Origin: Rhytidiadelphus loreus
Taxonomy: Eukaryota; Streptophyta; Bryopsida; Hypnales; Hylocomiaceae
NCBI GenBank assembly: GCA_947034895.1
Contig: OX344763.1
Coordinates: forward strand, 81,921,093 to 81,985,092
Direction of reading: 5' to 3'
DNA: 64,000 bases
Shown here: positions 1 to 64,000 of the stretch, one piece after another
Layout: each line of letters starts with the position of its first letter
How positions within the stretch are numbered: the first letter of the stretch is position 1
Notes under the pieces: model-generated
The model's input: only the letters and a program-made list of their open reading frames with translations
Database searches by the model: none
What the model was told of the DNA's origin: nothing
Program-made: the position numbers and the translations under genes

Positions 1-443
1 TTGTGGTACGTGGACTTCGGGATTCCATTAATAATGTACCACGCTATGCCACAAACTTCCACTCCTTCCAACGTAATGTACTTCCGCTTCCGGGTCCATC
101 CTACACTGTGTAATTGTCCACCAACAGTAATTCCATATTCTCGACGGTCTTCAAAAGATTTTGAAAAATATCTCTCCCTAACCTTCAGTGATTTTTCATG
201 AGGAAAAAATTGGCAACATTGACGCCTACAACATTTCTCCGAACTAACCTTGCGAATTTCTATGTCCCTAGTCTTGCGTACGAACTATATCTCCTTCTGA
301 TCAAACGAGGGATGACGAACAATGAACCGATATGGTGCCTTTTGTCTTCCACCTAGATAGCCTAGGGGATCCTGAATGTTAGGAAAGGCGGAAGATCAGG
401 ATGGCCGGAAAACCGGAAGGGAAAATTTGATTACTTTTCAGGG

Positions 444-450
444 TATATAA
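444..450 (+). promoter_or_regulatory. TATA box of the first CCGGA-rich element
   Basis: TATATAA followed by ACC, about 30 bases before a CT-rich stretch (about 510-540) that would hold the transcription start and early leader. The second element of the same kind carries the same TATATAAACC arrangement at 33,764, which supports this as a real pol II core promoter. Confidence 0.6.
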
Positions 451-741
451 ACCCTGACTTAGGGTTTGGGGGGCTCATTTTCACTTAAGCGCTCCAGCTC
501 TCAGTTTTCCAACTCTCTCTCTCTCTCCAGCTCTCAGTTTGCTTTGTTTTCTCTTTGAGTGTTTGAGAAGGCCTTTTTCACTTGAGCATTGTAAGATTGG
601 AGGAAGCGTTGAGCTGCAGGAGGGCACGCGGATTGATCTGTAGGCGCAAGAAGAGGAGAGACACTAGATCGAGTTTTTGGGTGGGACACGAGACGTGCGG
701 CTAGAAGAGCGAAAGTGAGGTAGAATTAGAAGGAAGGATGG

Positions 742-2562
742 ATGCCTAAACGTGGCGGCACCGCCACCAAACCCAATGCGCCTCAAGTGGAAGTGAAATT
801 GAGAGGGGTGGCGCTTGTAGAACCGAAATCAGATCGGGAGAAAGCGGATCTGATTGACGATTTGACAACCATGGGCTGTGAGGGACTTCATGGGAAGCCC
901 TAGGGTTTCAAGAACAAAGAGGTGATCCGGGAGTTGCAAGTGGGCACTCCAAATCAATTTGCAAGAACCATTCGTGTAGCGCCGGAGAAGTGGACGGAGG
1001 AGATCTGGTGAGAAGTATATAATTTCTGGGCAGGAGGGGCATCCAAGGCAAAATCCCGGGATAACTACATGAAGAGGCTATTCTCTCAAGGAGCGGATTC
1101 CAAGGACAGGTTCGCTGTGGCGGATTGCATCAACTCGCGGCATCGGTGCCTCCTAGAGTTTTTGCTCCCCATAGTTTATCCGGAGAAGCCCACGATATTG
1201 ACCCACTCTGTGGGCAATACCATCTTCGAGGCGCTGAGTAGGGAGATGAGAGTAGATTGGGCCAAGTACATGTGTCTACTGGTGGCCGGACTCTACGCCA
1301 ACACCAAGAAGAGTAGAGGAACTCTACTCTACCCCTACCTCTTCCATCTCTACCGGAAGCAAGGACTCCTCACAACAGTCGAGGAGAATGAATGGAAGGC
1401 CCAAATGTCTCTCTCAAAATTCAGAGCGTCGGATGATGAGAGCTCCGGAACAGAACCGGATAGTACTCCGCCAGCAGGAACGTGCAAGGAGGATATGAGG
1501 AACTGGCAGGAGGAAGACGAAGAAGACGATGGGGTACCCCTTGTGCACCGGAAACGGCTCAAGACAATAGTGGGTAACCGGGGGTCTCCGGCTGAACAGA
1601 AGACGGGTGGAAAGCCATCTCAGCCGGAAGTGAAGGGGATGTCAACTCGGACCAAGACCAGTCCGGAAAGAGTGGTTCTTCCGGCTAAAACCAGACCACC
1701 TAAGACTGGACCCCGGGAAGTAGAGAAGAGAAAAGTTGAAGCTTCCGGATCCAATGACACCGGAATGAATCAACTTTTTGGGAAGTTGATTCACGTTTTT
1801 GGGGAGATCCAGGCCCGTTGCGTGATCAGGCAGACCACACTTGCTTCTGTGGCCGGCTTAGTGGGAGGGAAGATTGATAGTTCACTTCCGGAAACGGTAG
1901 CGAACTGTATCAATAACCCGGATGAGGACCGGGAGAAGGAAGAAAGGTTTCTTAAGCAAACCATAACCCTTCGAGAGATGGACAAGTTGATGATCAAGCT
2001 GAAAGGCGAGATTCAACTCTTAAAGAGGGACCGGGATGTCAGCGTGGAAGAAGTGAGAGCTGCCCGGATCCTACAGGAGGACACCCGGACGGCCATCAAC
2101 TTGATGACCTCCATGGTGGTGGCGTCCGGAGACGCGATGGCCAAGGCGAAGTTGTTTGACGAAGGCGTGCACAGAGAGAAGAAAATCTCCGGAGGGAGGG
2201 TAGCACGGATCCTTGCAGAGTTTGCCGGTCAGATGGAGTCTTCGCTGGAGGAATTCCGGAAGGCAGCCAAGATGATCGATGATAGCAGTAAAAGGCTTCA
2301 TCTACATCATCCAGTTTCCTTGTCCGGAATCTCCTTCCCGAGTCTATGTGAGGACTCAGATGTGCAGGAGGTACCAAAGCCGGGATCTCCAGGTTCAAAC
2401 CAGAAGACCCCTGCACCATCAACACCAGTACTCGCTTCAGCTACAGCAGAAGTTGGGGAACCATGTACTCCAGTTCCGAAACGTGTTCCAGAAGGGGGAG
2501 AAAAAGAAGGAAGCATCAGTAAAATTATTGAACAACTTACACCAGAGAGATGTGGGCCTTAG
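742..2562 (+). pseudogene. Gag-like / plant transposon protein gene, broken by two stops
   Basis: One frame of 607 codons runs from ATG 742 to the TAA-free end at 2562, interrupted only by TAG at 901 and TGA at 1009; the open part begins at 1069. It aligns end to end with the element at 33,878-35,761: both have DDL..GC.GL, then VIREL/VLREL, WTEE, F-LLPI-YP-K, then T-F-A and a LYP/NTYL-HLY block. That middle block (codons about 139-210) resembles the 'putative plant transposon protein' (Transposase_32-like) domain found in plant retroelement-type genes. It is followed by an acidic, Ser/Pro-rich linker and a coiled coil (about codons 395-470) ending in a conserved MESSLEEFRK-type block. No reverse transcriptase or integrase is near, so the element is non-autonomous or truncated. 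The stops fit TGG to TAG and CGA to TGA. Family assignment is from remembered pattern, not a search. Confidence 0.6.
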
Positions 2563-3658
2563 GATTTTTTTTAGTAGATAGGATGTATATTTTTAGGACA
2601 ATTTTGTAAGGTACAGTTTTGCAGTGTGAAATCCAGGAGGATTAGATCCTATAATCTCGGCCGGAAACAGTGCCGGTTTCTTAGGACTTTCCCCCCTTTT
2701 TGTATGAATTCAAATTTTGTATATAAACAGGTCTCTCAATTAAGACGGGGAGGAGAATTTCTATCATATTGTTTATGTACTATGCATTTTCCTGTTATTC
2801 TTTTGCCTTCCCATGCTTTGGCCGGGTGAGTGAATGAGGAATTGAGTGCTGGTGAGTGGACTTTGAGAGAACTTTTTCTTCCCCTTGGTGTTCTTTGGTC
2901 TGTATATGTGAAAAGGTTGAAAGTGCTGGGAGTGAGTCATTGCACCTCAACGGGATTTGGATCTTCTATTCCGGATGAGATAGCCATTGTTAAGCTAGGC
3001 AATTGGGGAGGGATTTCCTGACTGTGCTAGGCGACCGGATGGGAGATCTGGTTAGCGTCTGATCCTTGAGAGGTCTCATTAACTTAGAAAGTAAACAGAG
3101 AAGATACCGGATTCTACTGGCACGGGTGGATACACTTGTGGTCACCTTAGCTTCATACGGATTGCAGGAAAAGCCAAGGTCGTTGTAGTATGATAAGGCT
3201 TGCACGGGGTTTTTTTGTGTGACCTTTGTCCGGATTCATTTTCCGGTCATTGTGAGAAGCCAAACCGGACTCTAGTTAGATAGGAGATTGGGTAGAATAG
3301 AGTGAACTCTTCCATTACTTTAAAAGATCCGGAAGGTGTGGCGAGCCGGCCACTCTCAAAAATCAAATTGGAAGATCCCTCTGATGAGTCAACAGAGGTT
3401 AAATTAAACCGATAAATAGCAAAGAAGATGGATACCAGTAAGGGGAGGGAATCCGGTCTTAAGGAGTAAACCCAGGGTTATCTAGAAAGTCCGGATGGAT
3501 TTGTTGATTTTGATATAAAAGTATCCGGACTGTAGTTGGGAGCAGAGAAATGAAGATTCCGGATACTCTACGCTGATATAGGAAGGATTTCCGGGTTAAG
3601 AATAGCTATATCTGAAAAGGGAAATCCTTGAAGAAATTGACTATCGTCCTCTAAATCC
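2563..3658. other. 3' non-coding part of the first CCGGA-rich element
   Basis: No convincing gene. The stretch is AT-moderate but studded with CCGGA/TCCGG words, as is the coding part before it. It probably is the 3' untranslated and terminal part of the element. I could not find a long terminal repeat matching the 5' side. Confidence 0.45.
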
Positions 3659-4114
3659 CTAATAAACTTTAAACACTTCACAGAATCTCGTGGGTTCGAT
3701 CTTTAGAGTCACTTTGTTATGCTTTAAAGTGGTTTTTGTGAGCATAATAGGGAATTTATTTACCCTGTGCTGCGACAAAATCACCTTTAGACAATGAGCT
3801 GCAACGACTACCGACGACGGCCGTATGAGAACAAATACCCATGGCTCAAACGGGATGGGCACACCAAGCCACTCACCCTGAGGTCTGGCCTCCACAATAG
3901 ACCTTAGTCCGACTTCACCAAATCCTGTCAGAAAAAGTCGCACTACATCACCATTGTTCAGCGGCTCAGTCCGTGCAACAAATTCCATAGAAGCACTGCC
4001 CCCTGTGGTTTCGCTAAAGTCTGCGGTGATAGCATCATCAAAGGATTCGGAGCACGAATCCATTGTCTCAGACACACTGTTGGATAAAACCATATCGTAG
4101 AATATGTAATACAA
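3659..4114 (-). CDS. Uncharacterised ORF, 151 aa
   Basis: An open frame with balanced amino-acid composition, most plausible from the internal Met at about 4092 (MVLSNSVSETMDSC). A core with alternating hydrophobic strands (VVRLFLTGFGEVGLR, then PFEPWVFVLI) suggests a small beta-rich domain. A GTAAAT after CACAG near 3,760 could be a splice donor, so the last 25 or so residues may be intron. I recognise no family, and no neighbour helps. It could be an exon of a lost gene or chance. Confidence 0.25.
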   Translation of the reverse strand: MYYIFYDMVLSNSVSETMDSCSESFDDAITADFSETTGGSASMEFVARTEPLNNGDVVRLFLTGFGEVGLRSIVEARPQGEWLGVPIPFEPWVFVLIRPSSVVVAAHCLKVILSQHRVNKFPIMLTKTTLKHNKVTLKIEPTRFCEVFKVY

Positions 4115-4299
4115 TAGTAAATATACCTACACCAAAACAAAAGCCACAATAAGTCTGGCGGGTAGCGGAGAAAAAGTTAGTAAGGAAATTAATCGGGAAG
4201 CTAAAGCAAGAAAATCCTCCCGACTAGCAAAGCAAATTTAAAGAAATAGAAAGTTTAGCACCTACAAGACCGTATCATCCAATGTCAATCACTCAAGAT

Positions 4300-4805
4300 A
4301 ATCGACATCGGGAGATCTCCCGATAAAGAAATCAGAAGATCCAAAGGAATGCATCGGGGATCAGCCGATGTCAATGACACAGACTTGAAAATTTGTAGTT
4401 CGCGAGAAATCTCCCAAAGAAGCAATTCAAAGACCCACAACTACAGAGGAAAAGTCAATGAAAGATGTCACGATGGATCTACTAGCAAGTCAGCCAAATC
4501 ATCAGGAGATCTCCTGATGTCGATGATTTCAAACCTAATTAATTAATAAGGCCATTGGAAAATCTCCCATGAATTAATTAGAAGCTGAAGAGGAAAGCAT
4601 CAAGAGAACTCCCGATGCCAATTAGTTGAAACTTGGAAAGTAAGGCCATCGGGAGATCTCCCGTTGAAGAAATCAGAAAATCTACAAAAGGCATCGGGAG
4701 GTATCCCGATGCCTATTATCCAGTATTCGCAAAGTGTAGACATCAGGAGATCTTCCGATGGATGCATAGTGAAGGTATTATTCATCGAGAGATCTTCGTC
4801 GGAGA
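4300..4805. repeat. Array of 20-bp palindromes at about 48-bp spacing
   Basis: Consensus CATCGGGAGATCTCCCGATG is a perfect palindrome. Clear copies start at 4306, 4352, 4500, 4599, 4647, 4691, 4741 and 4783, with weaker ones near 4401 and 4553. Start-to-start distances are about 42-53 bases, or twice that where a copy has decayed. The copy at 4500 has CAGG..CCTG in place of CGGG..CCCG, changed on both arms so that the dyad is kept. Spacers are AT-rich and only partly alike (two begin AAGAAATCAGAA). Half-motifs occur just upstream (4191, 4213). Confidence 0.85.
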
Positions 4806-6185
4806 ACCTTCAATTAAAATCAATACGTAACTTCTCGAACGACAGCTACATTTGGTAGTACATGAAGTCCTCATGGCACGGCTTCAAAGTTCCTGTAAAC
4901 CACCCTCCCTACGTAGGATAGCCCATATACGACGTATACAATCGTATACGCTACGTGTCAGAGATGATAGCATCACTACACCTGTCGAATTCTCTACTAC
5001 ATTAAGTTTTGCAAAGACATCGCTTGTTCTCCACTGAGTGCAATGAACTTCTTAACATTCATCCACTGTGATTGTAACGCACATTCAGCTCGAAGCCCAT
5101 AAACGACTTCAACACTGCGCGCGCTCAGACGCCATCACCGATTCCTATAACAAGTCTAGCTCTATGTGAATGAGATTCTACTTCCTCTCCAGAAACATTC
5201 GAAAGCATGGAGAACTCGACCATACCTACAGAATAAATCGACGGCTTCGATGGAGCTCAAAGCGACACAACACAGCTGCGCAACCAGCAACTGAAACCAC
5301 CGCATCCAGTGTCCTCAACCGCCGTTGCTCATGAACGTGTACAACTGGAAAAGGCCAAGGGCGATCCATTGACTGGCAGACATGGGATGGACTGCGCAGC
5401 TCCCCTTTCCCGCCAAGATTTTGAGTGGGTCCCCCGGATCTACATTATGACATCCATGTACACTCTTGAAAATCGTGCAGCACTATGTCCAAGCCGTTTC
5501 TAAAGATGCGGTGTTGTTCCTAAATGTTGACTGCATTATCGGTCGTCCTACTTCAATGACTACAGAAATGCTACGCGTGTGTTGTCTTCCTCAAAATTTG
5601 AGCCCTTTCAAAAACTGACTCACAGTGTGTGTGGCAACTTCAATTCGAATCTTCAGACGATTCTTCTAGCCCGTTGCATTCAACATCCGCGGTCGGCTTT
5701 AGAGCAGGATTCAGTTGGCATTTTCTAGGTTCGATGCCCTGCATTAAACACTTTTGTATTTGCTGTAAATGCATGCACTATAGGAGAGGTGTTCTTCATC
5801 TTCTTTTATTTTTTTCTGAATCAACATAAAAGCAATCAATTCAACTTTTCATAAGCAAAGGAGATAGATCCATTGCTCAAAGCTAATTATTAGCTACCAG
5901 CCACGCGTGGCTGAAGGGAAGAACTTGCTAGACAATGATAAAACCGTATACGCAACAAGACTGAAGGGGAAGAGCCGGTCCGGGGCTCAAGACAGGCGAT
6001 CCCGTAATGCCACCATTGACCGTCATGATAAGGGAATTCTTCTCCCTTACCTATCATGTACGGATTCCTGACAATTACTGTTAAAACAAATCCTCGCCCA
6101 TCAAAATTCAGACTTACAAACAATAGTCCAAAAAGTTCCCTTTCTTTCATTATTTCAAAACACGTGCTCGTCCACTCTCCATTAA
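4806..6185. other. Spacer without a recognisable gene
   Basis: Mixed-composition DNA. Short ORFs on both strands (for example 5309-5503 plus and 5890-6150 minus) have no recognisable domain and no splice or promoter context that supports them. Confidence 0.5.
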
Positions 6186-6195
6186 TAAGGCTTTC

Positions 6196-6305
6196 TGTTG
6201 TATCTTAGGGTTTAGGGTTCAGGATTCATGCTTCAAGGTTTAGGGTTTAGGGTTCATGCTTCAAGGTCTAGGGGTCAAGATTTAGGGTTCCTAGCTTTAG
6301 GGGGT
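6196..6305 (+). repeat. Degenerate interstitial telomere-like tract
   Basis: TTTAGGGTTTAGGGTT units alternate with a diverged TTCATGCTTCAAGG unit. This is the plant telomere heptamer in a decayed internal array. A short further patch (TTTAGGGTTTAGGGTT) lies near 8,470. Confidence 0.75.
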
Positions 6306-7436
6306 TGAGGTTGCGGTTATGGATTGAAGTTCAATGAGTGCAAGGTTCGGAAAGTTTAGGCTTTTGAAATACCTCTCGTAATAATTGTGTTTCTTCTACT
6401 AGGGTTCATATTTTTGAGGAAGGGTTATATCAAACAATTTTAGGACATTTCTCTTCATATTTCAGGTTCACGGTCTTTCTAGGTTTGGCATTATTCCTTT
6501 TTGAAAAAATTGCTTGATTGCATTTCAAAAATTCAGAAGATGAGTAATGTACTTGTAATTCTTAAGAAATTAAAAAATTAGGCATGATTTCCAACCTTTT
6601 TCTTTTTCAATATACAACATAGGGGTTTTCAATAATCTCCTATTAGTTCTTTAATGTACACAATGGAGCATTAGGAAAATTCTGAGCCTCAAAGAGGTTG
6701 TTCAACCTTCACTGGTGCAGTGCAATTAAAGAAAAATTTAATTTAATTTAAAAAAATATATATATATATATATTTTTTTTTATTTTTTATTTTTTTTATT
6801 TTTTTATTTTATTTTATTTTATTTTTTTTTTATTTTTTATTTCCAGAGTTTGGAAGCTAACGTGGCACCATTAGTGCCACGTCAAAGCCACATCAAAATG
6901 ATGATTTTTATAATATTTTTTTACTTTTATAATATTTTTTTTTCTGAAGAAATTATTTTTTATTGTCTTGTAATTGCACTGCAGGGGTTGCAGAAAATCT
7001 AAAACTCGTAGTGTCTTTCAGGCTCAGAATTTTCGTAACGGGTGTTATTATCAAATATTGTAAAAACTTTATATATTTATTACACTATCTAATTCTAAAA
7101 ATAAAGCGTGTTCCTAAACCTACGACTTGTACGTAACTACCAATGATACCAATAAATGTCTACTGGACGTTATGTTTTTCTCATGTGATTTATATGCAAC
7201 AATGCTTGTATGTGAGCCCAAGAATGTAAGCTTCTAAGCTTGGACCCTAAAATATAGATACCTATAATAGAAAATGATACCATGCATTATAAAAGATGTA
7301 TGTATCATAAAAGCCTATAATATAGGTATGGAAACATATATACCTTATAATCATAAACAATTTCTATAGTATATATACATACAACATAGACATGTAGTAT
7401 TTTTCACTCATGGGCTCCAATATTGTTCTTGATATT
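6306..7436. other. AT-rich spacer
   Basis: No gene seen. Contains a simple-sequence run of (TA)n followed by T-rich and TTTTA repeats at about 6,748-6,842, then AT-rich unique-looking DNA. Confidence 0.5.
6748..6842. repeat. AT microsatellite and poly-T/TTTTA low-complexity run
   Basis: About ten TA units followed by long T tracts broken by single A bases. Direct reading of the sequence. Confidence 0.85.
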
Positions 7437-8185
7437 GGGTGAATGCAAGAAACACCAGTACTATTTTCCGTCACACTTGTAGTTTCAAAGTTGTGATTGG
7501 CTATATCTTTTGCAATTTGAAGTCACTGCACTTGAATTTTTTGTGAAGATCAGCATTTAGACAATAAGTAGAGAACTTATTTTTCAGAAATTTTAAAAAA
7601 TCATTTCATATTTTAATTATTTTCAATTAAGCTAATTTGTCACACTTTGCGGTTTAGGGTATTTTAGTACGGGGGACTACTCAAAATTAATGATCTAGAG
7701 CTGAAATTTGTGTGGTCTATTCCCACACTAGTGAAGCATGTTCCCACCAAAAAGAATTTCAAAAAACATTATTTTATGTCCTCTACATTCATGCAAACAG
7801 GGCTCCCTTGCGTGCGTAGTTGTGAACATTGAAAATGGTTTCAAGGTCATTACTTGATAAAATCTCTTCATCATAAAGACGGTCTTCTCAAATAGACAAT
7901 TTTTAGTTTTCTAAAAATCGTTTTTCCTATTCTTCACAAATTAAAATGTCAAAGTATCGATTTTCTTCAAAAACCTTGTTTTACCTATTTTGTGAATATT
8001 AACTTCTGATCCAAATTTTTCTTAGATCTGAAATTCTGGTGACATAATGTTTATAGTATTATTCTAATTATCCATATTTTTTTTAATTTTTAAATATGTT
8101 TTTCCAAAAGTTCACTACTACTAGGTACTACTAGCTAGTATTGGGTGAATGCAACGAAAATGGCCAATGTTTCTTGCATGCACCC
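7437..8185. mobile_element. Small inverted-repeat DNA transposon (copy 1, 749 bp)
   Basis: Begins GGGTGAATGCAAGAAACAC and ends with the near inverse (ATGTTTCTTGCATGCACCC). It is flanked on both sides by TATT, a 4-bp target-site duplication. Interior blocks (CTATTTTCCGTCACA, a conserved AGCTGAAATTTG, and AATTTCAAAAAA) are shared with copy 2 at 21,606-22,327. It has no ORF of note, so it is a non-autonomous element. The 4-bp duplication argues against PIF/Harbinger (3 bp) and Mutator (8-11 bp); superfamily unresolved. Confidence 0.8.
8141..8185. repeat. 45-bp inverted repeat at the right end of transposon copy 1
   Basis: A second GGGTGAATGCAA lies at 8,141 facing the right terminal repeat. The last 45 bp form a near-palindrome of two terminal-repeat halves with only a few bases between them. 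Confidence 0.7.
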
Positions 8186-11082
8186 TATTATTCCTATTGT
8201 AATGTTTAGGTCTCTAATTAATTTAGTAGACCCTCAATCCATGTCTACCATTGTGTAATGTAATGTCATTATTATCTTGTACATTTAAATTCAGATTAGG
8301 CTCTTTAATTTTTTTTCTTTTACATTGTTCTGTACGATAGAGATTTTAGTTTGGAAATGGACGAGCCCCATTTTCTTCCTAACTTTTACACATGTTCATG
8401 GTGACTAAACTATTATCATGTGCACTTTCAAAACATGTAAAACTAGACTTAATGCAATGGATACTAATTGTTTAGGGTTTAGGGTTATAATTCACTCATC
8501 TATCGATCTTGCTTATCCATTGTTAATTTTTCCCTAATATGAACAATATAGCTAAGAAAATAGATCCCAATAATTATTGCAAGTTCAAAATGGACTCATG
8601 CAAAATAATCCATCCACCAATTCAATTTGGGACTACTTCAAAGAAAATCAAAAGAGAATGCCCCAAAATTAGGAAAAAGAATTGAACCCTTGCTTTAGTT
8701 TAAAGTCCACGTACCAAGAAGCCATGAAACTCGTAAAGGAACTACATCATTCCCAATAATTACTGCAACTTTGAAATGGATTTTTTTTTGTCACTCTATA
8801 TTTTTTTCCATCCTTTGCATTTATTCCCACATTCTATTTATTCCTTGACACCCTAGATTAGTATTGAGCCTTTATATTTTTCCCCCTTCTTTCATTTCTT
8901 TTCACACTTTATATTCTTTTTTAGCCTTGGTCTAACTCTTTTTCCTTCCCAATTCTATTCAATAGATCACCCTTCATTTATTTCAAGTCTACATATATGT
9001 TTTAGCCTAATTAATTTGAAGTCACTAGTTTACAATTATATCAGACAAGATTTTAGAAGTCTTATAACCTTTTGTGCTTCTCCTATGTAGGAAGACAGTC
9101 ACTTGATTATACTTCTCTAATTTGTTTTAGATGAAGAGCAATTCAAGATTAATTGTTCAATTTTCAGATAATTCCTCATGGCTGGGATATTTGTATGTCC
9201 TTGTATCATTAGGTTCAGGATTTTAGAGTTCACATCAAATTCATTAAATGATTTGATTCATTTATATGTGAATGTTTTGCTTTATATGTAGTTGGAGTGA
9301 GTAAGGGCACATTCAACTACGTATGTTTTTGAGCCCGCATGGCCTCATGTTAACCCTGGAACTCTCCGATGTCCACTTTTTAAACGACGAGCAGATTGGA
9401 ATTCAGTTTCCTTCTTCATTACTGCTTCGATGGAAGTCATCTGATTTCTGGACATACTTCATCAAGTTGCTCTATCCGATGGTTGGATTTGGTGTTACTA
9501 GAGTTTATATTTTTCTAAAATCGCAAATGTGAAAGTGTGTGAAGCCAAAAATTACATTATTTTGAGTTCAAAATTGAATTTGCCAAAATGAGGTCACAGA
9601 TTTGAAGAGCACAAAAATTTCAAAAAATCACCATATAAAGCAAACCTCATTTCAAATTGATTCCAACAAGTTTTATTCAGAAAATCATAATATTTTTCTT
9701 CTAATTGAATATTGAAGGAAGGTCGAAATTTCTCTTCCAAAATTAAAAAAAAAATATTCGTGATAGCAGTAGTGAATCTAACCGTACGAATGGAATTCAA
9801 AATTCAAAATCTACAACTTTGATTTCTATACAAATTCCAAAATATTTTTTCTAAATAGCACTTTATAACGATTTTTCCCCAATCATCAATTTAGGAAAAA
9901 GATCGGGATGTTTAGGGGTTAATGCACTTAATATATTTTGCAATGCAAATTTTCTAATATGAGGGTGACTTCCATCATTTTTGGCCTACATTATAGGGTA
10001 TGATATACAATTCACATAAAAAATAATTGCAAATCTATGCAAATCTACGCAAAAATTAAGTTTTTCAATTCATGATGTATAGTACTTGATGTAGACTCCA
10101 CAATCATGTATAATTATATGTGATGATGTACAATGTCATTATGAGAGGCCCATATCATAGCCCATGATACTCAATTATTTTATAGTATGTCATTATTAGA
10201 GGCCCATATTATAGCTTATCATGCAAAAGACTCTAGTATACAAACTGGGTCACTGTAGCCTTCCTTAATATAAGTTTAGTATTTATAAAAAAAATTCAAA
10301 AATTCGAATTATATTTTTCTTGGATAATTAAACAGTAGATCAATTTCTTGGTAACGAAGGACATGATTAAGGTATACGGAATTCAAACCAAGTAATCCCC
10401 CCCCCTTTTGGACCAAACTCAAATAATATTTAACCCTTAAATGCGGTTTTGTCGGTCCGGGCTTGGTCAAACTTTATTGCATTGGGTGATTGAAACATAC
10501 ATTTCAAAATTTTGATATTTTTTCAGGTGTAGTAATATATGTCTTTAATTTAATTTAATTTTTTCAGAATTAGAGGAATCAAATTTAATTTTTAATGATT
10601 TTTTAAAGAAATTTCTTTGTAGAAATGCATGTAATTACGCAATTATCGACAGTAGTATGAAGTTTTTAGGAGAAATGGAAGAAAAAGAAACAAACACCAT
10701 GGTGTAATTCACGAACTCCAAGACCTTACATTAACAAAAATTCAATAGGAAAACTTCAGAAGTAGTGTATTTTGAGCTTTCAAGATGCTATCTTCAAAGT
10801 GACTGTCACACGAATTACAATTCTCATAATTTTGGAATTTTTTTTGACTAGTATGAAAATTAGGTTATTGGAGCTACATTTTCTTAGTTAAGATTGAGAA
10901 CATTTAAAATCAAGAACTATGTGAAAATATAGGATTTCCATTTTGAAATGCATATCGTGCTTGCAATGTCTTTTGAAGTATAGAATTAAAAAACACTCAC
11001 ACATTGAAGTGCCCCCTACTACTTAGAAGTGAGATTAACTTAGTTACTAGTTACTACAATTAGAGGTAATTAGAAGTGGTCA
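8186..11082. other. AT-rich spacer
   Basis: No gene recognised. Contains a diverged local duplication around 10,138-10,225 (GAGGCCCATATtATAGC twice, about 55 bp apart) and a C(9-10) run near 10,397. Small ORFs here look random. Confidence 0.5.
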
Positions 11083-11212
11083 ATGATGACCCCTTCTACC
11101 CTCATCATGGCCCACGTAGCTAGGGAGGCAAGTCAACCTGACGCCATGTCAGTCTGCCATCACAACGGCGGCGACATGAGTGCGTTGCACCATCTGGACT
11201 CCCCGATCAGGG

Positions 11213-11478
11213 TTGACGAATTTCAATGTCCGGGGCAAAATCACGTCCATTTTTCGAACGTCCAGACGTCCAAACGTCTAGATTTTTGGGACGCGTAGAC
11301 GATGTGGACGGCGTCCATCGAACGGCATCCGTCGACCGTTCAGACGACGCGGACGAGCAGTCGGCGCGGTCGGCGGACGGATCGACGGGCAGACGGGTGG
11401 TCAGGCGGACGAGCAGACGCGTCCACGCAGACAAGACCACGTGGACGGCGGACGGAAGGCGCGGACGGGCGGACATCC
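11213..11478. repeat. GC-rich tract built from GGACG/CGTCC words
   Basis: A sharp island of high GC in AT-rich DNA made of GACG, GGACG, GCGGACG and CGTCC words in both orientations. The ORFs over it are composition artefacts rich in Arg, Asp and Thr. The same words form the 42-bp minisatellite beside the hAT gene at 39.4 kb, so this may be a transposon subterminal region without its gene. Confidence 0.6.
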
Positions 11479-12280
11479 ATAAAAAAACAGTATATGAAGC
11501 CAAATTTGATGCATTATACTATTACATTTCTGTAGGTAATACTTGATGCAGAAAATGATGCACACAATGTAATTTCAATCAATAGTGCTTGACTATTGAA
11601 AAACAAAAAAACCTTGATGATATTTTGAACATCATTAAGTTCATGTGCATTACAATGATAGGTTTAAGTAATAAATTGCCGTTACATGCTTCCATGTAGC
11701 AATTCATCATGAACACTTGAATAATGAATTATACATCCCTTTCATCCCTAAGGCTGGTAATCACTATCTCCTTTCACCTCTGCCCCACTACTATGACCTC
11801 TAGTATCCCATCCAGAATCTTCATCTTCATCGTTATTTGACTTTTCTATATCCTCTGATAAAGATTGTACAATTGCCCCTCCTTCTTGTACTTGCTTGGA
11901 TGCGACTGACCTCGTTGGTCGGCCCTTCCTTTGCTCCTGTTTGGCTCTAAGTATAGACTTTCCTATGCCTTCTTTAAGGCCATGAATCGGTTTTAATTTC
12001 CTCGCTAAAATTGGTTGACATACATCAAGAGGAACACTATATTCAATATTTTGAGAGGTTTGGAGTCTCTCAAAATAATATTGTCCATTTAGACTATATA
12101 CAATGAATTATAATGTTAGCCAGTTTAGGCGGGCAAACACTAAATTTGCTAGTTGTAATGTGCAATTTCCATTAAAATGAGAGTCCCATGAGTGATGGAA
12201 TGTTCAATTAGATGTATATGTTTTAAGATAAATGTTCTGATTAATATAAATAAAGATTTTGCAATCTTCTAAAGACCAAG

Positions 12281-12346
12281 TCATGAGCTCTACGATTGGT
12301 TGTAAGGGGTTGTTTATCTCATTGAAGCGGTCCGGATTCGATTCCC
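12281..12346 (+). other. tRNA-like pol III A and B boxes (possible SINE head)
   Basis: TGAGCTCTACGATTGG at about 12,284 resembles an A box, and GGATTCGATTCCC at 12,334 is a one-mismatch B box. The spacing of about 45-50 bp is normal for tRNA genes. I could not fold a proper cloverleaf with a paired acceptor stem, so a tRNA-derived SINE or dead tRNA is more likely than a working tRNA. No clear A-tail or target duplication found. Confidence 0.35.
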
Positions 12347-12706
12347 GTGGAATTCGTATGAGCGCATGAGAGAAAAAACATGACTTAGTGCTGCTAAGTG
12401 AGCTTTGCAGGCAGGAAAATTGTAACAACCAACCGGCTCCCTATCCAAACTTGTAACAAGTGCTTAACACGTTAACATAATAAAGAGTGGTTATACCCAC
12501 TATCCTTTTCTTCAATCGTATTACATTTTCAAATTGACTTTAGACAGATATTAAGCTAGTAAAATAACATGAAATATCTAGAAAAGAGTATGTGCAAACA
12601 TGAAATAGTAAATATATTTATATAAATTTGAAGATTAAAACATAATCAATATCCAATATATCAATTTAACAAACTATTACTAATTTCACGATAATATTCC
12701 ACAAAA

Positions 12707-15541
12707 TCAAGTATACAAAGCCAAACTTTGGTTGATGACTTCAATTTGAGCTGTAGGAATCTTGATCCTACATTTGCGGGTACCTCTTCTATTCTGGGAA
12801 TTCCATGCTGTCATCAAAGCGTTTGTTTCTTCCCATAGCAGTGGTTCGGTTTCATCAACCTTCCAACGTAAACCTCTTTCACTGTCCCATCATGTATAGA
12901 AGTCACGAACATCTTGATTCCTTGATGTTGGACAAAAGTATTGAATGAGCACGCAATTCGGCTTCTCAGGATTACAATTGGGATCAGACAACGCCCTTGC
13001 AATCCAAACCGATCGATTGTCACCATCTGCGGGTCGGATTGCAACAAAATAGCCTTCAAAGAGATCCCGACCCACCCTAAAGGATGCTTGTGGGCGTCCA
13101 CGCAAAGGCCCGACATAGGCCTCATCTTCTCCAAACTCTTCACGATCTTCACCATCATCTTGTAACTGATCCTCTAGAGTTGCTTGAATCCGAGTAGTTG
13201 GCCAAAAACCGTCCTTTAAATTAGTAGAAGCAGGTAATGGTTCTTGCAACGCCACCTTCACATCACGCCAGTAGTGTACCAAATGCTCATAGCGTCTTTG
13301 ATATTCTCCAGTAACGTCAACATTGCATAACTTCTCCCAATACTTCACAAAGCCAGATATACCTTTCAAAATGTCATCCACCCCTCTCATTTCCTTCAAC
13401 AAAATTGGCAACGGCTCTCCACGGGGCCACAAACTATGCCCCTCCGAATCTTCTTTCCACAACTTAATACCTCTACCATCCTCCCCTAACCAATCCACGT
13501 CAGTGCACAACAATTTGTATTTCATGACTGGACATCCCATTGAATCTAGGTAGAACTTCACTTGTGGTTTTGTGTGTCCAACCAGAGTCTCATCACCATC
13601 CACAAATGCACCTGCAATGACTCCTTTGAAATCGGGCACTTCTTCTATGAGGTGAGGGATAGTAGGAATGGACTCCACGTCCATAAACGACTTCATCAAC
13701 ATCGGGATTGTTGGAAAGTTCTCCTTTTTCAATAGCATGCCCCATCTTCCAAACAACGCGTCAATGTCATCGTGTGTATGACCCACAATCATGAAGTTTA
13801 CATACACTTCACGGAAGATCTTGTTTGCAACAAGTAGAGACCAAAAACAGAAAACATATTTGTTTTTGTTGTCTCCAGTAGCATTGTCCATTTGCACGTT
13901 GAGAATAGGTGGCAAAGGTGTCGTTGGAACCAAGTTATCTAGTGGTGGAGGTAGAGATGAGTTGCACATCTCTGCACCCTTCAGCACCGCTGTGAATAAA
14001 TTTGTTGAGCCCGACCCTACAAACAACTATCGAGAAGACAACTTTGGTGGCAATTCAAGATCCTGCAACAGCTTTGCCATAGAACCTATGGTGTAGTTTG
14101 AATCATGGGGAAAGAGGTCCAATCCATAATGAGCATAATGGACATCAGCATGACCTTGGGCAATCATGCCAGTGACAGACAAAGGCAACTTCATGAGGCC
14201 ATCAAGGTCTTTACTTTTGTGGGAGAAGACCGGGGAAACAGTTTTGGCATGATCCATCTTGTCGTGCATAATTGTAAGGCATTCATGCGGAAAATTATGT
14301 GACTGGTAGCGATTTGCGTAGTACAACTCCCTGTGAGCACGAGCAATAGCAAGATGCTTGTCCAACCTAATGGACCACTTCATAGCAGATTGAGATCCAA
14401 CAAGAGCACCCTTCCTGAGCTCTTTCAATTTGTCACAAGTAGCGCAACGAGCAAAATTGTCTCCTAGCTTCTTCACTTCATACTCAGAGAACCTTGAAGA
14501 TTGAATCTTGCTCAAGCTTGAAATTGAAACCTCCTTCAATCCAAAAGCAGCATTAGTTTCATTGATTGCTTTCATCTGACCCTTCCATTGGAAGGTAGCT
14601 AGCAATATCCTAGACACGACTTTGTCTCCAGACTTCAAAGTTCGTGTACGATGTGGCATGTGATCCGCTTCCTTATCAAGGATGCACTTCAAAGTAGCAG
14701 TAGCTTGTTGAGTGTGTTTCCTAGGCTTCACCAATCCCATATTGCCATGTACTGCTGCCTCCCGACCATCCTTCATGTATGTTTGGTAGCGATAGAACGT
14801 GGCTTCCGGGACCCCAAAAATATGCATCCATGCTTGCATGCACACGTGTATTTCTTCAATCATCACCATCCTTCTGCCACGTGAGTCTCGATGAACTTGT
14901 CTATGTACTTCAGTTTTCATAAAGGCTCTGTGCTTGAACGTTGAATTCCGATACATTCGTTCCCGGAAGGCTCGAATCTTGTCCCTTGAAAACAGTTGAA
15001 CACAATTTTGGCTGCAGCAGACTTTACTAGACACCAAGTTGATAGAGTCTTGAGTGAGTAGGTCATTTGATTTGATGGCAATCTTGCGAGGAGGATTTCT
15101 TATGGTACTTGTGTACGGTCTAGCAGATGTTGAAGATGGCGGGTTGAAGAGAGTTGCTTGCAACCGGTTGAAATTATCATGGGCCTCATGGTCATGCAAG
15201 CTTGCCCGACGACAATGGACAAGATTTATAGGCCAAACAACTAAAAAGTACACCTGCTCTTGTGAGATATCCAATTCCGAATGTGTCTTGGAAATGAAGA
15301 CTGCTACATGAGTGTCTCCAAGAGGACCGTTGCTTCCCAGCACAAGGTCAGAATCCACACTATGGCAAGTACCTTCTGCAACTAGGACGCCTGCATTGTT
15401 GTATAGAGTAACGCACTTTGTATTCCAGAGACGACGCGAAAGTCCTTCACACACTGGAATGTCAACATTCACTTCTTCGGGAATTTGGTATTCGCCATCA
15501 GAGAAGTCCATATTGTCGTCCGCTAACAAATCGGAATCCAT
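12707..15541 (-). pseudogene. DUF7869-type transposase-like protein gene, two stops
   Basis: A single 945-codon frame from ATG 15,541 to TGA 12,707, broken by TAG at 14,029-14,027 (codon 505) and TGA at 12,892-12,890. After each stop the frame stays coherent (LFVGSGSTN; WDSERGLRWKVDE). A Cys/basic region with a helix-turn-helix-like stretch (VCMQAWMHIFGVPEATFYRY) comes first. The RNase H-like core follows: IMHDKMDH (Asp about 427/430), QMDNATGDNKNK (Asp 552) and VGHTHDDIDALFGR (Asp about 591-594). The last two blocks are the hallmark of the DUF7869 family. The three acidic blocks suggest a DDE-type transposase; that is inference. The C-terminus (about 800-900) resembles a small BAH/chromo-like beta domain. 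An acceptor (TTTGTAG) just before the ATG suggests a 5' leader intron. Confidence 0.75.
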
Positions 15542-15687
15542 GATAACTACAAATCAAAGAAGATATTACTCAGTCAGGAAAGAGGCAAACATCGAGTTCA
15601 ACAAGATGCTTGAAAAAATAATCAAGTGAACATAGGTTTACAAAAGGAAATCTAGTAGATTAAATTGAAGAATTATTTCTTTGTCTG

Positions 15688-16776
15688 CAATTCAGGTCAA
15701 TAAGGGCTGAATTGTAAAGGTGTTGATTATGTTACTACAATGAAACTCTATGATGTTTATAGACATTCAGTAATTCCAACCGTAATGTAATCAGGGTTTT
15801 TGCTGGTCAATTAGTGCTAAACTAGAGGAAAAATATATTTACTGGAGATCAATTGCAACTGACATCTAAGTGAAATACATATGAGGAAAATGATTTGATT
15901 TTTTGGAAAATGTATAATCTGCAATATTTGTGTTCAATTCTTCATAAGTAGAATGTGCAGTTTAGGTTGTTACCACTTGAACTGCACATAAAGAGTTTTA
16001 CTTATTCTCACATGTTCAAGACAAATAGATAAAAGATTACAACTTACTTGGAATAAAATGCTAAATAATACTCTTGGCAATACGACCTGATTATCAAGAT
16101 TAAAACTACAGTCATCATGTTTTTTATATTTTTGACACCAAACCAAAACTCTACAATGTCAACATTCACTCGTGGACATTTGCAATTCAGGTGGTAGCTA
16201 CCTGAATTGCACAATTCATTATTCAACTTGTGAAAAAAATAACATGCTAAGACACCAATTTAACTAGGTTACATCAATGATGTAAGGAGATGAAAAATGT
16301 CTAATTATATCAAATGCCAATTCATCCAGATCTGCTCATTAATTTTTTTTTAAATTATTTTTTCACGTTCACAATTATATATCAAAAGGTTGTGCATTTC
16401 AGGTTGATACCACCTGATTTGCACCCCGTGACTAAGAGACACACGTTTCGTCAAGGCTAGGAAAGTAAAAGAGTGTATCTTATGAAGATTACGATGTTTC
16501 ACACAAGGTGTCACCATTTAGATTGATACGAGCTGATCTGCACAACCAATTAGACAAACATCCAGTACAAGCAGACTATGAAGGAAAAAAGTATACCCCA
16601 ATAGGTTTGAAATTCACAATGCAAGGCGTCTTAATTCAAGTTGATACGAGCTGATTTGCACAAGTCTCTAAACAATAATACAGTACTTTTCATTATAGAC
16701 ACATATCTAGGATTCTCGAGTGTCAAAATGATTTTATATCCTTTTTCAATTCAGGTCTTAGCAACCTGAACTGCAC
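15688..16776 (-). repeat. Hairpin family, group A (seven copies)
   Basis: Stem-loops at 15,688-15,714, 15,954-15,988, 16,181-16,211, 16,392-16,424, 16,513-16,543, 16,631-16,661 and 16,745-16,776. Arms follow GTGCAATTCAGGT / ACCTGAATTGCAC with substitutions, and every loop is 7 nt. The 16,181 copy is perfect over 12 bp. Read on the minus (gene) strand, loops include GGTATCA, CGTATCA twice and GGTAACA, close to GGCATCA in group B. All seven lie between the ATG of the minus-strand gene and a candidate leader exon at 17.4-17.6 kb. Confidence 0.85.
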
Positions 16777-17130
16777 AATCAACAATTAATTGTAGAATGA
16801 CCCCGTATTTTTCGGCGGAAAATGTGGATCTCTAAGGACAATCACTATCATCCGGATAACACAATATGCCAAACAAAATGAAATCACAACACTACAAGCC
16901 AATAACCCAGGACAAAAATTTGGCTTCCATTCCACTAGACCAAGGATTCACGGTCTTAATGACCAATTCAATTGATCATTTCTTGAAAGTTGTACTTCAG
17001 ATGGAGTCAAGTTCCTTACAAGTAGAATCAATTAAAAACGTTACTTGGTCACAAGCTCAATGACATTCAACACAAAACTTGATTGGCATCCTTGAAAATG
17101 CATGAATCGAGTCCATTGAAAGTCCGAGAG

Positions 17131-17238
17131 AGCACACTGGTATCCCGAGAATGCACACTAGTATCCCAAGAAAGCACACTGGTATCTCGAGAGAGCACAC
17201 TGGTATCTCGAGAGAGAACACTATTATCCCGAGAGAGC
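17131..17238 (-). repeat. 21-bp minisatellite, about five copies
   Basis: Unit GCACACTGGTATCTCGAGAGA with point changes, in tandem. It lies inside the probable leader intron of the 12.7-15.5 kb gene. Because 21 is a multiple of 3, the minus strand stays open with a repeated SLEIPVC peptide, which I regard as incidental. Confidence 0.8.
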
Positions 17239-17403
17239 AAATAGAAGCCTTATTGAGCGCAGTAAAAGTCCGACAGAGCGCAAGAAGTTCGACGTGAGCA
17301 CTAGCAGTCCAAGAGAGCACGCTGAAGTGCATCAACTCCTCACTAGATTCATAGATGCACAAACAAGATTTTACAACGTAAGTTCAATAGAGTTATCACT
17401 TAC

Positions 17404-17640
17404 AAGCAAGGACGCCTCAAAAATAATACCGTGATTGTCAAAAACAAGAACAACGTCGACTGAAACTGGAAAAAAAACCCAGAAACAGAGCGCGACCAAA
17501 GTATAAGATGAAATGGCGATGGCAGAAACACTGCTGGAGGAGGACGTCCCGAACCGTGAGGGCCTGAGAGACCACCTGGCGGGAGAGAAGACGCGCGAAA
17601 ACAATTGCAGGAAATTTTGAATTCAAGAATTTCCTTCACA
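17404..17640 (-). other. Candidate 5' leader exon of the DUF7869-type gene
   Basis: On the minus strand this is a GC-richer block ending at 17,404 in a canonical donor (GTAAGT). An acceptor lies immediately before the ATG at 15,541. If joined, the intron is about 1.85 kb and holds all seven group A hairpins and the minisatellite. No transcript evidence is available. Confidence 0.35.
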
Positions 17641-19485
17641 ACGGACGCGCATTTCCGCCGAAGATTATGCTTGCTACTACGGCATCATTCCAAAAATATC
17701 AAGAAGCCATATTTCCATAGACTAGAGTCTCATCCAAGAATTTGATGTGCCTTGCCAGTACCTTCCTCGCTGGATTCCATGCAGAACTCTGCTTCCGCCA
17801 GCCGGCCTGCGGTATTTCCGACTGTACTTTATTAACCGAACGGAATTTATCTAAATTTCATGAGTGGCATTGCTTAGACACCATCAATAATTTATTCTAA
17901 ACCTCCAAATGTGGAATTCAGGATTGTTTTTCTCACAGCCCCTAAATCATACATCTTTCGGGTTTCATAAAATTTTGTTTGAGAAATGTGAATCATATGA
18001 GGAAGAGGAGGTGCTCCACAGTCTGAAAATATTCAAAGTGCCTTATATCACAATGTGCAATATTTGTGAGATTACAGTCCTTCCCAGATAATAAAAGTAT
18101 TTTTTAATTCTAGGTTTGCACTGTCAGTGTAACAAGGGTCCAGAACTCCTCATTTCTTGGGGGATGCAAGTAAAAGACATCAGAAAGAACAAAGAAACAA
18201 TGTATCTTAACTGATAAAAGAAGAAACAAAAAGCTGGAAGGAGGGAAAAAAAGGTCATGATGTGACCTTAAAAGTTAGTAGAATGCTTCCAAGTGTCTCC
18301 AATTGGAATGTCGTTGAGGAGGAATGCTCATGTCATGAGCATCTTGCTAGCTGGATTGTGCCTTGAGCCAATGAAAACACCCCAAGTGCCGCACACTAAT
18401 GTGAAATATGGTACTTAGGGCTTAGTAACTGAAGTTAGTGTAGGGCTCATAATGTTAGTTACGAGTACTCTCTTCTAATGAGAATGTCAATTAATTTAAT
18501 TGTTAATCAATACCATGGCACCATAGCAATGTCCTATGATCTTGAACAAATATTTATTTTGCTTTCACCCTACCTCTAAAATGCTTGAGGCACCAAATTT
18601 TGGGGTCCACAATATTTTGAAATTTAATAAAACTTAACCAAGTTGCTATTTTTAGTAGTTTATATTTTCAAAAAATTATTTTTCAAGTCTAGTTTTAGCA
18701 TCAAAAATTTGATTTTGAAATGATTGCTTATTAGAAATACTTATTAGTAGCACATTAAAAATTTATTTTAAAAATTGTAGAAGATATTTTGACAAGCTAT
18801 AAATTGATTGTTGTTATGTGTGTTATTGTGTTAGGCCCTTTGACCTCATATTTTATAGTGACCCAATTTTTAGATTTGACATGTGAAAAGAAGATTGAAA
18901 GACTTCAAATTACTTTTGTAGACCTAACGCCCTCATGATCAAAGATTATATTCTTTCAACTCATATGTGACGTTGTAATATTGTTGTGGTTTCTTCTCCT
19001 ATGTTATCTTTAATATTTCTAGTTTGATTTTGCATTAATACAATTCTAAAAAAATGATACAAATTATCAAATGTTGGCTTTTTGTTAGTTTAGAACAAAT
19101 TCTCAGAAGCTCAAAGAAGGCCTTGGACATTTAGGGGTTAAGAGAAAAAGTTTAGCAACTCAAATAAGAATGTACAAGTTAGTATAAAATCAATTAAAAA
19201 AAAGCACAACAATTGTTTTTTAATAGCATAACAACCGACAACACATAATGAACACAATTTATTAAGTACCCAAAATAATAGTCCTTCCGTCCCTAAATGA
19301 TCTTGGAGTTGGTCAAATAGTGTGGGATTAAAGTTGAAATAACATTATCTCTATCCATTTCTAAATATTTAAGATGAGCAATTGCAAGATCATTTTGGGA
19401 AAAAGGAAATATTTTTTTAGTCCCAAAATATCTTGTGATAATAAAAAAAATATGTATACATATAGGACACCCAACCATAATATAG
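17641..19485. other. Spacer without a recognisable gene
   Basis: AT-rich, no convincing ORF, no recognisable transposon ends. Nothing further seen. Confidence 0.5.
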
Positions 19486-19835
19486 AACCTTCAAGTGCCC
19501 AGAATTGCAAGTGAAGACTTCTTATAAGTCATGTAGGCCTCAAAATAATATATCCTACTCCAAAAACATCTTGAGGGACTAGGAAAAGAAATAAGAAAAC
19601 CTTCAAGTGTCTAGAATTGCAAATAAAGGCTTCTTGTAATTTGTTGAGGCTTTGAAATAATATATCCTAGTTCTAAGAGACTAAGACATCTTACTGGGCT
19701 AAGAAAAAAAATATAATATATAAAACCTCCAAGTGTCTAAAATTGCAAGTGAAGGCTTCCTTTAATTTGTTGAGGATTTAAAATAATACATGCTAGTTCC
19801 ACAACTTCTTCTGGGACTAGGAAATAAAACTATAG
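19486..19835. repeat. Degenerate tandem repeat, three units of about 112-125 bp
   Basis: Units begin AACCTTCAAGTG or AACCTCCAAGTG at 19,486, 19,598 and 19,723, and share AATTGCAAGTGAAGGCTTC and AAATAATATATCCTA blocks. Clearly old, with many substitutions and indels. Confidence 0.75.
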
Positions 19836-19956
19836 TATATAAAAATTAAATTAAATGAAGACAAGATTTCCATAAAAAAAATAGAAGAAAAAGAAATAGA
19901 AGAGAATGAATGAATATACAAGCTTGCATGTATCAACGACAATATATAATGTAAAT

Positions 19957-20301
19957 AATCTCATGAAATTCACGTCCAAAAAAATGGGAAACATGTTGTG
20001 CAAGTTGCAATTATTCATAAAGTCACGAATTCAAAAAAATTTGCAATAGGTGGTCACTTGAAATGACCTTGAATGTCTGTGAATGTTAAAAATTGGGGCA
20101 TGCACCTAGCCCTGTACTTTAAAGTCCAAAAAAATGTAATCTCATGAAATTCACGTCCAAAAAAATGGGAAACATGTTGTGCAAGTTGCAATTATTCATA
20201 AAGTCACGAATTCAAAAAAATTTGCAATAGGTGGTCACTTGAAATGACCTTGAATGTCTGTGAAAGTTAAAAATTGGGGCATGCACCTAGCCCTGTACTT
20301 T
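19957..20301. repeat. Recent 181-bp tandem duplication
   Basis: The block starting AATCTCATGAAATTCACG at 19,957 recurs at 20,138 with only a single difference noted (GAATGTT versus GAAAGTT) until both end near CCTGTACTTTA. The near-identity shows it is young. Confidence 0.92.
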
Positions 20302-21605
20302 AGCTATATGTAGATGTAAGACTCTAATTTATTTTTAAACACCTCTATTGAAATAAGGCTATTTTACTTTTTTAAATGCATACCATTTGACAAATTGAAG
20401 ATTGTAATGTTTTGTTTTTCTACATAGTGTAAGAGGATTAGTGTTGTTGTTCTAGGTACTAATTCTTGAAAAAACTGAAAGCTATATCAATGTTTTGGAA
20501 ACAATCTTAGGAAATAAGCTTTTAGAAATTTTAGGTTAGGATTCTTTATGAATTCATTTTTGACAATCAAGAAAGATAAACAATTCCACGTGATTGAGTT
20601 ACTTTTGTATTATCAATATTTTAGTTGGATTTGGATTTAGGAAAATCTATCTAGAACTTTAAGAAAGTGAGATTTGTAGTAAAGGTTCATTTTACTTCTC
20701 ATAAAATTAAAAGAAGTAAAATAAAGTTTCCTTTCACTTTTTAAGAACATAGGAAAACTATAATGAATTTCTCTTTTCCTTTTCAAAAAAATAAAAGAAC
20801 TACAATGTAAAACGTTGCTTTCACTTTTAGATTTAAGTCTTTAAATTGAATTGAAAGCACCATAGAAAATATAACCTATGAAATGCATTAAAAAATATAG
20901 TTGATGGTCATTATTGTTTCATTTTAGTAATTAAAGTTCAATGAAAGACATTATTGTATATAACAACATAAAACAATTGACTTCAACAAAGGTAATTATC
21001 AATTACAATAGGGCTTGGATTAAGGTAGTATGCTCTAAAAGCAAGTTAGCATGTAAGGGTTGGTCCACCTTTTTAATAGGTTATCATGTATAGAAATCTT
21101 TTTCAATCTTTTTCAAAAGAAGGAAAGTAGATGTGGAACCTAACACAAGTGGTTATGTATTTATCAAAGCATCTTTGAATTACTTATAAATTTTCAAAGA
21201 TTTGGGGCATAGGCTTCTATTTGTGACCTCCCAAAATCCATCTCCTTGCAACTTGTAAAGAGATGTGTGGAAATCGAAGACAATGATAGGTTCTTGCAAT
21301 AGAAAAATAATTTTTCCTTGATTTATTCATTTGCTATAGTGGTCCGTTTAAGAATCATTCATTGTTTCTTCTTCAACTAATAGTAGGGTCCATTTGAAGA
21401 AGATGGATGCATTTAGAGTGTACTACCAGACTAGTTGGAAGGACCTTGAAGAAATGGAATTACTAATCATCTTCTACTTTTGCAATATTGTTTGAATACA
21501 AATTTAATACATTGTAGTAAGGGTGTCGCACTTATAACATACAGGTAATTCCAGTAAGATTTTACTTCTCTGGAGGTGCAGCCAGATAATTTACCGGGTT
21601 TATAG
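20302..21605. other. AT-rich spacer
   Basis: No gene or repeat structure recognised. Confidence 0.5.
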
Positions 21606-22327
21606 GGGTGATTGCAAGAAACACTTGTCCTATTTTGCGTCACATGGTGTGTGCTGATTTGTTTTTTGGCCATAACTTTTGTGTTTTGGCTCCAAATGAC
21701 TCGAGATTTATAGGGAAGGTACTCATGACTATCATACACCTTCACTAATTTTTTCATAATTTCTGAAAATAGTTTACTATCCAAAAATAGACCCCGATTG
21801 AATGTCACATTTGATAGTTTAGGGGTTTTTAGTACTATTGAGTACCTTTTTTTAATGATTTTGAGCTGAAATTTGGATGAGATGGTCTTCTAATAGACTT
21901 CTAGGTCTCCAGGGAAGGAATTTCAAAAAAAATTAATTTTATGTGGTGTGGAAGTCTACAAAGTGAGCTTCCTTCTGCTTGCATTTTGAAACATATAAAA
22001 TATCATTTTGGTGGGTTTTTTGGTGAATGACCATCTCTGTAGAGTTGTTGCAAATGGTCAATTTTCATTTTGTGTATTTACTTATTTTTACTATTTTTCC
22101 CTAATTAAAACATCAAGGTATGTATTTTCTTGAGACTTAGCACTTTTCAAGTTCTCCTACTTAGAGAATTTTTCTATGCAATTCCTTCCGTGGGTACCTT
22201 CGTCTTAAAGGTGTATACATTAGTCATATTTTTTAAATTTAAAAAAAAATATTTTTCTAATTTTAAAGTACTCCCGAAAAAATCAGCCAAACGCAACAAA
22301 ATCGACAGGTGTTTCTTGCAATCACCC
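21606..22327. mobile_element. Small inverted-repeat DNA transposon (copy 2, 722 bp)
   Basis: Starts GGGTGATTGCAAGAAACAC and ends with its exact inverse GTGTTTCTTGCAATCACCC, flanked by ATAG on both sides as a 4-bp target duplication. It shares ordered interior blocks with copy 1 at 7,437-8,185 but is well diverged, so the two insertions are old. No coding capacity for a transposase. Confidence 0.85.
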
Positions 22328-24970
22328 ATAGGCGGAAACAATAGGAGTACTGTGGTGGGAAGTGTCACATGTATCCAGTAAATTCCTTTATGAGAACAGG
22401 CAATTGCAAATTCCTTGTTTTTTACTTGGTGATACCAGCCCCAGCTACTTTCGAGGCGCATCTGCAGTCCGCACCCGAGCTTCTCTGCCAGTTTGCTACG
22501 CGGGGAGTTGGAGCGAAGCCTTCTGCGCTTCTCATTGGCGACAAAAAGGGGGATCACAAGAACTATAGTGGTGGGGGCTTTTAGGGTTTGTATTTTTTTC
22601 CGCTTCGAAGTGAGGGTCGTGGAGCTACAAAGTGAGTGTCTTTTACCTACGAAGTTAGGTCGCGGAGGTGCGAAGTCAGGTCGCTGCAAGTGTGGGTTGC
22701 GGAACTTGGAATTTAGGATCGCCGAGGTGCGAAGTCTGCAAGTTGAAAGGTACGTCCCGAGCAAATCTTTGAGAAACGTTTTGTGTTTCTGGTTCGTCGT
22801 GAATTCAGTTTTCTTGAAGCTTCTCATGTGCTTGAGATTTTGTTTTTCTTGATTTCCTATATGGACTTCTGTGGTGATCGGTCTTGCTCGGTGTCGATGT
22901 TGCTCGATGTTCCCTTTCAGATTTGATTTTTGTTGTGTTTTTTCGAGCAACGCACACGAGGTTGTACCCCTTTCCAAACCTCTGGAAGATTCTTTTCGAT
23001 CATGAGCTTCCTCGCGTAGGCGGAATCCTGAGAGATGTAGGAAAAGATGTAGGTTTCTAGAGAACAATTCTCGATCTAGGGTTTATGGTATTGATGTTTT
23101 AGTCGTACTCACGTTAGGGTTTAGTGTGCTCATGGTTTCCCCTGTCCGTCTCCTGTGAGTTGTGTCCCGAGCCCCGAACGTCACCTTTCTCCGTCTCTTG
23201 TGAGAGTCAGAGTCCCTGAAAACTGAATTCCAAGAAAAACTAAACTAAGGTGGAAGCATCCTCAGGTTCACGACAACTTTTTTTACTGTCTTGTTTTTTT
23301 TTGCGTGAGGCTTGCGGAATTTGTGGTGAGCTTCATTTTGAATGTTGGTAATGTTGAGTGTGGCATAAATGCATGCACGTGATGGGAGTTTGCTCTGTCC
23401 CCTTCTCCTTCTAAGGGCCCATCCCAGCGTTGGTTGTGTTCTGTATTTTATTTTGTTTGTGAGTTTCTGTAACTTCAGCTTTACTGAGCTGGTGCAGGTA
23501 CCATATTCTAAGCGAACTTTTGGGAATCAAAAAGTGCTCGCAAAGCAGTACCGAGAAGCCGTAGCTAAGAGCAAGGATTTTTCAACTTGCTGACAATAGA
23601 GCGTGCTACTCATGGTGTATTGGTAAGCACAGCACAAACTGCAAGTTGGGTCTCACTCATCAATTTTCACCAAAGGATAACATAAAATCTTGAATCAAAT
23701 ACTGTAACTTACATGCTTTGAAGCAATTGACAGTGTAACTAAACTGCTTGGTTCTGTCTGTACGTTGGATGTCATTGATTCATGATCCCTATTCGTTTCA
23801 GGTGCTCGGCACTAGCTCCTGAGAATTTGAGATTTGATCGGAAGCTCCGGTTGGCATGGAGGTTGCATTTTGTGGAATCTAGTGGAATTTGTGGTGAGTT
23901 TTGAGCGCTGTATTTAGGATTCGTGCTTGGAAGTGTTGCATTCAAGTAAGCAATGGGAGTTTCTTTTGTCACCTTGAACAGGCCTATGTCCTTGCAACTT
24001 TCTTGCTTCCAAAAGGGTGCTTTGATTCAAAGCACCTGTTCTGTTCTCTATTTCAATTTGTTTGTTAGCTTTCTTAGCGTTTGGTCTGCTTCCATTGCTG
24101 CATCGCAATTATTCTTTTTGGTGTCCATTTGATAGTATTTCTGGTACCCCACAAAATAATCTCTTTATCTGAACTTCAATTGCCTCTGTGCACCTAATTG
24201 TTGTAGTTAGCCCACCTTGTTAGAATGCACAGTCCATCAAGAAAATAGCCAAAATAGCTAGTAAGTGTGAGTGTTCCTCCTTTGAACCCTTGTGGAGGTT
24301 TCTATGGTCTTTCATGATACCGTGTGCTCAGTTGGGTTGCCCCTGCGCTTTTCAGCGTTGCTACATATAGAGCAAATCTTTCTTTTCTAGTTTGTAACTG
24401 AAGCCTTTGTCATGTACTAGTTGAATGTCTAATGTCACCCACGCGCATACATCTTTTGAGTTGTGTACAAGATTGAAATTTTTGGTTAGAAGAGCAATGG
24501 TATCTTGTGGTTTCCATTTTGTGCGTGGATTTCTTGACGTTGCTAATCCAATCATGGATAACTCGTTGTTTACTCGTTGTTTGTTTTCCCTAGGTCTCAG
24601 AAAGGGTCCAGATATTTTCGTAACCAGGTGGCCGGAACTGTGAATGTGAAGCTTGAATTTGGAGACTTTTGAAGCTTGAATTGTGAGTGTGAAGCTGAAT
24701 ATGAAGTTTGTATTTTTAGTCGGAAGCTTAAGCCGGAGTCTGAAACAGAATGTGAAGCTTGAATTTTGAGTTATTTGCTCGGGCTTCCTAGATTGTGAAC
24801 GACGTGATCAATACGCAGTTCTTGTTTTCCGTCCCTATCCGTCCCTTATTGTTCTCCGTCCCTGCATAATTAATAAGTTATCTGGATATTGTTGATTGTC
24901 CATTTTCTGTAAAGATTAATAAGTTATCTGGGTATTTTGTAAATTTGTAAAACTTTGCGTTGCTGTCTCA
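22328..24970 (+). other. Probable promoter and leader region of the 26-kb gene
   Basis: GC-richer than its surroundings, with TTTAGGGTTTGTATTTTT near 22,580 followed by degenerate GTGCGAAGT repeats and several good donors (for example AAAG followed by GTACGT near 22,750). Later, TGAAGCTTGAATT repeats lie around 24,650-24,770. No protein gene is supported. The 297-codon minus ORF at 22,174-23,067 looks like a by-product of composition. An acceptor just before the 25,992 ATG implies that at least one leader exon lies in this stretch. Confidence 0.35.
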
Positions 24971-25858
24971 CGCGATTTAGGTGGGATAGACCTGAAATGC
25001 ACAAGATGTACTCTAGCATTTTAATTAAAGAAATAAAGTCGATAACAAAAGCAGCACAACAGAAAGATTTTTAGCCTTGTGTAATTCAGGTGGCATCAAT
25101 CTGAATTGCACAAGCACAGTCCATTGCTATTCTAAAAATAAATCAAACTATAAATCAGATATTTTTGCTAAAAAACCTAGAACATAGTAAAAAAAATAGT
25201 AAAATCATAGAGCTAGTGTGCAATTCAGGTAGCATAGACCTAAAATGTACACAAAGAATGTCAGTTGTGAATACATCATGCTCATCTGTCACAGACAAGA
25301 AGACACATTCAACCGCAATCACAAAAAAAGACGCTAACAACCCACATCTAATTGATCAATTAATTTTGAGTGTACTTTAGAAAAAACTAACAATCCTGAG
25401 GTGTCTATGAAGCAGATAAAGTTGTATTCTAGCATATATAATCAAAAAATAACAAAAAAACCAAAAGCGGCACGACAAAGAGCATTCAAGCCTTAGGTAA
25501 TTCAGGTGGCATCAACCTAAACTGCACAAGCATAGAACAGTGCCAATCAATAAATATATTTACAATATTAACCTGTCTAGCTATTGCCTAAAAATCAAAA
25601 TAAAGCCGTGGGAAAAAAAGTTCATATTAAGGTGCACGTCGCTAGTATGCAATTAAGGTAGTAAAGACCTAATATGCAAATAAATAAAATTTAAGACTTA
25701 TCCTTCAAAGACAAGACAACACATGCAAAAGAAAATACATCCAAAGATTCTAACAAACCACGATTAATTGATAATTTATTCATAAATAGACAAAATAAAA
25801 AACAAATAAAAAACAAGTCCGAAATGAGCAATTCAGGTCGCACCCACCTAAATTGCGC
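24971..25858 (+). repeat. Hairpin family, group B (six copies)
   Basis: Stem-loops at 24,971-25,002, 25,078-25,112, 25,216-25,252, 25,497-25,527, 25,647-25,679 and 25,826-25,858. Arms and the fixed 7-nt loop are as in group A. Loops are GGGATAG, GGCATCA, AGCATAG, GGCATCA, AGTAAAG and CGCACCC. They precede the acceptor at 25,990, so they lie in the presumed leader intron of the plus-strand gene. Confidence 0.85.
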
Positions 25859-27428
25859 ACGTGAATATCCTCGAGAAAAAATAGGTTGTCATTCCAAGTT
25901 CCCTTCAACAAAGCTCAAAAAACCCATCAAAACAAAACCATGTTCATAGAAGGTTAGAAAAATAAAATGTAATTTCTATTTATTTTGCAGCATGGAGGAC
26001 CAAGTCGAAAATCTAAATGCGTACTTCAAAAAGAGCACAACAAAGACTCCTGAAGTCGACGACGAGGATGAGATGATGGACGATGGAGATTACTGGGAGT
26101 TCAAGGATCCTAAGGAAGTGGAATCCTGGGGTTTGGCAATGATTCCTTTCACGGACCACTTTCATTTTACTATGAAGTACACAAATGCTCAAATCTATAT
26201 TCCAATCTCGTTTCACGAGAGAGTGAAGGACGTCATCTACGACATTTATCCACAAATTCTCATACGATGTGTCACTACAAAGACGGGGGTCCAGAGCAAT
26301 GAACCATATCACTTCACCATTCTTGTAAACTCTGACAAGATCACCTTAAACATGATGTCCCTTCTCAAGAGTTTGGAGCCCACCCCATACAGCAATGAAA
26401 TTAAGCAACTGCAGAAGAAGGTGGACGATGGGTATTATTGCAATCAGGATGGATCACCGCTGACCGGGAAGAGACTGTGTGAAAAAATACGACTATTGTT
26501 AAACTCCTTCGAGGTCCTCAAGGAAAAGCATGCCATGCAAAAGTCTTTCATGGCTTCTCGCACAATTTCAGTGGAAACAGCAAGCCAAGTGGGAAGTCAA
26601 CTCTCCATGGGAAACCAAGGGGCTAGATCACAGGGGCGAGGTATAAGGAACAAAAAACCTCCACTAACACATGGAACACGAGGGAGTCCCCTAGCGTCAA
26701 CGTCTGCCAAAAAGCAAATTGATCGAACATCAGAACAATCTGGACAAGGAGAGTTGAGCTACGCGGACATGATGCTTAATGTTCCACAAGCATTAAATAC
26801 CGAGCGAAAACCAGATTACAAGGTCGTAAGTGCGGTGTACCGAAAGTATTGGGAAACATACTTAAGCGCGTACGTTCTTCCTGCTGACGAGAAGAAAGAA
26901 CTTCCACTGAAGCAACTCATTCAAGCACCACCAGAGTTCAACATACGGGTCCTCGAAGACAAAATGGTTAGGGATATGATGAACTGGCTTGTCAACATTC
27001 CTGACAAGAGTGCTAAGCAAACCCTCTGCATTATGCCCGTTAATCAAGTGCAAAAGCCGGAGAGGTGGGAAGACATTGCAGATGGTGAATTCTACATCAT
27101 CAACGATCAGCACAGCGTTGCGGCGAGCAGGCTGATGTTGGATGAAGAAAGTGGAATTGACAGAGAGACTAGCAAGCAATTCGAGAAGTGGAATTGCTTC
27201 ATTGTTTGGTCTGATAATGCTGAGCAATTGCGGTCGATTTCAGCTTACTATAACCGCACCAATCACTTCCAGGCGATTCAACCATCATGGGCAACAAACA
27301 TTCTCGGAGCTCGAACAGTGTGGGTGAAGATGGGGAGTCTAAAAAATCCCAAAGAGGCAGCTGCAGTAGGGATTGTGACAATTACAAAAAGAACTAGAGA
27401 ATCAATGCGAGAGACAACAAAATTCATG

Positions 27429-27524
27429 GTGTGTAATTCAGGTCCCTTAGAGCTGAATTGCTCAATTGTTTTTTGCATTGTCATTAAGTGTGCAAATCAG
27501 GTCCCGTAGAGTTGAATTGTTCAC
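27429..27524 (+). repeat. Two hairpins of the family inside intron 1
   Basis: Copies at 27,429-27,465 (loop CCCTTAG) and 27,488-27,524 (loop CCCGTAG) in a 190-bp intron. The left arm of the first starts exactly at the splice donor, so GTGTGTAATTCAGGT is both the 5' splice site and the hairpin arm. Confidence 0.85.
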
Positions 27525-28985
27525 TTGCTTTCTGCTTTGTAATTGTTTTGTATAAATTGACTACATTAGAATTCTTTAAAACTTGATTATTGATTCTCAA
27601 GTGCTCAACTTCATGCAGGCTTTTGAAAAAGCAATGCACCAACGTTTTGCAATGATCGATGTCAATAAAAATCACATGACCGCTAAGAGAAAAGGTGCAG
27701 ACGAGAAGCTAAAACTCGTCAACGAACTCAAGATTATAACCGCACCGGACGAAGTTTACAATTTGTGGAGCGAAGTCATTACGAATGCAGCACATGGGGA
27801 GCTCTTTGATCCTGATACCTTGATGAAGTTCAACAAGAAAGAGAACTGGAAACAAGAGAGCTGCTCCCTCAGCCGTGACTTCTTCAAGCCTCTCGGAAAT
27901 CTCAGCTACAATGACCTCGAGAAGCTGGCAAAACACATCCTCAACCAATCTGGATCCAAGTACACTAAAGATTATCCAAAAGTGACTATCAAGACCACAA
28001 CTTCGGTGCTTGACAGTTGCTACAATACAAAGGAGTGGGTTGAAAGGCGCAAACGGAAGAAACTAGTGAAAAAAGCACTCCAAGAAATTGACCCTGACCT
28101 CGGATTATTCAGCGCAAATGGTGAATTCATTGCCGCAAACTGGAGGGAATTCAAACGAGGTCACAGCATTACAAGTGCGACAATGAATCTCCTCGTAGAG
28201 AGGCCCGGGGATAAAATCTTTGGAACTGGAAAGCAACTCAAGGCCAAAAACATGTCCGCGGAGCAGATATCACCACGAGCAGCAGAGTTCTTCAAGGTTT
28301 TCCTGCAGAGGAAAAAAAACTTTAAAACGCAAACTGGGATTGCATACTTGAGACCCTATAGCATTGGCAACAACACGTGGTGGAAGTGGCCCCCAAAGGC
28401 GTGGAACGCGGAGACCCAAAACCAGATAATGCTAGGCGTCATTGACTTCAGAAGTATTCCAGGGGCCTTAAAGAAAGAGAAGTCCAGTATCGAGAATCCT
28501 TTCTTCAACGTAGTCCTCACCTCCATGCAGAATGAGAAGAGTCCTCTACTTGAAGATATCAAGTCTTGGCTATTTATTTGTGCCGACGAAGTAGATCAGA
28601 CACAAGTGTTGGCATACGTGGAGAAAAATGCGGTCCTCAAATCCTTCAGCTTGAATTTTGCCGACTACTACCCGGCCAAAAATGAACGCTTGATGGACCT
28701 GCCCGCAAACAGCGCCAAGGCATTGAAAAAAGTTCTTTTGATATTTCTTCAAAGTCCAGTCAACAATATGAAGGCCAAAATACAAGCAGAGTTCGTAGCT
28801 CCCAATACGTCCGTATATAGAGATGCAAGAAAGTATAATGAGCTTCCATTTCGTATGTATAATATGGAGCTTAGGATGGAATTCTATTTCTGGGTAGTGC
28901 AAACGTTTTGCCATCCCGGATCAAGTGTGCTCTCGGTGTTTGCCGGAGCAAAATTGACATGTGCAGCCCTGGTAAGTAACATTTC

Positions 28986-29101
28986 GCATTTTAGGGCGCT
29001 CCCACCTAAATTGCACACCATTGCTCATAAATCTCTGCTTCAGTTTTCCTTCTTTTATTTCCGTTGTACTTCATTTCAAGTTGCACCCACCTAAATTGCA
29101 C
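28986..29101 (+). repeat. Two hairpins of the family inside intron 2
   Basis: Copies at 28,986-29,014 (loop CGCTCCC) and 29,071-29,101 (loop TGCACCC) in the 216-bp intron that splits the methylase-like motif. Right arms are near identical (ACCTAAATTGCAC). Confidence 0.8.
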
Positions 29102-30202
29102 GCTATTTGAAAGATTTCTAGATAAATTCAAATCATGTATTTGAATGCTTAAATCACTAAACGCCTCTTCATGTCAACGCCATGCAGATGAGGGGTATGA
29201 ATGTGTATGCATTAGTTCCCGATATTGAATCAAATATATGGAGCGACGCTATTACTAAAGCAATTATGTTAAACAAAGACGATTTCTTGGATACAGGGTA
29301 TCACGTCGATGAGGCACAATATCCCACGGTTCCGGCGTCGCAAACAACGTCAAAAACGATAAACAGAAAATCAGCTACAGGTTCCCCAAGTAGCTGCGCA
29401 AGCAAAAAACAAGTGGTAGTCGATGAAGATGATGAGGAAGAAGATGAGGACGAGAAAGAAGTTGACAGTCTCGAAGCAATGCCTACGCCAGGTGCACGTT
29501 CATCGCAAGACATGCCGGGCTCATCAACTTCATCAAGTTTGCCTCCACCAACTGTTGAGGCTGCATTTTCACCCTCTCCTGTGACTCAAAACCCCTGGCA
29601 AAAAAAAGAAGGGTAGACACAATGGATACCCTTGTGCAGACCTTGGCGTTTGTAATGCAGCAACAAGAAAACATTCGACTTGAGAATTTGAACGAACGGG
29701 CGGAAAACAGGAGGCTCCACGAGGAGTCGAACAAGAGGATCGAAGGCCTTACAAAGAGTTTTATGAACGAGACAAAGCAAAACAGGGAAATGTGGCAAAA
29801 TTATATTACCGTCAAGCAAGCCACACCATTAGCAACGTTGGATCCTGCCTCAACTTCCCAAGTTCTTCTTCTCCAAAATCACCCCTCCGTGTCAAGTGAC
29901 GGCGCAATTTCCATTCCGTAGGGCGTTGAAGCAATAGTGCCTCCTCTTCCTCTTGGAGGACTAGTGCTTGATCCTCCTCCACCAGAAGAAGTTGTTCAAA
30001 TTCCTAAGGCACCATTCCAACATGTAGATGCCACGGTAGAAGAGAGTGTACATGTTGACGTCAAAACACCAACAAAGACGGCAAAGGTGGATGACATAGG
30101 GCACAACCTGTAGGTGGAAACACTTGAAGTAGTACAAGAGAGTGAAGGCGTTTCCACCGACGTTCAACAAGCAGGTTGTGCCTTGTAATCACTCGATGTC
30201 AT

Positions 30203-30232
30203 TTGTTTCAGCTTGACTCGAGCTGATTTGAT
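30203..30232 (+). repeat. Hairpin of the family just after the ParB/methylase stop
   Basis: TTTCAGCT, loop TGACTCG, AGCTGATTT. It is weaker than the others but keeps the 7-nt loop and starts 15 bases after the final stop codon. Confidence 0.55.
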
Positions 30233-30311
30233 GTACATAGAGCATAGATAGTAGAATTGTGTTTTGTAAGATGAACTTCTAGGACATTGAACTACTTTGT
30301 TTCGAGCTTGA

Positions 30312-30382
30312 AAACTCATTTTTGTATGACCAAACTCATTTTTGTATGACCAAACTCATTTTTGTATGACCAAACTCATTTT
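30312..30382 (+). repeat. 20-bp tandem repeat, 3.5 copies
   Basis: Unit AAACTCATTTTTGTATGACC repeated without change in the 3' flank of the preceding gene. Confidence 0.95.
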
Positions 30383-30442
30383 CTTGAGGCAGTTATATAT
30401 TGATTTCTTACAAAATATGATTTCATATTTACTGAATCTCAG

Positions 30443-31604
30443 GGCTTGTGAGTTTGACAAATTTATCCGATCCTACCTCACCTTCACATCCGTCATCCCT
30501 TCCACACATGACAGTCGATGATATTCCTCGGAACTTTGAAAACGCATCATGCGAAGAAAAGAAGAAGGTCAATCCTTCTAGATTGACGACAACATTGCAT
30601 GATAATTCCCTAGCTACCGGTGAATCCTCCCAGAAGCAGGTATGGTTCGATTCATATTCTATCTATCCTAGATTCTGTAGGTAGACTTTGTTGTTTGTAC
30701 ACATATAATTCTCAAGGATTTTGTTCTCTGTTATGTCGTCATGAACCTTCAATGAAGCCGTAGACGATTGTAACCGCTTCCACATTCGTCCGTTTGATAG
30801 CAGGGATTTGGCCCTCCATCTCATCATGAAGGATCTTCGGAGGTTGTCAATTGACCATTCAGGTCCAGGGTTGCGGAGAAGTGGGTCAATGTTATCCTGG
30901 ACCTAAATGGCATTCTATGTGTCTTCAAAGATTGGAAGTCGAAGGGGTTGTCTCACAAAAAACTCAGGAACTCCTCAGAACTGCACTCTGCAACCGAATC
31001 CGCTCTAGTGGGACCCAAAGCTATGTGGGTGCGACCCGATTGCTCCAAATTTCTTTCAGAGATAGGAAAAATTGCAGTCATCTCAGTGTGGAGCTCCATG
31101 AAGAAGTCCACTACTGAATTGATATGCAAGTATCTCTTTCGAGACGTACATGAACCCTTTCTTATTCTTGGGCAGGATGCATGTGACACAATTAAACATA
31201 GAGATAAATCAAGAAGGCTGACCACTTTCAAGGAGGCAGGGATTGATAAAGACTTGTTTCTTAAGAATCTTGATACATTGTTCAAGGGTTCCAGAGGAAG
31301 CTTTGCAAGTGACAATACTATTGTAATCGACAATAGCCCAATAAAACACATAACGAACAAGCCTAATAATGTAGTACTACCAGAGTCATGGAGCTATAGG
31401 GGAAACGGCCCAAAAGACACATTTCTGTTTGATGTATTGCTTCCCTGGTTTCAACGTCTACACGCTTTTGGCAATCAAGGGTTGAAATCATTTAGGGAAA
31501 ATGATCTTGGAAGAATTGGGCGGCGGATGCTTTGCGTCGAGAGGAATCGGAAGGAGTACAACAGAATTATGGATGCAATTCGTGCATCCTCTTGTGCTAG
31601 TTAG
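30443..31604 (+). pseudogene. FCP1/NIF-type (HAD) phosphatase-like gene, one stop
   Basis: Two exons: one from an acceptor at 30,442 to 30,640, the other 30,804-31,604, in the same phase. The second reads VNVILDLNGILC (HAD motif I, in the DxNG form typical of a plant FCP1-like group), then WVRPDCSKFL, VISVWSSM (motif II), LGQDAC, and TIVIDNSPIKH (motif IV). These match the NLI-interacting-factor/FCP1 phosphatase fold. The usual IDDSP is IDNSP here, so a metal-binding Asp is lost. TGA at 30,852 interrupts the frame shortly before motif I (fits CGA decay). No initiating exon was identified; the first ATG in the open part is near 30,508. It follows the ParB/methylase gene on the same strand by about 250 bp. 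A hairpin of the family lies 40 bases beyond its stop. Confidence 0.7.
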
Positions 31605-31643
31605 GCTAGGGCTTTGACGTGTGTAGTTGACATCGGACCAATT

Positions 31644-31673
31644 TGCCGTTTTAGCTCGGCACAACCTGATATG
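31644..31673 (+). repeat. Hairpin of the family after the FCP1-like stop
   Basis: GTTTTAGCT, loop CGGCACA, ACCTGATAT. A degenerate arm, but the 7-nt loop and sense position are kept. Confidence 0.5.
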
Positions 31674-31822
31674 TACATTGTTGATTATATAAGTATGAAT
31701 GAAAGTTCTGTTCTCGGTGTACAACTTCAACTGTGCAGCTGGATTCAATTTGGTTCTAGTACATTGTGTTTTATTCATGTTTGCACTTCATGACCTTTCA
31801 TTTGAATATGAAATTTTTTTCA

Positions 31823-32441
31823 GATTATGAGCACCACATCAACCCATGCTGTAGAAGGTGGCCTTGCTTGCGCAGCGTCCGTGGATTCTATTATGGACTA
31901 TGGACAATACGTAATATTGAGCACCGGAAACTTTCTTTGCTCAGCGGCTACAACAAATTCCACAATGGACTTTTCAACACAGCCTACGGATGATAACGTG
32001 GTGGACAGTCCCCCAAGTGGAAGGCCACGTCCGCCACTATCTTGCTCCCTGTCTCCTCTGAGGTCTACAAGTCATCCTACTTCTTCGTTGTCCTCCGATA
32101 GAGTGCCTCCAAGGAAACTTTATGGGGATATTGATTGTTCATTCCATCCAGCAACATTGAAGTCCGAGGTACCAATGCGTACATGCCCGACACTCCCTCC
32201 TATTGCACCATTGCTTCCACATCAACGAGCATTGTCTGAAGGGTATCAAATGAAGCGTTCACATGGCGAAGTCTCTTGTAGTTGTTGCTCTATTCCAACA
32301 TGGGATGCGTGGGAGCGGAAGTCATTGAAATTGCAACGGCGTCAATTCAGTCGTGAATACCAGAAGATGAACAATGGATATAGTAGAGGACTGGAAATTT
32401 TGAAGGCACTGGAGAAGCTAAAGAGTAAATCTCACACATGA
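31823..32441 (+). CDS. Uncharacterised exon-like ORF, 204 aa
   Basis: Follows an acceptor (TTTTTCAG) and starts with Met at 31,827. Ser/Pro/Thr-rich first two-thirds, then a short Cys cluster (CSCCS) and a basic amphipathic C-terminus (WERKSLKLQRRQFSREYQ). No family recognised. It may be the last exon of the unit that begins at 30.4 kb, or a separate gene. Ends at TGA 32,441. Confidence 0.4.
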
Positions 32442-33017
32442 GACTTGTTCATATAATTCACTGGATTTACGTAGACCAATAATAATGGTATAGAGATATT
32501 TTGTAGTTCAAACACATAGGCTTCCATTTCACTAGCACTTGACTGGAAATGTTGGTTGCCAATTTATTGCGTACTTGTAAATTGGAACACATTAATGGTA
32601 CATTTTCTTATACAAAGTCGCATTTCGTTGTGATTGTACATTTATAGATTACATATATGTACATCCATTGGCTCCTTTTAGTAAATGGATATTTAAAATT
32701 TAATAAATGCATGATATTTGGTCATCTTGTTATTATATACACGCTTCATATGACTTTGCATTGCTTATTTTGTATTTACAGCGACAAATTTCTCTTCAAT
32801 TTTTGGATTGTAGTGTCTTTTAAAGCACTCATTTCAGTGGAAAACTCCCATTTTAATGAATATGATGTTGAGGGGTGTTACCAAGACTTGGTCTCTTTGA
32901 TGGGGAAATTGCAAAAGCCTCCATTAATCTTTTCTTTCGAGCTTTGTGGGACTCTTTCACCATTGGTGATCTTGCTTGCGATCCTCCTTGATTGGGTATC
33001 TTTGCTCCATTCATTTG
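32442..33017. other. Spacer without a recognisable gene
   Basis: AT-rich. The minus strand at its right end may continue the broken reading of the next entry, but with stops. Confidence 0.4.
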
Positions 33018-33463
33018 CTACAATGTTCCATCAGACAATTTGAATGAGTCACATTTTGTTTGGCCAGAACGTTGACCAAACATTGATGCCAATGTCTCAT
33101 CTTTCTCATCATCGCTACATGATACATTGAATGGATCTGGATTGACACGAAGGTGCATTCCGGTCGGACTGGTCAAATGTTGTTCAACTTGTTTCCCGAA
33201 TCTTGAGCTTCCGGGACCATTCAAAGTTGTATTACCTCTTGTATGTAGTGTTGATGGACGATCGCTACGTGGTTGTAATTGGAGATCTGCTTTTGGGCTT
33301 CGACGTTGTGAACTAACATTGGGCGACCAAACTCCGTCACACGTGCATCTACATTCAATGGTACTTCCACACATGCAACACTTGTATTATTCACATTCAT
33401 GTCAGACTTCACCCCACACTCTCCCATGTCATTGACTTCGGGATTTTCTTCTACAAGTGCCAT
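33018..33463 (-). pseudogene. Fragment of an uncharacterised gene, frameshifted
   Basis: The minus strand starts MALVEENPEVNDMGECG at 33,463, then changes frame near 33,300 and stays open to 33,018 (PKADLQLQPRSDRPS, then SCSDDEKDETLASMFGQ). Composition looks coding on both sides of the shift. No family recognised. The style (short acidic and Thr/Ser-rich N-terminal region) is like the 63-kb gene, but I cannot align them. Confidence 0.35.
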
Positions 33464-33763
33464 TGTCGGAATCCATAATAGCTTAGTACGGACCTTAATA
33501 GACTAAGAAAAATTAAAATAGATCAAAATTGAAAAAAATTAGTTTAGGCATAGACTAGCGGAAACAAATAAATACTTAGAATTAGTTTAGACTTCGTTCC
33601 GGAACCAGTACGGAAGTATGACGGAACTTGACATCCGGGTGGACGGATTCAGGACCCGGAACGCAGGCATTAAATTCAGTAGCTTGTGGCGGTAGACTAG
33701 GGATACGTTACGGCGTTCCGTAGCCTACGTTCCCGTTACAGTGAACGTTGGGCGCAGGAATTC

Positions 33764-33770
33764 TATATAA
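33764..33770 (+). promoter_or_regulatory. TATA box of the second CCGGA-rich element
   Basis: TATATAA followed by ACC, then a CT-rich leader. It matches the arrangement at 444 in the related element. Confidence 0.65.
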
Positions 33771-33877
33771 ACCGAGTTCCTCCTCATTTCTCGCCCTCTT
33801 TCAGTTGCTCCGCATCTGGCTGATAGTGAGAGAAAATGTGGTGAGTTAGGCTTACCGCGATAGGAGAGGTGAGACGG

Positions 33878-35761
33878 ATGGCAGGGGTTAATACTTGGTA
33901 TACAGTACCGGCCCGGAAGATCAGTCCGGTATATCCGGAAGATTCGCTGCACTTGCGGCATTTAGAGGACGATTTGGTTGTGCTAGGTTGTGCAGGTCTG
34001 CTGAAGAAACCCTGGAACATCCAGAGTGACCAGGTACTCCGGGAGTTGGCGGCAGGTGCTCCGAACCAGTACGACCAGACCGTACGTGGGCATCCGGACC
34101 AGTGGACGGAGGAGTTGTAGGCGGAAGTGTACGGGTTCTCCCAAGCCGGAAGCGGATTCGCTGCCCAGACGGACCAGTACCACCAGCATAAGTTCGTGAA
34201 CCCACCACACGCGAAGGAGGGCTACGCGATCAAGGACTGCCGGGACGAGAGGCACAGGCGACTGCTGCAGTTCCTGCTTCCGATTCTGTACCCGGACAAG
34301 AGTTCCCGGGTTACGGTAACCATGGCCAACACGATCTTCGGGGCGTTTCAGGACCGGGTTGTGAATTGGGGCCGGATCGTGGCGAGCGTGGTGGGGCGCT
34401 GCACCGGAAACTTGGCGAAGAACAAGCCGAACCTGCTCAACACGTACCTGCTCCACCTGTACCAGCACCGGGAACTCTTGACGGAAGACGAGGCGACGGA
34501 TTACGAGACCGGGCTCATCATGCTCCAATGCCACTGCTCTGACGACGAGGAGCAGGAAACGCAGGAGTCTGAGGATGAGGAGGAAGAAGTGAAGCCGGAG
34601 ATCAAGGAAGAGAAGCCGGAACCGGAACCGAAGCAGAGGGAGAAGGAGGAACGGGAGCAGGCGTCGGGAAGCAAAAGACGGAAGTCGACACTTCCGACTT
34701 CCAGAGGTAAACTCCCGGGTCCCTTTCTCATCCAGGATAAACAAGAGTGGGAAGGACCCCGCTTCTTCGAGTGCGGAGAAGACTGGATCCGGACCGCGAA
34801 GGATTACCACGATAGGCTCACGGAGATCGTACTCCGGTCCGCGGAAGTGGTGAAGTGCGAACCGGAGAACCTGGTGGACGCATTGAAGGCGTTACCGGCC
34901 GAGTCGGAATGGAACGAGATGAGGACGGAAATCCGGAACCTGAAGACGGAACGAGACGCGCTCAAGGGGAAACTGATCTGGACGGAAGAAGAGCTGCACT
35001 AGTCTCAAGGGGCGACGCAGAAGGCGTACCAAGCGTTCCAGACCTTCCAGAAATGGATGGTCAGTCCGGCGGATCTCTACCACAAGGCGGCGCTGTATGA
35101 CGAAATGCAGAAGACGTCCGCGGCCCTCACCAACACGAAGATAGTCCGGGTGATGGTGGAGATGTCCGGAAGGATGGAGGCATCGTTGAAGGAGTTCCGG
35201 TCCATGATGACGAACATGGATCCGAACAAGCCTCTCGACTTCGGGGGATTTCCGGAAGTTCCGGATGTCATCGCAACTCCGACAACGCAACCTCCCATCT
35301 CGCCCATCAAACGGACAGGTCAGTTTGGGTCACTGATAAACATCGTCACTCAAGGGGGGCACTCTTCCGGATTTCTGGGACAGGATATGCCGGTCCAGAG
35401 CAGTTTGGATGCCCGGATCGACCTTGTCCAGAATCCGGCACGGACGCATCCGGAGCAGTTCGAGGATATCGAACCTACTCCACCGATGCCCTTACCTACA
35501 CCGGATCCCATCGAGATATCGGAGGAGGCGGAAGCGGAGGAACCGGAAGCAGAAAAAGCAGAAGTGGCGGAAGATCCGAAGTCGTTGGAGAAGGCGGACC
35601 GGTCTCTCGTCCATACGGACGAGACGGATTCTGACAGTCCTCCGGTCCGGAAGACGTCGATCATCACCCGAGCGTCCCTCCGTACACCCCAAGGCAAGAC
35701 CAGCACCCGGGGGCAGTTAGGGTTTGACAGTAGTTCAAAGAAACAGCGGAAGGGAAAGTAG
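33878..35761 (+). pseudogene. Gag-like / plant transposon protein gene, second copy, two stops
   Basis: A 628-codon frame from ATG 33,878 to TAG 35,759, broken by TAG at 34,118 and TAG at 35,000. Frame and homology continue across both. It is homologous over its length to 742-2562 but far diverged at nucleotide level, so they are two families of one element type. It contains the FLLPILYPDKS block, an acidic KPEIKEEKPEPEPK-type linker, a coiled coil and the MSGRMEASLKEFRS block, then a long Pro/Glu-rich tail and a basic end (SKKQRKGK). The first stop lies one codon away from the TGA in the other copy: EEL-stop-AEVYGF here, EEIW-stop-EVYNF there. Both stops are explained by separate C-to-T or G-to-A changes. 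No pol domain nearby. Confidence 0.6.
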
Positions 35762-36842
35762 ATAGTTAGACTCATAGTGTTTTTAGTTATCTTTTTGTTA
35801 GACTTAGAGTTCCGGGTCTTAGTCAGAACCCGGATTCCGGATTTTCAGGGGTAAGTTTCAGTTAACTTATCCACCCGGATTTTTAGGGCAGTTTAGGATG
35901 GTGTTTAGTGGCACTTTCCGCGGGTTTTACGGCATGTTGTTTTGCTTATAAAAGGAAGGGACCGCTTGTGGTCTTGGATTCCTTTTCTTGCTATTCCTTA
36001 TTTTGAGCAGTAAATATATGTGTGCATTTTTTTATTGTCTTTTTACTCATTGCCTTAGTTTTCTTTGTGGGTCCTTGGTTTCCTGTTCTTTGGGAGTTTG
36101 AAGGTTGCTTGGGCGCTTGCTTGAAGGTTTTGGCTACAGAGTAGAGAGGTGGTAAGGAGGAGTCCGGATTCAGGGTTTCCCGGGTCTGTGAACTGTGTGT
36201 TGTCCAGGGAAGCAGTTCTAGCGTGTGTAGGAAGTTGTGCGGAGTCCGGCGTTGGTGGTGTGGGTGCGAGTCCGGAAGGCCAGGGAGGGTTCCGTGCGGA
36301 GATAAGCAACCGTTTGTGGAAAATCCCCGCTCACCCGGAAAGTTCCGTCCGTCTGCAAAACACAAGTTGAAGTGCTAGTACCGGACCCCATCTCAGTTTC
36401 CGGGTAAGTCTTGTATTTGTCGTTGTAGCAAGGGGAGTCGGGTTGTATTCTTAGTGACCTGCTTCTGGAGAAATCCGAAGTTGTGAGGGTCAGCCAGTCT
36501 GTTCCTTGTTTGTGACGGAAAGATCTTTGGGTACGTATCATTAGGAAGTTAGAGTTAGTGAAATACAAGGAGTGGTGTTGTCCTTACCCCTCCGGAAAAT
36601 TCAGTGAGGACCCTCTGAAGGTAAAACAGAGGTATCGAAAACCGTGTGTGTAAGTTACGGATCTGGTGTTTGTGATAATCCGGATCCGGTAGAGAGTCCG
36701 GATAGAGATAGAATCCGGTTGGGGAGTGAAAATTGAAGTAGTTACAATAAACCGGATTAGACGGAATTTAGAACACCCTCTGGGGTTCCCTGGGACGATA
36801 TTCCGTGTCATCTTGCCACGTTGTTGTGGTTAAGAGCGCTTA
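35762..36842. other. 3' non-coding part of the second CCGGA-rich element
   Basis: Dense in CCGGA/TCCGG words although no ORF is supported. A TATAAAAGG at about 35,947 could be a further core promoter. I found no match to the 5' side that would define an LTR. The right edge is probably near 36,800, where the hAT relic starts. Confidence 0.45.
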
Positions 36843-39286
36843 CTACAGTATTACGCGCACGACAGCCATTGTCATGGGTAGACTCTCGAAAATTGGAATC
36901 ACTTCATCTGTTTGGGGGATGCAATCATTGACAAACATTGCCTCATTTTCCTCCACTATTTGTGCATGAGTGTCCTCCATATTTGCTAGAATCCTTTTGC
37001 TAGTCAACAACCCAGTTCCATTTACAAATTTAGCTATAGAAGGGCCACCTTCATCATATTCACAATTGTCCTCATCCAATGGAAAGTTGTAAATGTCTTC
37101 CGCATTTCTATCCCCGTCTTCATTGTTCCGATTTGGGCTCCGGAGCGGTTCATCATCCAAATTGGTGATCTCATCGTTCATAGCATCTTCGTCATTGAAT
37201 AGAGGATCACCATCTTCACCATCTTCACCATCTTCATCACGCTCATCCTCCGACATAGAATCTTCCGACTCCACGTTCTCGGTGTACCACTTCTTCTCAT
37301 CGTTTTCCTTTGATGCAGAAAGGACTTTGGAATTGGTGTATACATACACCAAATCTTGGGCTCTCTGTGGCTTCAACTTGTTTCAAAATTTGTTGTGAAC
37401 AAATGAATAGCTACTCCAATTTCATTCACATGAAGACGAAGATACCGGTTGGGCCAAAATCTTCTTAGCAATTGGAGCAATGAGCTTCCCACACACACCT
37501 TCAAAATCCCACCAAGCGTGCGCCGACAATTGTTGCTCATCTGGATTCAACATGTTGTGAAATGGAGGTTCCCTGTGGCGGAAGGCTACAAATTCTTTCA
37601 CGACCGAGGCGTACTCCCCTTGTTTGCAAATTTTCATTAGAACACACTTGCATGCATCCATTGCATCTTGGTCGTCGGCTAGCTCTTGATCTTCAAGAAG
37701 GTAGGGGTTCAACAAAGCTCCTGCATAATGTAGATCGGTCTCTACCAATTCCTGTCGAGCATAATACGGTTGCACTAGTGGAATGGCAAGGTTTGAGGAT
37801 AAACGAAAAGGCGGTTTATCTAAAGAGAGGACATGTTTATCTAATTTCCTCATTATATGCAACACCTTGCCCACGCATGGCCTCTATGCATCCAAGTCAC
37901 TTAGACCATTTACAACGGGAGTCGACAAGATCTTGAAATTTTGACAACGGTGCCAAAAATGCTCGCTCAAAATTATCTTCTTCACCATCCGACATTCATT
38001 GCGGGATTTAGAGTTCCGCCCAAATTCCTTGCGTATTCATCCCATTGTGGATCCGTCACCGTTTATTGCAACTTCCCATTGACCTTCAACATGCACCCAA
38101 TCATGTTGTAATTAGAGGCAAACCTTGTTTCCACCACCATCAACAAATTATACTCCGGTGAGTACTTCTGAAATATTGCAAGTGGCATGTGCCGCTTCTT
38201 GAAGAATTTCACCACGATACGGGCATTTTCCACGACCTCTTCAATCCATTGTTCATTCCCCCAATCTTTCAGTAACAAATTGAGGGCGCGCACCACACAA
38301 CCTTGAAAAAAAATGTGGGGATATTTACTAGATATCAAATTCCATACTGCAGGGTTCACTGACGCATTATTTGTACTCATTTGCACCACATTGTTGGGGC
38401 CTACTTGTTCTATGAATCTCTCAAGTATGCCAGCCAAGTATGATGCATTTTTTTCGTGCCTTGTCGTATCCACCGATCCCTAAAACTGCTCACCCGAAGA
38501 AGACACAAGCATGGCATTTATCAAGGGCCGATTCATAATCGACGTCCATCCATCAATAGACAATGTTGCTCCAAACTTCCTAATGCTGTGTTCAGTCCGC
38601 TTTCGGAGATTGACCTCAATGTCTGCCTTCGCTTGGTCAAGCAATTTATGGCGTAAGTCGTGATATGACGGTGGGATATAAGGCCATTGAAACTCGGCTA
38701 TTCTCTTCACCGCTTCTTTGAATGTTGGGTTTCTGGCAACAACAAATGGTATGTTTGCAGCATAAAAGAAATTGACCCACATCGCATTCAACTTGCGTTT
38801 ATTTGCTTCTTCAAATCCATTCACCAGACTACTTTTCTTCTAACTAATCAGAGGCCTACTGCTTGATCCCCGCGGGGTACCACGTTCACTTGATCTTTGT
38901 GTACTTAGGTTCATTTCAGAAGACAATGGATCCAAATCCTCCGGTGCAGTGCATGAGTTGGAATGTGTAGACCATGCCATGTTTCTTCCATTTGAATTAT
39001 CGCATTCCCGCATAGCCATAGGTGTGCCACTGCCATCCACATTGTTTAGAGACGATCTTCGTGGGATCGCCCCTTGGCAACCCAAAAATAAAGCTCGAAC
39101 TTGAGATGTCATTTTTGAGCAAAGGCTAATTCCTTTGTCACGAGCCCCCGATGTGCCTTGGTATCCTAAATGGCTAAACATCCGGCTTACTTTCTTGGCA
39201 AACAACAAGTTGCAAAACCGGCATTGCACTTTACCAATCTTCGGGAAGCCATACCAAGAAGACCAATCCTTGCTCATAGTGATCAC
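36843..39286 (-). pseudogene. hAT transposase relic (BED finger, DUF659, hAT C-terminal domain)
   Basis: Reads from Met 39,286 leftward. A BED-type finger (VQCRFCNLLFAKKVSRMFSH..C) is followed by the DUF659/RNase H core (PSYHDLRHKLL, ATLSIDGWTS, LINAMLVSSSGE, QGCVVRALNLLLKDWG, VETRFASNYNM). After a frameshift near 37,990 comes the C-terminal part (LDKHVL, FHNMLNPDEQ, AHAWWDFEG, then SSSCE-stop-NWSSYSFVHNK), which is the hAT dimerisation region, and an acidic tail. Stops: TAG 38,842, TAG 38,482, TAA 38,065, TAG 37,886, TGA 37,424, TGA 37,385. The DUF659 motif Asp in LSIDGWTS is present; the expected TDNAS reads TNNAS, so a catalytic Asp is lost. Long dead. Terminal inverted repeats were not identified. 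Confidence 0.88.
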
Positions 39287-39354
39287 CTCCGATTCCGTAA
39301 ATTGGATTCAAATTAAAACATTTCTAAAGCCCCAACGGTTCCGAGAACGGAAAT

Positions 39355-39662
39355 GCGGACGGCAGCGACGGAATCGTGGACGGCGACCTGCGACAGGCGG
39401 ACGGCAGCGTTGGAATCGCAGACGACAACTTGTGACACGCAAACGGCAACGTCGGAATCGCGGACGGCGACCTCCGACAGGTGGACGGCAGCGACGGAAT
39501 CGCGAACGGCGACCTCCGACAGGCGGACGGCAGCGACGGAATCACGGACGGCGAACTGCGATAGGCGGACGGCAACGACAAAATTGCGGACGGCGGGCGG
39601 CAGCGACGGAATCGAGGACGACGAGTTGCGACAGGCGAACGACAGCGTCGAAATTGTAGGCG
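39355..39662. repeat. 42-bp GC-rich minisatellite, about 7 copies
   Basis: Units begin GCGGACGGCAGCGACGG at 39,355, 39,397, 39,439 and onward every 42 bp, with the second half near ATCGCGGACGGCGACCTG. It lies immediately upstream of the minus-strand hAT gene, in the place of its leader and subterminal region. The ORFs over it (repeated Thr-Ala-Thr-Glu-Ser) are an effect of 42 being divisible by 3. Confidence 0.92.
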
Positions 39663-40066
39663 AGTGCTGGACTAGCGGATGGTTGTTGGATTTTGACTAA
39701 TTCTACAAGTTTTAATTTTAGGGATTTAGTTTTGAGATGCATGATATTTTAGGAATTAATAAATTAATGAGATAAAATTATGTTGAGAGATAGGCATGTC
39801 CACAATTATACTTGACAAAAACGTATCGTATAAAATATCAAAAACTTAGGAGAGTAAATTCAAAAACATTTGAGTAACCCACATATTTTTATATTAATGA
39901 AAAGAAACTCATAGCATACTATGAGTGTTGTGAATTAATAGTATTGAATCCTCTCGAGATTCAAAATAAACAACACTCCATAATGTCATATCGAAATACA
40001 AACAAGGTGTAACTACCCTATATATTATCATTGCTACCTCCCTCAGAAAGACACAACGAATCCTCT
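39663..40066. other. Short AT-rich spacer
   Basis: No gene or repeat recognised. Confidence 0.5.
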
Positions 40067-42070
40067 TTATCCTTCAGCCTTGCACTTGCTCAGCTTGTTT
40101 GAGGACCAAGACCTCTTGGGCCCCCTGGACGCAGCTTCCATGTCTACTGTGGAAAAGTATCGTTTGGTATCCGGAGAGTAGTCATCCTCATTTTCAATCT
40201 TCCGTTTATTCTTCCGTTTTGGAGTCAAATCCACGTCTTCTGCCTTCAACGCTCTCAAAGCAGCATCCACTTTATCTACCAAAAAGTTGACCACGTCATC
40301 ATCATTTTTCATGGAAAACCACTTTGGTTCTTCTCCCCCCACTAAAAATGCCCTCCAATGCATTATGATTTCGCCCATCCTCTTATCAAATGCCCCTGCC
40401 ACCTCCAACATTGAATTTTCTGTGCTTGATTGCCCATCTAGTTCCACAAAGGCACGAACTTGTGCAACTTCCTCCAACTTTGATAAAAAGAGGGCCCTCC
40501 TTAGCAAAGTGTGATTGTAATCCCCGTATTGCTCATTAAACTCTTGTGCAGGTTCCACCTCTATCCAATTGCCATCTAGTCCTTTCTTCACTTCCTTTTT
40601 GGGAAATCGAAAGAATTTGTAGTGTTGCATGCTCCAATGGCCCCCCATACTACGACAAAACACTTCTCGATCCTCCTCGTTGGCAATACCTCTAGCTTGC
40701 AACTCCACCTCTCGATCATGGGTCATCCACACCAAGGAATCTATCGGCACCTCTGATGATTCGTATAGCCCATGTGTAGAATTTACCAAATCCCACGTTA
40801 GACTTTTTCCCCAATGCGCATAATTTTGAAATTTGAATGGCGCTTGGTCTAACGGAAGGGTTCATCGATTGTATTCATGGCCAGGGGGCATAGCTTCTAA
40901 GATCCTAAGCATTTTGTAGAACCTAGGAGGCAAGGGGGAACGACACTTGGAGCAAACCGAACGAACAAGGGATGCTTTGACTATGCATGTGACGTGGAAA
41001 GTGTGGAGACATTGGCCCATGGTGAGGGCTCCCTCAGGGCCAAAATGAACTCGACAAAGGCTACAATGACCCTCCAATATTAAGGCCGAAGGATCACAAG
41101 CATGCACCATTGTCTTGTCATTTTTCTTGATGTGTGCCGAAAGCGTGGGATAAGGGACCCAACCTTCTTCTAGTTCCAAGGCCCAATTAATGGGGGCCAT
41201 CTCTTCCTTCTTCGTGTGGTTCAAACGCTCAAACATTGCATCCATGTCTCCCCAATATGTGATTTCGGTGGACCCCGTTGGCACAAAGGCAAACATCTTC
41301 TTCAAACGCCAAAGAGAGGACTCCACGCTATCACATTCTTCATCCGACTTCATTGCCAATTTAAGTAGCCCTTTCATTGCTCGTGATACTATAGACGGTT
41401 TGTCCTCGAGTTTTTGCACCCATACCAACCATCGAGAGTCCAAAGTGCTCTTCGGCATACATTCATCCAATTGCACTATCCGTTACAGTCGTTTCGACTC
41501 GGCCTCCAAAAGCGTGTTTTCTTCGGTGACCTCGTTCAATTTTTGCTTCAATTCTTTGACCTCATTGCTTTCCGTTTGCATGGAAGCATCGTGGAATGTG
41601 GAATTAGTATTACCGATGGGGGTCAAATACAACAAATCCGGATTGTTGTTTTCCTCAATGCCATCTAGTATGTCCTCCACTTTCTCCTTTCACTTCTCAA
41701 CATCCACCTCACCTTCTCGGATTTTCTTCTTCAACGCTACAATTTCGTACTCCAAGTCTTCAATAAACTTCCTTTGGAAAAGCAATGTATTATGTCGACG
41801 CTCTGATTGAGCCTCCAATGTCTCTAGCTTCTCTTTCAATTTCGAAGCATCCGCCGCCAACTTGAGATTCTCAACATCTATACTCTTATACTTCTTGATC
41901 TCCTCTTGGTATTCACTCAAAACCTTCAAGTCTGTAACCCGCTTGTCAAGAAATGGTGTCATAGATTGGCTGAACTTCACGAAGTCCAAGGCACCACTCA
42001 ACAATTCAGGCGCTAATTTGGAAAAATCCGTTGCGGGTAGATGTACACTACGCCCTCCTAAAAAGTACAT
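40067..42070 (-). pseudogene. Coiled-coil / RING-H2 protein gene, three stops, N-terminus missing
   Basis: One 668-codon frame from 42,070 to TAA-type end 40,067, interrupted by TGA 41,692, TAA 41,485 and TGA 40,864. It starts in a GTAC-rich repeat, not at a proper start, so the 5' part is lost. Order: a long coiled coil (EYQEEIKKYKSIDVENLKL through LKKKIREGE), a second coil (EVKELKQKLNEVTEENTLLE), a central region, then CSLCRVHF..GQCLHTFHVTC..VCSKC. The last has all eight ligands of a RING-H2 finger, so the ancestor was probably an E3 ubiquitin ligase-like protein. A Trp-rich region follows, then a basic tail with a likely nuclear signal (PKRKNKRKIE). The repeated presence of this protein type beside transposons suggests it is transposon cargo; that is inference. 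Confidence 0.6.
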
Positions 42071-42680
42071 CAGAAAAGTACTTTTCGGGGATGTACTTTG
42101 GTTTGAGTACTTTTTTCGAACGACAACCTGAATTATTTTGGTTCCTATTCAGATGAAGTAGGTGAATAACCTTATAATGATTTGTTTTTTATTGTCATTA
42201 AGCTTTAGGAATGTTTTTTACTAGCCGTAAAAAGTACTTTTGCAAGAATCAAAAGTACATCAGATTTGCCAAAAAAGAGGAAAGTACTTTGCTGAAGAAA
42301 AATGAACAATGCAATTCACATAGTTTTGTAATAAACTAAAAGATGAATTGATATCAAAGGGTTTCCTGAAGATAAACAGAGCTTAGCTGTAGAAACTTCT
42401 CCAATTTTGGAGCTTATATGGCATTATCTTCTGCAGAGGATATCGGATAGAAAATGGAATTTTTTGGTTGATCGTCCAGTTCTGGAATGATCCTACACAT
42501 ATATTCTAGGATGGCTAACGGTCCAATCCCCTAAAATATGTGTATTTTGTTGTGCATGAAATTCCCCGCCGGAGGTGACAAAAAGTACTAAATTTGCTTA
42601 AAAGTATTACGAGTATACGTAGTACATTCGCAGTGCAATCTGTACCGTTCATTTTAAAGTACACTCACATCTTGACCGTA
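42058..42680. repeat. GTAC-centred palindrome cluster
   Basis: Many AAAGTAC / GTACTTT words, some joined as AAAAGTACTTTT. AAAAGTACATCAGA occurs at about 42,060 and 42,246. It abuts the broken 5' end of the RING-H2 relic and looks like a transposon subterminal region. Similar GTACA/TGTAC words border the truncated gene at 62.5 kb. Confidence 0.55.
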
Positions 42681-44290
42681 CATTTTCCTGCATTTTCGGA
42701 TTAGATCCTATTTTCATGGAGCGAATCTCTTATTTCGTCGTCTCCTCGTTCTGTAGCATGCACTCACTATGTCTCTGCATGCAGCTGTTTTTGCTTGCGG
42801 GAATGCTTCCACTGGTGAAAGTATGGATTTGTAGAGCACGCGTGTTGACGGAAGTGTTACGGTTATGTGATTTCTCACATGCTTAGGGTTTAGAGTGTGG
42901 CTATGAGATCTGCTCAATTTATGAGGTCATGTATTGTTTTGAGTTGTTGTCAGCTGAGGCAAAGTTGTGAGGGACAATTTATAGCTGTGCGTGACGAAGG
43001 TGTTAAGCACCGGTGATTCGGAAGTCACCTGGCCAATGTCTTCAACTTTCTCTGACGCGCTGAAATTCTGCAAGGTGAAGGTGTTTGTGGCAATTCGGGA
43101 GGTTCTTTGCTGGAGTTTTGCTCTTCCCACATCTCCAAGCCGATTGTGCAAACAAGGTGGGGAATCTTTTTGTTTATTTTGTTAGGGTAGAGCTAGTTCC
43201 TGAAGGTTTGAGTTTGGAAACTGAACCTTCCCTTACCAAGTCTGTCACTTCATTACTTCCATTCCTATCTAACTTAAAATTCATGGAAATGATCATCAAA
43301 AAATCTGAATACTTGCCTTGATACCCCTCGATTTTGCCCAAGTAGGTAGAGAACGCCCTAACCGAGACCTAAGTTGTGATTTAGCAAGGAAAGGTGATCC
43401 AGACAGAACAAGACTTTGTATTCATGTGATAGACTTCTGCTTATATTAGTGACCATGGCAATCTTTTTATTTGAAAGCAAATAAAGAGTTTCATTGCACT
43501 GAACATTGTGAACTTCTCAACCAATGGTTGAAATGGCAATATTTTCAAATATGAGGTGCCACTGTTTTTATTGCCTGTTTGGAGCATTAGATCTGTGGTG
43601 GTCACTTGTAGTTTTTAGTTTTCTGAGGTTTAGAGTTGCCTAATCCTCTAAAACAGGCTATGATGATAAATACCAGTATTCGTCCAACTTTGTAGGTGGA
43701 AGGAGCTGCTGTGCGGAGGAAGAGGAAGGCCCAACTGTTTGAAACACGTACACCCATCTCTCAAGTTTAATTGGTTTCCCCTTCACATGTATTTTAACAG
43801 TAGAGTAGTTTTTGAGCACTGGTTTTTTTAATAGAAACTGCCCCGGTCTACCAATAATTGAGAGTCAAGTATATTGCATGCATTATGAAATTCAAGATGT
43901 CAGAGTAGAAAGATGTCAAAGAACTAAAGAATACAAAATACCTCAATTCTACTTTCAAACAACAATTGGACCTACGATGTTCAAAGTTCCATTTCAATTG
44001 AAGATTAAACTGTCACTCTTCTGATTACCAAAAATGAAATGCAAAATTGAATTTCCCTATTCATAAATAGGACAACATAGAATAGGTATATACAGTTTAC
44101 TTTAATAGTACGATTATACTTAACAATTGCTAATGAGTTAACTTAAAGGTGCAACTTGCTCTCTTTCTAGAATGTTACATATGAACAAGTAGCTAGAGTG
44201 CTAGGGTAGAGATTTCAATCCCTAGAGACCAATATGCTTTTAAATGTACTTTTTGAAGGACAATTGTAGACATAAGCTAATGGTAATGTT
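42681..44290. other. Spacer, possible small exon
   Basis: No gene is well supported. A short exon-like stretch after an acceptor near 43,695 (VEGAAVRRKRKAQLFETRTPISQV, stop) could be the end of a lost gene. Confidence 0.3.
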
Positions 44291-44291
44291 A

Positions 44292-44355
44292 CTTGTGACC
44301 AGTACCACCGCTACTAAGAGAAACCTGTGACCAGTACCACTACTACTAAGAGAAC
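44292..44355. repeat. 32-bp direct duplication
   Basis: TGTGACCAGTACCAC-type unit repeated once with two or three changes. Confidence 0.85.
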
Positions 44356-44620
44356 GTAAACCTCATGGCAAATGTGGGCTTGAAAGCATACTGTATCTCC
44401 ATCTCCTACACTTACATCTTTCCAAGTGAGCTGCCCTACAACATTGAGTCATTGATAATTATATATTTCTATCTTGTATTGGTAATTCATTGGTAATTAT
44501 ATAGTTTTGTTTTTGAATTTCATTTAATTCATTTGCCATCACTTATTTTGGGTGACTTGTGATGCAGGGGCAGAGTGGCGTATTTTGAATTCCTTGTATG
44601 TTTTCTACAATTAAACATTA

Positions 44621-45013
44621 ATGTCTGCAGAAAGGAAGTCCCCGGATTGTCCCTTTGTTCAAACAGTAATTATCGATTACTACTCTGAAAAGGAGCCTCC
44701 TCAACTAGTTCAACAGTTGATAACACATTATTATCCACATTCTACCAATTCTATTAATACACTGAGTTTAGAAGTAGAGTCAAGTAGCTTGCGTGGAAGT
44801 ATTTCTATTGTCCAAGACACTCACATATCAGGTACCCCAGTCTCAGAAGTTGGAAACCTTGCATGGTACATGCACTGTTCAAGGATTGAGGCAAATTCTC
44901 GCAAACGGTTGGCTAAGGGTCTTGATTCTTTGTTTGGTGCCCCTACCTTTATACTACTGGATATAATTGAAGAATCCACCCAATCTCTTGCAGATTCTTC
45001 CAACTCCAACTCG
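44621..45013 (+). CDS. Upstream exon of unknown protein, 131 codons
   Basis: ATG 44,621 to a canonical donor (TCG then GTGAGT) at 45,013. Composition is coding-like (FVQTVIIDYYSEKEPP, EVGNLAWYMHCSRIEANSRKRLAKGL). Joining to the acceptor at 45,238 in phase 0 gives GAT GGG TAA, so this frame would end there, and the ATG of the next ORF lies inside those same bases. Either it is a separate upstream cistron of the same transcript, or another acceptor is used. No family recognised. Confidence 0.45.
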
Positions 45014-45239
45014 GTGAGTATTTTGCTCTAAAACTAGTTGACCCATTGTTCTTTTAGATTATTCTTTATTATAACTTGGGGAATGGGGATTTAGTTTTTA
45101 TTGTTTTTTTTCTATATGTTTAGAATAACATCTAAAGCCTTCATCTATGGTCATTGGAGTTTTTTGAAGTATGTGTATGGCATCTAGTATTATGATAAAA
45201 TCTTATAATTATTTTGAATTTTTCTCATTTCCATGTAGG

Positions 45240-48200
45240 ATGGGTAACTCTGCTAAGCGAAGGAGATCTAGAGAGGGCATCACCCGGCCTGGACCTGCTG
45301 AGAGGGCCTTAGAAGCAGAACAAGAAGCAGAATTGTTTGAGGTACAAAGGCAAAAGACATTAGAGCGCAACCGGATCTATCAAGATACACGTAGACAAAA
45401 AGTGCTCATTGAAGCAGAGGAGGCTGCCTCTATAGCTATAGAGAATGTGGTAGGAGAGTTAGATGTCCTCTCTTCTAGGGATTCCAATAGACTTGCACAA
45501 AAAATCAGAGAGTATATTGTTGAAGAGTTGAAAAGTTGTCCAGGTCCTCTAAGTCGGCAAGATGTACTAGAAAAGGTCCTTAGACACAACACAATTTGGC
45601 CCCTACTACCCTACTATTATCCCCGTCCATTAGAGGCTCAAAGTATTCACATGTTCATTCAAAGTTTTAGGGGTGAGCTACAAGCCCTTAGTATCCCTTT
45701 TTCTAACCATATGCTATCCAGGAAGGGTGCATTGCTTGATGCAGCAGTGAGTGCAGGAGTTGGTGGTGTAAGGGCGTTGGCTAGGGTGCTTGGAACCAAA
45801 GCAGATAACATCATGGTAGCTTTGGACAGAAAGTCTAAAACATCAGAAGGAGCATCAAGATTCAGTCTTCTCCAAAGGCACAAAAGGAAAGATGGTACAA
45901 CTACATACATTGCTGAAATGGTGCAACTTTGGTGGCATGAGAATACAAGGGTGAGTTCTAACAGGAAGGATGTAGTCAACAAGGATGGGGGTGAGAAGAA
46001 GGGAGGGCTGACCCATGCTAAACATTACCTTACCATCACACAAGTTCTTTTTCTATATCACCTTCTATTTTCATCTTCTTATATGACTTAACAATTTCAT
46101 TGACTTTGTATGTTTAGAGGTACATGTCAAGGACTTAGGATACATTCATACTATAGATGTAGTTTCAACTATCTAGATTGTGTACATTACATATTACATA
46201 TGTGGACATTGCATACTTAAAGTGGGTACATTACATACAGAAGTAGAGTACATCACGTAATTTATTCACTGAAGTATAGGAAATGTAGTTTTTAAGTGCT
46301 TTAGAATACTATATGTGTGTACTACGAAATATTTGTAGTACTTTGTTGTATTATATGTGTGTACCATGCTTTATTTGTAGATGTATCTAGTATACTTTAA
46401 ATGAATACAAAGAATATTCACAGTATTATTTGAGATCATTCTTAATACTAGATATACTATCATGACTTTCAAAATCACTTCTAGATTCAGAAAAAGTACT
46501 TTGTGTGGTCCAAGAAGTAATATGTGTATTTTCTTTTAGTCTCTTCTGTACACTTTGTACTTGGACTACTGAACTGCTTTCAAACAATTACACTAATACT
46601 TTATTGTTTTTGCATGTTCAATTAGACTGCATTCTTCTTGGAATTCAGGGAGGCCCACCCAGAGTGCAAAATTGCCCAACAAACTTTTGAGAGGATGAAG
46701 CCATGGTACATCCGGCCACTACAGGAACGCAATGTATGTTGTTGCATTTACCATGTTGAAATGGACCTAATGAGAGTTGGATTGAATGCCATGAGAGATG
46801 TGGTGCGAGGACTGCATGTATACTTGCAGTGTTCTTGTTCTTGCCCACTTTGTTCAGAGTCAGGAGAAGAACAAGTGCAACCAATGTGTGGCGCCCATTC
46901 CAAGTGCTACAAGCATATTACTTTGCTATGGATAGATTGTGTGTGTCCCAAAGGGGAACTTGATCAATGGCATCGGCTAGAGTGTGTTATGGGAACATGC
47001 ACTAACTGTGGTGTTCAAAAGCTTCAACTCTGTCCTCATGAGCTCTGTACCTCTGGGGAATACAAGGTAAGATGAAGGTTTAGGATGAACATTGTCTTGC
47101 AATTAATTTCTCATTTCAATGATAAAGCCTGATGATTTTTTATTCTAATTTAGTTTCACTTTGAAGGCATGTTCATTCATTTTTGTGTGGTGTGAGCTTT
47201 GTGTGTCTATGGATTGCAAGGTGTGTTGAAGGTTTAGAGTGAACATTGTTTTGCCATTTTCATGAGGAAGCTTGATTTTAATTTTTTTTAATTTTGATAC
47301 ATTTATAAACCATATTCATTCACTTCTATATTGTTGTGATACATTTTTTGAAGGTACGTTGGAAATGTTTCGAGTACATCTCACTTGGTACTCAGTCAGA
47401 TACCGGAAAGGAAAAAAAGAGGCTTGACGAAGTTTTCAAGGAAACCAGCCCAGGAGAGTTCATTGCATACTTAAAGCCCAAAGTTGCTGCTTTTATTAAG
47501 CACAACTTTATTGCAAATTGGCAAGACCAACAGTGCAAAGACATGATGGCCAATGTTCCAGAAGGTGTGCTCATTTCGCACATTGACTTCGCTGAAAACT
47601 ACAGCTTCCAGATTCAAAACGAGGTACAATCCATGTACTACATGTCTCAAACTATGACTTTGCTTGTTCACATCACCCTGAGGAAAGTGCGATCTAGTGA
47701 AGGTGAACTTGTGATTCAAAAGCATACCCATTACTATCTCTCTGATGACAAGAAGCATGATTCTTTGTTTGTTCAACATTGTCTGCTTCTACATTGGGAT
47801 TGGGTTTTGAATAATGACAATAGGCCATCTGAGCATTGGGTGTTTAGTGATGGATGTGCTGGACAATTCAAGGGGGCTACAGCTCTCTATTTTGTAGCTC
47901 GGTATCCTACTCTAACAGGTGGTTGCACCATGATGTGGAATTTTTTCGCCTCTGGTCACGGGAAAGGTATGTAAATTCCATTTATATTTTGATATGTTTT
48001 ATTTTTTCTTCACTAGTATGTTTGCTTCATGGTGTAATTTGTTGTGGTTCAAGACTAACATCAACCTATACACAATTTTGGCAATGGATGAAGGGGAGTG
48101 GGATGGCGCAGGGGCTGTTGTAAAGCGTGCACTTCGACAAGAACAATTCCGGAACCCTGAGCGCCCTTTGCAGTGTGCGTCTCAGTGTGTTGATTTCTTA

Positions 48201-49114
48201 CAAGAAGGATTTTCTACTAGGCCCCGTAGTTCATACATGTGCTCTACTACTACTAACGTTGCACGCACATTCTGGCACATTGGAGAGTCCGATGTTGATA
48301 GGAGATGCACCTTTGCATGCAATACCCTACCGGGTTCTCGTTCATTACACTCAATGATGGGAAATTCAGCTTCTGACAGTACTCGTTTGTTGGTGAGGAA
48401 GCTCTCTTGTTTTTGTCTTTCTTGTGTAGAGAAGGATTGGGAAAATTGTGAGCAAAAGGCTCACGTACAAGCTTGGCGTGTTCAAAAGATGCAACCCAAA
48501 ACTACCAATGCTGCACCTGAAGATCCTGAAGAACCTGATGAGTTCGAATTCACAAGTGTGATTCAATTTCTATGCTATATAATTCTTCAACTTCGTCAAA
48601 TACCATTGATTCATTGTATGTCAACTAGTAGGTTATGTATAAACTCATCCTAAAATTGTGACTACACAATTATTTTGATTGTGGTGGATATGCAGCATCT
48701 GAAGGTGTTGATGGGGAACTAGGTGACCTTGTTGATGTAGGAGACAATTTTGTAGTCCCTGCTGAGGTTGACAACGATGATGATGTGGAGTTTTACATTC
48801 TCCAATGCCAGAGGCGAAAGTACCAACTAACAAGTCCGCTTCAATGTCCATGGGGTGGTGAATTTGAGGCAGGTGAATATGTCATCGAAGGGACGTATTA
48901 CCAGAAGTTTGGCCATGGAGAGGATACATACAAGTATTTGGACAAGTCAGTCACTGCTCACGTGGCTGCACATCTAGTTCGTGCCTGCAAATTCACCATG
49001 AAGCAAGCTTCCTACCGAGTAAAGGCAGGAGAACCAGTTTACAAGATTTCTTCTGAAGTAATTGAAGTCATACACCAATCGCTGAGGGAGTGGTTGGCAC
49101 AAAATGATGCCTGA
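45240..49114 (+). CDS. Transposase-like DDE protein gene, five exons, open throughout (912 aa)
   Basis: Exons 45,240-46,043, 46,626-47,066, 47,354-47,966, 48,094-48,555 and 48,696-49,114 join in phases 0, 0, 1 and 1, giving 913 codons without a stop. The donor at 46,044 (GTTCTT) is weak; the others are normal. N-terminal basic coiled coil (MGNSAKRRRSREG). A Cys/His-rich metal-binding region in exon 2 (CCCIYHVEM, CSCSCPLC, CGAHSKCYKH, CTNCG). The core then shows HIDFAENYSFQ, NEVQSMYYMSQT, YLSDDKKHD, WVFSDGCAGQFKG and GHGKG-EWDGAGAVVKR, an RNase H-like D-D-E arrangement. The last two blocks parallel DNATGDNKNK and GHTHDDIDALF of the DUF7869 gene. Superfamily not identified. Being undamaged among wrecks, it may be young, active or domesticated. 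Confidence 0.75.
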
Positions 49115-49957
49115 AGGTGATTTTAATTACTGTACTAGTTTAGTGGTGATTTTCATTACCATTTCTAGCTTGACTGTGTGGAATTTAGGCTTTTCATTAT
49201 CATACATGTGGCTTCAGTTGTTCAGGTTTGGATTTCCATAATCATATGTAATGCTTCTGTAGTTCAGGTTTGGTTAGTCCCTACATATTACTATTTATTT
49301 ACTTGTACCACTTTCATTAAGCTTGCGTAAAGCATGTTTTCTTCACCCCTTTATTATCATTGTCCTCATTACATATGCTGATCTTTGTCTTTTGCTTTTT
49401 GGAAACTTTGGAGTATGAAGTTTTTGTATGTGTTCACAAAGCTAGATGTCTAGCCTGCAATCATAGAGGCTAACAGGCAGACGTTAAGGAATTTCATTGC
49501 CTTCATAGACAGGCATTGGAATCTTCAAGTCTCTAAATTAGAAGCATTTCTTTTTTTGAATTTTTCATTCGAATTTTTGTTGCTTGTCATCAATTAAGGT
49601 GGATTGATTCACAGGGTAGGAACAAATGACAGATTATTGTAACTAGTAATCCATTGTAGGAGTAGTTTTGAATTAAAAACGCAAAATCAGATTAGTCAAG
49701 AAAACCAAGCGGTTTAAGCAGGACAAAAACATGCCATGCAAAGAACGTAATGCAAAGAACGGAACAAAATCATATTGTACATCAACGTCAACCGAACAAA
49801 AAATAAATGGAATGCATCCAGCGTGAGAGAACATGGCTAGCCAGAAAAGAAAAGAAAAAAAGAGGCAAAATACTTTGACAACAGATCCAAACCAAATGGT
49901 CTTCCTACAACAAAATGGTGTCTACACCCACCCAAGGTCATTATTTGCTCTACTGAA
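49115..49957. other. AT-rich spacer
   Basis: No gene recognised. A TGGATTTCCATAATCATA / CAGGTTTGG local repeat lies near 49,200-49,280. Confidence 0.4.
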
Positions 49958-50102
49958 TGGCCATGCAAGACCCTCTGTCAAGAGATCCACCAGGTTCCCC
50001 TCTGGCACACGCAAACAAGAGAATTTCCCAGTCAACTACAAAACATTCCGTCCACTTCCTTGTTGGAGTGCTGCTACGGCAACGCAATACCCTTCTTCTG
50101 CC
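49958..50102 (-). pseudogene. Copia-type RNase H remnant (possible)
   Basis: On the minus strand AEEGYCVAVAALQQ is followed after a stop by RVPEGNLVDLLTEGLA. These resemble the start (AEAEY.A...A..E) and end (V.T.DQLADILTK.L) of the copia RNase H region, with the middle deleted. Short and degraded, so uncertain. Confidence 0.3.
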
Positions 50103-50159
50103 AAAAACAAGCCCGAAGCATGTTCAAAGACCGACACAATTTTTTGTTTTTTGTAGTTG

Positions 50160-50327
50160 CAAATCTTGGATGCCTTTTTCGCTGCGCAGTTCCTTGCATT
50201 TGCATCTGAGCTAATTTCAAAGCAAAATCATGCCTGGTTCATGCTTCGCGAGAGAAACTTTGAGGGCAAGAGATACAATGGTCCATATTTCCATGAGCGC
50301 TGGCAATTGGCTGCACTTCTCGAAGGT
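50160..50327 (+). CDS. Possible single exon of an unknown gene
   Basis: Between an acceptor (TTTTTTGTAG) and a donor (GAAG then GTGATAGG), the frame reads LDAFFAAQFLAFASELIS, NHAWFMLRERNFEG and YFHERWQLAALLEG. The composition is convincingly protein-like, but no neighbouring exon was found and no family recognised. It may be a gene fragment carried by a transposon. Confidence 0.3.
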
Positions 50328-50349
50328 GATAGGAGGAGCAGTTTCATGT

Positions 50350-51441
50350 TGTAGCATTATTTATGAGAACTAAAAATATAAATGGATCCACTTTCTACCT
50401 GTTAGAACTGTCAGTACAAAAGCATAAAGTTTACAGATGCTTGGGTCTTTATTGGAAAAGGCCAAAAAAAGGTAAACATATCCACATAAAACAAGGAGTC
50501 CGTGCTTGCATGCCTTTGAAGCGAAGACTTTTGGGCTGGCACTGTTGATTTCTGGGGGAAATCAGCGTTTGGAAATGAATCTAGGCACAGATTGGGACCA
50601 GGACTCCGGTGGACTGCGGGTTGGGGGAGGGGCATCAGGACGGGCATCAAGCTACATAGCACCAAAGCAACGCCAAGCTATAAACTTGGATTATGAGGGA
50701 ACTAAAGATTCTGACAAAGAAAGGATTATCATTGAGTGGCCTACTTAATACAGAGTATATGGGATTGATGCTTCAACCTCTCAGTTGTAATACCAGATTC
50801 AAGTTAATTCGAGTTCAAGTCCCAACTAATCTCAAAACATAGATTCCAAACCCCCCACCACAAAAAAAAAATGTAAACAACAAAATTAATGACTAAATAA
50901 CTAAATAACTAATGTAAATAATGTAATAAAATAATATAAACAATAACAAACATAGAAAGAAAAAGTAAGGAAAAAAATCTAAAAAAATCTAAAAGACATA
51001 GGACATAATTAGAAATTTTTATATTAAAAAAATTAAAATACATGATTCTTTAGATGTATTATGTTTAAGGTTAGGAACAATCTTATTTATTAGTCAATCA
51101 CTCAATCAAAGGATTTTATTGTAAAATTACTTGTTTAGATTCCACTTCAATCTCAAACATACTTATACTTAAGAAAATTTTGGAATGAGAAAATTAAGTA
51201 TGTTGAGAGTACTTCTTAAAATAAAACTTTCAACTCAATTTTTAACAAGAAGGAAAAATTACAATTAACAACAAATGCAAAGATAGAGAAATGCACTTTA
51301 TTAAAGTAACAATTGAAATTAAAATTGCATATACTAATATGATTTGGAAAATTTAATAACTACCAATTGGACATTGGGTGATGTTATTAGCATATGCCCA
51401 AAATATTAACATGAAAATCCAAAAGGGTTGCAATTAGGACC
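50350..51441. other. AT-rich spacer
   Basis: Low-complexity AT-rich DNA with repeated AATAACTAAATAACTAA-like runs around 50,880-50,960. No gene. Confidence 0.5.
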
Positions 51442-52653
51442 CTATTTTTTAATTTTGGATTTTGAAGTTAGGATTTTGTTTACACCACGTATTCTATTTG
51501 TTATATTTTCACCCTTCTTCTCCATTGCTGCTAGTTTCTTAATCCGTTGAACCAAACCCTCATTGACTTGCACAGATGTTCCAATCCATGTATATGGAGG
51601 GATAGTTGTAGAAGGAATAGTACTGTGAAAATCTGTCCTACCACGCCAAATGATTTCTACTATTCCATCACAAGCATCAAAGTCAACACAGACTTTATAG
51701 CTACCAAACAAAAATTCTCCTCCTTTACTTCTAAAGCCTTTTTGTTTAGATACTAGCTCACTGCTTTCACAATTGACAGGAGCCCAAATACCGAATGTAT
51801 AGGAATACCGAATGTATAAGAAATCCATGATACTCTATTTTGATCATCCTTCCATTTCTCTAAGTTTAAAGCATTACGTTGTACTTTCTCATTTGGAACA
51901 TATCGCCCCAAACTTAAGTTCTTATCAGTACCTAATTAATAGTAGAGAGTACTTAATTAATATTAAATTAAAATAATAGAGTTTAAAAATTGAATGAGTG
52001 AAAATTCAAAAAGAAATTAAAGTCATTTACAAAAGAATCACAAGTAATAGCTGAAAAAAGACATACCTGCTCTCCATCCAAGGGTATACATTTCTCCTCT
52101 CCTTTGTGCTCCATTGCTCTTAACAAAACTAGCACCACTTTTAAGGTTTATAAGTGTGGTGGTAAGTTTATTATATTCTTCATATTGTTCTTGTGACATT
52201 TGTTCAAATGGTGTAAATTGAACTACAAGAACAATATCTTTTGATATTTTATCTTGAACCACAACTAGACCATGATGAATGCGCAAATAATCATCTGGAA
52301 CAACATCTAAAGACAATCCTTTTAAGTTTAGGTTGCATCTCTTTCTTTGAATAACATATGCACCTGCATTCCATTACTTTATCTATTAGGATATATTTCT
52401 TAAATAACAAAAGTGAACTATACTAAATTATTAAAGGAATTCAAAACAAAAGACAAAGACAGGAGAAGTAAGAAAGAAAGGAACAATTATAAATGAGATT
52501 AATAAAAAAATATAATTAATATAAACCAATAACAATAAAATTCAAAAATATACCTGGAATTTCTAGTCTAATGGATTCAATTTCTTTCATCCGCTTGTTT
52601 GTCTTGCAAGCCTTTGAAGACACAATTTGCTTTCTTTGTCTTGGACAATTCCT
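51442..52653 (-). pseudogene. Uncharacterised three-exon gene broken by a 17-bp duplication
   Basis: Exons about 52,653-52,554, 52,363-52,067 and 51,931-51,442 join through normal GT-AG introns in phase 1 at both junctions. The first has NCPRQRKQIVSSKACKTNKR, a basic Cys-containing stretch. The second has LSLDVVPDDYLRIHHGLVVV, then RRGEMYTLGWRAG running into TDKNLSLGRYVP. The third ends in a basic tail. In exon 3 the 17-bp block AATACCGAATGTATAGG (plus strand) is tandemly duplicated at 51,787-51,820, shifting the frame between WISYTFGI and WAPVNCESSEL. Removing the copy in thought restores continuity, so the damage is recent. The R-x-G-x-M-Y-x-x-GWR block looks conserved, but I do not recognise the family. 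Confidence 0.5.
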
Positions 52654-52720
52654 ATTACAATTTCCACCAAATAAAAAAATCTAAGTAGATAAATACACAT
52701 TTGGTATATTAAAAAAATTT

Positions 52721-52990
52721 AATAGTAAAGGAAGAATGGAGGCCAATTACCTTCTTTCTACCTTTACAAAATAGAAAGAAAAATAAATTTAATAGTAAAG
52801 GAAGAATAGAGGCCAATTACCTTCTTTCTACCTTTACCAAATAGAAAGACAAATAAATTTAATAGTAAAGGAAGAATGGAAGCCAATTACCTTCTTTCTA
52901 CCTTTACTAAATAGAAAGAAAAATAAATTTAATAGTAAAGGAAGAATAGAGGCCAATTACCTTCTTTCTACCTTTACCAAATAGAAAACA
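52721..52990. repeat. 70-bp tandem repeat, nearly four copies
   Basis: Units start AATAGTAAAGGAAGAATGGA at 52,721, 52,791, 52,861 and 52,931, differing at a handful of positions. Confidence 0.95.
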
Positions 52991-53882
52991 AATTAAATAA
53001 GTGACTTTCTCTAATATTTGAAAATGAAATGAAATACGTAGGAATATTGATTACCTTTTTAAGGGATTATGAAATTTCAATACTCCTATAAGAAATGATC
53101 CTATACCTATAATCCCAATAAGGAAAATTCCAATGACAAATATGCTATAAAAATACTCCATTAAATGAAGATGATTTTGAGTTAGAGAACTAACTTCAAG
53201 GAGATAATCTAAAACAAATAATAGCAAAAATAGCAAGAGTTTTAGAGTTAAAAAGAAATATAAAAAACAAACAAAAGATGAACTATAAAAAAGCAAGCAA
53301 AAATAATTTATGTATTTGTTATCTCAATAATATATTTTATTATTCCAAATTTGTTCTTATATAATAGAAAATGTTTTACTTTTACTTTCTATAATTATTT
53401 GTGTCTAAAATTATTTACTAAAGTTAAAGTTATACTTATATTTAAATGGTTATACGTATAAATTTATACTTCATCTATATCTTCATTTTCCACTTAGAGT
53501 TGTTTAACTCAAAGTTCATTTTCAAGATTACTTTCTAGTCTTTTGAGTTTTGAATTAATCATTCTATAATTACAATGGCCATAAAATAATAAATGCCTTA
53601 TAACTAAATGATTAAAATCAACACCCTATAATTAAATATCATAATTAAATATTCTATATGTAAATCCTATAATTAAAATTCTAAAACTAACCCATTCCAT
53701 TTTACACTAGATATTTCACAATATTTTTTCCTAATGTATCCTTAACCTTGATGTCTACAAAATTCATAATGTACATTAGAATTCTTATTAAAGTCAATCT
53801 TGTAATTACAATGAACATGACTAAATTGTAATTTTTGTTTATAGAACTACAAGTTGAAACAGTAAAGCCTAGAACCCATGCA
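52991..53882. other. AT-rich spacer
   Basis: Very AT-rich with many ATAATTAAAT words, no gene. Confidence 0.5.
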
Positions 53883-54140
53883 AAATTCCTAAACCTAGAT
53901 CCTAAACCCTAAAAACCCTACACCCTAATCTAAACCCTAGACCCTAATGTAAACCCTGGATCCTAAAACCTTGAAAACCCTAAACCCTAATCTAAACCCT
54001 GAACTCTAATCTAAACCCTGAACCCTAATCTAAACCCTGAACCCTAATCTAAACCCTGAACCCTAATCTAAACCCTAGACCCTAATGTAAACCCTGAACC
54101 CTAATCTAAACCCTAGACCCTAATGTAAACCCTAGACTCT
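53883..54140 (-). repeat. Telomere-like minisatellite (CCCTAATCTAAA type)
   Basis: Runs of CTAAACCCTAATCTAAACC and CTAGACCCTAATGTAAACC with CCCTGAACCC variants. This is the plant telomere heptamer CCCTAAA evolved into longer composite units (12-24 bp) at an internal site. Confidence 0.85.
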
Positions 54141-55994
54141 AGTAACCCAACTGCATAGAATTGAAAGGGTAACTAAAATTGGAGAGCAATAAGATAAAAT
54201 TTAAAAAGTGCACTTTTATTAATGTTGCAGCTCGGATTCTTCTGGTGTACTTATTGTTTTTATACTAACTATAGTACCCTTGAATATTCAATAAACCTGA
54301 AGATGCTTCCCCACCCTTTGTGTTGGCAGTTTTTTTTTTAATTTTTTAATTTTTTAATTTTAATTTTTAATTTTTTAATAGATGGAGTGAGGTAGATACT
54401 TGATATAGTGAGGCCGTGGCATTAACAATCCAAATGGAGATGAACCCATAGAAAAAAAAAGTGATCATGGAATTATTAGAAGGGTTCAGGTTCAAGTTAA
54501 ATAAGGAAATATCCACCCCAAAATAAACTTCTCTTTGCTGGATCAGTAGCACAAAAATAGGGACTGTTCTAAAAAATAGTAGTCAACTTGAGGTAATGGA
54601 AATTGAATAGTTGTAATCTAAAGTGATCATGGCCAACAATAGTAAACATTTTGGTATGCAACAATCCATAAAGCACATTCTTCATGCACAACCACCAAAA
54701 GGGATCATAGACTATTCAAATAAGCATAAAATAAAAAGAAGATAGCATTACAATGTAAGAATCTGTCATTGATATTTTTGTGTACATTCTAAAGCCATGT
54801 AAACAGGCCATTCTATAACTAAGAGAAGACATTGAGACCTATAAACTTTCTTTTTGAGAAATAAATTTGGAAGTTCTTTTTTTTTGGAACTAAGGAAAAC
54901 CCCATTGCATTAAGACAACCAAAACAACAACTTCTAAGCTACAGGCCAGATACACACAAAACAAAAAGCCCCAGAAAACCCCATGAAACAAGAGGACATG
55001 TTAGACAGAAGGAAAGAACACACACGAGGACCCTCGCAGTGCCAAGACTACGTAACCTTCTGCCGATCCTTCTACCAATCCTTCTGCCAATCCTTCTACT
55101 GAAGACCACTGATTGAAATAGCATCAGATTTCTTCCAAATCTGATTAGCTTGTGATGGTAATGTTGAGCACATTCTAAGCTTTCTAAAATGTTGTCCTTC
55201 CTGAATCAAGAAAAACATTCCACAGTGCTTTGTGACTTAGATCCTTAGGAATTTCAGAGTTTTTGAAGGACTCAATCAATTTAATCTAAACAAGTTGACT
55301 ACTAGTGCTTGGATTCTCCTGTGCAACAACAGATGATAGTCTAAAGCCTTCAAGCTTGAATAAATCAAAAACTAAGCAAAATTTAAATTGTTTCAAATAA
55401 GATTTGTTATTCCTAAGGAAAGAATAGTTCAGAGCCTACTTTTGAAGATGAAGTAAAGGCTAAAGAGAAAAATGATTACCTGTCAAGTCTCAATAGTCTA
55501 GTTTTAGACAACTAAAGTGGATGAAGCTGTTATCATAGCAGCACTTGAATGGTTAGCAACATAGGGGGGCTAATTGCATTCGCTAACACATTCAATCTTC
55601 CTCAAACCTGCCACAAAATTTAAGATTAAATCACTATATGAAAGTTGAAATCTTCACATAGTATAATCTCTCTCTTGTGTACACATTTTAGAAACAAGAG
55701 CACAATGGTTCATGAGTTACACAATTTCTTCTAGGGTGAATTATTAAGTAAACTGCTGAAAGATAAAAAATTCTAGTCAACCAAGAAGTGTGGAATGAAA
55801 TAATTTCACAAAATCAAATGATATCATCTGAGAGAAACTAGGGCTTGAAATAAAATGTTCAAAGCTCCTTGAAATCACCCCCTAAAGTAAAAGTACATGA
55901 AGACAATATGTCTAATGTGCAATGTAAAGTATTTAGTACAATAGTTTCTAATTATGTACATTATTTAGTACAGCTGAAATCATCTATAAGCCTT
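54141..55994. other. Spacer downstream of the SUVR gene
   Basis: AT-rich, no gene seen. Includes a short poly-A/T-flanked block (about 54,880-55,110, minus sense) and a 12-bp CCTTCTxCCAAT repeat near 55,065-55,100. Confidence 0.4.
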
Positions 55995-57664
55995 CTATCT
56001 TAATTTGAAACGGCAATATCTACTTCCACAAAAACATTCAAAAGAAGGTAGGTCACCAGAACTTGTTTTAAAGTCCTCACCATAATCCTGCAATGCAAGT
56101 AAATGAACAAAAAACTTTATCTAAAGATGACACTGAAACATAATCTAAAATATAAACCAAAACTGAAAAGTAGTAGCTGCTGTGCTTCTAGTTTTGTACA
56201 TTCTTTTCCTGCACAGAAATTGAAAATGTGATTTAAGGAGGAAAAAAAAATAGAAGTTAAAAACTTACCCATGTCAACTCCTCCCCAACTAGGATTTTTT
56301 TTTTTGCAAAAAAAGCAACATGGTAAAATTGATTGTCTCCTTCATTCACTTTTACTGGCATGTCCACTACATTAGCATCTTCACATCTGCATGGAACATT
56401 CCAATGTTTTATTAAACTAACTTCAATGAAACTATAAAAGAAACTAAATTTATGCAACAAAGAATCAAAGTGCAATAAATATCTTACTTGTGATTCATAA
56501 ACCTTGCAACATTTCCAAATAGTGTTGTATCTATACACAAGGCAATGTTATCTGTAGCCTTGCTTTCCGATGGCCAATCTGCATCTAACTGCAAGGAGTA
56601 AGATTGTTTGAATCCCATTTGTTGATGCCACTTCTTGTTACGTTGCATCATTTCAGAATTTGTTAGTATCTCCCCTGCTAGTTCAAATATGAACCTCCCG
56701 GCTTCCAAATTTACCATTGTCTTTACACCCCAGCCTCGATTCCCAGTGTGAAAAACCTACATAAAAAGATTGACCATTGGAAATTCAGAACAAAAAACAA
56801 TCTTCCACAAGATAAGCATTGATTTTTCACTTCCAAAATAAATAAAAAATGATTTTCTTAATGTCTAAAAAATTCTATTTCCATTCTCATGCATCAAATG
56901 CAACAATTGCCTAATCTGAACTTCAAGAGTCTTCTTCTCCTAATCCAATTCTTGGTTGTAACATTTAATACTAATTCAATAACTACAATCCAAAGTAATT
57001 TTAAAATAAGATTACAAATATCCTTGAACATGATTTAATGACAAGAGGTTAGAAGTTAGAATATGCACCTGAACTTGGCATTGCATGCCTTGCTGAACCA
57101 CACGATTTCCACACAAAGCATGGCACTTGCATTTAATATTACATTCTTCAATAAAGAGACGGGAAAGGTGTCCAGGACATGTCATATTCTCAAAATCCAT
57201 TGCTACTTTTTCATCCTCAGAGTAACACCCCTCTCCCTTGCAACAAAACAAGACCTTGTTTTGATTGGCCTACATAGCATGCCAACACCAATGTCAGAAT
57301 ATATTGCAGGGCCCACATATAACAAATTACTAAAGCTAAACTATGACCTTGTAATAAAAACAACGTTAGGATTTACCTGTTTAATATATTTTGGCTTCAG
57401 CAATCCTCCAGGCAAATAGGCAAACTCCTTTAGTTTGGAATGGCATGAGCATGACTTTTGAAGAGAAAGACAGCAACCTTGGCAGTCACTACAACCACCT
57501 CCAATTTGATCCAAACTTGAATTTACAAAAGCAGCTTTCGAAACTATACTTTTAATTAGATATTGAAAATCTCTAGGTGGAGAGGCCTCTTTTGAAGACC
57601 ACAGCAGTGGAACTGAATGGCATTCAAGGCCCCGTGACAAATCTTCATTTATGTACAGAGAGTC
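55995..57664 (-). CDS. SUVR-type histone H3K9 methyltransferase, pre-SET/SET/post-SET exons
   Basis: Five exons, 57,664-57,377, 57,269-57,069, 56,756-56,488, 56,386-56,269 and 56,087-55,995, join in phases 0, 0, 2 and 0 to give about 322 residues ending at TAG 55,995. Order: DLSRGLECHSVPLLW; a pre-SET zinc cluster (GGGCSDCQGCCL, CSCH, CPGHLSRLFIEEC, CKCHALCGNRVVQQG); SET (GWGVKT, FIFELAGEILTN, NVARFMNHKCEDANVV, FFAKKKILVGEELTWDYG); and post-SET CFCGSRYC. The NHxCxxxN and ELTWDYG catalytic and AdoMet-binding motifs are intact, as is the post-SET cysteine trio. The arrangement matches plant SUVR1/2/4 proteins, which methylate H3K9 in the nucleus and help silence transposons. The first exon has no start codon and must be joined to upstream exons; an in-phase partner exists (next entry). 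Confidence 0.92.
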
Positions 57665-57831
57665 CTGGTCAAGACTCCACAAACAACAAAAATCAGAACC
57701 CCTAAACTAGTGATATAGACATTAACAAAACACATTAACAATAAGTTAAAACAGAACAAAACCATAGGAGCACATGACACTCCACGGTAGCTCAAAGCAA
57801 TGCTACACTACATCTATTATAGGTCATCAAC

Positions 57832-60800
57832 CTTCCTTTGTTTCTGCACCAAATTTTCTTCATCTGGTGCAGACCGTTTACCCCTCGTCACAACCCCATT
57901 GCCTGTTGTTAGTCTACTCTTCTTGGTTGCCCCATCAGTTCCTTCTAAGTCTTTAGGGGCGTGACTTTTTGCTTTCTTCATTTCTGCTCCAGGAATCTTC
58001 ACCTTTTGGCTTGAGTCTTCCGTGAACTTCTTTTTGTTCCTAGAACTAGACCGAAGTTGGATCTCCTTGACAGTCTTCCCTAACCCTGGATCTTTGTCAA
58101 CAATCGTGGTTACTTCTTGTACAACAGGCTCCACTGCTGAAAGCAAAGGTGTTGGAGTATGGGGCAGTGCTGCAGTTGTGGTCACAGGTACATTAGATAC
58201 TAATAAACTCTTCTCAATCTCAGTCACCTCAGACAATGCAACATTTGGTGTTGTTGGAATCTCTAAGACTTCTGGATGAGCTGAAGGCTCTGTCTCCACC
58301 ATTGCTACAGTGCACTCCTTACTTTGAACTTGCACTTCTCCATCTTCATGTCCTGGTCCATGTCTTTGAACTGAAGTGTTGTCAGATCCAACATGATGTC
58401 CACTATCCTTCTGTGGATCGCTAATAGATGTGCCAGAAGAGGAGTGCAAATGCGGAAGTTTTTCTAGATCCAAAATAACAACCAAAAAATTGCATGAGAA
58501 CAACAAGCACATCAAATCCCAAATGTTATGAAATATTAAAAAAAAAAAATTCAAATTGGACTATTAAATCCAGTTTGTAGCTAATTAAGACATATATGTA
58601 TCCTAAACCTAAATACCTAAATGAATAATACATCAATTTGATTGGAAGAGGATTATAGGAAATAAAATATACCTTCTTCACTTTCGGAGCTGCTCTCCTC
58701 TACAAGTTCTGGTTCTTTCACAAGTGCTTTTCCATGACCCCTCCCCCCTTCATCAAAACATTCAAAGAGCTCATCTGGTTTCTTGTTCACTTGAAAAGTT
58801 GGAGGTATCGGAGATCTTGGTAGTCGATGGGATATGTCAGACTTAGATACACCTCCTACGGATTCCTGGGTCTCTAGTGTTACTATAGGCCTATTAGGCT
58901 AACCCTTCCGATCTCCCTTTGTAATCGGGATAGGACTTCTTTCTTTCGGAGTGGAAATAGCATGACTATTATTATCTCCGAAAGTAGCATTAGGAGTGAA
59001 CACGGAAGAAAACGCCTTCAAGCATGAATCTATGGTCATATCAAAAAACAATTAGTTAGTCCAAAAATCAATTAAATATGAAAGAAAAAATATCAAGTTT
59101 CACAATTGCTAGCGTATATAAATACATAGAAAACCAACAATGTCGAACAATAATTATAGAAAGAAAAAATAGTGTAATGTTAATGAATACAGAATTGAAT
59201 AGTTTTACAAATGACAGGACATTAAGTATTTCTAGTCCTAAACTGTACTCTAAATACATCCAAGTATACAGTTGATACATCCTTACAAACAAAATCTACA
59301 TTTTTGGTTAAATGTACGTCCTCAATATATATTTGAAGTGATTACAATAGTCTGAAGGTAAGAGAATAAAGAACTTCAAGTACTAGAAGTATAAAGAGTA
59401 ATTCTATTTGATTACTTCTTTAATACTATTAGTATTGAAGATAGTAATTAGAGACTACATAAAATACAACAAACTACATATTACAATCACTAATAGTATT
59501 TAGAGACTATTATGGACTTCTGTAGTACTATTAGTATTCAAGGTAACACTATTACTAATTGACATATAAAAAATGAGAGCACAATAGTACTCAGAAACTA
59601 TATAAAATATTTAATAATGTATTATAAGTCTTTTTGAATGTATGTCTTAAACCAAATCTAAGAACTTGAACTAAAAAAGTACCATTGACATACAAAAACA
59701 ATAATTAATAAAAAAAAGGATAATGTACCTGTGTTTGGGCAGTTTAGCCTTGCATCCTCGTAACGTTTGGCTAGGAGCTTCGCTTCTTCTTCGACACATC
59801 CTAAACTAGCTGCCCTCTCCTGTAATTCTCCAGTGACCTTTCCAACTCCCAAACTTCTAAACCAATCAGGATCTACAAAGGCTTGGGTGCACTTCAAATC
59901 AACACATTGATTCCCACTTTGATACACAATTTTGGCACAGAATGGGTGATACATATGTTTACAACTACTCACTATGATATCACTTTTAGGAAATGCAAAA
60001 CCACAAAGGCAACAAGTCGTGATTTTGAGGTACATGCCTAAACCTAAGTCATCTTCATCAACCTTATTACTTGGATAGATAATAGGTGTAGGATGGAAAC
60101 CAACAGTTGGTCTTCCAATCTTCAGCAGTTCACACTCAGCCTTGACACCAGCAAGCATAATTTTTTTTAACCGCAGCACCCTCTCACATTCTTCAGCTTC
60201 TTGTTCAACCTTTGCTGCTTCCATCTTCTTAGTATTAAGTTCCTGTTGCTTCTCCTCCATGACCTCCTCCATGAATGCTTTTTTTCCAGCATTGCTGTTG
60301 CGTCTTGCTTCATCAAGGGGATCACAGTCATTCTTCATTAGTGATTGCAATTTAGCACCAAAAGAATCACAAATGAGTTCTAGAACCCTCACTTCACCTC
60401 CAACTTCACCCTTTTTTGTCACTGTAATGTTGAAGGTCGTCTGCAATCCTTCTAACTCCATATTCAAAATGCAACAAAGATTTTCCATGTATTCCACAGT
60501 AGTTGGACTCCTTGTGCCTACTTCTCTATTGAGAGCACTCCCAACATTGAAATGCCGACGTTGGGCAGGTCGTACCTGCAAAGCACACAAGTTGAATGTT
60601 ATAACCTTGAATTCCAAACATTTGACTAGTTCATGTTCATAATGCAAACCTATCGTAAAATTTTTGAAGTACTTAATTTAATAACATAAAAGGATTCAAA
60701 TCTAAAAAACAATTTCCACTGAAGACTTTCAAGAATGTAGTGTATGAATAGGAATACTTAACAATATGATTTCAAAAATAATTTCAAACCAAAAATAAAA

Positions 60801-61467
60801 GGTGAAAAACAAACCGTTCCAACATCAGATTGCTCACGAGAAGAGCCTTCACCTCTGTCTTCACCTCTGTCTTCACAGTTGGCCCAGGTACCTTGACTTT
60901 CCTCCAACTTGTTTTTGTAACCTCAAGTCCTTCTTGAATTGCATAATCCAATTTTTCTTTATCTTGAGTATACCTTATACGTTGGTGCAAATTGGTCTCC
61001 TCCCCAAATTTGCACCAGTTCACTTTCTCCTTCTTGTGATGCTCGAAAATAATACCCCGAGCGAATTGGCAGCTGACAACCCGTGGAATCTCCAAATCAG
61101 CTGTTTGATACACAAGGGGATGCAAATGTTTGATTCGGTCCCTTACTTCGGTGTCTTTACAGTCCACCCAAGCATATCCTGATCTCCCTCCAAGCCCTTG
61201 ACCCTTACCAAATAATTCTATCATCAACTCCTCTGGGACATCTTTTCCCTTTCTCAGTCTATGAGGATTCACCCCATCTTCTTCAAGTCCATAAGCTTCT
61301 TTGAAATCCTGCCACTGCATAATAGCAGGCGGTTGCTTCAAATTGTTTATGAGGCCCTCAATCTCGAATACAGAGAGTATTTGACCACCGTCTCCTTTGT
61401 TGTCATCACCCCTACTTGCAAAGGAGAGTCCAGATCTTCCTCCAGACTCAGTCTCCTTCCTCTTCAT
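57832..61467 (-). CDS. Upstream RING-H2 and linker exons, in phase with the SUVR exons
   Basis: Exons 61,467-60,838, 60,575-59,729, 59,029-58,673 and 58,463-57,832, phases 0, 1, 1 and then 0 into 57,664. Joined to the SET exons they total 3,435 nt (1,145 codons). Met 61,467 opens a basic N-terminus (MKRKETESGGR). Exon 2 has a charged coiled coil (KKAFMEEVMEEKQQELNTKK) and an eight-ligand RING-H2-like finger (CCLCGFAF, SSCKHMYHPFC, NQCVDLKC). Exon 4 is a Ser/Thr/Lys-rich linker. One TAG at 58,901-58,899 lies in exon 3; an alternative acceptor (CCTATAG, exon from 58,882) would skip it in the correct phase, though its pyrimidine tract is poor. The donor at 57,831 (GTTGAT) is weak. Alternative: exons 1-3 are a separate gene ending at that TAG. 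Confidence 0.6.
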
Positions 61468-62515
61468 TGTAACCTATACAAGATCATAGCCAAAACAAAT
61501 TTATGAAAAACCCTAAACTTAATTTCTACAATACCCGAAACAAGCTAACAATCGCAAGGGAGAATATATCTAGAGAAAAATTGATCCTATGTACAATCAG
61601 TTCTAACCACCAGCCTTTCTTCTCAATATTCAATGACAAACTTGTAATCTAGGAATTCCAGCAAGGTTTCGACAATAATAGAAAATGGTCCAGATGAAAT
61701 ATAGATTGTTCGAATTTGTCGTAGTAAAGAAATAACAAATTACAATTGTAAAGCAAATTGCCCATTCTCCAAAGCAATTGCAGTATGATACCAACACAAG
61801 TTAAAGAACCCTACCGGAAGGAAAATGACAGTCACAAGACTATTACCTTTACTTTTGAAAGCAAACAACAAAATCTTACAAAACCCTAAACCTCCTAGTC
61901 AAAGGTTTCTCTAATCTTTGGATTCTCCATGGTTATCTGTTTAAGAGTTCATGCGGAATTAAAAACATACCTGCCATAGTATACTCGAATGTTAGAAGCA
62001 CAGTTCTTTAGCAATAAAAATTCGGTTTTTCCGCCTGCTCCTTCGTAACTTGGATTCTTCCGCCTGCTCCTTCGCAAATCAACCTCTTCTGCTGTCTCCT
62101 TAGTAACTCGGCCTATTCTTCTTGCTCTACTCCCTCTAAAGCAAGACTAACAAGAACAAAGAAGGAGTTATTACTAGGAAAATCACTGTTTTGGAAACAA
62201 ACATTAAAGGCTTAATCCTAGTGTTCTCCAAGTTAAGCAAACCACCTAAACCCTACAATTGAAAGTATGCGGCGACAACGAAAGCATGTGGCGGCAACAA
62301 CAATGGGAAACTAGGGTAGGAAAGTGAGGAAACAAATTCAATGGACGAAAAACAAGGTAGATAGTCTAAACTGGGAACGGTAACAAAGGAGAGAGATGAA
62401 GACGACCGGCTATAGCTGGTTACAACACTGGAGAAACCGGCAGATGGAGGTCAACTTCAACGTGATTGGTCAATCTAGATCTGGAATCGATTTCAAGTAA
62501 ATGGCGCGCAATACT
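61468..62515. other. Promoter side of the RING/SUVR gene
   Basis: No ORF supported. Contains a direct repeat TTCCGCCTGCTCCTTCG near 62,029 and 62,059 and CT-rich stretches on the minus-strand leader side. It probably holds the promoter and 5' leader of the minus-strand gene. Confidence 0.4.
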
Positions 62516-63974
62516 TCAAATCGACGGTTGGTATTGAACGCAAAATGTACACTGAGTACAAAATACAAACAATGTACACTTAAGGTACTCCAAAATTTTG
62601 CCGAAAGTGTACCTAGTGTAGTCGACTTCCACCCTTGCAACTTCTTGCAGCCTTGGAGCAACTTCAACTACAAATTGAGCTGTAACGGCCAATTTTGATG
62701 CGGTCAAAACAAAATCAGCCCATTGACTCTCGGAAGGCTCATGTTGGATTTCCGCGCCTCCGTTACTCATGCCATCCTCATTGGTGGGCTCCTTGTTCTT
62801 TAAACGTTCTTCGTGTGACCGCCACAAATGTGAACCTTTATACAAAGATTCTAATAATGCAACTGAGGGCATCCAATGAACAATTTGCCATTTTGATGTC
62901 CTCAAAGATGACAAATGTGGATACTTGGAATCGATAAATCCGCCAAGAATGGTCTCATTTGGCAGAACGCCATCCGATTGTTCTCCATAATGAGGTGAAG
63001 GATGCACCTCTACTCCTAGATTCAATGTCGGGCTCGGTGTCTTTGGCAAACTTTGCTTCGAAGTACTTGCCAAATGATTTAAAGCATTGCTGTCTATAAG
63101 ATTCTGAATGGCAATACTAGCGTTAGCAACTTCTCCCTCAATGACCTCATCTTGATGTTCATGTGGTGCGGATGGGGTCACGTGCTCCACCATTGTTGTT
63201 CCATTTGGTGTGCATATCAAATCCGTTGGAGGAGTTAAAAATATGTCTCCCTCCACATGCTCGCCTTTGAAATCTATCATTGTCGTACGGTTTTGTGTTG
63301 AAGCCAATTGCATTGGCGAACTTGTGACCTCCATGTCCTTGGTCATAGTCATTGTCATTGGTTTGACCTCTCTTTTGGATTTAAATGCCTCACTTGGCCC
63401 TGCCTATGGATTGTACAAATCGGGAATATCTTTCCGATTACATTCAAGCACACGTGGAGCATTCACTGTCGTTGGAAATGTGCTCCAATCCACCTTACGT
63501 GCCAATATCAATTCTGCATATACCATAGAAGCCAAGCTGTAGTTTATATACCCCTTGGACATTGCTTTATTCCCGAAAGAGGGCCCGCCAAACTTCATGC
63601 GCTTGATGAATAAAATGCGCATTGTTGGAATTCCTTGGTTTGCAACAAAAACCACGAGTATGGATGATGTGGGCCTCCCTAGGCCACAACTTGTCGATGT
63701 GGTACATCTTCACATACTTCTTGCACATCTTAGAGGACCAATATTCCACTTCCTGCGCTTCCCAACCACCCTCTGCTTTGATGTTGGAATCATCTAAAAT
63801 CTCATAGTGGAGCTCATGGGCGGTCCCCTTTGGTTTAGGCCTCCTACTATTGTCACCTCCGCCGGTCAACACACTACTACCTTCAACGCCTTGACCACTC
63901 ATGGTTGTCAACTTGAACTTGTCCCAAATTGAATTTAAATAGTCACCAAAAGTACGTGTCTTCAATTCACCCAA
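62516..63974 (-). pseudogene. Uncharacterised transposon-associated gene, broken, 3' end lost in GTAC repeat
   Basis: The minus strand starts MGELKTRTFGDYLNSIWDKF at 63,974. A frameshift near 63,640 moves it to the frame reading GIPTMRILFIKRMKFGGPSF, then TAG at 63,406 (fits CAG) is followed in the same frame by AGPSEAFKSKREVKP and onward to 62,516. The N-terminal part is Trp/Lys-rich; the middle is Thr/Pro/His-rich and low in structure. Near the end, SQWADFVLTASKLAVTAQFVVEV faintly resembles the start of the 40-42 kb relic. The reading then runs into GTACA/TGTAC repeats. It may extend beyond the window at the right edge. No family recognised. Confidence 0.45.
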
Positions 63975-64000
63975 GTTTCAATGAATGTTTGTATGTGAAC

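Follow-up and report, generated by a model that had tools for sequence, protein, structure and literature searches.

A family of 33-bp palindromes as candidate protein-binding sites in the non-coding DNA of a giant Sola-1-like transposon of the moss Rhytidiadelphus loreus

It is inside a single DNA transposon of the 407 Mb genome of the moss Rhytidiadelphus loreus (positions 12033-32869, 20,837 bp) where two divergent genes and a family of 19 dyad-symmetric elements, or dyads, are all located; positions are those of the window, the whole stretch of 64,000 nucleotides that was analysed. We consider it probable, with considerable reserve, that these dyads are double-stranded DNA sites of a protein encoded by the element itself, most likely its ParB/methyltransferase (ParB/MTase) protein, and that they serve self-recognition together with anti-silencing or gene control. 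We infer the protein binding, the ParB/MTase as binder and the anti-silencing outcome alike.

The transposon and its genes

Homology with two other copies, called C4 and C2, sets the limits of the element, and 4-bp target duplications were found in all three copies whose ends were read, namely GAGG in the window, GTAT in C4, and ATAT in C2. Sola transposons follow a rule of 4-bp target site duplication. By analogy of layout, with a ParB/MTase gene opposite the transposase and a length of about 21 kb, both matching Sola1-1_Ec32, the element is a giant Sola-1-like transposon, keeping in mind that this layout is a trait of that family member and not of every Sola-1. The features of the element, besides the dyads, are the following:

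12033..32869, no strand: whole DNA transposon; homology with the C4 and C2 copies starts exactly at 12033 and stops at 32870 and 32869
12029..12032, no strand: left target site duplication GAGG, from reading of the ends
32870..32873, no strand: right target site duplication GAGG, from reading of the ends
12033..12057, plus strand: left terminal inverted repeat, AACACTATATTCA..., with an identical start in sub-families E and F and a near-identical one in D
32845..32869, minus strand: right terminal inverted repeat, imperfect, AACATCATATTCATT... as read on the minus strand
12893..14026, minus strand: transposase candidate, second coding block (DUF7869, Pfam PF25273)
14030..15541, minus strand: transposase candidate, first coding block, with the start of DUF7869 below threshold (24.9 bits)
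25992..27428, plus strand: ParB/MTase gene exon 1, predicted ParB/sulfiredoxin fold at residues about 300-428
27619..28971, plus strand: ParB/MTase gene exon 2, predicted beta-class amino-methyltransferase fold at residues 237-451
29188..29616, plus strand: ParB/MTase gene exon 3, gene model from sequence only
30948..31604, plus strand: NIF/FCP1-like phosphatase gene (PF03031, E 5.8e-11, 42.8 bits against a cut-off of 21.8)
31827..32441, plus strand: ORF of unknown function near the right end, within the stretch aligned to the C4 and C2 copies

The DUF7869 gene proposed in the preliminary description is real, since its second minus-strand block reaches 111 bits against a cut-off of 26, and DUF7869 is the sole significant Pfam domain of this transposase candidate. 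Across elements, dN/dS was 0.09-0.14 for the second block and 0.06-0.14, wherever dS was defined, for the first one. The opposite gene, whose modelled spliced product has 1,072 aa, had been labelled ParB/methylase, a label that agrees with the predicted folds but not with Pfam. According to the structural models, the exon 1 product is of the ParB/sulfiredoxin fold and the exon 2 product of the beta-class DNA amino-methyltransferase fold. No ParB or methylase match was obtained in Pfam with either alignment (23 and 30 aligned relatives), in PHROGs with the exon-1 alignment, or in NCBIfam with eight proteins, and sequence profile searches of the PDB gave nothing up to E 1 for exon 1 and a single match of E 0.99 for exon 2. 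The ParB-CTPase fold has an arginine-rich nucleotide motif, GERRxRA, which is absent here, the window having NDQHS and 19 of the 23 aligned exon 1 rows NGQHS, with the remainder similar. Beta-class DNA amino-methyltransferases carry a motif IV of the form D/N-P-P-Y/F; the DPPY motif is missing from this methylase (D-F/L-R in 28 of the 30 aligned rows, D-F-Q in one, a gap in one), and therefore an active methylase is not supported. In the HTH check, exon 2 showed a helical stretch through residue 235, of mixed model confidence, with the listed fold matches spanning residues 238-451 only. As for viral relatives of the ParB exon, none of 105 pattern hits among viral contigs was confirmed, and DNA homologous to the phosphatase gene is present in a sub-family E copy.

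Geometry and distribution of the dyads

Arm matching over the window at each spacing from 0 to 15 nt bears out the fixed 7-nt spacing claimed earlier, with 16 places having at least 19 of 26 matches at this spacing, and at most two at any other. A looser, arm-degenerate scan of the 64 kb recovers 18 of the 19 dyads originally counted, all in 12033-32869 and none elsewhere in the window, while the remaining one (dyad 5 below, with 17/26 matches and 6/13 arm pairs with G-U allowed) is degenerate, lies below that scan and enters no statistic. The dyads, without assigned strand, are as follows:

15685..15717: dyad 1, upstream of the transposase gene
15955..15987: dyad 2
16180..16212: dyad 3
16392..16424: dyad 4
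16511..16543: dyad 5, degenerate, from the arm-matching scan only and under the threshold of later scans
16629..16661: dyad 6
16744..16776: dyad 7
24970..25002: dyad 8, presumed leader of the ParB/MTase gene
25079..25111: dyad 9
25218..25250: dyad 10
25495..25527: dyad 11
25647..25679: dyad 12
25826..25858: dyad 13
27431..27463: dyad 14, intron 1, starting 2 nt into the intron
27490..27522: dyad 15, intron 1
28984..29016: dyad 16, intron 2
29069..29101: dyad 17, intron 2
30201..30233: dyad 18, past a stop codon
31644..31676: dyad 19, past the phosphatase stop codon

The partition first described stands, with seven dyads at 15685-16776, six at 24970-25858, two per intron, and two past stop codons (30201, 31644); the preliminary description had not recognised the single transposon to which these dyads and the two genes belong. 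The claim that none lies inside an exon extends to six elements with 7-18 dyads counted in each, four of these elements being partly read, where coding blocks make up 35% of the elements and none of 76 dyads falls within an annotated one (P 5e-15 under independent, even placement). At loci L032 and L034, one dyad hit each was flagged as "exon 1" by a fixed exon window; in both, a frameshift splits the match to the query into two pieces, and therefore that exon window extends into intron 1. Allowing up to 3 mismatches, the arm pattern is present 1,447 times in the genome and its reversed control 414 times. Of the 53 perfect dyads listed, 36 lie less than 15 kb from a listed ParB match (90 of 91 matches used, leaving out C1:42452548, the second piece of one gene), where 0.6 would be expected if evenly placed.

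Sub-family variants and conservation

The arms differ by sub-family (AATTCAGGT, ATCAGCT, TTTAGCG), giving at least three clearly distinct types in one genome, and the 13-7-13 geometry stays constant. The loop consensus GGYATCA given earlier fits some copies of the window's element but not the other sub-families, which have CGANTCG or similar. Because in these other sub-families the 7-nt centre is mostly palindromic itself, "33-bp odd-centred palindrome" is, judging from the sequence, a better name for the feature than stem-loop.

A given variant is common to the transposase-side and ParB-side clusters of an element, kilobases apart, and dyads were assigned to their correct element in 21 of 29 and 33 of 47 cases, against permuted maxima of 13 and 18 in 10,000 permutations. 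The cluster-assignment, dN/dS, and co-divergence analyses were made without the C4 copy, a near-duplicate of the window copy, and without the 55% sub-family (L049, L050), L045, L047, and the second copies L041 and L043, these being loci taken without their transposase side; for elements D, E, F, and H the dyad counts and co-divergence covered the stretch that starts 11 kb ahead of the ParB ATG and stops 3.5 kb past it. In one locus, L050, tandem repeats carrying sites were also seen.

The dyads are conserved islands within fast-changing leaders. With L030, L032, and L034 left out, arm variation was 0.084 versus 0.156 in the surrounding leader for 17 copies (54% of the leader rate), and 0.110 versus 0.288 for 10 copies (38%). 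They also recur at equivalent positions in diverged elements that have about 50% identity in the ParB exon, with flanks unrelated in nearly all pairs. A foldback MITE, named at the outset as what could overturn the idea, is rejected on these corresponding positions and unrelated flanks, target duplications of single dyads having been judged by eye only, in the flanks of the window dyads. Palindromes can seed small RNAs, and on this ground the dyads could be mere silencing targets, foldback repeats or MITE debris breeding small RNAs with no benefit to the element, but we find this scarcely credible given the same correspondence of position, the unrelated flanks, and a conservation exceeding that of their surroundings.

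DNA sites rather than RNA hairpins

The preliminary description left two readings side by side, protein sites and RNA structures, and the co-variation, conservation and exon absence favour the former. We read the dyads as putative DNA sites, and not as RNA hairpins or MITEs, because the symmetry enters the supposed loop, if modestly, and because there is no preference for wobble pairs. An RNA role in introns and UTRs, with the hairpins as splicing, small-RNA or decay signals, would suit the presumably transcribed non-coding regions where the dyads sit, the start of dyad 14 only 2 nt into intron 1, and the arms that change together between sub-families. Among 13 close copies, however, 59 one-arm changes stand against 2 two-arm changes at nine sites, one of which (L005, position 1129) is questionable as a dyad. 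Furthermore, on the presumed transcribed strand G-U mismatches do not exceed A-C ones, the counts being 69 and 98 for 112 dyads at 16 loci and 131 and 162 for the 196 unique dyads at all 40 loci, and the pair next to the centre, which no hairpin can form, has a complementarity of 0.47 versus 0.35 when shuffled, a value reached by 8 of 1000 shuffles; the next two pairs outward show a less clear excess (172 and 33 of 1000). We therefore hold RNA hairpins to be decidedly unlikely.

Candidate binders

On the preferred reading of the dyads as sites of an element-encoded protein, this protein, most likely the fusion of ParB and methyltransferase folds, would bind each palindrome as a dimer; with sites in its promoters, in its introns and 3' of its genes, the element would mark its own non-coding DNA, and the marking would keep its genes from silencing, or control them, in a manner like that of VANC/VANDAL or parS. 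The ParB fold family binds palindromic parS in bacteria. More tentatively, we propose as a possibility a fully parS-like system, in which the ParB-fold protein would load onto some dozen element-specific palindromes, spread over the non-coding DNA and block silencing, with or without a part for adenine methylation, while protein and sites would change together into lineages that do not cross-react in one genome.

The choice of the ParB/MTase is only our best candidate, because the divergence of the dyads follows both that of the transposase and that of ParB, with a slight lean to the transposase, and because the methylase has no DPPY; co-divergence as a means of naming the binder was thus discarded. 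The rival is that the dyads are internal sites of the DUF7869 transposase for synapsis or self-regulation, like the subterminal repeats of CACTA/Spm, a proposal helped by a divergence that follows the transposase at least as well as ParB and by the seven dyads directly upstream of its gene. We regard it as unlikely, given that the scan places no dyad within 3.6 kb of the left end or 1.2 kb of the right end of the window's element, regions in which a transposase would be expected to bind, that dyads are present in the introns of the ParB/MTase gene, and that the left end has a separate, different palindrome (12046-12078), which the window copy shares with C4 and C2 and, in part, with D, E, and F. 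Moreover, between the window and C2 copies the transposase module is recent (dS 0.25) and the ParB/MTase gene old (dS 2.0 in exon 1, 1.2 in exon 2), and the transposase-adjacent dyads go with the ParB side, apart from the exchanged transposase module. Sites of a host transcription or chromatin factor exploited by the element would agree with the conservation of the dyads and with their promoter, intron, and 3' positions, but such a factor would not be expected to need different arms per sub-family in one genome, and we find this quite unlikely.

Significance

It was already known that ParB+methyltransferase genes exist in giant algal transposons, with the suggestion (PMC12477816) that they bind and mark their own DNA. 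Searches of the open-licence PMC literature brought up no report of what these transposon proteins bind, and what is new here is the site family, the dyads being concrete candidate sites for that idea. At least three arm types occur in one genome, and therefore binding assays with built-in swap controls are possible. If the reading is true, sequence-specific self-recognition of the VANC type would gain a second example, on a bacterial-type fold.

Comparison with known systems

CACTA/Spm elements have subterminal transposase-binding repeats, and the moss element shares with them multiple short element-specific sites, which here, however, are internal and intronic and, in the element of the window, do not extend into the terminal kilobases. 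With bacterial ParB-parS it shares a ParB-fold protein and palindromic candidate sites, the difference being a longer palindrome, a non-canonical nucleotide motif, and a eukaryotic transposon as the setting. In phages, a ParB-CTPase fold is fused to N6/N4 methyltransferase domains, according to excerpts of PMC12704722.

The closest layout is that of Sola1-1_Ec32 of Ectocarpus, a giant Sola-1 of 21.5 kb with a 1,104-aa ParB+MTase protein opposite the transposase strand, whose authors propose that proteins of this kind may act on the transposon that encodes them, by binding and modifying it (PMC12477816, as excerpted). Likewise, the moss element has 20.8 kb and a single 1,072-aa ParB+MTase protein opposite its transposase; unlike it, its host is a plant and not a brown alga, its DPPY motif is lost, and it has a sub-family-specific, conserved site family, none being described in those excerpts.

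In VANC/VANDAL, as described in excerpts of PMC5735166, element-specific short motifs mainly occupy non-coding DNA, namely introns, intergenic stretches, and terminal parts, and differ among related sub-families whose transposase is more conserved, and tandem repeats carry sites. Methylation loss has been shown for VANC, whereas anti-silencing by the moss element is a proposal. The VANC domains DUF1985 and DUF287 had no Pfam match in the scanned window proteins or in the 23 and 30 aligned relatives. Both systems have element-specific motifs that are mainly non-coding and sub-family dependent, and site-bearing tandem repeats, here in the one locus L050, but the VANC motifs have 8-9 bp, often in same-orientation tandem arrays (PMC5735166), whereas here they are 33-bp palindromes, mostly non-tandem, and the candidate binder is a ParB-fold protein.

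The Transposon and Its Dyads

Both of the divergent genes, their introns and every dyad belong to a single 20,837-bp DNA transposon, given that two other copies in this 407-Mb genome (489 contigs) share its ends, the alignments starting exactly at 12033 and ending at 32870 and 32869, and that direct 4-bp duplications flank the copies (GAGG in the window, GTAT in the copy on contig C4 and ATAT in that on contig C2). The element ends read AACACTATATTCA... and, inverted, AACATCATATTCATT....

12033-32869, transposon, with a plus-strand gene of ParB and methyltransferase folds (ParB/MTase) and a minus-strand DUF7869 gene, the transposase candidate
12046-12078, second palindrome (TTTTGAGAGG ... CTCTCAAAA), just inside the left TIR
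15685-31676, all dyads
30325-30385, short tandem repeat of about 20 bp (CCAAACTCATTTTTGTATGA), between two element genes
30948-31604, NIF/FCP1-like phosphatase gene carried within the transposon
37425-37874, outside the element, ORF whose match to the hAT transposase dimerisation region falls below threshold (E 0.0027)

ParB exon 1 has at least 91 matches in the genome, the others being 96% down to 48% identical, a lower bound with 89 of 1,057 candidates scored. Physcomitrium patens is among the few named entries matched in protein searches by the ParB and DUF7869 proteins, which points to a moss or a close relative. At one locus (L052:1-1124), an element of the diverged sub-family D has apparently inserted into another element's DUF7869 gene.

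The 19 “hairpins” of the preliminary description, here called dyads (13-nt arms around a 7-nt centre), exist as described, with strong matches confined to spacing 7 when the arms were scanned at spacings of 0-15 nt (at least 19 of 26 arm matches at 16 places). A degenerate scan accepting arm variants recovered 18 dyads, all within 15685-31676 and none elsewhere in the 64-kb window, the nineteenth, at 16511, being a weak copy. With up to 3 mismatches allowed, the arm pattern is found 1,447 times across the genome and its reversed control 414 times. Among the matches listed, which cover contigs C1, C2 and part of C3, 36 of 53 distinct perfect dyads have one of 90 ParB matches no more than 15 kb away, where even random placement, a control ignoring the clustering of elements, gave a mean of 0.6 and a maximum of 5; the other 17 could come from copies that are unlisted, decayed or non-autonomous.

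Probable DNA Sites That Change with Their Element

We read the dyads as DNA sites, and the evidence disfavours the RNA structures also proposed in the preliminary description. In 94 dyads from ten sources, selected with no requirement for central symmetry, the pair beside the centre was complementary in 0.47 vs. 0.35 when shuffled (8 of 1000 shuffles as high), a modest effect inflated by relatedness of the dyads, and since this pair cannot form in any hairpin, its complementarity counts for DNA. The next two pairs outward reached 0.82 and 0.72, a less distinct excess over shuffles (172 and 33 of 1000 as high). On the presumed transcribed strand, G-U showed no excess over A-C mismatches (69 vs. 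98; 112 dyads, 16 loci), and 13 close copies carried 2 two-arm vs. 59 one-arm changes across nine sites, the latter breaking pairing in 29 cases, making it in 19 and leaving it in 11.

The dyad sites change along with their element. Ten 5-kb loci that share 48-55% identity with the window in ParB exon 1 carry palindromes of the same 33-bp odd-centred geometry with different arms in the leader and intron 1, and seven of them also in intron 2; the variants include ATCAGCT-CGACTCG-AGCTGAT, AATTCAGCT and TTTAGCG-CGAGTCG-CGCTAAA, with AATTCAGGT seen again in the 55% sub-family, and a dyad starts 63-88 bp upstream of the ATG in nine. The 9.5 kb upstream of four diverged ParB genes hold a transposase gene and a second dyad cluster of matching variant. 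In six elements (the window copy, the C2-type copy and sub-families D, E, F and H), half-site profiles trained on one cluster classified the other correctly in 21/29 and 33/47 cases, vs. means of 5.0 and 7.9 and maxima of 13 and 18 in 10,000 label permutations, with 12 of the 22 errors confusing the sister sub-families D and E.

None of the 76 dyads in these six elements lies in annotated coding blocks, which form 35% of the sequence, although in five elements annotation is limited to the transposase and exons 1-2 of ParB/MTase, and a dyad in another exon would escape notice. Leader copies differ less in dyad arms than outside (0.084 vs. 0.156 in 17 copies; 0.110 vs. 0.288 in 10), a conservation equalled by 0.05% and 0.15% of circular shifts, respectively. 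Of 478 within-element dyad pairs, 20 had flanks more alike than the 99% null, with about 5 expected; therefore, a few sites share a duplicated surround and nearly all do not.

The Protein That Would Bind the Dyads

We lean slightly towards ParB/MTase as the protein that would bind the dyads, its predicted ParB/sulfiredoxin fold counting in its favour. That the transposase would bind them instead seems unlikely, given that the first 3.6 kb and last 1.2 kb of the window element, where a transposase should bind, contain no scanned dyad. One natural exchange also speaks against it: transposase modules (12033-15637 against L038-L040) look exchanged between sub-families, the window and C2 copies sharing a young transposase module (dS 0.25) whereas their ParB/MTase genes diverged long ago (exon 1 dS 2.0, exon 2 dS 1.2), and the dyads follow the ParB side. 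The alignable left part of these two copies ends short of the dyads, and 10 of the 12 dyads adjoining their transposases classified with their own ParB side. However, across 15 pairs dyad distance tracks the distance between transposases (correlations of 0.86 and 0.82; exact Mantel P 0.004 and 0.007) as well as it does that of ParB/MTase (0.71 and 0.63; P 0.004 and 0.003), which counts against ParB/MTase as the named binder. The 12046-12078 palindrome is common to the C4 and C2 copies and, in part, to sub-families D, E and F, and because it is shared while the dyads differ, it may, judging from sequence, be the transposase's own site.

Comparison with Known Systems

Our search of the open-licence PMC literature found no mention of DUF7869 by name. 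The 21.5-kb Sola-1 transposon of Ectocarpus encodes a 1,104-aa ParB+methyltransferase protein opposite its transposase, and proteins of this type have been suggested to bind their own element and modify it (PMC12477816); however, sites such as those found here are absent from the available part of that description. In Arabidopsis VANDAL elements, VANC proteins bind element-specific non-coding motifs and induce methylation loss (PMC5735166). At L050:539-1059, five dyads repeat at 122-bp spacing, a tandem repeat recalling VANC target evolution. Pfam finds no VANC domain in the element proteins scanned, but the dyads are laid out like the VANC motifs as presented there (PMC5735166).
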